Assembly (NCBI GenBank): GCA_903907985.1
Contig: CAIVQG010000020.1
Location: 1 to 52,825 of the forward strand
Source of the DNA: an uncultured delta proteobacterium
GTDB taxonomy: Bacteria > Desulfobacterota > Syntrophia > Syntrophales > Smithellaceae
Reading direction: 5' to 3'
Length of the DNA stretch: 52,825 nucleotides
The position numbers were made by a program, and so were the translations under genes. The notes beneath the pieces were generated by a model that saw only the letters and a list, made by a program, of their open reading frames with translations, was not told the origin of the DNA and ran no database searches. Shown here piece after piece: positions 1-52,825 of this stretch (its first letter is position 1; each line of letters opens with the position of its first letter).

Positions 1-351
1 AATAATATAAGCCCAGTCAAAAGCTATGTTTTCGTTTTCCGCCGTAGTTCCTGCGGAATCCACAGCAAGTGTCGTGCTGGTTCCACTTCTGCTTCCTCCT
101 AAAACTCTTTCCATGACATCTGCACGGGTAACCAGAGTAAGACCGGGAGAAACAGTAAAATCGGTCCGGATACGCAATCTCTGGAAATAGAACGCCGTGG
201 ATGGACCAATATCTTTTGTTAGACTCGTTTTATCCAAATAAACACCAGCGACGTAGAACTCACCGCTAATTTTTACATCAGCAGCCAAAGCCGCTGTGCT
301 GAAGACCGTCAAAAGTCCCAGCGACAACAAAACCAACCATAATCTCTTCAT
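1..351 (-). CDS. Porin-like outer-membrane protein, N-terminal part (cut by window edge)
   Basis: The ATG at 351 opens a frame that runs off the left edge, so only about 117 residues are visible. They begin with a clear signal peptide: basic MKRLW, a hydrophobic core, then an AALAA-type cleavage region near residue 24. The mature part alternates polar and hydrophobic residues as in beta strands (for example GEFYVAGVYLDK and FYFQRLRIRTDF). This is the usual start of trimeric-porin-like or putative outer-membrane proteins of deltaproteobacteria. A strong AGGAGG ribosome site lies about 9 bases upstream. The call rests on the signal peptide and strand pattern only; another secreted beta-barrel is possible. 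It is the last gene at this edge and is separated by about 150 bp from fdhD. Confidence 0.6.
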   Translation of the reverse strand, partial: MKRLWLVLLSLGLLTVFSTAALAADVKISGEFYVAGVYLDKTSLTKDIGPSTAFYFQRLRIRTDFTVSPGLTLVTRADVMERVLGGSRSGTSTTLAVDSAGTTAENENIAFDWAYII

Positions 352-499
352 CTTTCCTTTTCCTCCTGGAATATCTGCAAATTTAATTGTTTTATATACG
401 GATATTTTGCATAGTTAAATAACATTATGAGTTATTTTTGTAAAGCAAATATTGGAGCATTTAGTAATTATTTGTAAGAATAAAAGAAATAAAGAATTA

Positions 500-1327
500 T
501 TAACAATTGACAAGAATACGTTCCGGATGAGTGTAAACAATAAACTTACCTCCTCTGACCGAACCAATGATGGTGATGCCTGCCTCTTCTGCCAGTTCGA
601 TGGCCAGAGTCGTAGGCACGGAAATGGAGATCACGACCGGCACACCCAGGCACCACACCTTATGGACGATCTCCGACGATACGCGACCTGTTCTGACAAT
701 CGTCTTGTCGGACAGATCGATCCCGCCCAGTAGAGCATAACCTCCCAGCATGTCGATCGTATTGTGCCGACCGATATCTTCCCGTACGGCAATAATCTCG
801 GCGTTAACAGTAGCCAGCGCCGCCGCATGGGTACCTCCTGTAGAGTCATGGAGAGATGCCATAGACAGGAAATCATCCATCATTCGAAAAACCTTCTCCG
901 GTTTTATTTGTACGGACAGTTCTTCCCTGATCGGTTGCCGGTTCAATGCCTGCAAGGCCCCCATGCCCCGCGCCCCACTGGAGGCAATCGTTTTGTGGGA
1001 AGACAGGATTACAGGGACCGGATTTCGCGTCTTTACATGAACCCGATGTTCGGTATCCGCTATTTCTATTTTTTCGATTTCATCTGGGGAGTTAAGCAAG
1101 CCTTCCGACCGGAGAAAACCGACGGCCAATTCACCGGCATACCGGCCAGAACAGGCAATAACAGAGATCTTCTGAGTGTTCAGAGCAATCTCGAGATGGA
1201 TTTCCCGGATGATCTCTTTGTGCTCACGCGAAAAAACACCGTCTTTAAACTGCCGCACTTCCCGAATTGCGGTCTCTTTTATTACCGTCATCTGGATGTG
1301 CTCCCTGATCATTCGGTGTTCCATCAT
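500..1327 (-). CDS. fdhD: FdhD-family formate dehydrogenase accessory sulfurtransferase, lacking the catalytic Cys loop
   Basis: FdhD moves sulfur from IscS to the molybdenum/tungsten bis-MGD cofactor and is needed for active formate dehydrogenase. The 275-residue frame keeps the family hallmarks: STGGTHAAALA (about 160-172), REDIGRHNTID, a GRVSSEIVHK segment, PTTLAIELAEE and the C-terminal YTHPER. The loop that normally carries the CxxC motif (CGVCG, Cys121 in E. coli) instead reads SSGARGMG at residues 116-123, with no cysteine; the protein has only three cysteines elsewhere. It may therefore be a divergent paralogue that binds rather than transfers sulfur, or an inactive copy. Three ATG codons lie close together (1327, 1324, 1312 region) and the Shine-Dalgarno is weak, so the exact start is uncertain. 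The nearby tungstate/molybdate uptake operon fits a formate dehydrogenase context. Confidence 0.85.
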   Translation of the reverse strand: MMEHRMIREHIQMTVIKETAIREVRQFKDGVFSREHKEIIREIHLEIALNTQKISVIACSGRYAGELAVGFLRSEGLLNSPDEIEKIEIADTEHRVHVKTRNPVPVILSSHKTIASSGARGMGALQALNRQPIREELSVQIKPEKVFRMMDDFLSMASLHDSTGGTHAAALATVNAEIIAVREDIGRHNTIDMLGGYALLGGIDLSDKTIVRTGRVSSEIVHKVWCLGVPVVISISVPTTLAIELAEEAGITIIGSVRGGKFIVYTHPERILVNC

Positions 1328-1361
1328 TATGAACTTTCTTTTCCGCTAAGAAAGTATAGGA

Positions 1362-1372
1362 AAGACGTTGCT
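1362..1372. promoter_or_regulatory. 11-bp motif upstream of fdhD, shared with the tup regulator upstream region
   Basis: The plus-strand 11-mer AAGACGTTGCT occurs here, 35 bp upstream of the fdhD start, and again at 8883-8893 upstream of the tup operon regulator. Both copies lie close to a TAGGA string (1356-1360 and 8873-8877). Both genes belong to Mo/W cofactor metabolism and are read on the minus strand. A shared operator is an inference from this match alone. Confidence 0.3.
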
Positions 1373-1448
1373 GTATGTCAATGAAATAATTGGCATAAAA
1401 TAATCATACTTTTCTGACCAACTTGTGATATAGGACGCTCGACACGTG

Positions 1449-1484
1449 AACCACAGGGATCACTTACCCCTGTGGTTTTTATTT
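1449..1484 (+). terminator. Terminator-like hairpin in the leader of the ABC-F gene (possible attenuator)
   Basis: A 10-bp perfect stem (AACCACAGGG at 1449-1458 with CCCTGTGGTT at 1468-1477) is followed by a T-rich tract to 1484. It reads as a rho-independent terminator on the plus strand, yet it sits only 22 bases before the ATG of the ABC-F gene. Part of its 3' side (ACCCCT, 1466-1471) is complementary to the AGGGGT of the ribosome site (1493-1498). It may therefore switch the downstream gene; alternatively it is simply a terminator of a plus-strand transcript with no visible gene. Confidence 0.55.
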
Positions 1485-1506
1485 TGTAAAAAAGGGGTTA
1501 AACAGC

Positions 1507-3144
1507 ATGATCAGCGCCAACAACGTTGCCCTCGCTTATGGCAAGAGGGTTATTTTTAAGGACGTCAACATCAAATTCATCCCGGGCAACTGCTACGGTC
1601 TCATCGGAGCCAACGGCTCGGGAAAGTCTACTTTTCTCAAGATACTCGCCGGCGACATAGAGGCCGACAGCGGAGAGATTACTCTGGGACCAAAGGAGAG
1701 GCTCGCAATCCTCCGGCAGGACCAGTTTGCCTTTGATGAAGAAACAGTTGTCAATACAGTCATCATGGGACATGAGAAGCTTTACAAGATCATGGCCGAG
1801 CGCGAAGCAATCTATGCCAAGACTGATTTTTCCGAACAGGACGGAATTCGCTCCGCGGAAATAGAGGCACAATTTGCCGAAATGAACGGATATGACGCAG
1901 AGTCTGAAGCGGCGGTGCTCTTAAACGGACTCGGCATTCCGGAAGAGTTGCAACAAAAAAAGATGAAGGAACTGGATGGCAGCGACAAGGTTAGAGTACT
2001 CCTGGCTCAGGCTCTCTTCGGTAATCCGGACGTACTGCTCCTCGACGAACCGACGAACCAGCTGGATCTTCAATCTATCGCCTGGCTGGAAGATTTTCTC
2101 TTCCGCTTTCAGAGCACGGTTATTGTCGTCTCGCACGACCGCCATTTTCTGAATCAGGTTTGCACCCATGTGGCGGATATCGATTTTGGAAAAATTCAGG
2201 TGTACGTTGGAAACTACAACTTCTGGTACCAGGCAAGTCAGCTCAACCTAAAGCAAAAGCAGGACGAGAACCGGAAGCTGACGGACAAGGCCAATGAGCT
2301 CAAGGAGTTCATCGCGCGTTTCAGTTCCAACGCTTCTAAGGCTAAACAGGCCACCTCGCGGAAAAAACTTCTGGATAAACTTAATATTGAAGATATCCCC
2401 GTCTCTTCGAGAAAGTATCCTTATATCGCATTTAAGCCCGAACGCCCCTGCGGCGACGTCATTCTGGAGATTCAAGGACTTTCCAAGACAATTGACGGTG
2501 CTTGTATCCTGAACGATCTAACGCTGAGCGTCAGAAAAGGAGATAAAATTGCCTTCGTCGGGGGTAACAGTCTGGCTAAGACAACTCTCTTCCAGATATT
2601 AGCCGGAGAGCTCGCGCCGGACAGCGGAAGCTTTCGCTGGGGAGGAACCATTACGTCCGCCTATTATCCGAAGGACAACAGCGCATACTTCACCGCCGAT
2701 CTGAACCTGGTCGAGTGGCTTGGCCAGTTCATCCCTCCCACAGAAGGGGAGTCTTTCTCCCGGGGTTTTCTCGGTAGGATGCTTTTCTCTGGGGACGAAG
2801 CTCTGAAGAAAACCAGCGTTATCTCCGGAGGTGAACGCGTGCGTTGCATGCTGGCCCGAATGATGTTAGTCGGCGCCAATGTCCTGATGCTGGATGAACC
2901 CACCAACCATCTGGACATGGAATCCATAACCGCCCTGAACAATGGCCTTATTGCTTTTACAGAAGTCGTTCTCTTCTCTTCCCACGACCATGAATTCGTC
3001 TCTACAATCGCGAACCGCATAGTGGAAATAACACCACGGGGGATTATCGACCGGAGAATGGGGTTTGAAGAGTATATGGAGAATGAAGAAGTGGTACGGC
3101 TGCGGGATGAGATTTGTCAATCGCACCGGGCGCTTGACCTTTAA
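1507..3144 (+). CDS. ABC-F family ATPase, YbiT-like (ribosome-associated)
   Basis: ABC-F proteins are soluble twin-cassette ATPases that act on the ribosome exit site, relieving stalls or protecting against antibiotics. This one has 545 residues, the usual length. NBD1 shows Walker A GANGSGKST (about 35-43) and Walker B VLLLDEPTNQLD. NBD2 shows ISGGERVRCMLARMM and VLMLDEPTNHLDMESI, the last typical of the YbiT subgroup. There are no membrane segments. Two motifs are eroded: the NBD1 signature is LDGSDKVR instead of LSGG, and the NBD2 Walker A reads GGNSLAKTT. It is the only plus-strand gene in the left 20 kb and has a good ribosome site (AAAGGGG, 1491-1497). The hairpin just before it suggests attenuation. 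It converges on the thioesterase gene with a 32-bp gap. Confidence 0.88.
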   Translation: MISANNVALAYGKRVIFKDVNIKFIPGNCYGLIGANGSGKSTFLKILAGDIEADSGEITLGPKERLAILRQDQFAFDEETVVNTVIMGHEKLYKIMAEREAIYAKTDFSEQDGIRSAEIEAQFAEMNGYDAESEAAVLLNGLGIPEELQQKKMKELDGSDKVRVLLAQALFGNPDVLLLDEPTNQLDLQSIAWLEDFLFRFQSTVIVVSHDRHFLNQVCTHVADIDFGKIQVYVGNYNFWYQASQLNLKQKQDENRKLTDKANELKEFIARFSSNASKAKQATSRKKLLDKLNIEDIPVSSRKYPYIAFKPERPCGDVILEIQGLSKTIDGACILNDLTLSVRKGDKIAFVGGNSLAKTTLFQILAGELAPDSGSFRWGGTITSAYYPKDNSAYFTADLNLVEWLGQFIPPTEGESFSRGFLGRMLFSGDEALKKTSVISGGERVRCMLARMMLVGANVLMLDEPTNHLDMESITALNNGLIAFTEVVLFSSHDHEFVSTIANRIVEITPRGIIDRRMGFEEYMENEEVVRLRDEICQSHRALDL

Positions 3145-3176
3145 ATTCTCTTGAGAGCCTGATATTAAATTGCGAA

Positions 3177-3998
3177 TTATTTCTTCCTGAACTGTGCGAT
3201 CTGGCGAGACACAACTAAAAGTTTCCCGTTTTCATCCCACAGTTCGCCGTCTTCCTCCACTATGCCGCTGGTCACGAAATGGGAACGGAAAACAGCTTTT
3301 ATCCAAGGGGTATCCGATATCGCTCTCAAACTAACGGAATATTCGATAGTGGGAACCCACGATAACGCCCCGTGTCTTGCCAGCACGGGCGGCGGAAAAG
3401 CATCAGCCATCAGCAAAAGGGAAAGATAATCGCTGGGACGGTTATCATTGAATTTGATCCAACCCCTGTGTTCAGATATCATTGCCAGTTTACCTTCTCC
3501 CTTAATCCATCCGGCACATGCCGGATCAAGCAGCACATCCATATTCGAAAACAGGGTGTATTTAGGTAAGGCGGGAAAAGGAAAACAATCATCACGCGAA
3601 GGGACCAGCGGCGGTTCTTTCTCATATCTATTCTCATCCGCGCAATCATCATCACCCGTAAAGGTTCCCCACCCGCGGGTTTTTTCGATACCGTTTTGCA
3701 TCAGTCTGGCCTGCAGGCGGTTAAACTGTTTTCCTGTAGAGATTGCTTCAACCATGACTGTGGAAGGGCACGGTTCGCCTCTGACAAGATAATTTGCCGT
3801 GACAATCACCGGCCTTTTCTTATCGCTCATCTGCTGCATGGCGGAAGTCATAAAGGCCATTAAATAACCGCCATTAGGATCGCCGTTGACAGACCAATTA
3901 TTAGTGATTATTCCTTTAAAGGAAGATTCGCCCGCAGGCTCCATGCGTAAGTCGTTATCAAAGCAATACTGAAGGGGCGTTGGCTCGGGAGATATCAT
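3177..3998 (-). CDS. Acyl-CoA thioesterase-like protein (double hotdog, 4HBT_3 type)
   Basis: The 273-residue protein fits the TesB-like/4HBT_3 family of double-hotdog thioesterases that hydrolyse acyl-CoA. Visible family signs are the GDPNGGYLMAFMTSAM helix region (about 39-54), the RPVIVTANYLVRGEP strand, and a second half with GWIKFNDNRPSDYLSLLLMADAFPPP and WVPTIEYSVSLRA. No signal peptide is present. The start has AGGAAG upstream at good spacing. The gene stands alone between the ABC-F gene (convergent) and the tup operon, with about 200 bp of upstream DNA that must hold its promoter. The substrate cannot be read from the sequence. Confidence 0.75.
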   Translation of the reverse strand: MISPEPTPLQYCFDNDLRMEPAGESSFKGIITNNWSVNGDPNGGYLMAFMTSAMQQMSDKKRPVIVTANYLVRGEPCPSTVMVEAISTGKQFNRLQARLMQNGIEKTRGWGTFTGDDDCADENRYEKEPPLVPSRDDCFPFPALPKYTLFSNMDVLLDPACAGWIKGEGKLAMISEHRGWIKFNDNRPSDYLSLLLMADAFPPPVLARHGALSWVPTIEYSVSLRAISDTPWIKAVFRSHFVTSGIVEEDGELWDENGKLLVVSRQIAQFRKK

Positions 3999-4208
3999 AA
4001 TATTTCTTCCTGTAATTCGTCTAAATATTTTTCTATTAACTGTTCTTCAACAGTCAAATATAAAATTTAAATACTATGTAACTTTTGTCAGGTCAAGTAA
4101 GTAGTAGTGAAAAGTTGCAGGGGAGATATTTTTTTACCCGACGGGCAAAAGAATTAAAGAATGCGTCAACGATGAACCGATATTGCGAATAAACATCAAA
4201 AATTATAT

Positions 4209-5294
4209 TTATTTTTCCCGCCTCATTAAATGCACGGCCGTGGCTTTAAAAGAAACTACAACAATTGACCCTTCGCATATGTTTAAATCTTCGCAGGAAG
4301 AAACCGTGATGTAAGCAACAAGAGGAAAACCGCAGTCTAAAATCATTTTATAGAAGAATGCTTGACGAATAATTTTCTGAATTTTTGCTTCAAAAACATT
4401 ACGGGCACTGGTTTTTTCCGGCATGACCGGTGAGACGGTGATATTTTCCGGCCTTAAACAACAGTAAACATTTTCTCCCGGCAGGAAATTACCAACGGCT
4501 TCAATAATTTCCCCGGCTACAGAAATCTCCATAAGTCCAGCCCTGGTAGTCTGGACAGTTCCTTCCAATATCGTTTCCGTACCGACAAAACTTGCAACAA
4601 ATTCGGAGTCCGGTTCGTTAAATATCTGAGCGGTTGTTCCCGATTGGATAATTTTACCCTCAACCATTACCGTCACATCCTGTGCCAGACGCAATGTTTC
4701 ATCACGATCATGCAGCGCCAGGACGGCCGTAATTTTCGTTTTTTCCAGAATGTTGTGCAGATCCTCCATCAGGGTTTCCCGTGTCGGAGGATCGAGCGAA
4801 TTAAATGCCTCATCCATTAATATCAGCTCCGGCTTTAAGGCAAAGGCACGAGCCAGCGATACTCTTTTAGCTTCCCCGCCGGAAAGTGTTTTCGCCGATC
4901 TGGTGGCCAGAGAACTGATACCGAAATAGTCCAGGGATTCACCGACACTCTTTTGAATTTCACTACCCGATAGATGCCGGAATTTCAGGCCCAAAGCAAC
5001 ATTCTTAAAGACGGACGTACTGAGCAACAGCGGTTCCTGAAAAACAACAGATATGTTCCGGCGCATACGCGAGCGGTTGGCATTATTATCTACGGGAACT
5101 CCCCGATAATAAATCTTTCCCTGATCCGGTTTTAATAACCCCGCCATTGTTAAAAGAAGTGTTGACTTACCAGCGCCATTGGGACCGATCAGGGCAAGGA
5201 TTCTACCCTCTTCGACATTCAGCTCGCTGATATCCAGCACAGTTACGCCGCCCCGCTGAACAATCAAATTTTGCACCGTAAGAATATTATTCAT
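4209..5294 (-). CDS. tupC: Tungstate/molybdate ABC transporter ATPase with C-terminal TOBE-like domain
   Basis: This is the ATP-binding subunit of an oxyanion importer. The cassette (about 1-235) carries Walker A GPNGAGKST, signature LSGGEAKRVSLARA, and Walker B ELILMDEAFNSLD. Residues about 240-361 form a TOBE/MOBE-like domain (EGTVQTTRAGLMEISV..., CCLRPENITV) that in this family senses or binds the oxyanion. The ATG overlaps the last codons of the permease gene by 4 bp (ATGA), so translation is coupled. It is the last gene of the operon regulator - binding protein 2 - binding protein 1 - permease - ATPase. Tungstate is favoured over molybdate because of the TupA-type partner; the sequence alone does not prove the ion. 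Confidence 0.88.
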   Translation of the reverse strand: MNNILTVQNLIVQRGGVTVLDISELNVEEGRILALIGPNGAGKSTLLLTMAGLLKPDQGKIYYRGVPVDNNANRSRMRRNISVVFQEPLLLSTSVFKNVALGLKFRHLSGSEIQKSVGESLDYFGISSLATRSAKTLSGGEAKRVSLARAFALKPELILMDEAFNSLDPPTRETLMEDLHNILEKTKITAVLALHDRDETLRLAQDVTVMVEGKIIQSGTTAQIFNEPDSEFVASFVGTETILEGTVQTTRAGLMEISVAGEIIEAVGNFLPGENVYCCLRPENITVSPVMPEKTSARNVFEAKIQKIIRQAFFYKMILDCGFPLVAYITVSSCEDLNICEGSIVVVSFKATAVHLMRREK

Positions 5295-5989
5295 CGTGGA
5301 TGTTGCCTTTGTTGTACTTGCGTGAGTAGGAGATTAACCAGAAATGCCAGGATCAAAAGAATAATACCGAGCGCAATGGCGATATCAAAATTTCCTTTGC
5401 TCGTTTCCATAACCGTGGCCGTGGTAAGCACGCGGGAGTACCCTTTGATATTACCTCCAACCATAATGGAAGCGCCTACTTCGGAAATAACGCCGCCAAA
5501 ACCGGCCATGACAGCTGCCAGAAGCGGCAGCCGGGACTCTTTGATCAATACCCACACCATCTGCAACCGGCTGGCCCCAAGAGATAGAATCTGTAAACGT
5601 AAATTCGGCGGCAGATTTTGAATGGCAGCCAGCGATATTCCCATGACAATTGGCGTGGCGATAATCGCCTGCGCAACAATCATGGCATAAGGGGTATAAA
5701 GAATTTCCAGAAATCCTAGTGGGCCGCTGCGCCAGATCAGAATCGTCACAAACAGACCCACAACGACCGGCGGCAGACCCATGCCGGTATTAATCAAACT
5801 GATGACCAGCCTCTTTCCTCGAAAGTTTGTTAACGCAACCATTGTTCCGATGGAAACGCCAATGAAAAGACTGATGAACGTAGCTGTACCCGATATTTGC
5901 AAAGACAGCCACGTAATGCCCATAACTTCCGGATCAAAACTGAGGATCAATTCAAAAGCTTTGATGATTCCTTGAACAATTAATTCCAC
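5291..5989 (-). CDS. tupB: Tungstate ABC transporter permease
   Basis: The 232-residue protein has about five to six hydrophobic segments and the BPD-type permease pattern, with the cytoplasmic EAA-like loop (ASRLQMVWVLIKESRLPLLA followed by GFGGVISEVGASIMVGGN) that docks on the ATPase. TupB/WtpB-type features include TGMGLPPVVVGL and the NIKGYSRVLTTATVMETSKG segment. Translation starts with GTG at 5989, supported by AGGTGTG a few bases upstream. It is 16 bp after the tupA stop and overlaps the ATPase gene by 4 bp. It forms the membrane channel for tungstate (or molybdate) handed over by TupA. Confidence 0.88.
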   Translation of the reverse strand: MELIVQGIIKAFELILSFDPEVMGITWLSLQISGTATFISLFIGVSIGTMVALTNFRGKRLVISLINTGMGLPPVVVGLFVTILIWRSGPLGFLEILYTPYAMIVAQAIIATPIVMGISLAAIQNLPPNLRLQILSLGASRLQMVWVLIKESRLPLLAAVMAGFGGVISEVGASIMVGGNIKGYSRVLTTATVMETSKGNFDIAIALGIILLILAFLVNLLLTQVQQRQHPR

Positions 5990-6005
5990 TCAACACACCT
6001 GACAG

Positions 6006-6872
6006 CTATTTCCCTAAATCTTCCACTTTCTTCCCGGCATCAGGGAAAAACAAAGGAGAACCAAATTTATCCACACCAAAGCTTTTGATAATCTCCTGAG
6101 TCCGTTTGGAAACCATGAACTCAGCAAACGCTTTTGCGCCTTCGCCATTGGCTTTCGGCCATTTGGTGCTGTTCACTTCAATCACATGATAGATGTTGAG
6201 CAGCGCCGCATCACCTTCCACCAGAATATTCAAGGCGAGATTTTTTTTCATCGCTAAATAGGTGCCACGGTCAGCCAAGGTATAGCCCTTTTTCTCAGAG
6301 GTTACATTAAGTGTCTGTCCCATGCCTAATCCGGTTTGTTGATACCATTTCTGGTTTTCCGGATTGACACCGGCTGCTTTCCACAATTTCTTTTCCTGAG
6401 AATTCGTTCCCGAATTATCGCCGCGCGATATAAACAACGCATTGGCCATGGCGATCTGCTTCAGAGCTTCGGTTGACGATTTCACCCCTTTGATTTTGGC
6501 CGCATCAGCACCCGGGCCGACAATAATAAAATCATTGTGCATCACCAGACGCCGGTTGATTCCGTAGCCTTCAGCAACAAACTTCTTTTCGGCATCCGGT
6601 GAATGAACCAGCATTACATCGGCTTCGCCTTTTTGTCCCATGGCCATGGCCTGTCCGGAACCTACAGCAATTGTCTTGACAAAATAACCAGTTTCTTTTT
6701 CAAAGACAGGGAGCAAAACATCGAGCAGTCCCGAGTCCTGCGTGCTGGTGGTCGTCGCCAGAATAATATTTTTTTGTTTCGGTGCGGCATAGAGATTCGC
6801 TGCTCCCGACACAACAAGCAATGCAGCTATCATTAACGTTATGATCAATCTACTGTTTCTGAACATTTTCAT
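6006..6872 (-). CDS. tupA: Tungstate-binding periplasmic protein TupA
   Basis: The protein (288 residues) starts with a signal peptide (basic MKMFRNSR, hydrophobic core, cleavage near AANLYAAPK at about 30). The mature end carries the TupA hallmark TTTS (residues 40-43) in ATTTSTQDSGLLDVLLP, the oxyanion-binding loop. Further family marks are DVMLVHSP, FISRGDNSGTNSQEKKLWK, YTLADRGTYLA and LLNIYHVIEV. It binds tungstate with high affinity and delivers it to TupB. AAGGAG precedes the ATG. The DNA just upstream is a heptamer tandem repeat. A second paralogue lies immediately upstream in the same operon. Confidence 0.92.
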   Translation of the reverse strand: MKMFRNSRLIITLMIAALLVVSGAANLYAAPKQKNIILATTTSTQDSGLLDVLLPVFEKETGYFVKTIAVGSGQAMAMGQKGEADVMLVHSPDAEKKFVAEGYGINRRLVMHNDFIIVGPGADAAKIKGVKSSTEALKQIAMANALFISRGDNSGTNSQEKKLWKAAGVNPENQKWYQQTGLGMGQTLNVTSEKKGYTLADRGTYLAMKKNLALNILVEGDAALLNIYHVIEVNSTKWPKANGEGAKAFAEFMVSKRTQEIIKSFGVDKFGSPLFFPDAGKKVEDLGK

Positions 6873-6888
6873 AAGTACTCCTTAGATG

Positions 6889-6923
6889 TTGATTGTTGAT
6901 TGTTGATTGTTGATTGTTGATTG
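6889..6923. repeat. Heptamer tandem repeat (TTGATTG x5) before tupA
   Basis: Five perfect head-to-tail copies of TTGATTG fill most of the 59-bp gap between the second binding-protein gene and tupA. On the mRNA they read CAATCAA and lie directly upstream of the tupA ribosome site. Such arrays can change copy number by slippage. Any effect here would be on spacing or mRNA processing, because 7-bp steps in a non-coding gap do not alter a reading frame. Confidence 0.9.
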
Positions 6924-6931
6924 TTTATTAT

Positions 6932-7786
6932 TTATTTCTTGTGCGTTTTTTGCCATTCCTCAGAATTGGGGAAGAAAAGAGGCGCACCGTATTTGTCCCT
7001 GCCGAAATCCCGTATAATCAACTGGCCTTTCTGAGGAGAGGTCAGCCATTTTACAAACGTCATGGTATCAAGGTTGTTGACCCTGGGGAATTTTGCCGGA
7101 TTGACCGGGAGCAGGGAAATGAAGTTCAAAAGTGCTTCATCGCCTTCTACCAGAATGACCAGTTTGATTGAATCCTTCAGCGACAGGTATGTGGCGCGGT
7201 CAATCACCGTATAGGCTGCCTGCTGATCTGCATATTTTAAAGTAGGAACATTGCCCTCAGACCCCTTTTCGTAAATTCCATACCATGCGCCCTGGGGCTG
7301 GACGCCCGCTTTTTGCCAGAGTTCCATCTCCGTCACATGCGTTCCTGACTTGTCTCCGCGGCTAATAAACTTCACACCCTTATCCATAATTTTTTTCAAA
7401 GCTGCAATTGCCGACTTTTCTAACTTGATCGCCGCCGGATCGGCAGCCGGACCAACAATCACAAAATCATTATACATCAGAGGAATTCTCTGTGTGCCGA
7501 AACCGTCAGCAACAAACTTTTCTTCAAGAGATTTAGCATGCGCCATTACCAGATCAATCTGGCCACTTTCGGCCATCTTCAGCGCCGCTCCTGTTCCCGC
7601 ACCAACGTGACGCACGCGGATGCCCGTATCCTTTTCAAACTGATCCTCCAGAGCACGCACAACCCCCGAATCAATCGGACCGATCGTACTGGATAAAAAC
7701 ACAAATTTGTCACCGTCTGCGGCCAGTGCCAGACTGGAACATAGCAAAATAAACAGCACCAGGCATTTTCCAACAATGACTTTCAT
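6932..7786 (-). CDS. Second TupA-like periplasmic binding protein, altered ligand loop
   Basis: The 284-residue protein has a signal peptide (MKVIVGKCLVLFILL, cleavage near LALAADG at about 23) and the same fold signs as tupA: DLVMAHAKS, DFVIVGPAADPA, FISRGDKSGTHVTEMELW, AYTVIDRATYLSL and LLNFISLLPV. The TTTS loop is replaced by LSSTIGPIDSG at about 31-41, so ligand preference may differ (for example molybdate or another oxyanion). AAAGGAG stands before the ATG. It precedes tupA in the operon and probably feeds the same permease. A recent duplication is unlikely because the two proteins are well diverged. Confidence 0.82.
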   Translation of the reverse strand: MKVIVGKCLVLFILLCSSLALAADGDKFVFLSSTIGPIDSGVVRALEDQFEKDTGIRVRHVGAGTGAALKMAESGQIDLVMAHAKSLEEKFVADGFGTQRIPLMYNDFVIVGPAADPAAIKLEKSAIAALKKIMDKGVKFISRGDKSGTHVTEMELWQKAGVQPQGAWYGIYEKGSEGNVPTLKYADQQAAYTVIDRATYLSLKDSIKLVILVEGDEALLNFISLLPVNPAKFPRVNNLDTMTFVKWLTSPQKGQLIIRDFGRDKYGAPLFFPNSEEWQKTHKK

Positions 7787-7826
7787 TTTTCAAGCTCCTT
7801 TCGTTTTTCTGTTCTAAGGATGATTT

Positions 7827-8738
7827 TTAAGAATGAAGAATCCTTCCGGCATCTTTAAAATCGTAATTACCGATTTTTTCGACACGGCTTTTAAATTGTT
7901 CTGACTGCAGCGTTTCGATAAGAGCCTGAATAGCCGGTTGAAAAAAAATGTCTTTATCGAGAATCATATCAAACCGCTCACTTACCAGAGGCTGAAAGTG
8001 AAGATCCAGTATTTTGGCCACGGCAGCAGACGCTATCCCCACATCCGCCTCATTCGAAACCAAAGAAAGTCCCACTTCAAAATGTGTATAGACTTCATTT
8101 TCGTAACCCGAAATATCCCCGAAGTTTATGCCTCTGCTTTGCAACTCATAATCTAATAGAATTCTTATGCCCGAGCCGCGTTGCCGGTTGATAAAACGCA
8201 GGTTTTTATTTTTAAGACTTTCCCATCCCTGAAAAATATTCGACTGGGATTTGGCGATCAGAAAACCGATTTGGCGGTAAAACAGATTCACAACGACCGG
8301 ATGATTGTCCGGACAATATTGTTTTAAATAAGGCGTATTATAATCGCCTGTTTTCGGATCAAAGAGATGAGCAAAAGCAATGTCCGTAAGCCCTGAATTA
8401 AGTGCTTCGAGACCACTGACAGAGCCTGTATTGGCCGAAAATATATTAAAAGCCGGATGATCTTTTTTAATGGCTGTCAGCAGCATATCCAGCACCGGAT
8501 CATTGCTGCCGGCAGCCAGAAGCGCACCTTCGATGGAATTGATTCTTTTTCTGGCTTGTTGGAGGCTATCTTGTGCACTTGCTTGTATCCATTCATCAAT
8601 GAGTTTTATGGGAAAAATCCACTTTCCGGTCACACGCGTACAGGGGATTTTACCGGCCTTAATAAGCAGATAAACCTGCTTTTCATGAATGTCCAGATAC
8701 TTGGCCACTTCTTTAGTGTTCATCAATTCGCCGGACAT
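7827..8738 (-). CDS. Oxyanion-responsive regulator: excisionase-type HTH plus periplasmic-binding-like domain
   Basis: Residues about 6-55 form an excisionase/MerR-like helix-turn-helix (TKEVAKYLDIHEKQVYLLIK, then GKIPCTRVTGKWIFP). The rest resembles the periplasmic-binding-like sensor (PBP_like) of one-component Mo/W regulators: AAGSNDPVLDMLL, TDIAFAHLFDPKTGDYN, FINRQRGSGIRILLDYEL, and GIASAAVAKILDLHFQPL. There is no signal peptide, so it is cytoplasmic. It is the first gene of the tup operon and most likely controls it according to intracellular tungstate or molybdate. A strong GGGAGG ribosome site precedes the ATG. The shared 11-mer at 8883-8893 is a candidate operator. Confidence 0.82.
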   Translation of the reverse strand: MSGELMNTKEVAKYLDIHEKQVYLLIKAGKIPCTRVTGKWIFPIKLIDEWIQASAQDSLQQARKRINSIEGALLAAGSNDPVLDMLLTAIKKDHPAFNIFSANTGSVSGLEALNSGLTDIAFAHLFDPKTGDYNTPYLKQYCPDNHPVVVNLFYRQIGFLIAKSQSNIFQGWESLKNKNLRFINRQRGSGIRILLDYELQSRGINFGDISGYENEVYTHFEVGLSLVSNEADVGIASAAVAKILDLHFQPLVSERFDMILDKDIFFQPAIQALIETLQSEQFKSRVEKIGNYDFKDAGRILHS

Positions 8739-8882
8739 AAAGCCTCCCTGAGAATATTTATTGCTGAATAAAACATGTAATGGATTTTATCAACAATATT
8801 ATTCCATATTCCGACTAATAATTACTAATAATTCTTCATTGGTTATTGAAAATACTTATGGATGTTTAAAGATAGGACGTGG

Positions 8883-8893
8883 AAGACGTTGCT
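8883..8893. promoter_or_regulatory. 11-bp motif upstream of the tup operon, shared with fdhD
   Basis: AAGACGTTGCT on the plus strand, identical to 1362-1372, lies 145 bp upstream of the regulator gene. The surrounding intergenic DNA (8739-9064) otherwise holds only the long hairpin at 8946-8982 and AT-rich sequence. A role as operator is inferred from its occurrence near two functionally related genes. Confidence 0.3.
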
Positions 8894-8945
8894 AATATCA
8901 AGGTCAGAAAATGGCGGATATGTTCGATCCGGAGTCATCGGAATC

Positions 8946-8990
8946 ATCAGGGGTTTGTCTTTTACAAAGACAAACCCCTGATTTATTTAT
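8946..8990 (+). terminator. 17-bp perfect hairpin with T-rich tail
   Basis: ATCAGGGGTTTGTCTTT (8946-8962) pairs perfectly with 8966-8982 around a 3-nt loop, followed by TTATTTAT on the plus strand. On the minus strand no T tract follows, although both neighbouring genes are read on that strand. It may still end thiolase transcripts as a strong stem, or end an unannotated plus-strand RNA that starts between 8740 and 8940. Confidence 0.65.
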
Positions 8991-9064
8991 GCTTTAAAAT
9001 GCATCATTGATAGTGCTAATCAGAATGTTTAGTTTACGTATTCGGAAAAAGATTTCCCGAAATC

Positions 9065-10330
9065 CTAGCGGTCCTTCTGAAGAATCATCACGGAACAAGC
9101 TGCTTCCTCAGTACCGATAACGCCCCCTCCGTTTTCCTGCATGGCAAATTCAGCATTTTTTATCTGCCTCGGACCTGCTTCACCGCGTAACTGTGTAGTC
9201 AGTTCATAAATCATAGATACACCTGTAGCACCCACCGGGTGTCCCTTGGATACCAGACCTCCGCTGGTGTTAACCGGCGTCTTCCCTTCGAGAGAAGTGG
9301 CGCCGGACTCGACAAATCGTCCGCCCTGGCCTATTTCGCAAAAGCCCATCATCTCCGACTGATATATTACACCGAAGGAAGTCGCGTCGTGAACTTCCGC
9401 CAGATCTATATCCTCCGGCTTGATCCCGGCCATCGCATAGGCCTTTTTAGCGGCTACGTAGCACAAACTCGGTTCATCAAACTTTTTGTATTTTCCACCT
9501 GTGAACGTACTGGCCTTTATTTTCACCGCTCTGCGCTGTACATCTGCAGGAAGGTTCTTTAAATAATCACCGGAACACATTACTACTGCAGCCGCACCAT
9601 CACCGATAGGTGAACACATGGCGCGTGTCAGCGGGTAGGATACCAACCGGTCTTCCAGTACTTGCTCCGGCGTCATTTCTATTTTTAACTGAGCTTTCGG
9701 ATTTAATGCTCCGTGATGGTGAGTAGTTGATGCTGCAATAGCCAGCTGTCGCTGCGTGGTGCCGTATTTCCACATATGATACCGGGCCTGCATGCCATAG
9801 GTGTCCATAAAAAAGCTGCGATTGGGACCAGTCTGAAACTCCTGACCAACCAGCTTGCCCAGTTCCTTGTAGTTATCAACAGTTTCTTCTCTAGTAAAGT
9901 TGTCGGCACCCCCTTCGAAAATACTCATACTTTTTGCCGGGTCATCCGGAATAAAAAGTTTTTCCACGCCCATCGCCAGAACCACATCGCTCTGACCGCT
10001 CAGAATATCTTTCCAGGCAGAGTGAATGGCCATGGAACCGGTTGCACATGCCCCTTCCACATTGATCATCGGCACACGTTCCGGAAACAACCCTTCCCGC
10101 ACGAGCGGAATGAAACAGATCTGCCCACGAATGCATCCCTGTCCGAATACCTGCCCGAACAAATGCATGGCACAGTTACCGAAATAAGCAAACTGGATCT
10201 CGTCTCCATTCTTCATTCCGGCATCGTTGATAGCACCGAGATAGGCTTCCCGAGTCAAATCCCGAAAGGTAAGGTCCGGACACTTCCTGAATTCCGTTGA
10301 ATAAGCCCCGATAATATAAACGTTTTTCAT
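9065..10330 (-). CDS. Thiolase-family protein (SCP2/acetyl-CoA acyltransferase-like)
   Basis: The 421-residue protein matches the SCP2-thiolase-like branch. The nucleophile Cys95 lies in VEGACATGS, and the catalytic His in SKGHPVGATG near the C-terminus within NTSGGLVSKGHP. The classical second cysteine (CxG motif) is absent; the end reads QENGGGVIGTEEAACSV, as is usual in this branch. Thiolases of this type condense or cleave acyl-CoA in beta-oxidation-like pathways, common in syntrophic fatty-acid and aromatic degraders. TAAGGAGG precedes the ATG. The ruined acyl-CoA ligase end just upstream suggests a once longer acyl-CoA operon. The exact substrate is not readable. Confidence 0.85.
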   Translation of the reverse strand: MKNVYIIGAYSTEFRKCPDLTFRDLTREAYLGAINDAGMKNGDEIQFAYFGNCAMHLFGQVFGQGCIRGQICFIPLVREGLFPERVPMINVEGACATGSMAIHSAWKDILSGQSDVVLAMGVEKLFIPDDPAKSMSIFEGGADNFTREETVDNYKELGKLVGQEFQTGPNRSFFMDTYGMQARYHMWKYGTTQRQLAIAASTTHHHGALNPKAQLKIEMTPEQVLEDRLVSYPLTRAMCSPIGDGAAAVVMCSGDYLKNLPADVQRRAVKIKASTFTGGKYKKFDEPSLCYVAAKKAYAMAGIKPEDIDLAEVHDATSFGVIYQSEMMGFCEIGQGGRFVESGATSLEGKTPVNTSGGLVSKGHPVGATGVSMIYELTTQLRGEAGPRQIKNAEFAMQENGGGVIGTEEAACSVMILQKDR

Positions 10331-10570
10331 CTTCTCCTCCTTAATCTATCATTACCAATCCGCTGTCTGCTGATAGGTTTTTCTTAAAATAATGCTGTAT
10401 AGGAGCTCAAAACGTTAAGGATAAATACCTATTTAGCAAATGACAACCTTAGTAAAACAGTAACATTCACGGCAATATTTATGCCATGACCTCATTAATT
10501 AATAAAACCTATATATTCAAATGGATAATCGTTAAAGCGCTTCATGATAATCATTTTCTGCACAACATAT

Positions 10571-10840
10571 TGATTTTAAATACACCACATATGGCGCACT
10601 GGCCATATTTATCAATCTTTCCAGAACTCGTCAAGGGAATCTCATCCCGGGATTCAACACCCCAAGGGCAATCATACCTTCCTTTATTGCCATTACAAAA
10701 TTGATCAATTCTTATTCCGTGGCAACCTTGTCCTTGTGTATCACGATGATGGCTTTTACCAGCCCACACCAGTTGCTATACGTAACACAAACAATGCTTG
10801 AATAAAGATCAGATTGGTACAATTGATTGCAAAAAGGGCA
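10571..10840 (-). pseudogene. Remnant of an acyl-CoA ligase (AMP-binding enzyme) C-terminal end
   Basis: Two minus-strand frames join into a recognisable ligase tail. One reads LVKAIIVIHKDKVATE and then meets TAA, continuing ELINFVMAIKEGM. A second frame takes over with VESRDEIPLTSSGKIDKYG. In intact acyl-CoA ligases these are contiguous: VKA-VV...TEEEI..., then VEFRDELPLTSSGKI with the catalytic lysine. So at least one nonsense mutation and one frameshift are present, and the N-terminal part of the gene is missing. It lies outside the island, between the thiolase and the tRNA remnant, and probably belonged to the same acyl-CoA pathway. Confidence 0.6.
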
Positions 10841-10855
10841 GATTTGACGAGAAAT

Positions 10856-10897
10856 AAAAAAAGGGTTCCCGACTTGTATACCGGAAACCCTTTTTTT
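10856..10897 (-). terminator. Terminator hairpin beside the tRNA-Lys remnant
   Basis: An inverted repeat pairs the run of seven A plus GGGTTCC with GGAAACCC plus seven T (one bulged base), giving T tracts on both strands. On the minus strand it follows directly after the CCA end of the tRNA-Lys remnant (10901). I read it as the original terminator of the Arg-His-Arg-Lys tRNA cluster, displaced by the island insertion. Confidence 0.7.
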
Positions 10898-10898
10898 A

Positions 10899-10945
10899 TT
10901 TGGTGAGCCCTGTCGGGGTCGAACCGACAACCTACTGATTAAGAG
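10899..10945 (-). repeat. Left attachment repeat: 3' part of tRNA-Lys(CTT)
   Basis: These 47 bp are identical to 52503-52549 in the same orientation. They cover the anticodon loop, variable loop, T arm, acceptor 3' strand and CCA of tRNA-Lys; the 5' half is missing. Beyond 10945 the sequence diverges completely. This is the footprint left when an element recombines into a tRNA 3' end: a full gene at one end and a displaced 3' fragment at the other. Confidence 0.88.
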
Positions 10946-11118
10946 AAAATAACCTCCGGGCTTCATAACTCCTCAATAAGTGGTTAATTACTCAAAATCA
11001 TATAATTATTTTCTTTGTTATTTTATTTTGATTTTATCTGAAATTATGACATTTTGGAACCGTTTTCTCACACAAGTCTCACACAGGATTGACCTATGAG
11101 ATTGAGTTATTCTGGATA

Positions 11119-12012
11119 TTAGTGCATTTTTAAAGCCGTCTGTTCCTGAGGGGAACACTCTTCAAAACGCAGGTATTGGTAAAAGAAATGAAAAGGGACA
11201 ATCCCCAGCTCACCATTTCTGTTTTTTGCAACCAAAGCGTCCACCTTGGTTTTTTCTTTATTCAGTGACATGACTTTCTGGAGCAAAATAATTACATCCG
11301 CATAATTCACAATTTGTTCATTTCCCACATCATTCAAACAAGGATAACGCTCACGGGATTCCGGCAATTCCGCCTTCATTGGCAAGGTCAAGAGCACCGG
11401 AATATTCAATTCCCGCGCTAGGTGCTTCAGAGCCAGCATGATAGAGCCAGCTGCATTTTCTGATTTATCATCATCCGGCACAACAAATTGCAGGCTATCA
11501 ACAATAAGCAACTCCAATTTATTATCAGTTTTTAGTTCATTTGCGATCTGGAATATTCTTGACACGGGTAACGGCAAAGTATCGTCAATATTCAAAATTG
11601 ATTCGGATAAGCAGCCGGCAGCCGTAACAAGTCTGGGCCAATCTACTACTGTGAGATCCCCACTTTGCATTGCTTTACAATCCACATTACTTTTCATGGA
11701 AAACAGCCGCAAAAAAACAACTTCTTTGAGCATTTCCGGAGAACACAGCAATACAGGAACTTGTTGCAGCGCTACCCCACTAATAATATTGTGAACAAAT
11801 GCAGACTTGCCCGTGCCGGGCCTACCGGCGATCACAATCACATCCGACTTTTTTAACCCCAGAATCAAAGAATTCAAACCATTAGAAAATGTGGGGATGG
11901 AATATGCACTTCTCTTGAGACAGTAAGCGTCTTCCATATCCCTAAGGCTTTGTTTTACCAGCTCCTTGCCGGACAACATCTCCACCCTATCTATCTTCTT
12001 GGAATTATCCAT
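11119..12012 (-). CDS. Stand-alone DnaB C-terminal-like RecA-fold ATPase
   Basis: The 297-residue protein matches the helicase core of DnaB without its N-terminal primase-interacting domain. Walker A is AGRPGTGKS (62-70), Walker B is LELLIVDSLQFV (D172), the DnaB-like stretch SGDLTVVDWPRLVTAAG leads into NIDDT, and the basic KNRNGELG motif near residue 260 corresponds to KQRNGPTG of replicative helicases. The usual glutamine after VDSLQ is kept, whereas the Gln-rich SQL motif is LTLPM. It is the gene nearest to the left attachment repeat. A role in element replication, or as an ATPase module of a defence system, is possible; neither is shown. An intervening 30 bp separates it from the upstream receiver-like gene, so the two are probably co-transcribed. 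Confidence 0.75.
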   Translation of the reverse strand: MDNSKKIDRVEMLSGKELVKQSLRDMEDAYCLKRSAYSIPTFSNGLNSLILGLKKSDVIVIAGRPGTGKSAFVHNIISGVALQQVPVLLCSPEMLKEVVFLRLFSMKSNVDCKAMQSGDLTVVDWPRLVTAAGCLSESILNIDDTLPLPVSRIFQIANELKTDNKLELLIVDSLQFVVPDDDKSENAAGSIMLALKHLARELNIPVLLTLPMKAELPESRERYPCLNDVGNEQIVNYADVIILLQKVMSLNKEKTKVDALVAKNRNGELGIVPFHFFYQYLRFEECSPQEQTALKMH

Positions 12013-12044
12013 TTAATTATTCCTTGGCATTCATGAATCAGTTC

Positions 12045-12506
12045 TCAATCATTTTCATCGGGGATTTCACAGTCGTCCCTCAACCATTCTGCAAGTTTTT
12101 CAGCTTTCATTTCCCTCATTGGAATCCTTGTAACACTGAAACCTGCACTTCCGAGCTTCTTTACCATATTAGGAGCCTCGGATAGATTCATTGAATGAAC
12201 AAGTATGGGAACACTTCGAGGAACACAATGAATTATCACATCCACAACATTCATGCCTGATAACCGCCCTTCCTCAGCACAAACGAGTTGCTCTTGCAAA
12301 TCATGATCAAGCATTATGCCGGCATAAGGAGATTTGTCTTTACGGCTCCGGTGATCAGCTCTTATAATACCGATAGCTCTGCCTGCTGACGAGCCATGCA
12401 CAACTCTAATGTGTTTTGGCAGGTAGGAAATTAATATGTCTGCGCGTTTCTGGTCATCTTCAACAAGCAATATCCTGTAGAACGATAATTTTTGATTTGA
12501 TTCCAT
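12045..12506 (-). CDS. Receiver-like (cREC-type) protein
   Basis: With the ATG at 12506 (TGAGGC about 11 bases upstream) the product has 153 residues. It opens with a response-regulator-like ILLVEDD strand (12-18). It then shows GIMLDHDLQE (about 63-72), SGMNVVDVI and ILVHSMN (101-107). This set - an LDHDL acidic centre and an HSMN strand instead of the usual phospho-Asp and Lys arrangement - recalls the cyclic-phosphate-processing receiver (cREC) family reported from conflict gene clusters. No output domain is attached. It sits just upstream of the DnaB-like ATPase. A conventional single-domain response regulator is the alternative, but no histidine kinase is nearby. Confidence 0.6.
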   Translation of the reverse strand: MESNQKLSFYRILLVEDDQKRADILISYLPKHIRVVHGSSAGRAIGIIRADHRSRKDKSPYAGIMLDHDLQEQLVCAEEGRLSGMNVVDVIIHCVPRSVPILVHSMNLSEAPNMVKKLGSAGFSVTRIPMREMKAEKLAEWLRDDCEIPDEND

Positions 12507-12656
12507 AAAAAAACATTGCCTCAGAAAATAAATATTAATTAACACACTCTGCTGACGGGAAAACGACTAAAGTTGAATTTAAATAACACAACAGATCATA
12601 TTTGACTATACACAAATGGTTTTCGCCCATGTCGAAAAATACAGATGTCCTCACCA

Positions 12657-12839
12657 TTACTTATCCGGGTTTTCCGCCTGTTTTTTCTTCTCCCGCAGTC
12701 GGTGGAAATGGTACGCAACAAGCTCAGCGGCATTGTCCGGTAGCGTCGGTTTGTTCTTTTGCTCTTCCTCTGCGATTTCGGCCCTGATCCGGCGGAAAAG
12801 AGCAACCATATAATCTTTTTTCCTCTGTTTTTCGGTCAT
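12657..12839 (-). CDS. Small charged protein of unknown function
   Basis: The start at 12839 is favoured over an ATG 30 bases upstream because AGGAGA precedes it at ideal spacing. The 60 residues are highly charged and likely helical (KKDYMVALFRRIRAEIAEEE, then AAELVAYHFHRLREKKK). No family is recognised. It lies between the receiver-like gene and a 364-residue unknown, all on the minus strand. It may be an accessory or antitoxin-like protein, but nothing in the sequence decides. Confidence 0.5.
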   Translation of the reverse strand: MTEKQRKKDYMVALFRRIRAEIAEEEQKNKPTLPDNAAELVAYHFHRLREKKKQAENPDK

Positions 12840-13018
12840 CGGATTCTCCTGCTGTTTGATTATGAACAATTACCATTCTGAGACCATAGTGCAGAACAAG
12901 CGCAGCGGTCTCTACCGTTTTTATGATTGTGCTGACCATCGGAGGATACGGGTCGCTTCATTCCACCACATCTTCTCTTCCGAAATTTACTTAGACAGTT
13001 TTTCATGGGCTTGTCGTG

Positions 13019-14113
13019 TTATAATCCAACTCCATTGAAATCCCACATATTGGTAATTAATTCCCTTTTGTTTTTAGCGATGGCGGCAATTTCCTGATTG
13101 TCTCCGTGTTCCTGCTCGAAAAGTCTTTTCGCGAACACAGTTAAAGCTATACCCAAAATATCCATGTCTTCATCAGACATACCCTGATATCTTATCTCCG
13201 ATAAGTCCAGTGGGCTGCTTCGGATAGCATTTTCCACCTTATGGATATTTATAACCCCATCCAAGAATGGAACCAGTTTGTTTTCAAACGCCAAATTGCC
13301 GAGGACATCATTAATTGGATGAGGAACAGTTACATCACGGGAAATCACTTCTCCGTTGTAAAGTAATTTTCTGCCGTCTGCGTTTTCCACTTCTTTTACA
13401 TCAAATTTTCTTGGAGATATATATCGCGGATTGTCTTCAATAGTGAGATCTCTTAATACGGCTGCGCCTGCTAATCGATATAAATGAAAATAATCGACTA
13501 TCGCATCGAACAACCATATAAAAGTTTCTTCTTCCTTTTTGTTTCTTGCTTCACGGACGAGCAAATGATATGCGCCAACATAGAGTCCCAATCTGGCAAC
13601 ATGGTCACTCGGTGAGCCGTTAATTCGCACATGTCTATACAATTCCGCCATTTGCCATGGTCGAATAGGATGTTTGGAATCACTATTCAAAACTAAATAA
13701 TTATTTCTAAAGCCATCAAGATTTGAGCCCAAAGGAAAACCGTTACTTTTCCATCTATTTTCAAGCGGCAAGCCGATGCGCTCGCCGTTAAATGTTTCTC
13801 CGGTATCAACTGCGATGCTTAACATGCAGGAAATTCCTTGGCTAAGCTTGTTTATAGCGGCAATGTGAACAGTGCCAAGTCTGTCATCATGAGGATTATA
13901 TTCTATCCCCTTTGATGTGTCCGCGTTTATAGCTGTGCAGAAAATTGGCTTCCCACCCTGTAAATACTCATACCTTCCAATAAGCATGCTACTATATAGA
14001 TTGGCATCGGCTATTTGAGAAGTTGTGAAGGAACAAAAAGGTAAATCTTTTGTAAAAGCATGAATTTCGCTGATACCCGCAGCGCCGCCTATCGTTCCTA
14101 AATAAAGGGACAT
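13019..14113 (-). CDS. Hypothetical protein, 364 residues
   Basis: I do not recognise the family. The protein begins MSLYLGTIGGAAGISEIHAF with no signal peptide or membrane segment. Its N-terminal half has many small and polar residues with glycine turns, for example GTVHIAAINKLSQGISCML and AVDTGETFNGERIGLPLENR. The C-terminal half is more helical and charged. AGAGGT lies at good spacing before the ATG. It is flanked by the small charged gene downstream and the methyltransferase upstream, with about 150 bp on the upstream side, so it probably has its own promoter. The length and regular composition argue that the frame is real. Confidence 0.7.
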   Translation of the reverse strand: MSLYLGTIGGAAGISEIHAFTKDLPFCSFTTSQIADANLYSSMLIGRYEYLQGGKPIFCTAINADTSKGIEYNPHDDRLGTVHIAAINKLSQGISCMLSIAVDTGETFNGERIGLPLENRWKSNGFPLGSNLDGFRNNYLVLNSDSKHPIRPWQMAELYRHVRINGSPSDHVARLGLYVGAYHLLVREARNKKEEETFIWLFDAIVDYFHLYRLAGAAVLRDLTIEDNPRYISPRKFDVKEVENADGRKLLYNGEVISRDVTVPHPINDVLGNLAFENKLVPFLDGVINIHKVENAIRSSPLDLSEIRYQGMSDEDMDILGIALTVFAKRLFEQEHGDNQEIAAIAKNKRELITNMWDFNGVGL

Positions 14114-14263
14114 TTTTATACCTCTTTCTTTAAAATTAGCCCTGATTAAACGCTCACAAAGATGTACATAAAGTTGACAGATAATCAGGTCATACTAACA
14201 TGAATTTATGATTCTCCTGACCGTCACCATTCCCAATTATTGTCCTTCTCCTTTAAAGTACCA

Positions 14264-15352
14264 TCACTTTTTCGTTGCTACAGCGATCCAGTTGTAGGCG
14301 ATGCCACGGTCCAGGATTTCTCTGGGCGGTAAATTCAAAGGTTTTTCCTGATGAGGATATCCCAACGCTTTGGCCGGCAAGGCATCTACGCCATAAAGGA
14401 TTTCATCGGGAATCGCCGCTTTCCCCGGATAATCGGTGTCGCTATAGATTTCAATCTGATCAAAGCCAGCTTCACGCAGGATTTTCTCCATCTTTTCTTT
14501 TGTCCGAAAATTGAGGCTCCAGCTTTTGGATGAATCTTCCTTAGCCCCCATATGCTGAATCAGGAAACTTGCTAGTGCGTCTGTCTTCTCCATGTGATGA
14601 TTTGATGACGAAACAATCAAAGCGCCGCCTTTGTTTAATTGGTTATAGGACTGCGTCAGGAGATATTGGGCGGCAAAATCCTGGAGACCGCAAATGACGC
14701 CAATCATGATAATAACATCGGCAGGCTCATCGCTCCTGGTCATACTCTTTTCGACATACTCGATCACACCGGGACGGAGTTCTCCCGTCTGATTCTCCAG
14801 ATAGGCGACAATCTGGCGACCGAGCTCGATGGAGTTTATATTTGTGTCGTAATTGAGAACTTTCACTACCCGCCCATTTTGCCCCTTTGTCGCATTAATT
14901 ACATCCAGACCAACGCCAGAGCCGAGGTTTTTCACCATCAATGCCCTTCCTGTTGCCTTGTGAACCTTTTCTAGACAATAAGGAATAACGCCATAGGACA
15001 AGGCAATATGCCTGCGCCGCAAAGAATCGCACATGTCCAGCCCCATGAGGAACTTGTCGAGTTCGATGTTATGATTCGGCGTCGCTGCAAAATCATGAAA
15101 GGTATGAGTGTAAACAATATAAGGGAAAGCAAACCCGAAATGCTGTTTCCGGATTTCATTGGAGATCACACTCTGGTCTTCCCATTTTTGTTGAGTTACT
15201 TGTAGTATTTCGCGGTTATCGGACATGATATCTTTCAGAGAAAGGCCGGAAATCTCTTCAAACCGCCTAAATTCCGGAAGAGAAAGATATGCCTCGGGGT
15301 TGTCGTAGAACCAGGAACGATCAAGTGGAACTTGCATTTGTGCTTCTGACAT
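14264..15352 (-). CDS. SAM-dependent methyltransferase-like protein
   Basis: Residues about 135-290 look like a class I methyltransferase: a glycine-rich VKNLGSGVGLDVINA SAM loop, VVKVLNYDTN (acidic/asparagine after strand 2), DVIIMIGVICGL, and LLTQSYNQLNKGGALIVSSSN as the strand 4-5 region, ending in MEKILREAGFDQIEIYSD. The N-terminal about 130 residues are helical and unassigned. AAGGAGG precedes the ATG. A 71-bp repeat copy (15371-15441) stands directly upstream and probably carries its promoter. The neighbouring thioesterase and LuxR-type HTH ORF share that repeat, so the three may be one regulated set. The substrate is unknown. Confidence 0.7.
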   Translation of the reverse strand: MSEAQMQVPLDRSWFYDNPEAYLSLPEFRRFEEISGLSLKDIMSDNREILQVTQQKWEDQSVISNEIRKQHFGFAFPYIVYTHTFHDFAATPNHNIELDKFLMGLDMCDSLRRRHIALSYGVIPYCLEKVHKATGRALMVKNLGSGVGLDVINATKGQNGRVVKVLNYDTNINSIELGRQIVAYLENQTGELRPGVIEYVEKSMTRSDEPADVIIMIGVICGLQDFAAQYLLTQSYNQLNKGGALIVSSSNHHMEKTDALASFLIQHMGAKEDSSKSWSLNFRTKEKMEKILREAGFDQIEIYSDTDYPGKAAIPDEILYGVDALPAKALGYPHQEKPLNLPPREILDRGIAYNWIAVATKK

Positions 15353-15370
15353 TAACGTATGCCTCCTTAA

Positions 15371-15441
15371 TTGATTTACGCTTCAATAATTAATAACGAC
15401 ATTTATTGGAAATAATTACAGCGTTTGAAAAAATAATCATC
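15371..15441. repeat. 71-bp intergenic repeat, copy A
   Basis: Copy A matches copy B (15924-15994) at 68 of 71 positions. It begins TTGATTTACGCTTCAA on the plus strand and ends at ATAATCATC. It lies immediately upstream of the methyltransferase start and reaches into the last codon of the thioesterase gene. Together with copies B and C it looks like a duplicated promoter/leader or a small dispersed element. Confidence 0.9.
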
Positions 15442-15898
15442 TTATAGCAGCCTGAATTATGGCTTTCAGGTTATCGGGGATGCGACACGGCATGCCTTTC
15501 AGATTCGTATAGACAATCTGCTGACTACCCTGGGCGTGGAGCGCACCTGTTTCGGCATGGATGAAATCAGCATCCAGAGTTAAACTGGCATGCGTTAATT
15601 CCCGCACGCGAAGGCGGATAATCATGGTGTCGCCAAAATAAAAATCTTTGATGTATTCATAACTGGCGTTGCGGGTTTTCAATAGATAAGCGTGGCCCGC
15701 ATCTTTTGTGAAACCGGGGATAAAATCTATGGCGAATAGTTCCCGGACAATACCGAAGTATTTTGCATATTCGTAATGGCTTACATTGCCTTCGGCATTT
15801 GTTTCGGCAAAGGTGATGCGGAATTGCTGTTCATAATCAAGTGCTGCCACCGCAGCGTTTTCTGCTAATGGTACTGCTGCTGAATTTTGATCCGACAT
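15437..15898 (-). CDS. Hotdog-fold acyl thioesterase (4HBT family)
   Basis: The 153-residue protein is a single hotdog domain of the YbgC/4HBT group. The active-site region reads FAETNAEGNVSHYEYAKYFG (about 29-48). It is closer to the ETNxxGN form of enediyne-type thioesterases (TEBC) than to the DTDxxGVV form of YbgC, so the nucleophile Asp is not obvious. The following strands (ASYEYIKDFYFGDTMIIRLR, LDADFIHAETG) fit the fold. GAGGAG precedes the ATG. The gene sits exactly between repeat copies A and B, which suggests that it came in, or was duplicated, as a repeat-bounded cassette. It likely acts on acyl-CoA or carrier-bound acyl groups in the cytoplasm. Confidence 0.78.
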   Translation of the reverse strand: MSDQNSAAVPLAENAAVAALDYEQQFRITFAETNAEGNVSHYEYAKYFGIVRELFAIDFIPGFTKDAGHAYLLKTRNASYEYIKDFYFGDTMIIRLRVRELTHASLTLDADFIHAETGALHAQGSQQIVYTNLKGMPCRIPDNLKAIIQAAIR

Positions 15899-15917
15899 GC
15901 TTTCTCCTCTTGTAATT

Positions 15918-15994
15918 ATTTTATTGATTTACGCTTCAAGAATTAATAACGATTTTTATTGGAAATAATTACAGCGTTTGAAAAAATAATCATC
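15918..15994. repeat. 71-bp intergenic repeat, copy B (slightly longer match to copy C)
   Basis: The core 15924-15994 is nearly identical to copy A. The extension ATTTTA at the left (15918) is shared with copy C. It lies about 20 bp upstream of the thioesterase ATG. Confidence 0.9.
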
Positions 15995-16099
15995 GTTTGC
16001 CGGCTGCTTTTTATTGTGAACGGTTCTTAGAACAAAAATAACTGTTTGTAACCTGTCAGAAATGACAAGTGTGGATGTTATGGAGGCAGCAATAACATT

Positions 16100-16312
16100 T
16101 CAAATATCAATTAGACGCTCGGCAACAGCAATCGCCAAGGCATGTGTGCGGTTTTTGGCATCAAGTTTTTTGATAACGTTTCTGACGTGAAAATTGACGG
16201 TCCGCTCGCTGATCAGCAAAATCCGCGCAATTTCCCATGAGGTTTTGCCTTCTTTAATCCAGCTTAATACTTCGATTTCTCTTTTTGATAAGATCAATTG
16301 CCACCCGCTCAT
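16100..16312 (-). CDS. LuxR-type (GerE) helix-turn-helix ORF, probably N-terminally truncated
   Basis: The 70 residues are a full LuxR/GerE DNA-binding domain: LSKREIEVLSWIKEGKTSWE, IARILLISERTVNFHVRNVI and KKLDAKNRTHALAIA. Normal LuxR regulators carry a signal domain of 150 or more residues in front; here the ATG is created at the very edge of repeat copy C and has no Shine-Dalgarno. I infer that the 5' part was lost when the repeat was placed, leaving a fragment. A deliberate stand-alone HTH protein remains possible, as such single-domain regulators are known. If expressed it could bind the repeated upstream elements. Confidence 0.6.
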   Translation of the reverse strand: MSGWQLILSKREIEVLSWIKEGKTSWEIARILLISERTVNFHVRNVIKKLDAKNRTHALAIAVAERLIDI

Positions 16313-16380
16313 TTTATTGATTTACGCTTCAAGGATTAGTAACGAGTGTTTGTGAAAATAATTACAGCAGACGGGGAAAA
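16311..16380. repeat. 71-bp intergenic repeat, copy C (diverged)
   Basis: The first 30 bases agree closely with copy B (ATTTTATTGATTTACGCTTC), then similarity falls, with a shared block AATAATTACAG. It covers the start codon of the LuxR-type ORF. Confidence 0.75.
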
Positions 16381-16475
16381 TATTTTGAAAATAGCCGGAA
16401 CTTGCCAGTCCCGGCTTTATCTTAATGTCGTTCGGAGTGCTCAGACAAAGGATTTATGGCGTTATTTTTCATTAG

Positions 16476-16507
16476 ATTCGTAATCCCGATAAACCGGGAT
16501 TACGAAT
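16476..16507. repeat. REP-like palindrome (ATTCGTAATCCCG)
   Basis: ATTCGTAATCCCG (16476-16488) pairs perfectly with 16495-16507 around a 6-nt loop. No T tract follows on either strand, so it is more like a dispersed REP-type palindrome than a terminator. It lies between the large helical-repeat gene and the LuxR-type ORF. Confidence 0.6.
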
Positions 16508-16608
16508 GACTGGATCGTTTCTATACTTTAGCTATGAATATATGAGACACGATTTACTAGACAAGTCTGGTATTTTTACTAGATGCATCTGGCATACTTC
16601 TAAAGCGG

Positions 16609-18819
16609 TTAGCCGCTGAACTGATACTTCTCATCCAATTTTTGCAGAAGCAATTCCATGATATTTTCGGCGCTGTCGGGATACAACTTGGCGATAAGTC
16701 CTACGACACGATGAATAGTGTCCTCAAAATTGACGCATTCGACTAATAGTTTCTTGAAGGAAGCTTTATCTCCCTTCTCGGCAAAGGCTGCAGCAATATC
16801 CGGCAAGTGGCTATATTGAAGTACGTTAATGCGCGCTGCTGTTTGCAATGCCTGGCTGGCAAGCCCGGCTTTTGCCTGGGCACTCGCTATGTTCCGAAAA
16901 ATACTAGCTGACAACAAATCATTCTCCCAATTCTCTGCCTGATTGTAGGATAGTGAGATAGATTTTACTGCTTCTTCATCATCACCCCTACGCACTTGCG
17001 CAGAGGCTATTGCACGCAAGGCATCTACCTTATGGTGTGACTCTATTTGATCGGCAGCACTGTGGGCTGAGGTATAATCGCCCTGATCTGCCAAAGCAGC
17101 AGCGATACATCCCATCACCTGATCTCGCAGCGAATAGTCAGAAATCTCCTCCCTGATTTCATAGGCATAGGTAATCAATCCACAATGAGCCGCATTACAA
17201 GCTATTTCACGAAGAGCCACATTGCTTTCAATGGAATGAGCTATTATCAGAGCTTCCGGAAATAGTTTGGCTTTAGCAAAAGCCTTAACAATCTGACCTA
17301 ATGCCCAATCCTGATCACATTTATTGATAATTTTATGGGCAATATTTGACGCAATCGTCAGAGTATCCTTTGCTAACTCCAGATCATTCAACGCGATCTG
17401 ATCCTTGGCGATCGATATTAGCGAATAGGCACACCTTTGCGGGTCACTTATGGCATGGGCAATAGCCAGTGCTATTTTCCTGGTTTTATTAGCTGCTTCG
17501 GTGAGTCCTATTTTTTCCTGGCCTTTGGCCACATTCAAGACGGCATCTATCCGCAGATTACTAAAAAACCAGGACTGGAAGTTTTCCCTTATCAATGTCG
17601 CTGCCATCATGGCTAATTCAATCGTTTTTAAAGCCTCATCATTGTCACCGATCTTGCCTTGTGCACAAGCAACATCCATTAAATATTTAGACCGCATTAT
17701 TTTATTGGTAATCGTTCTGGCATAGGCAATGATACCCGAAAGCACTAGCTTGACCGTTGGGCTACCCTGACCTTCTTTTAAATGGCAGGTGATGATATCG
17801 CATAATGCGTTTACAAGATCATATTCGTTATAGGATTGTATTGATTCCATCAGCGCTTGGCCAATGGTTTCCCGAGCCTGAGCGGTATCACCTGAACGAA
17901 TAAACGCTTCTGATATAGCGATTTGCGCCTCGTGGAATGGGAAGCGAACATCCAATCTTTTCAATGTATCAAAAGCAGCAGCGATGTTGCCGCTTTTGGC
18001 TTGGACTATTGCAATATCCACCAGCAAGTGCTGTTTAGTTTCATATTCTTCAATGGCATCGGCAATATCAAGGGCTGTAACGAAATCACCCGCTGCCGCC
18101 ATAGCGATAGCAATATCGCTTAATTTCCATGCACGAGCCTTCAAATCCTCGATCTCTTTCACCCTGAGGATATCATCGCTATTATATGTCGCAGGCTTTG
18201 TTCCCATGCCCGCCGCAGTATTTTTCTTCGCTTCTCTTTCGCTTTCAATACAATCGCGCAGCCGTTTGCCGTCGATCCTCTCGGCAAGTGCATAAGCAGA
18301 CGGACAGCCGAGATCTATCAGCTTGTGGAGAAATTTATTATAAGTATAAAAGATAAAAGCATTGCTGCACAGAAAATAAGTTACATCTTCATCGAGATCC
18401 ATGATCTGCGAAATAGTGATGGTGGCAATGTAACTATAGTGGTCAAGCACACCCCGCGATATATTTTTTAATTTCAGCCGCTGATAAATCACCATGGCAT
18501 CATCTAATCTGCCCGCTTCCTTCAACTCCCAGACTAATAATAAATACCATAAAATGGCATGATCTGCCTCGTAAGCATCGGCATGGGCGAGAGCGCTATA
18601 CAGGTCTCCTTTTTGCAGAAGCTCCAATGGCGAAATTTCCCGCAATTGAGAAAGGAACTGGTTATAGGTGATGTATGTATCCACCATTCCAACCGGATCA
18701 TCCTGCGCAATGGCCGCATCCAGCTTGTACTTTGCCTCTGGCAATTGAAGTAGCAATTCTTCCGCCAGGCTCTTCTCACCTTCTTTTGGTTCCATGAATG
18801 ATAAGGGTATTTGCATCAT
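16609..18819 (-). CDS. Large helical-repeat (TPR-like) protein
   Basis: About 736 residues, entirely alpha-helical. From about residue 225 it is built of degenerate ~35-residue repeats of the form LxxIAxAxAxxGDxxxAxxxAxxI (for example ALRAIASAQVRRGDDEEAVK and IFRNIASAQAKAGLASQALQ), a TPR-like superhelix used as a protein-binding scaffold. The first 220 residues are helical without clear repeats. There is no signal peptide or enzyme motif. The ATG at 18819 is favoured (AGGT nine bases upstream) over a TTG at 18825 that overlaps the preceding stop. It is coupled to the 90-residue gene upstream. Similar solenoids often serve as sensors or adaptors in defence proteins, but no effector is attached. 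Confidence 0.75.
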   Translation of the reverse strand: MMQIPLSFMEPKEGEKSLAEELLLQLPEAKYKLDAAIAQDDPVGMVDTYITYNQFLSQLREISPLELLQKGDLYSALAHADAYEADHAILWYLLLVWELKEAGRLDDAMVIYQRLKLKNISRGVLDHYSYIATITISQIMDLDEDVTYFLCSNAFIFYTYNKFLHKLIDLGCPSAYALAERIDGKRLRDCIESEREAKKNTAAGMGTKPATYNSDDILRVKEIEDLKARAWKLSDIAIAMAAAGDFVTALDIADAIEEYETKQHLLVDIAIVQAKSGNIAAAFDTLKRLDVRFPFHEAQIAISEAFIRSGDTAQARETIGQALMESIQSYNEYDLVNALCDIITCHLKEGQGSPTVKLVLSGIIAYARTITNKIMRSKYLMDVACAQGKIGDNDEALKTIELAMMAATLIRENFQSWFFSNLRIDAVLNVAKGQEKIGLTEAANKTRKIALAIAHAISDPQRCAYSLISIAKDQIALNDLELAKDTLTIASNIAHKIINKCDQDWALGQIVKAFAKAKLFPEALIIAHSIESNVALREIACNAAHCGLITYAYEIREEISDYSLRDQVMGCIAAALADQGDYTSAHSAADQIESHHKVDALRAIASAQVRRGDDEEAVKSISLSYNQAENWENDLLSASIFRNIASAQAKAGLASQALQTAARINVLQYSHLPDIAAAFAEKGDKASFKKLLVECVNFEDTIHRVVGLIAKLYPDSAENIMELLLQKLDEKYQFSG

Positions 18820-18821
18820 TT

Positions 18822-19094
18822 TCAATTTACCTGCCTGATTGTTGTTATGTCATGAATCATGATGAATAATTTGTATGCTTCGCCAACATCCTTCCTGTCT
18901 ATGCCTGCTATGGCCTCTCTGATTGCGATTTCAACGACTAAATCCGCCGCTTTGTCATTCAATTCTGCCGACAGCCAACCACTACGAACCTTCTCATTAG
19001 AATCGAGATATTGTCTGATATGTCTACAAACAGAATCATAATCATTGTCTCCGATGTCTCTTGCAATTTTTAATCTACTGAGATGCTTTTTCAA
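18822..19094 (-). CDS. Small helical protein with TTG start, coupled on both sides
   Basis: The 90 residues are helical and charged (MKKHLSRLKIARDIGDNDYD, KAADLVVEIAIREAIAGIDR) and match no family I recognise. The start codon is TTG at 19094, embedded in TATTGA where the stop of a 27-codon ORF overlaps it. The gene's own TGA in turn overlaps the next gene's first possible TTG. No independent ribosome site is visible, so expression should depend on termination-reinitiation. Alternatively the 27-codon ORF and this gene are one protein split by a frameshift at the A run after TATTG. Confidence 0.55.
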   Translation of the reverse strand: MKKHLSRLKIARDIGDNDYDSVCRHIRQYLDSNEKVRSGWLSAELNDKAADLVVEIAIREAIAGIDRKDVGEAYKLFIMIHDITTIRQVN

Positions 19095-19174
19095 TACGGA
19101 GTGTGCTGTTTGACAGAATAGCCTTCCATCTCCATTGTGTTTAGTAATTTACAAATATTGGGATAGCTATTCAT
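19091..19174 (-). CDS. 27-codon ORF upstream of and overlapping the TTG-start gene
   Basis: ATG at 19174 is preceded by TGAGGT and encodes MNSYPNICKLLNTMEMEGYS plus seven residues, ending in TGA that overlaps the next TTG start. It is either a leader peptide that couples translation of the 90-residue gene, or the true N-terminus separated by a -1/+2 frameshift. The good ribosome site in front of it, and its absence before the TTG, support one of these. Confidence 0.4.
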   Translation of the reverse strand: MNSYPNICKLLNTMEMEGYSVKQHTPY

Positions 19175-19207
19175 TGATTATTACCTCATTATCATACTTC
19201 AACCTGA

Positions 19208-19654
19208 TCATTTGTATTGGATCAGGATATAACTCATCCCACTGAGGGGGTTATATTCAGAAGATATGAAACCCCAGGGGAGATCATTTTCTTTGTTACC
19301 GAATTCCTTTTCCAGCCATTCATTGTGAGTTCTCATTCGGACAATTTGCTTCTTCTCGGACCAGTTCCAGTCATTATCCTGGAAATCTTCGCGAGCATTT
19401 TTGAGGTAAACGTTTTTGATGCGATCTCCTTCACAGCGAACAGTAATTTCAAAATTAATCCCGACAATTGCGTACTGGCTTTTTAAGATATAGTCGCTGA
19501 TGTCTGTTCCCTCTTCAGACAAATCAAACATCATTTTTACAAGGTCAGAATTTGATTCCATCACACGTCTGTTTAAGTCACGCTTTAAAACAAAATCCGT
19601 ACCAGTAAATGATATTTCTCCCGTCGTCTTGCTGATAACAGCGGTGTCTAGCAT
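19208..19654 (-). CDS. Hypothetical protein, 148 residues
   Basis: No family recognised. It starts MLDTAVISKTTGEISFTGTD, is soluble and of mixed alpha/beta composition, with tryptophan- and charge-rich stretches (FQDNDWNWSEKKQIVRMRTH) and an end PLSGMSYILIQYK. AAGGAGTGAC stands before the ATG. The size and acidic character recall immunity or antitoxin proteins, but that is only an impression. It forms a small minus-strand series with the 70-residue gene upstream (48-bp gap) and the coupled genes downstream. Confidence 0.6.
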   Translation of the reverse strand: MLDTAVISKTTGEISFTGTDFVLKRDLNRRVMESNSDLVKMMFDLSEEGTDISDYILKSQYAIVGINFEITVRCEGDRIKNVYLKNAREDFQDNDWNWSEKKQIVRMRTHNEWLEKEFGNKENDLPWGFISSEYNPLSGMSYILIQYK

Positions 19655-19702
19655 ATCAATGTCACTCCTTATTTATTATTATATTTCTTCCAATAAGTGG
19701 CA

Positions 19703-19915
19703 TTATGTTTTCTCCATTTTTTTAAAACCAATAAAGTAAATAATGTCGTCAACTTCCACGACATCGAATCCTAATAACAAATTCCTGTCAGGCGACACAA
19801 AAATCGTGTCATTTTCCACGCCAAACGGCAATGGGCGAATTTTTTCGCCTGTTCTTTTCATGATTTCTATTTCTCTTTTGGCGTCCTCAATTCTTTTTGA
19901 TGCGGTTTTAAACAT
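19703..19915 (-). CDS. Hypothetical protein, 70 residues
   Basis: The start at 19915 is chosen because AAGGAG precedes it; the frame is open 17 codons further upstream without a ribosome site. The first 25 residues are a charged helix (FKTASKRIEDAKREIEIMKR); the rest looks like a small beta fold (DTIFVSPDRNLLLGFDVVEV, DIIYFIGFKK). It is the first gene of the small minus-strand series and is divergent from the PP2C gene. Function unknown. Confidence 0.55.
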   Translation of the reverse strand: MFKTASKRIEDAKREIEIMKRTGEKIRPLPFGVENDTIFVSPDRNLLLGFDVVEVDDIIYFIGFKKMEKT

Positions 19916-20157
19916 TGGTTCTCCTTTATGATATTTATTTAATTTACCACACAGAAGCCACGTCACCTCCTCAAATATTATTAAACGACAAAATTAGAAA
20001 AAGTTAACACTCCGCAGGAAAAGAAAGTTCTTATCATTTTATTTATTATTCGGTGGCTTTCCTGTTATATATTGAGTTAAACATCGTTTATATTCAGTAA
20101 CGCATCAAAGAGACGTTCACCTTAAACAATTCATTCCAAAAGGAGATATCTGGCTTC

Positions 20158-20877
20158 ATGGATTCTGAAAAACTGGGTTGTGCCGCTGTCGCCTTTTCCA
20201 AAGGGCCGAAACACAAACACTGTGAAGACCGTTACGCCCTCTTTCCGCTGGCAAAGCCGGTGGTTAAGCGCCAGGACCGCGGTGAGATATTTGCTGTCTT
20301 CGACGGTATCGGCAGTGCGCCGGACGGAATGCATTCCGCCCAGCATATGTGTGACGCGCTGCTTACATATTACTCACAACCCGAATCCTGCACCGGCACA
20401 TGGGAGGGCATCCGTGATCTGCTTTTTACAGCAAACAAAGAGGTCTTCGACTGGGGATTCATGCCCGGTACTGATCGCCCACTTGGTGGTTGCGCCGGAA
20501 GTGTTATCTGGATTTATGAAAAGAAACTCTATACCTTTCATGCCGGAGATACGGTCGCCGTCCTGATCCGGGACGGGAAAGCGACACAACTGACCCATCT
20601 TCACGAGCTGGATGGAGCCATTTATCGCTATTTCGGCTTGGGCGGCAATTTGAAAATTGACATCGCCAATCAGGAATTGAGAAACTATGATCGTATCCTG
20701 CTGATATCCGACGGAGTAACAAAAGTTTTTCATCCCGCCTTCGCCGCCTCAATTGTCGAGGAGCACCTTAATGATCTTAAACAAGCTGTAGAAGATCTAG
20801 CCCGGCGCGCCCGCACAAAAGGCTCACAAGATGACATCACCGTTGTGCTGGTGGAATATGACCCTTACGCGGAATAA
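20158..20877 (+). CDS. PP2C-family Ser/Thr protein phosphatase
   Basis: The 239-residue protein has the PP2C metal-centre motifs: CEDR (22-25), FAVFDGIGSA (D49), GGCAGSV, HAGDT (128-132), LLISDGVTK (D185) and SQDDIT (D225/D226). PP2C enzymes remove phosphate from Ser/Thr residues using Mn/Mg. AAGGAG lies 12 bases before the ATG. It is the only plus-strand gene of the island and converges on the CYTH gene with a 32-bp gap, so it is transcribed separately from the 20.9-30.2 kb operon. No Ser/Thr kinase is visible nearby; its target may be one of the operon's proteins (the vWA gene is a usual companion of PP2C in Ter-type and related systems). Confidence 0.88.
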   Translation: MDSEKLGCAAVAFSKGPKHKHCEDRYALFPLAKPVVKRQDRGEIFAVFDGIGSAPDGMHSAQHMCDALLTYYSQPESCTGTWEGIRDLLFTANKEVFDWGFMPGTDRPLGGCAGSVIWIYEKKLYTFHAGDTVAVLIRDGKATQLTHLHELDGAIYRYFGLGGNLKIDIANQELRNYDRILLISDGVTKVFHPAFAASIVEEHLNDLKQAVEDLARRARTKGSQDDITVVLVEYDPYAE

Positions 20878-20909
20878 AATTTGCGACACGTTATGCCGAC
20901 TTTTGATAT

Positions 20910-21419
20910 TTATCTATGCAGTAAATCGATATAGGCCACATCAACCAGCTCTTTTTTGTCGATCTTAAGTTGAAGTATGATATTTTCGGCAATAACGATT
21001 CCATCTTCGGTGTTCTGATTCTCCTGTAGCATAACCTCCAGTTCTACGAAACTACCCAGCCCTTCAACATCATCGATATGGATTCTGGTTTGTTCGTAAA
21101 GGTAAAGCTTTCTTGTCTTACGAACGACACCCTTCACCCCAAGAGCTTTAGTGAGGGTTTCCTTCAACCCCAGAGGATCACTGCTTTCTGCTTTTAAATA
21201 GGAACTCTGTTTGGGCCCACAAATATTCGGGCGCTCATAGAAGATTAACTCACCTTTGTCAGGTGCTAATATCCGCAGCTTCAATCGCCCACGCGGCACA
21301 TTAAAAAAAATATCCTCTTGAAACAGGAGTATCGGATCTGTTTTCGCAATGTTCCGAACAAGGTTTTCCAGACTGATAACATCACGGACTATGGCCTTAA
21401 TTTCTATGTTAGTCGGCAT
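20910..21419 (-). CDS. CYTH-domain protein, class IV adenylate cyclase-like
   Basis: CYTH enzymes bind triphosphates in a beta tunnel and act as cyclases or tripolyphosphatases. The 169 residues show the family order: NIEIKA at the N-terminus (an EIEIK variant), FQEDIFFNVPRGRLKLRI, GELIFYERPN, VVRKTRKLYLYEQTRIHIDD and GLGSFVELEV. The length and the Q-D-FF / GRLKLR pattern resemble CyaB class IV cyclases more than plant-type tripolyphosphatases. AAGGAG precedes the ATG. It closes the large minus-strand operon, 24 bp after the macro-domain gene. A cyclase next to a macro domain suggests nucleotide signalling, which is inferred. Confidence 0.82.
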   Translation of the reverse strand: MPTNIEIKAIVRDVISLENLVRNIAKTDPILLFQEDIFFNVPRGRLKLRILAPDKGELIFYERPNICGPKQSSYLKAESSDPLGLKETLTKALGVKGVVRKTRKLYLYEQTRIHIDDVEGLGSFVELEVMLQENQNTEDGIVIAENIILQLKIDKKELVDVAYIDLLHR

Positions 21420-21443
21420 AGAGGATGTCTCCTTGCAAAATAT

Positions 21444-21968
21444 TCATCGCCATCCGATATTCCTGGCCAGAGCCTGTAGTGTTTCATAATCACTTGGTTG
21501 CAGGATATGAATATCAAGATTGGCATTAACATTATTTCGTCGGGCAGATTCGTATCCATCTACCATAGAGAGAAAAGCACTTTGCATGGCTAAACGCCAA
21601 CCACCGACCATAAGCGATGCCGCAACTGTATTTATGCTGTATTTTTCGGCAATTCTCAGGGATTTTTCGGTTGCATCGCGAATGATCCCCTGCTTAGCCG
21701 CATCACTGAGCACCTCCCGATGATGAAGCGTTGATGCCAGCAGGATTAATTGAAAAGAGCAGTCCGCGACAGGTTCATATTCGATCACCCTGCCCAGAGT
21801 AATTGGATGTCGGATTTCATCCTGAATCTCACTCCAGACATCCGGCCACCGCAACGCAAATTGGCGGCTGAGATTGCCTTCCATTCCCTTGGCAGCACCA
21901 TCAACAGTCAGGATTATAGCCTCGGCTCTGGCATCAAGGACATTGCCCTGAATAATATTCATCGCCAT
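21444..21968 (-). CDS. Macro-domain-like protein
   Basis: Macro domains bind or hydrolyse ADP-ribose and its derivatives. The N-terminus IIQGNVLDARAEAIILTVDG (5-24) matches the macro entry strand and nucleotide loop, followed by GMEGNLSRQFALRWPDVW, LGRVIEYEP and LILLASTLHH. The usual NAAN after the first strand is replaced by TVDG, and the GVG loop by GGW, so catalytic activity is uncertain although nucleotide binding is plausible. The gene lies between the SEDS gene (115 bp) and the CYTH gene (24 bp). Confidence 0.7.
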   Translation of the reverse strand: MAMNIIQGNVLDARAEAIILTVDGAAKGMEGNLSRQFALRWPDVWSEIQDEIRHPITLGRVIEYEPVADCSFQLILLASTLHHREVLSDAAKQGIIRDATEKSLRIAEKYSINTVAASLMVGGWRLAMQSAFLSMVDGYESARRNNVNANLDIHILQPSDYETLQALARNIGWR

Positions 21969-22083
21969 TGATTATTACCCATAATCCGTTGGTTTTAATT
22001 TAACTTGCTTGTGCTTGCATTAATGTGCGCCAATAATTTATCATAAATAATGATTTCAAAACAGATCCATTCGCCTAATATTA

Positions 22084-23280
22084 TTACAAGCTGCTAAGAT
22101 AGCCACACCTGACGGCAATAATAATCAGAATTACTAAAAAACAAATTGCGGGCTTGTTCATCATAAGAGACAAGTAAGTAGTATGCCCTGATTGTTCTTT
22201 GCGATTTGCCCTCAGGGAGCGAAATAAAAACCCGGCGACAAGAAAGCTGAATATCATTAATGTGCCACCATAGCCAAACGGTATATAGTAAAATATGGGC
22301 AACATATTTACTGAGGCGGCAATTCCGGCAAGGGGAAAAAATGCAAGCATAAATAAGCAACCTTTTAGGATTAACGCTTCCGTTTTATCTTTCACGAGAG
22401 ATGCTGCTTCCAAGCCAAGGACAAAGAACATTCCCTGGAGAAGAAGAAAATACATTATGCCCGCAATACCATATTTGGATGCAAATACAGCGAAGATAAT
22501 ATCCAATGGTTGTGGCGGCATACAACTGACAGCAGCGCCCCATAATCCGCCAATTTTAAAGCACTTCCGTGCCTCTATTATTTGGTAAGATGCGCCCCAC
22601 GGATCGGCCAGATTATAGAAACCCATAATGCGCGGTATCTCATAACCGGATTTGAAAATTAAATACAAACTAAAGAGAGTGCAAGTAATGGCCATAAAAC
22701 TCAACGCCATAGCTTTTTTATTATTGAGAAACAGAAATCCGCTGATGATAAAAAACATTATCAGGAGCATGGGTAAATCGGGTTGCCGCAACAGGCAAAA
22801 GCTGATTACGGTCGTACCAATAATTAGTAAAGATAATTTGAATCGATTCAATTTTTCCTTGCTAGTTGTGATTATCGCACTGCTGATGAGGTAGCAAACG
22901 CAGCTCCAAAATCCCGTGTGTATCCATAAATTGTGGAATCCAAAGTATCTTGTACAGCCGTTAAAGTGCATCGAATAATCCGGGAATAGAACCGGCAGTA
23001 TTGGCAGAATGACTGCGGGAATAAGCCATAATTCAAAACGTGAAAGAAGCTTTTTGAAGTCATATTTGTTAAATTGAATCAGGCAAAACAAAAACGCGCC
23101 AACCAAGACAAGTAATACGTGTTTAGTCAGCAAATAATTTGCAAAAGAATAATCTGGCGAATCCATGCGCCTAATCCAACTGGAAGTAAACAGAATATCC
23201 ATTGTAGTAAGAAAACCCAACATAACCAGGGCAGTTACTGCCGTCAGGAATAGTAAATCGAAACCATTTTCTTCATCCAC
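22084..23280 (-). CDS. SEDS-family membrane protein (FtsW/RodA/SpoVE-like)
   Basis: SEDS proteins are lipid-II-dependent peptidoglycan glycosyltransferases. The 398-residue product has about ten membrane segments and the family marks: a NLADPWGASYQIIEA segment before the conserved loop, PLDIIFAVFASKYG with the aspartate that is catalytic in FtsW/RodA, and a C-terminal NMLPIFYYIPFGYGGT like the LPxxGxxLPFxSYGG of FtsW. Several loop residues differ from chromosomal FtsW. Translation begins with GTG after GGAGGTGA. An accessory SEDS gene next to a pump ATPase, and not beside division genes, is unusual; it may remodel the wall locally for an envelope machine. No cognate class B PBP is visible in the window. 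Confidence 0.8.
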   Translation of the reverse strand: MDEENGFDLLFLTAVTALVMLGFLTTMDILFTSSWIRRMDSPDYSFANYLLTKHVLLVLVGAFLFCLIQFNKYDFKKLLSRFELWLIPAVILPILPVLFPDYSMHFNGCTRYFGFHNLWIHTGFWSCVCYLISSAIITTSKEKLNRFKLSLLIIGTTVISFCLLRQPDLPMLLIMFFIISGFLFLNNKKAMALSFMAITCTLFSLYLIFKSGYEIPRIMGFYNLADPWGASYQIIEARKCFKIGGLWGAAVSCMPPQPLDIIFAVFASKYGIAGIMYFLLLQGMFFVLGLEAASLVKDKTEALILKGCLFMLAFFPLAGIAASVNMLPIFYYIPFGYGGTLMIFSFLVAGFLFRSLRANRKEQSGHTTYLSLMMNKPAICFLVILIIIAVRCGYLSSL

Positions 23281-23302
23281 AAATCACCTCCAAGAATTAT
23301 GT

Positions 23303-25792
23303 CTAACTTTCTTCCCTCCAGATATTTCGGCGATACTCAATTTGCTTTTTGATTTTTTCGACATCGCAGCCGTAAATCTGCCGGGAAAAGTTGCAAACTT
23401 TCTCAGCTACTCTCTTGCTATAAGTCGTTTTGTCCATCATGCTTTCAAAGCTAAACGGCGTAACTGTGGCATTTCTTATTTGCAGGCGGCAGTAGCCCTG
23501 CCAATTCGGTAAGCCGATAATATCCATAGTGTTAAAATACGGATAAAGTGACTGCGCCAAAAGCCTGGCGTCTTCTTGCCCCAGACGGAAAATTGTCATA
23601 CAACCGACATTCCCCAATATCGCGGAAAGAAGATTATCCCCCGGTATATCGCTGCAGAGTTGTGTCGCATACTGTGTGGCCAGGACAAGTCCCATACGAT
23701 ATTTGCGTGCCTCGGAAAGAAGCTCGGTAAAATTTGAAGCCGGCAGGTTGTGGCACTCATCCACATACAGGTAAAAATCCCGCCGTTCTTCCGGACGCAT
23801 TTCACCCCGCTTCATGGCGGCATGTTTGAAACGTGAAACTAATTGATTGGCCAATAACGCGCTGACGGAAGACCCGAAGCGGCCCTTGCCCAACTTAACC
23901 AGAAATATTTTACCCTCCGCCATAATTTCATCAAAATTGAATGACGTCTGCTCCTGGCCGATGATGTTCATCAAGGTTATATCATGCACAAAGCGTCCAA
24001 ATTTGGATGTAATATATGGAGCAAGATTATTGAGGCTGGCGTCACCTCCGGTTTTTTCCAGTTCTTTAATAAAATCAGTTGTTATGTGGTCATCAATTCG
24101 CTTCATTAGCCATTTGCGAAATCCTGCATGAAGATAACAATCCCGGAATTCTAGAATTGTCGGTTTGTAATCAGCCGCTGCCGGATTACTGCCCATCAGC
24201 AGCCGCAACATGCCGCGCAGATTCGTTTCAAATATCGGCCCGCCGGTCACCTTCATAGAATAGATTTTGTCTAAGGTGTCATATATTTCATCAATCACAA
24301 AGTCGCGTTCTTCTTCTGTGTGCCACTGCAGAAGATTAAAGCCCAGCGGCCTTTTCCGGTCGAGGAAGTCAAAAATGATTACATCATCGATTCTTTCCGG
24401 TGGTATCTTTCCCAGAATTGAATCCACCATATCACCGTGTGGATCAATGACCGCAAGGCCATGACCGGCACGGATATCCTGCAAGATCATTGATTCCATC
24501 AAGGTTGATTTTCCCGTACCCGTCTGACCGATTATGAACGTGTGCCTCATGCGATCGTCGGCGGGCAGCCGAACAGGTTGCGACATGCCGTTATGGATAT
24601 TCCGGCACAAATCAACGCCGTCTTCCTTGCCGATATCAAAATCCGGCAACAGCGACAGATTTGTCCGGGAACGGCGCATCGGCAGTCCCGGGATTTCCTG
24701 CATGGGCGGTGACGGTAAACGGAAGGCGCAGGCAGCTTCACTGATGGCATAGGGCGCTTGTTCTGGGAAATAATTGCTCCTGACGGCTTTCTTAATATTA
24801 ACCGCAGAAACGGCAAAACCGCCGCTATAAATTGAATCCTTCTCCGACATACAATCTCTCGTCGTAAGAGCCTGCCCCAGAATGTTGCTGAGCGATGGAT
24901 CGATGGAGTGGCCGGCAAGAAGAAATACACCTACGCCCAAAGCGCCATTGTACAATTCCGACAACTGATTTAAGAGAGCGCTTCTTAACAGGGCAGCCTG
25001 ATGCTGCAAGCTGATTTGATAGGGTTTGCCGGAATGAAGGAAAAGTTCACAGGCCTGAATATCGTTTTCCATGGCTTTGCGTTGAGCGGACGACAGCTCT
25101 GCTGGACGCAGCCGGATTATTACCTGTAAAGGATCAAGTTGGCACATCATTGTTTGAATAAGACGCGTCCAGTCATCCAGCGACGGCCGCCAAGGATAAG
25201 CATAATTCACAAAATGACTTTTCGCTGCTTCTTGCGGGACATTATTGTCAGGGAATAAACCCGTGACGGTTTTTCGCTCCAGCGCCTCGCTTACCTGAAT
25301 ACTTTGAGTACGCCGATGCACAGCTGCCGCATGTGTCGGCTGGAAAGGTGACAAGTGAAATTGCAATTCATCCTGATGACTGATCGGCACAAATTCAGCC
25401 TCTGGCATGTGAGACTGGAGCAAACCGCGCAGCACCAGATATTTGGCCAGAGCTTCCTGCTTTGCATTTAATTCTGTTTTCGCCCGGGCGCTAAGCAGCA
25501 TCACGATGAGAACGCGGCCCCGGGCATTGAATTGCAGATTTGGCAGCGATGTAATGCGCAGCTCCAGCGTGATTGTTTCCGGCCAGGCGGAAAGCGCCTG
25601 AATTAGCCCTTCCCGCAGCACGGTCATTTTATGTTGATTGGCGGAAACAGTTTTATCTTCCGAAACGTCCGTCTGGTTTTTTTCAAAAAACAAGTCGCCT
25701 TTCAGGAGGGATTTCATTTCCAGCCCCACGATTGCTACAAAACCACCCGTTATCTTCTGCGTTATGACTGTCGGAAAATATTTCTTATTCAT
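23303..25792 (-). CDS. TraG/VirD4-HerA-like hexameric pump ATPase
   Basis: The 829-residue protein has a ~400-residue N-terminal region without clear domains, then a P-loop core: FIIGQTGTGKSTL (Walker A about 422-430), AVIDPHGDMVD, and YLYVDECHNL (Walker B) with a distal GLVLATQYATQL sensor motif. This order fits conjugation coupling proteins and HerA/TraG-type pumps (DUF87-like helicase part plus TraG C-terminal). No membrane segments are evident, unlike VirD4. Relaxase and type IV secretion genes are absent, so a classical conjugation role is unlikely. The ATG at 25792 (GGGG eight bases upstream) is favoured over an upstream GTG at 25810. It is 22 bp upstream of the SEDS gene. Confidence 0.85.
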   Translation of the reverse strand: MNKKYFPTVITQKITGGFVAIVGLEMKSLLKGDLFFEKNQTDVSEDKTVSANQHKMTVLREGLIQALSAWPETITLELRITSLPNLQFNARGRVLIVMLLSARAKTELNAKQEALAKYLVLRGLLQSHMPEAEFVPISHQDELQFHLSPFQPTHAAAVHRRTQSIQVSEALERKTVTGLFPDNNVPQEAAKSHFVNYAYPWRPSLDDWTRLIQTMMCQLDPLQVIIRLRPAELSSAQRKAMENDIQACELFLHSGKPYQISLQHQAALLRSALLNQLSELYNGALGVGVFLLAGHSIDPSLSNILGQALTTRDCMSEKDSIYSGGFAVSAVNIKKAVRSNYFPEQAPYAISEAACAFRLPSPPMQEIPGLPMRRSRTNLSLLPDFDIGKEDGVDLCRNIHNGMSQPVRLPADDRMRHTFIIGQTGTGKSTLMESMILQDIRAGHGLAVIDPHGDMVDSILGKIPPERIDDVIIFDFLDRKRPLGFNLLQWHTEEERDFVIDEIYDTLDKIYSMKVTGGPIFETNLRGMLRLLMGSNPAAADYKPTILEFRDCYLHAGFRKWLMKRIDDHITTDFIKELEKTGGDASLNNLAPYITSKFGRFVHDITLMNIIGQEQTSFNFDEIMAEGKIFLVKLGKGRFGSSVSALLANQLVSRFKHAAMKRGEMRPEERRDFYLYVDECHNLPASNFTELLSEARKYRMGLVLATQYATQLCSDIPGDNLLSAILGNVGCMTIFRLGQEDARLLAQSLYPYFNTMDIIGLPNWQGYCRLQIRNATVTPFSFESMMDKTTYSKRVAEKVCNFSRQIYGCDVEKIKKQIEYRRNIWREES

Positions 25793-25809
25793 TGTTGTAA
25801 CCCCAAACA

Positions 25810-26043
25810 CTAAAATGGCAGTTCGTCTTCAATATGAAGAATCTGATTAGTCACAGAATCCGGTAGTTCCATCTCTGCAAGCTCCAGTGCCAGCGTTTCC
25901 TTAACTTGCAAATTAGCCGCCTGCTGTTTCTGAAAACTCCGCATGACCTCGCTTTGGGTGTCTTGCTGCTGTAGTTCCAGATTGCCATCTGCGCAATTAT
26001 TCTGCACATCTGCTTCTTTGTTTCCCAATACCTCCTGCGTCAT
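25810..26043 (-). CDS. Small acidic glutamine-rich protein
   Basis: The 77 residues are Gln/Glu/Leu-rich and probably a coiled coil (QKQQAANLQVKETLALELAE). AAAGGAGG is a near-perfect ribosome site before the ATG, which argues that the gene is real. It overlaps or abuts the ATPase gene and may be its partner or adaptor. No family recognised. Confidence 0.65.
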   Translation of the reverse strand: MTQEVLGNKEADVQNNCADGNLELQQQDTQSEVMRSFQKQQAANLQVKETLALELAEMELPDSVTNQILHIEDELPF

Positions 26044-26192
26044 GCTTCCTCCTTTAAAATCGTTGATAATGACTCCCCATTAAAAGATAACGATGTTTTT
26101 CGCGAAACATTACACGAGAAGAAAATACTTTTATGCATTAGAAGGATAAGATTTTGTTGCAGAGGTTAAGTGAGTTGTCTCACGGTGAAAAT

Positions 26193-27353
26193 TTAGCGTT
26201 TTGTCAGCGTAATATCCGTTACCCACAGTTCAGATCCGGCCTGACTGTGAGTGGCGCCGCACCAGAGGATAACAGCAATCTGGCGTATATCCGTCGAATT
26301 GAGTCCCATAAGGTTATCTTCAATCTCCTTTTTTAGATTAATTTGATAGTCCTTGTAAAACCGGCCTTTTTCAATGTCAACAAAATGAGTTTTATAGCCG
26401 TCGTCAGTGCGTCGCGGAACACCGATTAGCGGCGTATCGGCAAAAGGATTTTTTACATAATTGACCAGAAGTGTTTCCCCCAATTTATTGCCGCCTTCAT
26501 CCAAATACACAAGTCCGATCTGCACCACACCGCTCCCGGAAAAGCCGCTCATCATCCCTTCATTCGAGTGTGCCTGAAAAGAAGCACTGAAAATGAGATC
26601 GGGTCCGGGCACCGTCACAAGTTGCATCAATTGAATATTGCCCTCGCCCTTGTGACGGACGTGCAAGGCTTTACCCGTTCGGCCATGAGCAAAAGCCATG
26701 ATTTCCGCCTGGCTGTAACCTTTAGTAATATCACCAACCTGCTTCTTCCAACCTTCGTATTGGCGGCTGAAATCGCCATTAGTCAGTAAATTACCTTTTT
26801 TGTATTTTGGTTTTTCCGGTTTATCGATTTTTTCATCAGTGTTATCAAGTCCGTCCATCAATGCGTTTATATCGTCCGAGCGGTCAATTGATGCCGTAGA
26901 TACGGCGAATATTTTGCCGGTTTCTGAATCAATCAGGCGGGCATTTACCCTTACTGTTTTTGGGAGGGGTGTTAACGTGCCCAGACATACGGCATCAGCG
27001 CCTAAAAACCGGCCTATCTTCTGGGCAGACTTAGCATCCACAACACCGGAGTTGCGAAACTCAGATTCCTGAAGCACCTTCTTCATATACATTCTTTCAA
27101 CAACACTGACCTTGTCCTCTTTCACCAGACGCGTTAATATTTCTTCGGCAACAAATTTGCCCAGCCTGGAATCCCGGCCATACAAGTCGTTAAAATCAAG
27201 CACTGCCACTTTTTGTTTATTCTGATTGCCAATTTCCACTGTAATTTGATGAGACAACTCGTCCATCGCCATATCAATCGGCAGCGCCCAGCAGAATATC
27301 GGAAAAATGAGAAATATATACGAAAGAATTAAAAGGATCATTTTATGTTTCAT
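26193..27353 (-). CDS. Secreted FlgO/CsgG-like protein with C-terminal beta-sandwich (CBM-like)
   Basis: The 386-residue product has a signal peptide (MKHKMILLILSYIFLIFPIF, cleavage near CWALP at about 25). Residues about 45-165 resemble the FlgO/CsgG fold: QKVAVLDFNDLYGRDSRLGK, VAEEILTRLV, VSVVERMYMKKVLQES and DAVCLGTLTPLPKTVRVNARLIDSETGKI. After a linker, residues about 190-386 look like a carbohydrate-binding-type jelly roll (LLTNGDFSRQYEGWKKQVGD ... LWVTDITLTKR). CsgG/FlgO-like proteins form or accompany outer-membrane assemblies. Here it may provide the periplasmic/outer-membrane part of the operon's machine. TAAGGAG stands before the ATG. Confidence 0.78.
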   Translation of the reverse strand: MKHKMILLILSYIFLIFPIFCWALPIDMAMDELSHQITVEIGNQNKQKVAVLDFNDLYGRDSRLGKFVAEEILTRLVKEDKVSVVERMYMKKVLQESEFRNSGVVDAKSAQKIGRFLGADAVCLGTLTPLPKTVRVNARLIDSETGKIFAVSTASIDRSDDINALMDGLDNTDEKIDKPEKPKYKKGNLLTNGDFSRQYEGWKKQVGDITKGYSQAEIMAFAHGRTGKALHVRHKGEGNIQLMQLVTVPGPDLIFSASFQAHSNEGMMSGFSGSGVVQIGLVYLDEGGNKLGETLLVNYVKNPFADTPLIGVPRRTDDGYKTHFVDIEKGRFYKDYQINLKKEIEDNLMGLNSTDIRQIAVILWCGATHSQAGSELWVTDITLTKR

Positions 27354-27422
27354 ATCTTTGTCTCCTTATTGCTCTGATGTTCTTGACTTTAAGCTGATCT
27401 TGGCATCGTCTCTTCCAGGAAA

Positions 27423-28007
27423 TTATTCAAGCGTCTCTTCTTGCATAAATTTATCCCTGTCTTTAAAGAATACCTCCATAAATTCTCTGTATTTTGGTAG
27501 CAATTCATGAGTTTGATCATCAATTTGCAAGCTTCTGCTATATGCATGTTCACCTTTTCCAATCTCACCCAAATCTATGTGGCATGTTCCTAACAACCCC
27601 CATACATTTGCATTTTCATATCCCTCTTGAATAATTTTTTGAAGGTCATCTCTTTTTTCATACATGGTTGTGCTACCATTATTAGATAAATACAGAACAA
27701 ACCGCCTATAGCCGGGATTTTTGATATTTTCCAAATCTTGAAGAAATTTTGTATAGTCTTCATCGTCCAATGACTGGTCTATTCTGTTTCTTCTATCCGC
27801 CTCCTCAAAGAGTAATTGCGCAGCATCAAAATCGTGAAGATCTTCATACAGTTCGGCAACAATTGCACAGAAACTGGCGAGGCAAATCTTTTCATTGCGT
27901 GTCTCAATGGCATTCAGCACTAAGGGTGTCGTTTCATCGTCCGCTTTCTTCCGCTTCAGGATATTTCTGAGGTTATCGTAAACTTCTATTAGTTGCTGAT
28001 CGTTCAC
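27423..28007 (-). CDS. TPR-like helical protein
   Basis: The 194-residue product starts with GTG after TAGGAGGT. It is helical throughout, with TPR-like pairs near 65-80 (DFDAAQLLFEEADRRN) and 128-165 (NANVWGLLGTCHIDLGEIGK then GEHAYSRSLQID). Cytoplasmic, no catalytic motif. It sits in the operon between the small membrane protein and the FlgO/CsgG-like gene, and probably acts as an adaptor. Confidence 0.65.
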   Translation of the reverse strand: MNDQQLIEVYDNLRNILKRKKADDETTPLVLNAIETRNEKICLASFCAIVAELYEDLHDFDAAQLLFEEADRRNRIDQSLDDEDYTKFLQDLENIKNPGYRRFVLYLSNNGSTTMYEKRDDLQKIIQEGYENANVWGLLGTCHIDLGEIGKGEHAYSRSLQIDDQTHELLPKYREFMEVFFKDRDKFMQEETLE

Positions 28008-28134
28008 TAATTACCTCCTAATTAAATAATCAAACACTGCATGAGACTCTCCTTTACCTGGCAAGCCACCAGTTATCATGAATATTGGTATTAATATGTC
28101 ATAAAGACTTTCTGTCATTCCATCAGCAGCGCTT

Positions 28135-28383
28135 CTATCTACCAAAAATGATTCCCAATAAACCGCGCAGCAGGTTGATTCCGAGTATCACGACAATAGA
28201 CAAAAGCAGCCAGGTGGGAACATCTTTTGCATAACTTCCGGTGCAAGGTAAAAAGGCAAGTGTACCTGCTACAATGACAATCAGTAACAAGGCTGCCTTA
28301 AACTTTATCAGTCGAAGCATCGTGCCGATGCCTATAACAACTGTTGCCGCTAAAAAAGGTGCACCTGATATTTGCTCCATAGC
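28135..28383 (-). CDS. Small membrane protein (two to three TM segments)
   Basis: The ATG at 28383 follows GGAG at good spacing and is preferred over the ATG at 28392 without one. The 82 residues are mostly hydrophobic: FLAATVVIGIGTMLRLI, LLLIVIVAGTLAFLPC and WLLLSIVVILGINLLRGLL. It follows the vWA gene almost without a gap and probably belongs to the same membrane complex. No family recognised; small holin-like or TrbC/VirB2-like proteins look similar, and the latter would fit the TraG-like ATPase, but this is speculative. Confidence 0.65.
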   Translation of the reverse strand, partial: AMEQISGAPFLAATVVIGIGTMLRLIKFKAALLLIVIVAGTLAFLPCTGSYAKDVPTWLLLSIVVILGINLLRGLLGIIFGR

Positions 28384-28395
28384 CGGCTCCATAAT

Positions 28396-29181
28396 TTATT
28401 TCAGATTCAAAGCAATCGTCCTTTCCGAGGAAACACTGACATTCCCCGCCGAGGCCTTTTCCCCGTACTCTTTCCAAAAAGACTGAATTTTGCGCCAGTG
28501 GGCATTGTCGATGCCATGCGTTGGTGTCACTCCGACAAAAATCAATCGCGCACCGTGCAGATCCGGTATAAAATCATTGCGGGCCGCGGTTTTCAAATCG
28601 CCGGATAACGGGGCCTTTTTTTCCATATTGAACCCGTCACCCACCTGCTGGCCGTCTGTAAAGAGAATCAATACGGCATGAGGACTGCTGAGAGAATCAG
28701 CCTTCTGCGCGGCCACAAAACGCATAAACCCGAATAAGTCCGTGCGCTGGGCCTTGTCGGATTGAACAAGCGGAAGAACGTTCGCCTGCCAGCAAGACTG
28801 CCACGCGTCTTGAGCGGCCTTTTTCTCACGGGCCAGCATCTGACCGGCAGGCCCCGCCTGATCGGACATTTTGACGGAAAAAACCGCTTCCTGTTCCGAT
28901 TCGGCACGGGAATGGATCAAATACACAGACATCTCATCGCCTGTCTTTAAATTGGCTACCAGCTTGTCTATGGCCAGACGATCCTTTTCCAGTTCCTTTT
29001 CACGTCCGGCGGTTATATCCAGTCCGACGATAATCACCCGTGGTTTTTGGTCTACTAGTTCCGCCTGCTCAGCGTAATGCGCAGCCTTATTCACTGCCGG
29101 CTTAAAATCCACAATACCAGCATAATGAAGTCCCAGGGCCGTTGCCGATAAAACACCCAATATCGCCAGAGTCTTTGTCAT
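28396..29181 (-). CDS. Membrane-anchored von Willebrand A-like protein
   Basis: A hydrophobic N-terminus (TLAILGVLSATALGLHYAGI) acts as signal or anchor. The vWA fold follows: IIVGLDITAGREKE (about 49-62) in the place of the DxSxS metal site, KTGDEMSVYLIHS, LFGFMRFVAAQKA, and AVLILFTDGQQVGD. The metal site is imperfect (DITAG, last Ser replaced by Gly), so it may bind partners without metal. vWA proteins often nucleate complexes with AAA or pump ATPases and PP2C phosphatases. AAGGAGG precedes the ATG. Neighbours: the four-TM gene upstream and the small membrane gene downstream. Confidence 0.7.
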   Translation of the reverse strand: MTKTLAILGVLSATALGLHYAGIVDFKPAVNKAAHYAEQAELVDQKPRVIIVGLDITAGREKELEKDRLAIDKLVANLKTGDEMSVYLIHSRAESEQEAVFSVKMSDQAGPAGQMLAREKKAAQDAWQSCWQANVLPLVQSDKAQRTDLFGFMRFVAAQKADSLSSPHAVLILFTDGQQVGDGFNMEKKAPLSGDLKTAARNDFIPDLHGARLIFVGVTPTHGIDNAHWRKIQSFWKEYGEKASAGNVSVSSERTIALNLK

Positions 29182-29207
29182 TTTGATTTCCTCCTTGCAT
29201 TTTTGTT

Positions 29208-30191
29208 TTATGCAGACTGCATTTTTATTTTTTCAAACTGCGGCCTGGCTTCAGGATTTCCTGCGCCACCAATATGGTATCCCCGAATGTATTTGTTTTG
29301 TCGAAAATAGATTGTCTGATTTATAACGTCATCCAACCGTGCATCGAATTCCTCAAGTTTTCGAAGAAGCACATTCCATTCATTTTGTAGCACCATCAGA
29401 CTTACCTTTTCTTTATAGAGACGCAGAGAATTTCCGGCAATGTTCATACGTTCCTGAGCTGTTTCATACAGAACCCCGCAAATAAAAGGTACTCCCAGCG
29501 TCAATCCTGTCATCAGGAGGATATTGCCAATATTGATTTGATCGATATTAGGCCCACCTCCAGTGAGACCGCCCTTAAATGTTTCCGCACGCAGTATAAC
29601 AAAACCAATCAGACCAAGAACTGTCAGAAAAAGCGCAATAGCCAGCACAATCCATTTAACCTGCGACTTCTTTTCGTTTGATACCTTACTCAGCATCAGC
29701 TTGATCCCAAACGCAACCAGTGCACTTAGAAGTACAGCAACGACAAGGGCAGGTATCAATCCCTGTCCAAAAGTGCTTTTGGCAATATAGGTCAAGGCTG
29801 TCATTTCGCAGATAAGCAGAAACGTGGCAAAAAAAGTTTCCTTCTTGGCTGCCCAATACTCCGACAGAGCCACCGCCTCCGGAAGAAGGCCATTTTCTGC
29901 TTTTAACGCATCTGCCTTTTGTTGATGGTCCTCCAGCAGCTTTTCTATGTGGCTGAGGTTGGTTTTGGCTTCTCCTACTACCTGCTGGATGTTATTGCGC
30001 GTTTCATTACGATAACGCAGCTCCTCCGCTGTGACGCCATCGAGCGCCGCCTGCCAGGCTATAGGCGCTTTTTTACCGTCACGTCGGCCTCGCCAGTAGT
30101 CTCGGTTAAACATTCCTGCGTAATTAGTTGACTCTTTCTGACCGGGATAAGTTCTGATAGATCGCATACTTCTTGACGGACTTTTCAGCAT
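29208..30191 (-). CDS. Four-TM membrane protein with coiled-coil regions
   Basis: The 327-residue protein has a cytoplasmic N-terminal ~110 residues with a coiled coil (NIQQVVGEAKTNLSHIEKLL). Membrane segments lie near 118-135, 145-165, 180-202 and 225-245, followed by a charged C-terminal region rich in helix (KEKVSLMVLQNEWNVLLRKL). No family is recognised. AAGGAGG precedes the ATG. It is the first gene of the 20.9-30.2 kb operon; the 384 bp upstream should hold the operon promoter. It may be the inner-membrane scaffold of the pump/SEDS complex. Confidence 0.65.
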   Translation of the reverse strand: MLKSPSRSMRSIRTYPGQKESTNYAGMFNRDYWRGRRDGKKAPIAWQAALDGVTAEELRYRNETRNNIQQVVGEAKTNLSHIEKLLEDHQQKADALKAENGLLPEAVALSEYWAAKKETFFATFLLICEMTALTYIAKSTFGQGLIPALVVAVLLSALVAFGIKLMLSKVSNEKKSQVKWIVLAIALFLTVLGLIGFVILRAETFKGGLTGGGPNIDQINIGNILLMTGLTLGVPFICGVLYETAQERMNIAGNSLRLYKEKVSLMVLQNEWNVLLRKLEEFDARLDDVINQTIYFRQNKYIRGYHIGGAGNPEARPQFEKIKMQSA

Positions 30192-30575
30192 TTTGCCCTC
30201 CTTTTTGTCTTTATTTTGCTGTTACTAAGACAAAACGCTGAATTGTGAAAAATATTACAAATATTTTTTCGCAAATAAAAAAAGTAGGGACGGCATCTCT
30301 GCTTTTTTATTTTTCATACTGTCGAGTGTCAAATCAATAAGATAATTGTCTGAGTTGTATGGAAGGTACGCTTCAACCTCGCTAACTCTAACCACAATGG
30401 ATCGCTTCGTGCCGAATATTTGCTAGCAAAATCCCTTGGAATTGTATTACAGATTCTATCGCAATGAAAATTCAGCTAAAAGCGGAGGTGAACTCGGATA
30501 AATAGGGTATCGTGTTGTTTACTGAATAACTGTCTGTGGTTTGAAATTTAATGAAATATGATGGTTCATCAATAA
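30192..30575. other. Intergenic region with a terminator-like hairpin
   Basis: The 384 bp contain no credible gene. AAAAAAAGTAG (30277-30287) pairs with CTGCTTTTTT (30299-30308, one wobble) and is followed by more T on the plus strand, with A/T runs on both sides, so it can terminate in either direction. It would stop the radical SAM operon before the membrane-protein operon. The remainder must hold the promoter of the latter; no clear -35/-10 pair is visible. Confidence 0.5.
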
Positions 30576-31571
30576 TTACTCACCGATGTCAATTATTTCT
30601 ACACTTGAATGGCCATAGTTTTGGAAACGATCATTTTTTATCTTAACGTCACAAGGATGACAGTTACCATAAAAATTACAAAACCTATATATGTCTATAG
30701 AATCTTCATTAAAACCCTCGTCTAGAATATGTGCAATAGGATTGCGTTCTTTGTAAAGATCTGCATGACAATGATGTATATATCCACTTGGGCCTACGAT
30801 AAGTTCAGTTGTTCGGCATTTACAATGTTTCATGGACCCATTTACGCAACTCGCATCCCTGAATTCCCCATAAATTTTGCCATTAAATTCTCCTATAAAT
30901 TCTTTTGTCCGGAAATCAATACCCAACGCTAAGCATCTGTCTTGCGTCTTTTTAATTAGATTGCTTATATTTTTATCGGGATGAGCTATGCCATAAAGTC
31001 CTATATGGAATCCGGCTTCTTGCAGTTTGAAAACTTTTTGAATCAAGTCTTTAATATTATTCTGCCAAGGATGGTAGCTTGCCCTGATTGAAGCATATGG
31101 TGCTTGGCGAGTGAATCGTGCAATAGGTGTATTAATTATAAATTCCTCGACATCAAACGTAAGATTGGTTAATAGATCCATCTTAATTTCTGGTTTAACC
31201 TCGTTCACAAATCTATAAAAACCTAGCATTTGAGTAGGCTCGCCTCCTTGCAGAGTCAATGGGAGATCATCACGCAAAATTAGGCGATTGGCTGCGGCAA
31301 TCCATTCGTCATTGCTCATTTGATTTATTTTAGGCTTCTTATTCCGAGAGATTCCATTATGGTGATTTATGCAATAGTTGCATTTCAGGTTGCATGTAAA
31401 AGTGAGAAAAAAAGCTACATAGTTATGATGTGATTTTGGCTTAATTGTTGGTAGTGATACGCACATATTAAAATATCCATCTGCCCTTTTTCGCGAAATT
31501 GTAGTTTGATCATTGTAAGTGTAAATATTTTCATATTGCTGTCCAAGCACATCGGCCTTCGTACATAACAA
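30576..31571 (-). CDS. Radical SAM protein with C-terminal cysteine cluster
   Basis: Radical SAM enzymes cleave S-adenosylmethionine at a 4Fe-4S cluster. The cluster motif is TCNLKCNYC (CxxxCxxC) at about residues 60-68. QGGEPTQMLGFYRF matches the GGE motif. The C-terminal third has many cysteines (CVNGSMKHCKC, HHCHADL, CNFYGNCHPC) that could hold auxiliary clusters as in SPASM/Twitch enzymes. The start is doubtful: the only start codons are TTG at 31571 and an internal ATG at 31466, neither with a clear ribosome site, and the frame reads on plausibly upstream until a TAA. The gene may have lost its 5' end. It is the last of an AT-rich set with two ROK kinases and a dehydrogenase, 150 bp downstream of the first ROK gene. 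Confidence 0.8.
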   Translation of the reverse strand: MLCTKADVLGQQYENIYTYNDQTTISRKRADGYFNMCVSLPTIKPKSHHNYVAFFLTFTCNLKCNYCINHHNGISRNKKPKINQMSNDEWIAAANRLILRDDLPLTLQGGEPTQMLGFYRFVNEVKPEIKMDLLTNLTFDVEEFIINTPIARFTRQAPYASIRASYHPWQNNIKDLIQKVFKLQEAGFHIGLYGIAHPDKNISNLIKKTQDRCLALGIDFRTKEFIGEFNGKIYGEFRDASCVNGSMKHCKCRTTELIVGPSGYIHHCHADLYKERNPIAHILDEGFNEDSIDIYRFCNFYGNCHPCDVKIKNDRFQNYGHSSVEIIDIGE

Positions 31572-31721
31572 CCAGCTATTAAACTGTCCAAACCCTGTTG
31601 ATAAGCAGCTCCATCCATCTTTCCATTAAATCCTGAATTACTATATAATAAATTAGTATAGGCACCTCTTTTATACTCGCTATTTTATACTTGGATAATA
31701 TCAATATCTGAACAACCTCGA

Positions 31722-32909
31722 TTATAACAACCTATCAATGATCACATGATCGCCATTAAGCGCAAGGCACAATGAACCATAATCTGTTATGTATTTGCCT
31801 AGTGGAGTAACTTCAACAACAATTGGCTTTTTAAAAATATCCTTATTTCTACCATAAACAAGAGATGTTTTTTCCTGAATATTCTTTGCATATTCAGGAT
31901 TATTTTCCAACACACTCCCGCCTATTCCAAAACGCTCAATTCCATGAATATTTGATATACTGACAATAACTTTTGCTAATCTTTCAGATGCCGTGTCTAC
32001 AAGATAATAGGCAAAAGCATCTTTCATGTTTTTCGCCCCTGAAATACCTGATAACTGAAATATGCTCTTAGCATCAATTGGGATATTTTTTTCATAGTTC
32101 TTGGTTAGCTTAGAACATCCTACTATCTTTTTTAAATCGTATCGCTCATTAGTTCTGATTTTTTCAAAACAACACAATTTTTCAAAATTTCTGTTATTTT
32201 CGCAATACATCTGAACGATCTTCATTGCCTGATTCGTTATTCCTTCACCTGATGCATAAGCTTCAATACATCCAACAGCACCACAACCGCATGCAGGAAT
32301 AAGATCGGGATAATACCCATCAACGATAATATGCCCAATTTCATCTAAATCTTTTCTTAATCCGCCCCCACCGATACCGGTACTTAAAGTAATATAGAAT
32401 GTTTTATCTGGTTCTATATCTTTACTCATGTAATAGATGCCTTGAGCTATGGCTGCGCTTTTGGCATCATTTTCAATACTGATATTTACTGTATCGGCAT
32501 TAAACACTTCTTTCAATGATACGATCAGATTAACACCGTATTCACCACCTAATTTCTCCGCGTATTTTAATGGCACGTTTGAGCCAATGAACCTTCCGTC
32601 TTTTTGTATCTTACCCGCAACGGATATTCCTAAACCCTTAATATTTGCGCTGGTAATACCGATTATCTCAAAATACTCAAACAGTTTATTTTTCACAAAG
32701 TCAGCAATTAGTGAATGGGCGGGAACGGTGGCATAATATGAATCATTATAAAGTCCGACCTTCCCGCATAAAGGGCTATCAAAAGATCTCTTTGATTTTT
32801 TCAGCAATTTCAGATTATTTCTACTTCGTTCACCTAAAACAAATCTTAAAGAACTTGCTCCAAGATCGATGCCAAGCAAGTATTTCTTTTTATTGTCAAC
32901 CATCCTCAT
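31722..32909 (-). CDS. ROK-family sugar kinase/regulator-like protein (copy 1)
   Basis: ROK proteins phosphorylate hexoses with ATP. The 395-residue product shows YLLGIDLGASSLRFVLG (ATP loop), GLGISVAGK, SIENDAKSAAIAQG with the catalytic Asp, STGIGGGG, and the zinc motif CGCGAVGC in a GHI...ACGCGAVGCIEAY context. There is no DNA-binding domain, so it is a kinase type. It is longer than the usual ~310 residues because of an insertion after the zinc motif (about 235-290). The start (ATG at 32909, alternative at 32903) lies one base after the dehydrogenase stop, so the two are translationally coupled. Confidence 0.85.
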   Translation of the reverse strand: MRMVDNKKKYLLGIDLGASSLRFVLGERSRNNLKLLKKSKRSFDSPLCGKVGLYNDSYYATVPAHSLIADFVKNKLFEYFEIIGITSANIKGLGISVAGKIQKDGRFIGSNVPLKYAEKLGGEYGVNLIVSLKEVFNADTVNISIENDAKSAAIAQGIYYMSKDIEPDKTFYITLSTGIGGGGLRKDLDEIGHIIVDGYYPDLIPACGCGAVGCIEAYASGEGITNQAMKIVQMYCENNRNFEKLCCFEKIRTNERYDLKKIVGCSKLTKNYEKNIPIDAKSIFQLSGISGAKNMKDAFAYYLVDTASERLAKVIVSISNIHGIERFGIGGSVLENNPEYAKNIQEKTSLVYGRNKDIFKKPIVVEVTPLGKYITDYGSLCLALNGDHVIIDRLL

Positions 32910-32910
32910 A

Positions 32911-34029
32911 TCACCAAGTCAAAACAACTTTTATTCTCTCGTTTGTTTTCAAAGCGAATGCTTCTTCAAATTGTTCATAGTGTAATTTATGAGTAATAAT
33001 TTTATTTAGAATATTTAAATATTTAGAATCCAAGTTCATTAAGTGGGAAATTGTCTTTTCAAAATGCATCTTATTTGCATTAACAGAACCCAGCACAATC
33101 ATGTTTTTTAGAACAAAAGTAGAATAATCAAAGTATTTACTAAAGACAGTCGCTCTATCACCCGGAAGTCCCAAAAGAATTAACATGCTGTTTGGCCGAA
33201 GATAATCAATAAAACAAAAACAAATATCAGGATTGCCACTCGCATCAATAATCAAATCAAAATTAGCCTTATGTGACTTGCTTTGGAATACTGAATGATT
33301 TATTCCACTCTCAGTTTTAAATTCATTCAGATTCAGATATTGACCACCCATATCCCTGATAATTTCTGCTTTAACACCTTTTTCATCATCTACATCTATG
33401 CAAGTGACATTCGTGTTAAGGGAAGCTAAAATGAAAGATGATAGCAAACCAATTGAACCACCACCAATAACCAGTATATTCTTGAATATTTCATTGACTG
33501 TTTTATTTTGGCCACCATATAGCCTTGCTTTTTGTATCTCGTAGCCTGCATAAATACTTTTTATACCAACGGTTGTGGGTTCTATTAATACGGCATCTTT
33601 CTGCAATTTACTCGGCACAACAACTAGATTCGATGCCTTTTCTGAAAAATATTCAGACATAAATCCTTGGAGACCTACAATACCCCTTTCTTTATATTTC
33701 CCCGTTGTACACATATCGCTTTTTTCATTCTGACAAAAATAGCAATTTCCGCAACCTCTTCTAACAGTGGGAACAACAATATCGCCTTTTTTAAAAAAAT
33801 TAATAGATGCACCGATTGCTATAATTTTACCAACCGCCTCATGTCCGATAATTAAATTATCATCGCCATCGGGTGTTACAATTGCCTGCGAGGATAAAAG
33901 CTCTCTATCCGTACTACAAATCCCCGTCTCTAATGATTTAACCAATATTTCATCATCGCCTATTTGAGGAATAGGTAAATTCATTAATTGCAGCGTTTTG
34001 TTAAATTTATTTAAAGCTATTGTCTTCAT
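32911..34029 (-). CDS. Glucose 1-dehydrogenase-like zinc medium-chain dehydrogenase
   Basis: The 372-residue protein resembles archaeal-type glucose dehydrogenases: ETGICSTDRELLSSQ with the catalytic-zinc Cys, NLIIGHEAVGKI (His-Glu), VVPTVRRGCGNCYFCQNEKS with DMC (structural-zinc cysteines), KYKERGIVGLQGFMSEYF, the Rossmann ILVIGGGSIGLLSS followed by acidic CIDVDDE suggesting NAD preference, and a C-terminal NMIVLGSVNANKMHFEK typical of the Glu_dehyd_C domain. It oxidises a sugar or polyol C1/C-OH. It is flanked by ROK kinases on both sides with 24 bp and 1 bp gaps, so oxidation and phosphorylation of the same sugar is likely. Confidence 0.85.
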   Translation of the reverse strand: MKTIALNKFNKTLQLMNLPIPQIGDDEILVKSLETGICSTDRELLSSQAIVTPDGDDNLIIGHEAVGKIIAIGASINFFKKGDIVVPTVRRGCGNCYFCQNEKSDMCTTGKYKERGIVGLQGFMSEYFSEKASNLVVVPSKLQKDAVLIEPTTVGIKSIYAGYEIQKARLYGGQNKTVNEIFKNILVIGGGSIGLLSSFILASLNTNVTCIDVDDEKGVKAEIIRDMGGQYLNLNEFKTESGINHSVFQSKSHKANFDLIIDASGNPDICFCFIDYLRPNSMLILLGLPGDRATVFSKYFDYSTFVLKNMIVLGSVNANKMHFEKTISHLMNLDSKYLNILNKIITHKLHYEQFEEAFALKTNERIKVVLTW

Positions 34030-34053
34030 AGTTTTACCCTAAAATGTTGTCAT

Positions 34054-35244
34054 TTAATTCATATGTGAAAAGTATGAATCATCGTCATATATCAATGCAG
34101 CACCAATGCTTGAAGCCTTTGCCTCATTTGGGTCAAGCTTTTGAATATCAACATCGGAAGCAGCCTTGAGGACATAACGCGCCACTTCTTCTTTTAATAG
34201 ATTCATTGTATCTACCGGCGGATTTATTAACTCATTGCGCTTTGATATCTCCGCACAAAAACCTTTTACCATACCACCACCAAGATATATTGTTTGCGGA
34301 TTAATCACATTAATGTAATTTGCTATTCCAATCGCTAAAAAGTGAATAAATGCTTTAACAACAGTTATTGCGTATGAGTTATTGGCATAAAAGGCAAGGG
34401 AGAAAAAGTGGCTTGTCAGTTCTTCTTTTACATCATCATAAAGCAGTGCAACCGAATATTCTTTAAAATACGGGGTTCTCAAAAGTTCTTTATATTTTGT
34501 CTGAGTAATGATTTGCCCATAGTTATTTTTCAATTTGTCATATTCAGTTGCACATAATCGCTTAGCAATATTAACTAGGCCATAGCTTGACGCATACATT
34601 TCCCAGTGGCATCCTTCAGCTTTACAGTTACAGTGATCACCGGATTCCTTAAAAAGCCATGAACCTTCGGAAGAGATAGTGGTATGACCTATTTCACCTG
34701 CAACAAAGTTGTGTCCATAAAGCATTTTATTATCTAAAACTATGCCGGAACCTAAGCCATTGCCAATAAATATGCATATGCCATCCTTAAAACCTATGCT
34801 CTTCCATAAATAGCGCGTTGCACATCTAACATCATTATCAATTTTGATATCGGTCGATTTTAAAATATTTTTTGCGCGTATCTTTAGTGATAACTGACGA
34901 ATGAAACTTTCATTTGATATGCCTGAAAATCCAGGAGACTCAATAAGCGTACCTTGGTTTGGATTTACTTGGCCGGGCAAACCGATGCCGATTCCATCAA
35001 TATTAGCGTTAATACCCTTTCCTTTCATTTGCTCCATTATTTTGACTAAAGCTGCACAAATAACATCATAGATTTTACTAAAATCATCAGGCGCTGCGTA
35101 ACTTGCCTCAAATATCTTTAATTTATCGGCACCAGCTGCAGCATTTTCTCTAAATGCTTTATAGTCGATAAAACAAGTGTCAATATTGAACCTTCCGACA
35201 TCGATACCGACATAGTATCTCCCATTTTTTCTATCAGTCAACAT
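34054..35244 (-). CDS. ROK-family sugar kinase-like protein (copy 2)
   Basis: The 396-residue product carries YVGIDVGRFNIDTC, IGIGLPGQVNP, KIDNDVRCATRYLW (catalytic Asp), FIGNGLGSGIVLDN and VAGEIGHTTI. The zinc motif is CNCKAEGCHWEMYAS instead of CGCG. It shares only the family frame with copy 1, so the two are not a recent duplication and may act on different sugars or form a heteromer. Like copy 1 it has an enlarged middle region. It precedes the dehydrogenase and follows the tandem-TIR gene by 49 bp. Ribosome sites in this block are weak and the DNA is AT-rich, unlike the pump operon. Confidence 0.82.
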   Translation of the reverse strand: MLTDRKNGRYYVGIDVGRFNIDTCFIDYKAFRENAAAGADKLKIFEASYAAPDDFSKIYDVICAALVKIMEQMKGKGINANIDGIGIGLPGQVNPNQGTLIESPGFSGISNESFIRQLSLKIRAKNILKSTDIKIDNDVRCATRYLWKSIGFKDGICIFIGNGLGSGIVLDNKMLYGHNFVAGEIGHTTISSEGSWLFKESGDHCNCKAEGCHWEMYASSYGLVNIAKRLCATEYDKLKNNYGQIITQTKYKELLRTPYFKEYSVALLYDDVKEELTSHFFSLAFYANNSYAITVVKAFIHFLAIGIANYINVINPQTIYLGGGMVKGFCAEISKRNELINPPVDTMNLLKEEVARYVLKAASDVDIQKLDPNEAKASSIGAALIYDDDSYFSHMN

Positions 35245-35293
35245 TACACGCCCCTAATACAAAGCCTATTGTCTTATAAAAATACCATCTTCG

Positions 35294-36193
35294 TTAGCTT
35301 GGATGATTACTTAACGACATCCATCTCTTTGATTTTCTCGCTTCTTCTATTCCGTCAATAATCTTATCCACCATAGCATTAAAATACTCTTCTTTATTAT
35401 AGCGTATTGCATGCTGAAGAGAAATACCGCAAATATTTTGAGGAAGAGTTTGATTACCCGAAAAATCGAAATCGGATAATAAAAGAGGAATAATATATTT
35501 CTTGCTATGGATTGCCTGTTCTATTTCCATATGAAAAATATCTGTTTCTTGGCAAGAATGCTTTAAGCAATCTTTCGAAAGAATAACTATAAAGACTAAA
35601 GAACATTCTATAGCATTTCTCAACGATTCATCAAATCTTCCAAAGGACATTTTTTCATAATCAAAAAACGCGTCTATACTTCTTTTCCCGAGTTCACTAT
35701 AAACTAAGCGGGCCTCCGCAACATTTATATGTCGATAGCTAATAAAGGCAGCATACTCTTTATGAGCATTAGAAGTCTCCGGTTTGCCAATTCGTGGTTC
35801 TATACATTTGGCATTTGAGCTATTAATATTATTGAGCAAATCAATAAACCCATCGTTATCGTAATTAATAATAAAAGCTTGAGGAGCGATTATTTTTAAT
35901 GTCGCTTTATCACTCGTGTCAATATCAAATATAAAAATTGGTTTGCCTTTTTTAGAAAACGCAGACAATTCTATATTCAAGAAATTTGACTTAATACTAT
36001 CATTGCTGGCAATAAAAACTAATGCGGAAGAATTATCTATTGCATTTGCTATTTCACAAATTGGCCTGTCAATCTCTTTGATACTCTCAAAATCTGCCCA
36101 CATGGGTATACCATTTGATTTCAAATTACTGATTAATTCTTCAGCAACTATTCGATCAGAATGCGAACTGCTTACATACACATGTCCATCCAT
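35294..36193 (-). CDS. Tandem TIR-domain protein
   Basis: The 299 residues form two TIR domains. TIR-1 (about 3-125) reads HVYVSSSHSDRIVAEELISN, GIPMWADFESIK, ALVFIASNDSIKS and NIELSAFSKKG. TIR-2 (about 147-285) reads YAAFISYRHINVAEARLVYS, IDAFFDYEKMSFG, VFIVILSKDCLKH and HMEIEQAIHSKK. Both keep a glutamate at the position of the NADase catalytic residue (NIELS, HMEIE), so either could degrade NAD or make a signal. No sensor domain is attached. It is the first gene of the AT-rich set and probably shares a promoter with the ROK-dehydrogenase-ROK genes downstream. TIR proteins of this size usually work with a partner sensor. Confidence 0.8.
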   Translation of the reverse strand: MDGHVYVSSSHSDRIVAEELISNLKSNGIPMWADFESIKEIDRPICEIANAIDNSSALVFIASNDSIKSNFLNIELSAFSKKGKPIFIFDIDTSDKATLKIIAPQAFIINYDNDGFIDLLNNINSSNAKCIEPRIGKPETSNAHKEYAAFISYRHINVAEARLVYSELGKRSIDAFFDYEKMSFGRFDESLRNAIECSLVFIVILSKDCLKHSCQETDIFHMEIEQAIHSKKYIIPLLLSDFDFSGNQTLPQNICGISLQHAIRYNKEEYFNAMVDKIIDGIEEARKSKRWMSLSNHPS

Positions 36194-36401
36194 AGCTGTT
36201 TACCAATAAGTTTAATTAAAAACGCTAAATTTAAAGTATAATAGCAAATTAACTGCGGCTTTTCAATATAATCCCCATAATCTCAACACTATGTTGCCTA
36301 GAAAAATGATAAATCAAAACACACTAAATAACTCATAGTTATTTTGAACAAATATTGTCAGTAATGGCTAATCCTATCCTTGAATCTGCCATGCCGTAAT
36401 A

Positions 36402-36451
36402 AAGTTGCCACTTCCCCCGAAAAGGGACCAACCCTTCACCAAAGGCAACTT
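36402..36451. repeat. Structured intergenic palindrome
   Basis: AAGTTGCC (36402-36409) pairs with GGCAACTT (36444-36451) and an inner AAGGG/CCCTT pair can form. The 36194-36519 intergenic region holds nothing else I can name. It could be a small dispersed palindrome or an RNA structure; no T tract follows. Confidence 0.4.
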
Positions 36452-36519
36452 GAGGAAGCGGGATTATTAGTGCTATCCGCCTGCTTATTCATAAACCAAT
36501 ATTCCTGAAACGTTCATTA

Positions 36520-37668
36520 TTAAATCTTATACTTGTTTGAATAAAGATTAATTAATTCCTGTTTATAAAAAATTGAAGCCGGAAGCTGGCGCATATTAAG
36601 ATAAAACACCTTTCCTCTTTTAGCATGCATGGTTATATGTTCCATGCGCAAAGTCTTGCAGAGCTGTTCACCCTCTGGCGTAAAAGCTGTGGCACACATT
36701 TCGGGAAAGTAAATATCATTATTCGCTAAATAGATAAGATTATTAGCGAATGCGTCAGATAACATGCGTAAAACCTTTACACCTCTGTAATATGGATTTA
36801 CGCAAATCATCATGAAATACATATTTTATTCGCCAGGCGGACCAATAATATTTACATGATCTATTCGAATGGAACCATCGTCCAATGTGCCAGCTTTTGC
36901 CTTATAATATGATACATTATCAAGGGGCAGAAAATGCCAATAAGCAATCATATCGTTCACTTCATTCAAGACAAAAAAAATACCATCTTGATTATTATCT
37001 ACAATTGGCTTCCAAGTTTCAGTTTGTCCCACATCATTTTCAGACACGTCAGACAAATTGTCGTAGTCCATACTTATTGTTGCATCAATTATGCGTTCTG
37101 TTGACCATCCCAAATCATGGAGATCGGCTACAGTTACAACGCGTAATTGAGACGTCGTCGATTTAGATACCTGGCTATTAACTTTGCTTTCTTGGCGGGC
37201 TTGTATTTGAGAAGGTTGCATAAGCGTACGCTGTATGTCGACTTTGTCTTTAGATATTTCTAATCGTTGCAATGCTGCCATTATTGCTTTGCCAACGCCC
37301 TTTGTACCTAAAATATCCAGCCTTATTGATGTTGAAGCTCCTGCTGCCATACGCCATTCCGGCTTTTGTTTTTGAAATTCAGCATGAGAGATATCGACAA
37401 GTACCAGCATAAAAGGTTTTTCAGCTTCATGTGCACGCACTACCTCTTTTGTAACTTGACCCGAATCTCTTATTGCACTTGCCGAAACGATCAGGACAAA
37501 TAATTTACAGGATTCAATCGCTTCATTCACCTGTGTTAAGTATGAAATGCCGGGAATCGAATCTCGTTCATAGTATCATGTAGTAAATCCGGACGGCTCA
37601 ATGATCTGAGCCAATGCTTTCGCTGCGTCCGCATTCTCTTCAATGTGACTAATAAATACATCAGCCAT
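36520..37668 (-). pseudogene. TIR fusion gene (TIR plus C-terminal acetyltransferase-like part) with two in-frame stops
   Basis: One continuous minus-strand frame of 383 codons starts at ATG 37668 (AAGGAA upstream). Codons 1-30 give MADVFISHIEENADAAKALA and so on. Codon 31 is TGA (37576-37578) exactly where TIR proteins of this type have Trp in TTWYYERDSIPG; the frame resumes with YYERDSIPGISYLTQVNEAI. A second stop, TAA at 36826-36828 (codon 281), splits the C-terminal part (ICVNPYYRGVKVLRMLSDAF, FTPEGEQLCKTLRM), which looks like a GNAT acetyltransferase end. The intervening 150-220 region is a linker. Separately the pieces are ORFs 36826-37530 and 36520-36822. A recent pseudogene is the simplest reading, as the rest is well preserved. 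Confidence 0.72.
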
Positions 37669-37751
37669 AACAATTCCTTGTAAAATCATTATTTTTTTTT
37701 GCTCTTACCAGAAGAAACACCGATAAATAGATATATGTTTACTTCTTTTTT

Positions 37752-37859
37752 ATTACACCCTGACGATGTACTTCGGTCTGCAATATTCACGGGCCTTATT
37801 AAAGGCACTGGCAGGATTATCGCCTTTGAAGTAGTTCCGATAAAACTCCTCCCTCAGAC
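37752..37859 (-). pseudogene. Short coding remnant, possibly the tail of a CHAT-like or similar protein
   Basis: The minus strand reads CLREEFYRNYFKGDNPASAF followed by NKAREYCRPKYIVRV and a stop, closed upstream by an in-frame TAG. The FYRxYxxGxxPAxAFxxAR pattern resembles C-terminal ends of CHAT-type protease domains, but the piece is too short to assign. It lies between the broken TIR gene and the TIR-NACHT-WD40 gene. Confidence 0.3.
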
Positions 37860-37880
37860 ACTATACAAATAAGCATATTT

Positions 37881-40800
37881 TTATGTGTTTCGTCTCATTT
37901 CGATAATTTTACTGTGTAGATGTTTAGTTAGCAGATAGAGATTCTCTTCACTTGCGGAAACAGCATCGTAAACAGCAATGCATTCTTCTGCGTTGACTTT
38001 TTTTAAAAACGCTCCCCATAATATCCTTTCAGAGTCTTTTAAATCAGAATAATATATTAATTCTGCAATTTTGCTTATCACATTAGCCCTTGTCGCCGTT
38101 ACAAGGTCATTCGTTTTTTGCGAATTCCATGCCTTAAGTTTACTTACCCATCGAGGATCGGTGCGGATGGATTCTAGATCAGGATCTTTCTGCATCCATT
38201 CAAAGTCCGGCTCTTGCTTTTTCGCAACATACTTCGCCAACCATTCGAATGCTTCATCAGTCTTGCCCAGGCGGGCCGATAGGCATGCATGATTGCCATA
38301 CTGGGCTTCCGGATCAATCAGATCGGATTTATCCAGGTAGATGGCGCAAAGATCAAAATCATCAATTACCATAGAAGAAACAATCATGGAATTATAGGCA
38401 TATAGAAGCTTATGAATCTTCCCCGTTTTCTGTTGCAGTTCCAATGCAATCGATTCCATATCCCGACAGAACTTCAGTCTTGAATCATGATTATCTCTTG
38501 CACTATGATAGAAATGTTGAATTTCCGCAAAACGGAACCGCAAAGCTGCATCCTGCGGCAAAGAATCGGGGATCAACGCCTTGATCATATCTATTTTATC
38601 CTTTTGCCGCGCATATTCTGCTGGCAAGGAACCGCCGATTTCTTTGCAAAGGTCTGCGCCTTTACTAAGTGCAAGAGATACGATCTCCTTATATCCTTTT
38701 CTTATGGCCCAACGCAGACCCTCGTCTGGTGTAAGCCTACCTTCCATAATAGCTGCAATGGTTCCCTTTTCATTGAATTGAGAATACTGAACGGGAAGGT
38801 TTGTTTCATGTTTATCATTTTGCTCATTTCCACATGAGGTTAATGTTGAGATCGCATCTCTCAGCAATAATTCCTTTGTTTTAGTGACACTATGTTCCAC
38901 TTCTTCTAGAGAAATGCGGTGATCACCGTTGTATGTTCGCAAGAAACATACTTGTCCATTTTCCTGAGTGGCAATGACGAGGCCTTCATGTTTTAATAAT
39001 TTCTGTTTACAATATACAAGGCTGTTCCAGCAAATGCTTATTATACTGTCATGACCGTAAACATCTAAACATAAAAGACATCTTTTTTTATCAATAATAG
39101 AGCGGGAACAAATACATGCCTCAGAAAAATACTTGCTTCTGACTTCAGGGAAAAGGTTAAAGCTTTGAATTTGTGAATAAACAGAAAATCGATTACGATG
39201 AATATCCCATAGATGTACTCTTCTGTCATCTGACCATAACAAAATCTCACCATCAGACAGCAGCAAAGCGCCTCTGATGTCTTGAACCACCTGAATTGCT
39301 AATGGCTCACCATCGTAACTCCACAAGAAAATAGTCCCATCATCTGCCCATGAAAGAATTTGACCATCAGGGATCAGTAGCACACCTTTGCTTTCGCAAG
39401 TATGCCCTTCAAGTGAACCCAGGCAATTACCATCGCTATCCCACAAGCGGAGAGTTTTGTCACCTGACCATGATAAAATTCGACCATCTGGTGTCAACAA
39501 AACACCTCTGACTTGTCCCGTATGTCCTTCAAGTGTCGCAATGGGCTTACCATCGACATCCCACAGCCGGAGAGTTTTGTCACCTGACCATGATAAGATT
39601 CGACCATCTGGTGTCAACAGTACCCCATTGAGCATGATCGTATGGCCTAAAAGTGTTGCCAACGGTTTACCATCAATATCCCACAGGCGAAGGGTCCCAT
39701 CCCATGACCATGACAAAATCCGTCCATTAGGCATCAATAAAACACCATTGATCTGTGTTGTATGGCCTTCAAGTGTCGCCAATGGTTTACCACCGACATC
39801 CCACAAACGGAGAGTCTTGTCCCCTGACCATGACAGGATTCGTCCATCATGGATCAGCAGAGCACCCTTGATGCTACCCATGTGCCCTTTAAGTGTCACC
39901 AAGGGATTACCATCGCTATCCCACAGGCGAAGAGTCTTGTCCGCCGACCATGACAAGATTCGGCCATCTGGTATCAACAGAGCACCCCGGATGCTACCCA
40001 TGTGCCCTTTAAGTGTCACCAAGGGATTACCATCGCTATCCCACAGGCGAAGAGTTTTGTCCGCCGACCATGACAAAATCCGTCCATTAGACATCAGTAA
40101 TGTCCCATCTATCTTGGCCCTGTGACGATCATAGTCGATTAATGCTTTCTCGTCAGTATTCCATAGGCGCGCGGTACCATCATCTGACCATGACAGGATT
40201 CGTTCATCAGGCATCACCAGAGCACCATGGACGTGTCTTGTATGCCCTGCAAGGTTCGCAGTAGGCTTGCCATCGACAGCCCACAGGCGAAGAGTCCCAT
40301 CCCATGACCATGACAAAATCCGTCCATTAGGCATCAATTGGGCACCGGAGACATTGCCTGTGTGCCCCTCAAGTGTCACTAAGGGATTACCATCGCTATC
40401 CCACAGGCGAAGAGTCTTGTCCGCCGACCATGACAGAATTCGACCATCTGGCATCAACAGAGCACCATGGATGCTACCCATGTGCCCTTTAAGTGTCACC
40501 AAGGGATTACCATCGCTATCCCACAGGCGAAGAGTCTTGTCCTCTGACCATGACAAGATGCGACCAGCAGGCACCAGCAGGGTACCATGGACTTGTCTTG
40601 TATGTCCTTCAAGTGTCGCAGTGGGCTTGCCATCACCATCCCACAGGCGAAGAGCATTGTCCGCCGACCATGACAGAATTCGACCATCTGGTGTCAACAG
40701 AGCACCCCAGATACTATCCGTGTGCCCTTCAAGTGTCGCCAAGTGCTTGCCATCGCCATCCCACAAACGGAGAGTCTTGTCCCCTGACCATGACAGGATT

Positions 40801-43370
40801 CGTCCATCATGGATCAGCAGAGCACCCTTGACATTAACCTTGTGTCCCCGAAGAACAGCACATGGTTTGCCATCGTCATCCCACAGGCGAAGGGTTTCGT
40901 CTGAGGACCATGACAAAATCTGTCCATTTGGTATCAGCAGGGCACCTTTGACATTGCTTGTGTGTCCCTCAAGGATATTAAGTGGTTTGCCATCGCTAGC
41001 CCACAAACGCAGAGTCTTGTCCGCCGACCATGATAAAATTCGGCCACTAGGCATTAATAAGGCACCGTTGATGTGGTCTGTATGTCCCTCTAACATCCCC
41101 AGCTGTTTACCATCGTTATCCCACAAGCGAAGAGTTTTGTCTGGTGACCATGTTAATATTCTTTCACCGGATATCAGTAACGTGCCAGTGATTTCATCTG
41201 TATGCCCTTCAAACACGGCAATACATTGATCTATCCCTGCATGTGCCAATCGCCGTTCTCTCCTTAGCCAGACCCATTCGCATTTTCCCTCAGCCAAAAA
41301 CTTTTCCGCACCAATCGTAAGTGGACTGTCATCGGCATGCTCTATGGCCAGTTGCAAAAGAATCTTGTAAGTTGGCCAGTCCTCTTTTCCCCGCCTGAGG
41401 ACATGAGCACGTTCCCGATAAAATGCTGCCTCATGCCGCAGATCATTTTGGAATTCCCCGGGAATTTCTTTCACGAGATCCCGGTAATCCTCAAGAAGCC
41501 TCTCCAGTATCTCTGCTTTCAGTCTTGACATCATATATAGAAAGTCTTTCAAAAGCAGGACGAGTCTTGCGTATTCACATATTTGTGCTAGATGGCAAGG
41601 AAGCCATGCCAGAAAATAGGGCACCATAGACTCCGGACCGGTTTCGTATGTCCGCCAACCATAGTCTGCCAACATGCGATGCCCATATTCCACGTCGATG
41701 TAGTAGGCGCCTGCCCTGTCTTTAACTGTTATCCAGTCTGCAAGAGACCGGTGGAAGGTGCTGATCGTATCTTCATCTTCACCGCCGGTGCGCGGAAAAA
41801 GTGAACCTAGGCGGTCGAGACGATCGAAGAGTTCCATTCTATTTCTATAGCCCAAAACATCCAGTAGAAGACCGAGTCTCAACGGTTCATCGGCAGCCAA
41901 GACCGCACACAGCAGTGGGCGAATTTCTTTTTCATAATAGTTTTGATCTTTGCTAAACTGACGGTCGAAGAACTGAAAATAGACATCACCCAAACCCTGT
42001 GGGAATTCATGCAGTCTGTCTAAACTCAGCCGCTTGTGTGCGATGACTTCGTCACAGACGTAGCAAACGTAGAGAAAAACACCTTCACTTTTTTTCAAAA
42101 CGGTATCGGCCTGATCATTCGTAATCTGCGGCAGTCTCTTTTTTAGATATTCCAGAAGGTCCAACCGGTTTTCATTTGTTGTTGTATCCAAAATACAGGG
42201 AGAAAGGGATTGGAGGGAAGAAATGATCTCCTGCTCCGGTCGGGAGGTAATCAAAAAGCGCATCCAGGATGGCGTCTTATCCATGCACCGGGATAGGAAT
42301 AAAGCTATCTCGTTTCGTTTCTGATAGGTTGCCTCATCTAAGGCATCAATCAGGATGGTAATAGTTCGATCAGGTTTTGGAAAGTTCTCTGCCAAAGGCT
42401 GTACTATTAACTTATCAAACAGGGTATATGCCTCGCTGTATTCTTGAATGATCTCTTCAAGCCCCAGACTCTTCAGTCTTTCCTCATAGGCGGGCAGCTG
42501 CGTAGATAGCTGATAGGCAATGGAACGGACCAATTTAAAAGGATTGCGCTTCTCTTCACTGCGGTAATCACAGAAATGAAAAGCGGCAATCTCCCGCCGA
42601 TTGTCCCTTAGCCAGGCGGCTATTGCGGACTTACCGATTCCGGGAGCCCCTTGCAGCCAAAATATCTTTGATCCATCAGGATTGCTCAACCAACTGTCGA
42701 TCTGATCAAACACCCATTTTCTGCCTGTGAAATCTTTTAGCAGCTTGGAAATATCCGCTGCAAAAGAAATGGGTTCAAGTGTTTTTAGAAGTCGACCTTG
42801 GACACCTTCAAAATCAAGTTTTTTTTCTTCCAAGGCAAGAATCAGGCGTTCCAAACGTTTCTCATAAGAGATGACCTTTTCATTAGGTGGAAAACAATCC
42901 TGCATGTCCAAGTACTGTAGTCTATAGATGGAGAGCGGTGGTTCGCTATAGACCAACATGACCGGAATGATGGGGACAGATTTGGTCAAGGCCTTGGCAA
43001 TTTCGTTTAGGCAGTAGCCATCAGGCCGCCGCACTGAATGAGGCGTCATTATGAATAAGACCCGGCCTGTTGCTTGGTCTTTGCTGACCCAGTTCAGACC
43101 TTCATCTATGTAATGTTCCCAGTCGCCGCCTTCTTGCAGGCGATCCTTGTCGAACCAGACTTCATGGCCACGTGCCTGCAAATCGGCTTTTAGCTTTTCC
43201 GCAAGCTTCGCATACTCGTCACGACCGTAACTGATGAAGATCCGCAGAGGAATGAAAAGCTTCTCTGGCTTAAATTCATATTTGCAATCCTCACAGATGT
43301 GTACAAGATTCTTCTTGCTGAAAAATGTATTGCTGCTTCCGCAATGGGGACAATTGATCGTTTCATTCAT
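37881..43370 (-). CDS. TIR-NACHT-WD40 sensor (NLR-like), with zinc ribbon and ankyrin/TPR-like tail
   Basis: The ATG at 43370 (AAAGGTGA upstream) is preferred over GTG at 43385, giving 1829 residues. Order: zinc ribbon (CPHC at 7-10, CEDC near 27); TIR domain about 43-165 (IFISYGRDEYAKLAEKLK, EVWFDKDRLQEG, CLNEIAKAL with the putative catalytic Glu); NACHT-type NTPase with Walker A QGAPGIGKSA (about 240-249) and Walker B TILIDALDEA (about 338-347); winged-helix region with TFHRSLADWI; 17 WD40 units about 715-1390; an ankyrin-like pair about 1530-1590; and a helical tail ending NHACLSARLGKTDEAFEWLA. This is the layout of bacterial NLR-type anti-phage sensors: WD40 recognition, NACHT oligomerisation, TIR as NAD-consuming effector. 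The WD40 units are nearly identical, which implies recent expansion. Confidence 0.9.
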   Translation of the reverse strand: MNETINCPHCGSSNTFFSKKNLVHICEDCKYEFKPEKLFIPLRIFISYGRDEYAKLAEKLKADLQARGHEVWFDKDRLQEGGDWEHYIDEGLNWVSKDQATGRVLFIMTPHSVRRPDGYCLNEIAKALTKSVPIIPVMLVYSEPPLSIYRLQYLDMQDCFPPNEKVISYEKRLERLILALEEKKLDFEGVQGRLLKTLEPISFAADISKLLKDFTGRKWVFDQIDSWLSNPDGSKIFWLQGAPGIGKSAIAAWLRDNRREIAAFHFCDYRSEEKRNPFKLVRSIAYQLSTQLPAYEERLKSLGLEEIIQEYSEAYTLFDKLIVQPLAENFPKPDRTITILIDALDEATYQKRNEIALFLSRCMDKTPSWMRFLITSRPEQEIISSLQSLSPCILDTTTNENRLDLLEYLKKRLPQITNDQADTVLKKSEGVFLYVCYVCDEVIAHKRLSLDRLHEFPQGLGDVYFQFFDRQFSKDQNYYEKEIRPLLCAVLAADEPLRLGLLLDVLGYRNRMELFDRLDRLGSLFPRTGGEDEDTISTFHRSLADWITVKDRAGAYYIDVEYGHRMLADYGWRTYETGPESMVPYFLAWLPCHLAQICEYARLVLLLKDFLYMMSRLKAEILERLLEDYRDLVKEIPGEFQNDLRHEAAFYRERAHVLRRGKEDWPTYKILLQLAIEHADDSPLTIGAEKFLAEGKCEWVWLRRERRLAHAGIDQCIAVFEGHTDEITGTLLISGERILTWSPDKTLRLWDNDGKQLGMLEGHTDHINGALLMPSGRILSWSADKTLRLWASDGKPLNILEGHTSNVKGALLIPNGQILSWSSDETLRLWDDDGKPCAVLRGHKVNVKGALLIHDGRILSWSGDKTLRLWDGDGKHLATLEGHTDSIWGALLTPDGRILSWSADNALRLWDGDGKPTATLEGHTRQVHGTLLVPAGRILSWSEDKTLRLWDSDGNPLVTLKGHMGSIHGALLMPDGRILSWSADKTLRLWDSDGNPLVTLEGHTGNVSGAQLMPNGRILSWSWDGTLRLWAVDGKPTANLAGHTRHVHGALVMPDERILSWSDDGTARLWNTDEKALIDYDRHRAKIDGTLLMSNGRILSWSADKTLRLWDSDGNPLVTLKGHMGSIRGALLIPDGRILSWSADKTLRLWDSDGNPLVTLKGHMGSIKGALLIHDGRILSWSGDKTLRLWDVGGKPLATLEGHTTQINGVLLMPNGRILSWSWDGTLRLWDIDGKPLATLLGHTIMLNGVLLTPDGRILSWSGDKTLRLWDVDGKPIATLEGHTGQVRGVLLTPDGRILSWSGDKTLRLWDSDGNCLGSLEGHTCESKGVLLIPDGQILSWADDGTIFLWSYDGEPLAIQVVQDIRGALLLSDGEILLWSDDRRVHLWDIHRNRFSVYSQIQSFNLFPEVRSKYFSEACICSRSIIDKKRCLLCLDVYGHDSIISICWNSLVYCKQKLLKHEGLVIATQENGQVCFLRTYNGDHRISLEEVEHSVTKTKELLLRDAISTLTSCGNEQNDKHETNLPVQYSQFNEKGTIAAIMEGRLTPDEGLRWAIRKGYKEIVSLALSKGADLCKEIGGSLPAEYARQKDKIDMIKALIPDSLPQDAALRFRFAEIQHFYHSARDNHDSRLKFCRDMESIALELQQKTGKIHKLLYAYNSMIVSSMVIDDFDLCAIYLDKSDLIDPEAQYGNHACLSARLGKTDEAFEWLAKYVAKKQEPDFEWMQKDPDLESIRTDPRWVSKLKAWNSQKTNDLVTATRANVISKIAELIYYSDLKDSERILWGAFLKKVNAEECIAVYDAVSASEENLYLLTKHLHSKIIEMRRNT
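39190..41230 (-). repeat. 17 tandem 120-bp WD40-coding units
   Basis: Each 40-residue unit follows LxGHTxxVxGxLLxPxGRILSWSxDKTLRLWDxDGxPx. Several units match almost base for base (for example those around 39900-40020, 40020-40060 and 40380-40500, all carrying ATCGCTATCCCACAGGCGAA). Variation is concentrated after GH(T/M) and around the x before LL. The antisense strand is open through much of the array only because of the repeat. Confidence 0.92.
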
Positions 43371-43603
43371 TATGGCACACTTCACCTTTTGAATGTCTTA
43401 TCTTATATCTTAGCTATTGCATTGCTTCACAAAATAATGCCCTAAGGAAATGCCCTGAGCATTCATATAACCTTAACGCCATATTTCGCCATTCATTACA
43501 CCGGTGGCTAAAAAATATTCTACTGATGTGATATGGCCGTCGGTGGATTCAGAATAACTTTCGCCCTATTAAAGCACATTCTAGCAGAGATTATTATTAA
43601 TTA

Positions 43604-45325
43604 TCATCCCTTCGGGACTTCGATAGGCCTTTCGCGGTGCATGATAAGCCAATCGGCGTTCTCTTCCAGGGATTCCTGACCCAATTCCAGAATCAGTTCT
43701 TGTGCCATTTTATAATCACCTTTCTCTATACAAGCAGAGAGGCGCTTCTCAGCAATACTATAGATATTAGTCATCCATTCGTAACGTTTTGTCTGGGCAG
43801 AAGTTGCCATTTTCTCCGTGTATCCACCCAGTGCCGCAGCCATCGCAGGAAGGAATCCCATGAGAACAATCAATAGATGATGAGTGCTCGAATAGATTTG
43901 CTCCCCATGGAAAAAAATATCCGCCACAGAAACGATGATCGCCAAGATTAGACCCGCCTTGAAAATTCCATCCCTTCTTTTTTCGCTATGATGCAGTTTA
44001 CGAGTGTCTTCACGAACACGTTTATTAAAGAAATTCAACTGAACCTGCACCCACCTATCAAGCGTTAGCCGTAGACCCTGCTCATGGGGTGATTGCCGCC
44101 TTTCACCGCCAAGAGATGCCAAAGCACTACATGTCTGTACTCCACGATGAATCCATCCTAGTTCATTCTTTTGCTTACGCAGATAATAGTCTCGAACTTC
44201 TTCCTCTAAACCCGCTATCCGCCAGAAGAGAGCGACGCGTAAGCCTTCGGCCAAAGCTCTGTAGTCAAAGTATTTTTGCTGTGTTCTCCCTTTCTTGGAA
44301 GAAAAATAATAAATGCCGAAAGCCAAAAGAAGCGTCCCTGGATAGATCAAGAGGACTATCCAATGGGGTACCATATGGGCATAAACTTCAAATGCCAGAA
44401 CTGCTAACACTGCAAGAGAGAACAACCACATGATTGTAGCATCATTCTTTCCACGGAAATATATAGCCAGAGTATCAGCCACAGCATAAAATTTCAGGAT
44501 GCGCGCTTCCGTTTCATTCAATTCGTTGATCTTGTCTTCAATTACATATTCTGTATTTCTTTTTATATCCTGTTTAAACTGCTCCCCATTTTTTGCATAG
44601 CAGGTGTTAACGTCTGAGTTGAAAAGGTCTATATTCAATAGAATGTTTTTAATGAATGGATTTTCCTTAAATAATAATTGGGGCTCTTGTGATTGCATTT
44701 CTGTTGTATTGATTGTGTCGGCTACGGCATCGCTAATGCGGCGTGTGGGGATATGGTAAACAGGTGTTGTTTCCACTTCGTCGAGGAGCCCGGGGGGCGC
44801 TGCATAAGGGACAGGCATACCTTCTTTGGCAAAGCTTACTACTTGTGATGTGCCACCGGTCTTTTCGGAATCTTTACCATCCCACAGCGCCAGCAAGATG
44901 TGGCAGTTACGAACGATATAGGCACCGGTCATGGCATATTGACGTGCTCTTGGATCTTCCTGCTGACTGATCTGTTGAGGATCATGCCTCTCAACGACAG
45001 GTATTGTGATGGGTGTACCTATTTTCAAGAGGGAATGAAATATTTCCAAAGACTGCCTCGAATAATATTTCTCATATTCGTTGCGTGGAAACGGCAGAGG
45101 GATAATGAGCTCGGCGCTGTGGTCTTGCACACCAACACGTGCCACAAGCTGGTCCGCACCTTCCGCCAGGCTGGAGAGAATCACAAAGGGGCTTCTGGGG
45201 CAAAGTCGCCGCAACTCCGCAAAGAATTTCGATATAGTTGTTTCCAGAGCGGGTACATCTTCTGGAGGGATATCCCGATGACCGGTTACGCCGATAACGA
45301 TTGGAATTCTTTCTGTTTCAATCAT
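43604..45325 (-). CDS. SLOG-like nucleotide-sensor domain with four TM segments
   Basis: The N-terminal ~200 residues resemble a SLOG (LSDAT/TRPM-type) Rossmannoid sensor: IVIGVTGHRDIPPED, PFVILSSLAEGADQLVARVG, ELIIPLPFPRNEYEKYY and NCHILLALWDGKDSEKTGGT. The C-terminal half has membrane segments near 303-322, 325-345, 448-466 and 475-492, with a charged helical stretch between (KYFDYRALAEGLRVALFWRI), like SLATT-type effector regions. Such proteins are predicted to sense a nucleotide signal and permeabilise the membrane. The ATG is two bases after the RyR gene stop, so the two are coupled. It is co-directional with the NACHT gene (218-bp gap). Confidence 0.75.
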   Translation of the reverse strand: MIETERIPIVIGVTGHRDIPPEDVPALETTISKFFAELRRLCPRSPFVILSSLAEGADQLVARVGVQDHSAELIIPLPFPRNEYEKYYSRQSLEIFHSLLKIGTPITIPVVERHDPQQISQQEDPRARQYAMTGAYIVRNCHILLALWDGKDSEKTGGTSQVVSFAKEGMPVPYAAPPGLLDEVETTPVYHIPTRRISDAVADTINTTEMQSQEPQLLFKENPFIKNILLNIDLFNSDVNTCYAKNGEQFKQDIKRNTEYVIEDKINELNETEARILKFYAVADTLAIYFRGKNDATIMWLFSLAVLAVLAFEVYAHMVPHWIVLLIYPGTLLLAFGIYYFSSKKGRTQQKYFDYRALAEGLRVALFWRIAGLEEEVRDYYLRKQKNELGWIHRGVQTCSALASLGGERRQSPHEQGLRLTLDRWVQVQLNFFNKRVREDTRKLHHSEKRRDGIFKAGLILAIIVSVADIFFHGEQIYSSTHHLLIVLMGFLPAMAAALGGYTEKMATSAQTKRYEWMTNIYSIAEKRLSACIEKGDYKMAQELILELGQESLEENADWLIMHRERPIEVPKG

Positions 45326-45327
45326 CT

Positions 45328-45630
45328 TTACGACACACCGCCACTTTTTGTAATTTTGTAACCCAGCGCCATAATCATCTTCACTGTTTCCATCGCAGTT
45401 TTACGGTCGTATTCTTTCTCTTCTTCCGTAAGGCTTGAATAGGGCACCAAGTCCGGATGTTTATTCTTCTGATCGTCCCGTTGCGGCCCGTAAGTCCAAC
45501 CCTGAGACATTCTTTGCCTAGCCCAGATATCATGGGCATTTTCTGCCAGACTCTCTGTTAGTTTTAAAAGGTCTTCTGACAATTTAATGTGCTGCGTATC
45601 AACGGGCTTGGGTTTATATTCCATTTTCAT
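45328..45630 (-). CDS. RyR-domain protein
   Basis: RyR domains are short ligand-recognition modules found in ryanodine receptors and in bacterial nucleotide-centred conflict systems. The ~100 residues read EYKPKPVDTQHIKLSEDLLK, AENAHDIWARQRMSQGWTYG, HPDLVPYSSLTEEEKEYDRK and TVKMIMALGYKI, a complete domain. The start at 45630 or 45624 is chosen inside the end of the TrkA-RyR gene; the frame is open to 45663, which would overlap by 50 bp. It lies between the TrkA-RyR gene and the SLOG-TM gene and is coupled to both. Confidence 0.85.
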   Translation of the reverse strand: MKMEYKPKPVDTQHIKLSEDLLKLTESLAENAHDIWARQRMSQGWTYGPQRDDQKNKHPDLVPYSSLTEEEKEYDRKTAMETVKMIMALGYKITKSGGVS

Positions 45631-47911
45631 AATCCATTTCGTTATCAGACGGTATTTTGTCATTAAAAGAGTCCAGATATACCTGCCACTTCTTTTCCTC
45701 TACGAGGCTTTTGATAAGTCGAGGGATGCTTTGTATCTGATCTAGATCCTTCTTTTTATCATTATCAGATAGTTCATCATACTCACAGAGGCAGGAATGT
45801 ATCTTTCTAATAGGATCTTCCTTACAATTTTTTGCGTAGCTCCAACCACCAATGAATTTTTCAGCCATCCAACGCCTGTGTTCGATGCGCGAGAGCTCAT
45901 CTACAATTCCTTTTTCCTTTAGCTTTTGCTCTATTTCCTCCGGATTAACCATGGATAAATCATCGAATCCCATTGCCCGCAATTTGACCGTCATGTGATC
46001 GGCAACCCATCGGTTGGAATTCTTTAGTTCCTCCGGCAATTTATCCCATTCTTCAAAAGAGCTTTTTTTCTTTAACAAATCCGGGCAAAGCGGCTCAAAA
46101 GCTAACCAGATGAGCATAAAATTCATACGAACAATTTGTTCCTGCTGTTTTTTTAACAGATTATAAAAATCATTCTGTCGGAACGACTCTGTATCTTCAA
46201 CAGCCTGTTTTGCACGGTCAATATATTTGGATATGCTATTGTTGTTGAAAGCATCTTTAAAATTAAGGTCATATAAGTTTGGCAACCGCAGGAGCATATT
46301 CAATTTTGTGATGTAATCATCATTTGTCAGTTTGGGGCGCTTTTCTATATCGCCTTGTTGAGCACTAAAGATATCTCTTATATAATTATCAGGTACCGGA
46401 GTGTCGGCGCTTTTATGGTTATTGAAATACCCGTCTATGGCTTCCCACAATTCCTTCTGTTCTTCCGGTTTCAAATAATTGGTCTTATCTTTATTGCCAC
46501 TGAACCCAAGATAATCGCTGATATAAGTTGTATGTGTCATTCTGGCAAGGAGATCGATGGTTCCGGAGGCTTTAACAATCAGCGGGCATGTATGTTCCAC
46601 CATATCAAAGGCATGAATGTTTTCATATTTCTGATTTAATTTTGTGCTATCAAAGAGTTCCGTAACACCGGATTCCATGACAACGACGATCTTTGGCGGA
46701 TGTATAAAGAAAGAGTACAGCTTAATTGCTGATGAAAAACCTAGGGTATCATTGCGAAGACATATAAATATGTTCTGAGGTGTATCACCCGGCTCAATAT
46801 CCAGATCCTTCAAATCAATAATTGTACCGATGTGCTGTATGTCTTTATTTATAAATGCAATATCAAAATATTGAAATTCGTTAATCAAAGGTAAAATATG
46901 CGGATAGTTGGATAGAAACACTTTTCCTTTTCGTTCGGCGTCCAGATCAATTATTCTGATACGGACAAGCTGTTTATCAGGATAGTGGCAGAAACGAATA
47001 ATCTGCTTCAGCAGGCTTTCTCCAGCCCAACCGAAACCAACAATCAAAATGCTTATTGGCGGTAACGCTTTTTCAGCAATCGGCTTATCATAGAGATCAG
47101 GCCTATGTTTGTGAATAATAAAACGAGCACACTCTTCACAGATATTGAAAATCCTGGCATTGAAACGATCATGCGACATTGTAAAAAGGCTATGCTCTTC
47201 ACATATTGATCTTAGGCGCATATCAAAAACATGAATTAAGCATTGCAGATTGTGCGACCGTGCCATGCCCTTATTTCGAGCTTCTTCCAACTGATCTGAT
47301 ACTTTAAACGCAATTTCGATATTTTTATAATCATATCCCGTCACAGAATAGATCAAGCTTGCACGCTTAACACCGGCCTTATAGAGCAATCGGCTGTCGG
47401 AAGCATCTCCGATCAGGACAATAACTCCTCTTCTTTCTTCACAGCTGGATATATACTGATTATCGTCGTTGGCTTCGATAACCACTATTAAATTATCGTC
47501 ATTTGCATATTCATTGACAAACTGCATCCCTTTTCTGCCAAGACCGCAAATAATTACATGATCGTGATAGATGCTAATTCTCAACGCATCAATTTTGTCT
47601 TTTAAAATCAGGAAAGCGGCTTTGGCCGTCGCCCAGCCCAAGATTGCCGGCGCCCAGAAGCGAGCAAACTGCAAATACATGTTGACATTTTTTTCAGAGC
47701 AATTAAGAACATATAGCTGTAGAGAGAAGTATAAGTTGTCCCATACGGTATAGATTTCATTGGGAGCGCGTTTCATTTGCATAAAGCCGAACCACCCCAG
47801 AAGAGTACACAAAACGAATGAGAGACCAATGAACCACCAAGTATGCTGATTAATGAATGACAAGAATTTATTACGCTGGAAAATTGGTTTAATAAAATAT
47901 TTATTTAACAT
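45614..47911 (-). CDS. Two-TM channel-like protein with two TrkA-N/RCK domains and a RyR-like C-terminus
   Basis: The 765 residues begin with two membrane segments (WWFIGLSFVLCTLLGWFGF about 25-43 and FWAPAILGWATAKAAFLIL about 85-104); the loop between them lacks a canonical TVGYG potassium filter. Two Rossmann domains follow: HVIICGLGRKGMQFVNEY (about 118) with VIEANDDN and DASDSRLLYKAGV, and ILIVGFGWAGESLLKQI (about 289). The last ~110 residues (SNRWVADHMTVKLRAMGF, LSRIEHRRWMAEKFIGGWSY) are a RyR-like domain. The protein probably senses a nucleotide and gates or blocks ion flow. It heads the RyR and SLOG genes. The upstream 233 bp are AT-rich with no gene. Confidence 0.8.
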   Translation of the reverse strand: MLNKYFIKPIFQRNKFLSFINQHTWWFIGLSFVLCTLLGWFGFMQMKRAPNEIYTVWDNLYFSLQLYVLNCSEKNVNMYLQFARFWAPAILGWATAKAAFLILKDKIDALRISIYHDHVIICGLGRKGMQFVNEYANDDNLIVVIEANDDNQYISSCEERRGVIVLIGDASDSRLLYKAGVKRASLIYSVTGYDYKNIEIAFKVSDQLEEARNKGMARSHNLQCLIHVFDMRLRSICEEHSLFTMSHDRFNARIFNICEECARFIIHKHRPDLYDKPIAEKALPPISILIVGFGWAGESLLKQIIRFCHYPDKQLVRIRIIDLDAERKGKVFLSNYPHILPLINEFQYFDIAFINKDIQHIGTIIDLKDLDIEPGDTPQNIFICLRNDTLGFSSAIKLYSFFIHPPKIVVVMESGVTELFDSTKLNQKYENIHAFDMVEHTCPLIVKASGTIDLLARMTHTTYISDYLGFSGNKDKTNYLKPEEQKELWEAIDGYFNNHKSADTPVPDNYIRDIFSAQQGDIEKRPKLTNDDYITKLNMLLRLPNLYDLNFKDAFNNNSISKYIDRAKQAVEDTESFRQNDFYNLLKKQQEQIVRMNFMLIWLAFEPLCPDLLKKKSSFEEWDKLPEELKNSNRWVADHMTVKLRAMGFDDLSMVNPEEIEQKLKEKGIVDELSRIEHRRWMAEKFIGGWSYAKNCKEDPIRKIHSCLCEYDELSDNDKKKDLDQIQSIPRLIKSLVEEKKWQVYLDSFNDKIPSDNEMDYENGI

Positions 47912-48144
47912 TCAAGCCATCCAAATTCTTTACGTTCATTCAAACCGTCATGCGAAGTTTAATAAAATTAAAACATATGTAATTTCTTTTCCTAAAGAAA
48001 AACCTTAAATAATTAAGACTAAATACCTATCTGAATCAGGGCAAAATGCTGAAAAGTTCGTCAAGAACCTTTTTAAAATGAGTAATTGATACTACCAGAA
48101 TATTTGATCACTTTTTTTATTGTTAAATCATAGGTGCTACTATT

Positions 48145-48768
48145 TTATGATAAGTTCAATGCATTGACATGCCACTTCAAATTATCTTTTGGATTTTCAA
48201 TGATGATTTCAGAAATGATATTTGTATTGGTCTGGAGCCACTGCTGTAGCTCTCGGCCTTCATCAAAGTCAAATATAGATGTGATGATTAATTTCTGGCC
48301 ACTTGCCCAGCCGGAAATTTGCTGCATAACATTCTTATAATCCAGGTAATAAAGAACTTCGTTGAAAACAATAACATCAAATTGCTGCCGGGGATCAAAG
48401 TTCTCCATGGACTTCAGTTGAAATGTTATATTTGGTTTCATTCTTTTTTCATTAGCTAAGTTCAATGCTACTTCTGATATATCGATGCCCAGATATTGAA
48501 AGCGTTGCAAATCAACAAGCTCCGACAGTATTCCCGTACCACAGCCGACATCCAGTATGTTACCTTTTGAAACAGTTCTATTGATAATTTCTGCAATTAC
48601 TCCATGCCTGCCTATTTCAGAAGCATTTTCTAAAACTTGACAGTAAACATTTTCAAATCTCTCATTCCAGTAATCACTTATCGACTGCTGTTTACCTTGT
48701 AATTTTTTCAGATCCTTAGTTTCCTGCGATGTTTCCAGTCTCGGGTCTGTTCTCGGATCTTCTGCCAT
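48145..48768 (-). CDS. Class I SAM-dependent methyltransferase
   Basis: The ATG at 48768 is preferred to the TTG at 48789, giving 207 residues. The SAM motif is GNILDVGCGTGILSEL (about 70-84); LGIDISEVALNLA gives the acidic residue of motif 2, and FDVIVFNEVLYYLDYKNVMQ the motif 4 region. It resembles NodS/UbiG-like small-molecule methyltransferases. The N-terminal ~45 residues are charged (TSQETKDLKKLQGKQQ). It lies between the Lon-fusion gene and the TrkA-RyR gene. Its substrate and its relation to the sigma switch are unknown. Confidence 0.8.
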   Translation of the reverse strand: MAEDPRTDPRLETSQETKDLKKLQGKQQSISDYWNERFENVYCQVLENASEIGRHGVIAEIINRTVSKGNILDVGCGTGILSELVDLQRFQYLGIDISEVALNLANEKRMKPNITFQLKSMENFDPRQQFDVIVFNEVLYYLDYKNVMQQISGWASGQKLIITSIFDFDEGRELQQWLQTNTNIISEIIIENPKDNLKWHVNALNLS

Positions 48769-48860
48769 ATAATTACCACTTTTGTGCAATGCCTATGAGA
48801 ATAAAGGCAATATTTATAATCTGTTATTAATAAAAAAGTCCCGTTTGTGATCCCTGATCC

Positions 48861-50708
48861 CTATTCAATTACAGTAATATTTGTATCGATATTTTGCATT
48901 ATTTGTTGAGGAACACATAATTCCTGTTCTAATAATTTGCTATATTGATATGCTTTTAACTCTGCGTTTACTATTTTCAGGGGTATATCTGGAAGGTATT
49001 TGTTATTCGCTTTTTCTTCGCCGCGTAAATATTTAAGCAATAAAAGGGTTGCAGCTAATGTGCCTGTTGCCATAATTCCTCCGCAAAACATTGCTATGCG
49101 TTTTGTTCGCGCCCAAGGCACATTATAAATTGCTAAGACACCAACATTCGCGGCGGATTGTTCCGTATATCTTTTTCCTTTTCTACCTAAAATATTACAA
49201 GATTCATATGGCGTCGTGTACCCAACACCATAATTTTCTATGGATTTAGACTGATTTAATAAAATCTTAGTCATAATATTTATATCGGCTGTTGCTAACA
49301 AGAGCAAATTTGCGTTTATGGGACTCAGTGGATCTGAGGATTCTTTTGAGGTTGGATTATTCTTGGCGTCCATGTATATTTCGTAATAATCAATATCCAG
49401 CATGCTTTTAAGGCTTATCCCATTTAGACCTCCCTGCCGCGCAATCTTTTCAATCTCAATTATAATTTCATGTGTGTAAAGGGCATCACTGATGAGAGCC
49501 AAATGGCCACTTGTTGCATCTTTATGCCTGCCACTGGGAAGGATAACGACAAGGGGGACGGTTTGTGTTTGTTTGTCGCTCACTGAAGCCCAGAAATTAT
49601 GATCTGATAATTCATGCATGCTTATTACGGCTTTTTTTTCTTCGGACGTCGCGCTTATTAATGATCCGCCTTTTTTCTGAGGAGAATGACTTGTATCTGG
49701 TGATTTTTTGTCTCCGAAATCTTCCGTGGAAACGCTATCTATAAGTCCGAGATGCATTAGCACATCTTCCAGTCTATTGAAAAAATGAAACACGACGCCG
49801 GATTTTTTAATGGTTTTGCCTGCGCATTCCGGCCGGTTTTCTTCAGCGACAAAACAGGCCTTCATTCGCTGGTCTCCGGCTATACTGATTTTCTGTTCCA
49901 GATCGCCTACACCTTTAAGATAGCCGTTGAGGGTAATGCCGGCAGAAAACAATACATTTCTGTCGACGGGTTTCCCTATCACGGCAGAAACAATAGCAAC
50001 AAACACGGCTAGAGCAAGGCTATCCGCTTCATAAAGATAACCACTGCCGACCTTGTAATTGATTTCCACGCGAATAGTTTTTTCCGAAAGATGGAAAGGC
50101 TGCAGTAATGGATATAAATCAAACATATCCGTCAAGAGCTCTTCCAATAAGTCTGTAGGCGGAGAAATCTTGATTTCTATACCATCTTTCTTTACAGTTT
50201 TGACTTCTCTGGCCAGTATCTGTAATTTGCTTTTGGCTTCCACTGAGTCGCTGACTATGGCAATACATTCCAGCAGTGCGCCCTGTCCGGTTTCTCTATC
50301 CACAGCCACCCCATAGGCAACCCCTTTAACATCCGGCCGTCTGGACGGCGATGCGGCAAGTGGGAGATATTCCTGAGGCACAGCATAGCGGTGCCTGATT
50401 TCGTCGCTATGCGGAATTTTAACTATATTACTAGATTCTCGGAAAGCCGTCATTGCAATATCTTTGAGTCGTAAATTCTCCATCTCATATTGCGCCTGTG
50501 CCAAACCATATAAACAAACATCACAATGGCTGATATGATGTCCAAAAGCTTGTTTTTCTATTTCATTTACATTATCGGCAAGATAATGTTTAATTTGATT
50601 ATAGCTGTAGGCTTTGCACACAGCTGCACTCCCGTCTTTATTCAACGGCGGCTTCATAGAATTAGACGCCGTCTCAACTGTCATTTTTAAAAGGTCATTC
50701 TTTTTCAT
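48861..50708 (-). CDS. Zinc-finger anti-sigma/Lon-protease-like membrane fusion
   Basis: With the ATG at 50708 (AGGT upstream) the product has 615 residues. An N-terminal zf-HC2-type segment (QAFGHHISHCDVCLYGLAQA, HxxxCxxC) is typical of anti-sigma factors. Residues about 125-330 look like a Lon (S16) protease domain: GVAVDRETGQGALLECIAI, the serine in YEADSLALAVFVAIVSA, and the lysine in GYLKGVGDLEQKISIAGDQR followed by ACFVAEENRPE. The middle 350-520 region is unassigned. A TM segment lies near 540-560 (IAMFCGGIMATGTLAATLLL) with a C-terminal tail outside. It follows the sigma-factor gene by 54 bp. I infer a self-processing anti-sigma factor, which would be new as a single chain as far as I know. 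Confidence 0.72.
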   Translation of the reverse strand: MKKNDLLKMTVETASNSMKPPLNKDGSAAVCKAYSYNQIKHYLADNVNEIEKQAFGHHISHCDVCLYGLAQAQYEMENLRLKDIAMTAFRESSNIVKIPHSDEIRHRYAVPQEYLPLAASPSRRPDVKGVAYGVAVDRETGQGALLECIAIVSDSVEAKSKLQILAREVKTVKKDGIEIKISPPTDLLEELLTDMFDLYPLLQPFHLSEKTIRVEINYKVGSGYLYEADSLALAVFVAIVSAVIGKPVDRNVLFSAGITLNGYLKGVGDLEQKISIAGDQRMKACFVAEENRPECAGKTIKKSGVVFHFFNRLEDVLMHLGLIDSVSTEDFGDKKSPDTSHSPQKKGGSLISATSEEKKAVISMHELSDHNFWASVSDKQTQTVPLVVILPSGRHKDATSGHLALISDALYTHEIIIEIEKIARQGGLNGISLKSMLDIDYYEIYMDAKNNPTSKESSDPLSPINANLLLLATADINIMTKILLNQSKSIENYGVGYTTPYESCNILGRKGKRYTEQSAANVGVLAIYNVPWARTKRIAMFCGGIMATGTLAATLLLLKYLRGEEKANNKYLPDIPLKIVNAELKAYQYSKLLEQELCVPQQIMQNIDTNITVIE

Positions 50709-50762
50709 AATGAGACCTGCCATAATAATAAACGTTTAAATGTAGAAAAATACACACCGCTT

Positions 50763-51752
50763 TTAAACATAAAAACCCTTTTCTTCCAATGATGCCCGCA
50801 ATTGTTTTCTAACTCGAAATAAAAATGTGCTTATATGCTGTGCATGCTTCTCTGAAATACCGATCAAATCAGCAATCTCTTCATTGGATGGCCGGCAAAT
50901 CTGCTTAGCCTCTGCCAAATGCTCGATACGAATTCTGTCTTTCTCTTCTATCTTTTTCCTGAGCACACTAATCTTTTCCGCAATGGAAGCATCGTCGGGC
51001 CTGAAAATCTTTTTTATTTCCTTCTCCATCTGCTTCATCTGGAGAAATAATGCATCCGCTCTTTCTCCGGCATTTTTTTTCTTTTCCAGTTTAAGATCAA
51101 GATTCTTACGTATCTTTTTCAGCTTATCTTTTATTTCATCCGGCGTATATTTACCAAACTCTTTTGATAATGCCGATATTTCTTCATTATTCAAATAATC
51201 TTCCGCAATTATGGAAAGCCGCAATGCCCATTTATATTTATGATTATCAATTTGCCCCATCTCTTTATATGTTTCATTAAGGGCTTGCATTATTTCCTTT
51301 TTGTCTTGCAGGACATCAATAGAATTATGTGCCAACTGATTCTCAACATCATCATAGCTGTCAGAATCACCCATACCATCAATTTCACCGGATTTATCTT
51401 TCCGAGCAAACCAATCGCGGGTATCATTGTGCGCTATTATCCATAGCCATGAATATATACCGCTCAGGTCTTTGCATAGAGCAAGCTTATTATTCTTATA
51501 AAATTTATCTACTATTGTTTTAAATATGTTTTCGACGTTATCGATATCTTGGGCGAGTTCCGGATGCGGTGTGCGGTGTAATGTTTGTTTTATAGCTTTT
51601 TTAATGGTGGGGATAAATAGTGTCCAGAATTCTTCCCAGGATTTTTCGTCATTCCGGAGACAACCGGTTACAACATTTTTTATATACTCCAGTTTCTCTG
51701 GCGTTATCGGAACGATGACTTTTTTTTCTTCTATTTTTTCGCACATTTGCAT
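50763..51752 (-). CDS. Divergent ECF-like sigma factor with a long central insertion
   Basis: The ATG at 51752 gives 329 residues. Region 2-like helices lie at about 30-125 (NDEKSWEEFWTLFIPTIKKA, FKTIVDKFYKNNKLALCKD, IYSWLWIIAHNDTRDWFARK). Region 4 is at the C-terminus with a helix-turn-helix (SNEEIADLIGISEKHAQHIS, then FLFRVRKQLRASLEEKG). Between them are about 150 residues rich in charged helix (DEIKDKLKKIRKNLDLKLEK), far longer than the ECF linker. It is upstream of the zinc-finger/Lon gene, as expected for a sigma/anti-sigma pair, and is the first gene next to the tRNA end of the island. It probably drives island promoters. Confidence 0.78.
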   Translation of the reverse strand: MQMCEKIEEKKVIVPITPEKLEYIKNVVTGCLRNDEKSWEEFWTLFIPTIKKAIKQTLHRTPHPELAQDIDNVENIFKTIVDKFYKNNKLALCKDLSGIYSWLWIIAHNDTRDWFARKDKSGEIDGMGDSDSYDDVENQLAHNSIDVLQDKKEIMQALNETYKEMGQIDNHKYKWALRLSIIAEDYLNNEEISALSKEFGKYTPDEIKDKLKKIRKNLDLKLEKKKNAGERADALFLQMKQMEKEIKKIFRPDDASIAEKISVLRKKIEEKDRIRIEHLAEAKQICRPSNEEIADLIGISEKHAQHISTFLFRVRKQLRASLEEKGFYV

Positions 51753-52327
51753 TTTCAATTCAAATAGGTGGAATATTATAAAAAAGTCACTATTATTTAT
51801 GTAATCAGCAGTTTGTTAGATTACAAAAAAAAGGAATAAACTCAAGCCTTTTTTAATGATTTGCCGTAACTATTAAAACGAAAAAGATAGACTTGATATC
51901 TTACAGCAAATTATTGTTACTATATATTTCTTTATTACTAATTTTTATTCATTATAAACTCACCGTTATAGCATTTCATAACCTCTACATTATTTATTTA
52001 ACTTTCAATAAAAATAGCTTTGTTCGAATCAACCTTGCAAGTCCAAACTCATTCCCATCTGAGAAGGTTTATGATACCGATATCGTAAGAGTTATTGAAC
52101 AAAGCAGCGGGAATAAGATCTAATCGGAAACTCATACCCTATGGCATTAGGTGAAATGCAGATTCGCCCCTCTCATTTTACCCCGGCGTAGCAAGGTAGA
52201 TCATACCAATTGATAATTTGTTAGAACACACAGTGAAAAATATCGTTCAGGATTTATAGCATGATACCATTATTGAATATTAATAGTCTAAATCATTCTA
52301 ACTATATGAGCAGTCATAAAATATATT

Positions 52328-52384
52328 GAGATTGAACCGATAACCTACTGACTTAATGGTCAGTTGCTCTACGTTCTTTACCAT
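52328..52384 (-). pseudogene. Degenerate tRNA-Lys-like remnant
   Basis: The minus strand contains GTAGAGCAACTGA, an intact anticodon stem ACTGA/TCAGT with an enlarged 8-nt loop (CCATTAAG), then AGGTTATCGGTTCAA. This is a close relative of the tRNA-Lys sequence 120 bp away, with the acceptor arm lost and the D arm eroded. It may be the trace of an older attachment site or of a tRNA piece carried by the element. Confidence 0.6.
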
Positions 52385-52467
52385 TAATATCATATATATG
52401 TATTCATTTATTTCATTTTGTGTGACGTTGTGTCACTTTTTAGTCTATTTTTTACCTAGATACAAAA

Positions 52468-52498
52468 AAGCCGTATCGCTAAACATGCGAAACGGCTT
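52468..52498 (-). terminator. Terminator after tRNA-Lys
   Basis: AAGCCGT (52468-52474) pairs with ACGGCTT (52492-52498), extended by TCGC/GCGA inside; on the minus strand a T run (52463-52469 complement) follows. It ends the Arg-His-Arg-Lys tRNA transcript just inside the island, a replacement for the displaced terminator at 10856-10897. Confidence 0.75.
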
Positions 52499-52502
52499 AT
52501 GT

Positions 52503-52549
52503 TTTGGTGAGCCCTGTCGGGGTCGAACCGACAACCTACTGATTAAGAG
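52503..52549 (-). repeat. Right attachment repeat inside intact tRNA-Lys
   Basis: Identical over 47 bp to 10899-10945. This copy is part of the complete tRNA-Lys gene, so crossover anywhere within the repeat would keep the tRNA functional. Confidence 0.88.
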
Positions 52550-52580
52550 TCAGTTGCTCTACCAGCTGAGCTAAGGGCCC
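52505..52580 (-). tRNA. tRNA-Lys (anticodon CTT)
   Basis: A complete cloverleaf with encoded CCA: acceptor GGGCCCT pairs with AGGGCTC, the anticodon stem ACTGA/TCAGT carries the loop CTCTTAA (anticodon CTT), and the T arm is GTCGG-TTCGACC-CCGAC. It is the last tRNA of the cluster and the island's integration site. Confidence 0.95.
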
Positions 52581-52598
52581 TTTTCCTTTTTTGTTTTC

Positions 52599-52675
52599 TG
52601 GTACGCCCGGCAGGATTTGAACCTGCGACCAACAGATTCGAAGTCTGCGACTCTATCCAGCTGAGCTACGGGCGC
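52599..52675 (-). tRNA. tRNA-Arg (anticodon TCG)
   Basis: Complete cloverleaf with encoded CCA; anticodon stem GCAGA/TCTGT with loop CTTCGAA gives TCG. Acceptor GCGCCCG pairs with CGGGCGT. It lies 18 bp upstream of tRNA-Lys. Confidence 0.95.
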
Positions 52676-52685
52676 AAAATATATA

Positions 52686-52763
52686 TGGGGTGAGTGAAGG
52701 GACTTGAACCCTCGGCCTCCGGGGCCACAACCCGGCACTCTAACCAACTGAGCTACACCCACC
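52686..52763 (-). tRNA. tRNA-His (anticodon GTG)
   Basis: Anticodon stem CCGGG/CCCGG with loop TTGTGGC gives GTG. The extra G at position -1 (52763) opposite C73 is present, as required for tRNA-His identity. CCA is encoded. It lies 10 bp upstream of tRNA-Arg(TCG). Confidence 0.95.
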
Positions 52764-52773
52764 ATTTTCGCCT

Positions 52774-52825
52774 TGGTGCGCCTGGAGGGATTCGAACTCT
52801 CGGCCCACGGATTAGAAGTCCGTTG
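52774..52825 (-). tRNA. tRNA-Arg (anticodon TCT), partial at window edge
   Basis: The 3' half is present: anticodon loop CTTCTAA (TCT), T arm GAGAG-TTCGAAT-CCCTC with one mismatch or wobble, acceptor 3' strand and CCA. The 5' part lies beyond the window. Confidence 0.88.

Follow-up and report, generated by a model that had tools for sequence, protein, structure and literature searches.

What is encoded by a run of genes in which an ATPase of the type IV secretion kind lies next to a relative of the cell wall synthases FtsW and RodA, a FlgO/CsgG-like protein and a protein phosphatase? The question arises from positions 20158-30191 of the window (the whole stretch analysed, 52,825 nucleotides from an uncultured delta proteobacterium). 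A sequence-only reading had taken these genes as an operon for a conduit across the cell wall. We have found the ORFs where that reading had placed them, with families assigned by Pfam (run on ten ORFs of the region), except for the vWA label of gene B. Ten genes lie on the minus strand in the order A-B-C-D-E-F-G-H-I-J, with gaps of 26, 3, 127, 69, 149, -1, 22, 115 and 24 bp. Judged by this spacing, the run may comprise several transcription units. The gene set is real and only part of it travels together: gene F, the phosphatase K and the C-terminal domain of E recur in other genomes more than expected by chance, and no recurrence was found, among the genomes compared, for H or A.

Gene G (23303-25810, minus strand) encodes a protein of 835 aa in which an N-terminal part of about 380 aa is followed by a motor of the TrwB/VirB4/HerA type. 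It matched TrwB_AAD_bind (PF10412, E 4.1e-11) and DUF87 (E 8.4e-7) above the Pfam gathering scores, and has a Walker A motif (GQTGTGKST) at residue 428 and a Walker B-like motif (FYLYVDE) at residue 679; NCBIfam matches (SXT TraD and CD1115 VirD4-like) were below cut-offs. In VIA comparisons of the G model, VirB4 (4ag6; Z 28.1, 346 aligned residues, 3.4 A) and TrwB (1e9s; Z 27.6, 372 aligned residues, 3.6 A) scored close to each other, and the best HerA (4d2i) reached Z 23.1. The top Foldseek match was TrwK/VirB4 over 950 columns, spanning the N-terminal part too, and full-range VIA matches had rmsd values of 16-18 A. With single sequences, hhalign gave a probability of 95% to R388 TrwB and of 12%, for the motor part only, to TrwK/VirB4; this comparison favours TrwB, and structure ranks the two together. 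By its model, then, G has the same core fold as TrwB/VirD4, VirB4 and HerA, and it resembles the motors that pump DNA or proteins in bacterial mating. Pfam and fold thus agree with the TraG/HerA-like ATPase of the sequence-only reading as a member of the T4SS/HerA superfamily, of which the hexamer is a predicted property. Unlike VirB4 and TrwB (VirD4), G has no match to the VirB4 N-domain (PF03135), has a small partner of a different kind (F, see below) and shows no hydrophobic segment in a Kyte-Doolittle scan, where VirD4 and TrwB carry N-terminal transmembrane segments.

The abundance of coupling-protein models among the family matches (TrwB_AAD_bind, SXT TraD, CD1115 VirD4-like), together with the hhalign result for R388 TrwB, might indicate an orphan coupling protein, left over from conjugative or mobilizable elements, which was either retained or exapted and belongs to no fixed system; distant relatives on plasmids are indeed annotated as 'type IV secretion system DNA-binding domain-containing protein'. 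However, PF03135 was found at E 0.001 in none of the seven genomes that carry close relatives of the motor (a search whose control matched in 1 of 14 known genomes), and no relaxase appeared among the ORFs given to Pfam, a subset of those in the window and related loci. Neither 72,556 plasmids nor 50,697 phages contained a close motor relative (of the matching records, 152 and 26 respectively, none covers 80% of the query), and a pattern scan of viral contigs gave none either. The 835-aa frame is moreover intact, and F is kept alongside it throughout the clade, so that we consider a coupling-protein remnant decidedly unlikely. The earlier statement that relaxase and other type IV secretion genes are missing agrees with the lack of PF03135 and, as far as the scanned ORFs go, may hold for relaxases; neither was seen in the homologous operons looked at. 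Plain conjugation was rejected, there being no PF03135 in the seven clade genomes and only distant relatives, or none, in plasmids, phages and viral contigs.

A second possibility is a defence or signalling island, in which a HerA-like motor would work on DNA or assemble an effector complex in the cytosol. PP2C, vWA and ADP-ribose-binding proteins would tune this activity, and the envelope genes would be bystanders. The G model does match, at Z of about 19-21, the HerA proteins of the SIR2-HerA and DUF4297-HerA complexes, which belong to the same ATPase superfamily and share with it neighbours of a signalling type, and PADLOC returned mad8 (E 1.2e-15) and HerA (E 5e-7). Gene I (21444-21968, minus strand) is macro-like by its match to a PARP14 macro chain (E 0.0095), with no Pfam match; a Pfam macro gene lies at the related locus L044, and in genome G272 an ORF beside F has a weak PARP match below cut-off. 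A TIR/NPHP3_N/WD40 protein and a TrkA-N/RyR protein are encoded on the same contig as the window, and sets of a kinase, a PP2C and a stand-alone vWA protein have been described (Kaur et al., 2020; PMC7159879, section 29). Against this, VirB4 and TrwB outscore the best HerA, no SIR2 or DUF4297 match was found in the scanned neighbours, and Pfam assigned none of the ten region ORFs to a family of nucleases, kinases or SIR2 proteins. In addition, five of the six other loci have, close to the motor, ORFs that carry an N-terminal hydrophobic segment. In G272 this is one ORF of a pair of the LPP20 type, in G134 the protein that corresponds to the C-domain of E, in G282 a pair of caspase/CARDB ORFs and in L044 two further ORFs; in G043 an ORF of 116 aa, with a single hydrophobic segment, is the sole such neighbour noted. 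These segments, like all others mentioned here, were judged by a simple Kyte-Doolittle hydropathy scan and not by a signal-peptide predictor. On balance a defence island seems rather unlikely.

What accompanies the motor constantly is a single small gene. In a tree of 17 sequences, G falls within a clade of seven members (support 100/100) made up of the window, five genomes of its phylum and one Desulfobacteraceae MAG. Gene F (25810-26043, minus strand), overlooked in the sequence-only reading along with I and J, encodes 77 aa and its ORF shares 1 bp with the start of the motor. Each of the seven clade members (the window, L014-L016, L044, L076 and L078) has such an ORF upstream of the motor, six of these ORFs being tied by phmmer and the one of G134 by alignment only. 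The C-terminal stretch of F is conserved, with N44, K48, L55 and L69 invariant in the seven. We take F and the motor as a translationally coupled core pair; all the other partners vary from locus to locus. Contig ends beside the motor cut three of the seven clade loci (G069, G043 and G282), and distant motor relatives (29-42% identity) were excluded from the clade neighbourhood counts. A first pattern scan of genome contigs gave 34 pattern matches and no motor relative; an alignment-based scan gave at least 20 loci, with one of the close clade among the matches listed.

The phosphatase and the FlgO/CsgG-like protein recur more sparsely. Gene K (20158-20877, plus strand) is indeed a PP2C Ser/Thr phosphatase that converges on the gene run (Pfam E 1.8e-11, above gathering). 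Its ortholog in G272 (58% identity) lies 22 bp behind the motor on the same strand, and five of the seven clade genomes have none. Among 395 genomes of the phylum the ortholog is present in three, two of which carry the motor; the third copy, in G440, is broken into two ORFs and the 19 kb read there contain no motor, which counts against a strict link between PP2C and motor. Gene E (26193-27353, minus strand) deserved its FlgO/CsgG-like label, matching both families above gathering (FlgO E 3.1e-10, CsgG E 1.4e-9), and a hydrophobic segment at residues 6-24 gives it a signal-like start and predicted export. The C-terminal domain of about 200 aa, which had been called sugar-binding, has no Pfam match, and neither has its homolog in G134, a separate ORF behind the motor (56% identity). 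The CsgG-type N-domain was matched in 96 of 197 relatives, so here the two could be chance neighbours; the CsgG ORF of G134 shows no hydrophobic segment. As to the linkage between genes, it is conserved for F (7/7) and, in one other genome each, for PP2C and the E C-domain, and none was found for the SEDS protein or A.

The SEDS gene H (22084-23280, minus strand) was the basis for local wall synthesis in the sequence-only reading, that is, for a conduit spanning the wall and equipped with its own SEDS synthase. The family is real (FTSW_RODA_SPOVE, E 2.1e-24, above gathering), the ORF lies only 22 bp behind the motor, and the genome of the window holds two other SEDS genes, making H an accessory copy as had been supposed. 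At the RodA position where 6bar has D and 6bas the mutated A, H also retains an Asp (D260). However, it lacks the glycine-rich loop of RodA and has SK in the EE/EW region, so the protein is divergent, and no ortholog was found in 395 genomes of the phylum, where the best other matches are 23-29% identical. The search for co-occurrence of ATPase and SEDS gene that had been suggested gave no H relative at 26 other loci, a set of close and distant ones in which L076 and L077 are one contig and L092 has no motor, and in four other motor genomes no H match exceeded the ordinary FtsW/RodA level. Six other matches to H were obtained at 1e-17, and the neighbourhood of one of them (G226) is, by gene names read by eye, a standard division and cell-wall cluster. 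Nor did any of the ten region ORFs match a penicillin-binding family in Pfam. H looks like a local passenger beside the motor, and we find a wall-spanning conduit with its own synthase very improbable, local wall synthesis being no more than a putative role.

A different kind of company was found at other motors of the clade. At L044 the order is vWA, Tubulin_2, a 736-aa protein, a transglutaminase-like protein, an OB-like protein, F and motor (Tubulin_2 and vWA by Pfam; we take Tubulin_2 to cover FtsZl1). G069 keeps this order with about 7 kb inserted, its Tubulin_2 and vWA being assigned by homology to L044, and since the two motors are sisters the cassettes count as one event. A vWA protein occurs also at the motor locus of G272, and the genome of the window has no Tubulin_2 match. 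The two sister motors in line with this cassette recall the FtsZl1/vWA operons, with lineage-specific membrane proteins, for which membrane remodelling was predicted in 2010 (Makarova and Koonin; PMC2875224); section 6 of that paper names no T4SS/HerA-type motor among their partners. The window differs from them in the lack of Tubulin_2 and in having PP2C and F in addition. The GAP1-N2 systems of PMC7159879 likewise have, near the membrane, either tubulin together with vWA and TM proteins or PP2C together with a stand-alone vWA, but the scanned ORFs included neither GAP1 nor a kinase, and section 29 of that source names no HerA/VirB4-type motor.

Since the motor is accompanied by a small partner, a phosphatase and predicted exported proteins, and not by recognised mating genes, it may power a cell-surface system of a kind not described before. 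The reading that we prefer, tentatively and at slightly less than even chance, is a cytoplasmic, phosphorylation-controlled T4SS-like motor that works with an adaptor and serves membrane or exported partners that vary among lineages. G would form a hexamer, docked to the inner membrane by F and local membrane proteins, and ATP hydrolysis would drive the assembly of an envelope complex or export into it. The partners would be of the FlgO/CsgG type in the window and of the LPP20, caspase or Tubulin_2/vWA type elsewhere; PP2C might switch the machine by dephosphorylating one component, and the SEDS, macro and CYTH genes would be local additions. A broader version, in which F and the motor are the constant engine of a modular, non-conjugative and phosphorylation-controlled machine for envelope export or remodelling in Desulfobacterota-type bacteria (a range judged from one named clade member), with exchangeable outer parts and in some lineages FtsZl1-type filaments, is speculative and we regard it as unlikely. 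In any case, a T4SS-type ATPase that has a small partner of its own is a concrete candidate engine for FtsZl1/vWA-type and other loci, and the pair can be used as a marker for collecting related loci. No published description of this gene set was recognised in the literature, judged mostly from listings.

The remaining genes of the run are more obscure. Gene B (28396-29181, minus strand), with one N-terminal hydrophobic segment, is vWA-like by a motif seen by eye, and the label is unproven: there was no match in Pfam, NCBIfam, PADLOC or PHROGs, nor to a small profile that we have built from four proteins, all recovered by it (one match in a control of 635,186 bases that counts some overlapping loci twice, so that the low background is only indicative). 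Its single-sequence model (pLDDT 43.5) is too poor to decide; its weak Foldseek matches include some chains of the vWA type (MDN1-MIDAS at rank 8, prob 0.51), and VIA-align placed methyltransferases above vWA chains. The searches for B covered plasmids, PDB, family libraries and the 26 loci. The two other membrane proteins of the sequence-only reading are borne out by hydropathy, with four hydrophobic segments in A (29208-30191, minus strand) and three in the 85-aa C (28135-28392, minus strand). Of the 155 genomes of the order, A was recovered from its own only and the other 154 gave no relative; plasmids gave none either, and its PDB matches are at chance level. D (27423-28007, minus strand), proposed as a TPR-like adaptor, does match TPR models, but only below gathering scores, and has no hydrophobic segment. 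Finally, J (20910-21419, minus strand) carries a CYTH domain (Pfam E 6.1e-18; the NCBIfam cyaB match is below cut-off).

The genes considered here lie on a contig of 52,825 bases, complete in the window and one of the 83 contigs of its own 3.4-Mb genome. Ten of them occupy the minus strand between 30191 and 20910, in the order A (29208-30191, four hydrophobic segments in a Kyte-Doolittle hydropathy scan), B (28396-29181), C (28135-28392, three such segments), D (27423-28007, TPR-like), E (26193-27353, FlgO/CsgG-like), F (25810-26043, 77 aa), G (23303-25810, the motor ATPase), H (22084-23280, SEDS), I (21444-21968, macro-like) and J (20910-21419, CYTH), while the PP2C gene K (20158-20877) converges on this run from the plus strand. 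The sequence-only reading, which saw here an envelope machine of pump ATPase, SEDS, CsgG/FlgO-like and vWA proteins, had the gene list correct in outline, although F, I and J escaped it and neither its vWA label nor its sugar-binding label could be confirmed.

By sequence and fold, the motor belongs with the T4SS-type ATPases. Its top Pfam match is TrwB_AAD_bind (E 4.1e-11), the NCBIfam TraD and CD1115 models match it below their cut-offs, and profile comparison places TrwB (95%) ahead of TrwK (12%). In VIA, the AlphaFold model (12 sequences in, pLDDT 80.7, pTM 0.59) scored about equally against the motor domain of VirB4 (4ag6; Z 28.1 over 346 residues at 3.4 A) and against TrwB (1e9s; Z 27.6 over 372 residues at 3.6 A), with HerA (4d2i; Z 23.1) behind them, and its first Foldseek match was full-length TrwK/VirB4. 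Since the full-range VIA matches to VirB4 have an rmsd of 16-18 A, the likeness of the modeled N-terminal part to that of VirB4 is no more than suggestive; the VirB4 N-domain itself (PF03135) was absent from the seven genomes of the motor clade (see below). The hydropathy scan found no hydrophobic segment in the motor. The reading of the motor as an exapted remnant of a coupling protein appears improbable; a cytosolic role in defense or on DNA is a somewhat better candidate, still unlikely.

Among 155 genomes of the order, five matched the motor at 1e-60: its own, G043 (motor cut short where the contig stops), G069, G134 and G045 (33% only). Among 395 genomes of the phylum there were also five at 1e-80, namely its own, G272 and G282 (both full length) and G371 and G493 (41-42%). 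A further close relative, L044, from a Desulfobacteraceae MAG, was among the at least 20 loci listed in a scan of genome contigs. The motors of the window, G043, G069, G134, G272, G282 and L044 form a clade (support 100/100 in a tree of 17). Searches of plasmids and phages and a pattern scan of viral contigs gave no close relative. The G045 contig (L017, G045:C42) carries a distant TraG-like ATPase; its genes look foreign by eye to the rest of this genome (listed with 9% contamination), and it may be mis-binned.

The constant partner of the motor is F. In all seven clade members a small F-type ORF stands directly upstream, overlapping the motor or at most ~55 bp away. Six of these counterparts are tied together by phmmer and that of G134 by alignment only, with N44, K48, L55 and L69 (window numbering) invariant there.

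The remaining neighbors change. The C-domain of E recurs in one other genome, G134, where it follows the motor directly as a protein of its own (56% identity, N-terminal hydrophobic segment), and a CsgG-domain ORF without hydrophobic segment lies ~6 kb downstream. Because CsgG-type matches are common (96 of 197 relatives), the envelope theme is suggestive rather than proven. In L044 the order is vWA, Tubulin_2 (the Pfam family that we take to be FtsZl1), a 736-aa protein, transglutaminase-like, OB-like (both matches below their cut-offs), F, motor, two hydrophobic-start ORFs and macro. G069 keeps the cassette order with a ~7 kb insert, in which a Lon-like ORF and a sigma-like one are among the genes; the two motors being sisters (100/100), we count the Tubulin_2 cassettes as one event. 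Upstream of the G272 motor are an ORF with four hydrophobic segments, a vWA protein (PF13519, 8.1e-7), AAA, DUF2997-like and radical-SAM-like proteins and a hydrophobic-start ORF with a sub-threshold PARP match. Two caspase/CARDB-type ORFs with hydrophobic starts follow the G282 motor, and in G043, which gave no match to our vWA profile, an ORF of 116 aa with a single hydrophobic segment adjoins F. We tentatively favor an envelope-associated motor for export or assembly, which would form a hexamer, dock at the membrane and act on a substrate, possibly under phospho-control.

The PP2C gene also recurs with a motor in one other genome. In G272 it lies 22 bp behind the motor on the same strand (58% identity to K), followed by two LPP20-type ORFs, one just above the Pfam cut-off and the other, with a hydrophobic start, below it. 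Nine genomes whose motors are close or more distantly related were compared, and only the own one and G272 have a K ortholog, so that the other five clade genomes lack one; a stretch in G069 matches K at 34%. Close motors and K were each found in 3 of 395 phylum genomes (two draws, apparently of one same set), the third K copy, in G440, being split and with no motor nearby. Leaving the own genome aside, chance would not be expected to bring motor and K together in a genome, joined at 22 bp.

H behaves differently from F. In five motor-bearing genomes, the own one included, nothing outside the window rose above the ordinary SEDS level, and at 1e-17 the 395 phylum genomes gave, besides the own, matches of 23-29% only. 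The contigs of G069 and G043 end downstream of the motor, where H would be expected, and both genomes were searched whole. H retains the Asp aligned to the residue that 6bar shows as D and 6bas as A, and misses the glycine-rich loop of RodA; its genome has two more SEDS genes. A was found in its own genome only among the 155 of the order, and a comparison with 26 other loci gave no relatives at 1e-4 for A, B, C, D, H, I or J. Within what was searched, the proposed local wall synthesis is thus particular to this single locus. The sequence-only reading in full seems very improbable.

Tubulin_2 was not found in the own genome, and the locus is therefore not classed as a member of the FtsZl1 operons; at most, it functions beside such operons. 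These operons combine vWA, kinases, GTPases, OmpA-like and lineage-specific TM proteins, with membrane remodeling predicted (Makarova and Koonin, 2010; PMC2875224, section 6), and tubulin/vWA and kinase/PP2C/vWA sets are placed near the membrane (Kaur et al., 2020; PMC7159879, section 29); a T4SS-type motor appears in neither section. No description of the present gene set was recognized in the literature searched, most subscription journals being outside the search.

Several features of the wider surroundings deserve mention. The G043 and G272 loci (L016:10994-15696, L077:3550-8182) have in common a protein of sigma-54-activator type (3.7e-7) and another of ~970 aa (1.8e-29), a second recurring neighbor set. 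The window carries at 48864-51758 a Lon_C-like protein paired with an ORF that resembles a sigma factor (by eye, without Pfam support); the former is homologous (1.9e-67) to L015:6166-8118, between cassette and motor in G069, which a similar-looking sigma-like ORF precedes. Two genes at 14267-16312, for a methyltransferase (2.3e-122) and a short LuxR-type-HTH-like ORF (type by eye; 1.6e-9), have homologs in L014:4089-6421, within 4 kb of the G134 motor, so that the wider neighborhood is partly common to both. Upstream of the operon, 37884-47911 is likely a conflict or defense stretch, with an 1834-aa protein (TIR, the NACHT-like NPHP3_N and numerous WD repeats that resemble one another), an ORF of 573 aa to which no Pfam family matches, and a TrkA-N plus RyR protein. 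In a 297-aa protein (11122-12012), the match to the C-terminal helicase domain of DnaB begins at residue 39, which leaves no space for the usual N-terminal domain. Finally, consecutive genes for tRNA-Lys, tRNA-Arg and tRNA-His lie at the end of the contig (52505-52762), possibly an island border.
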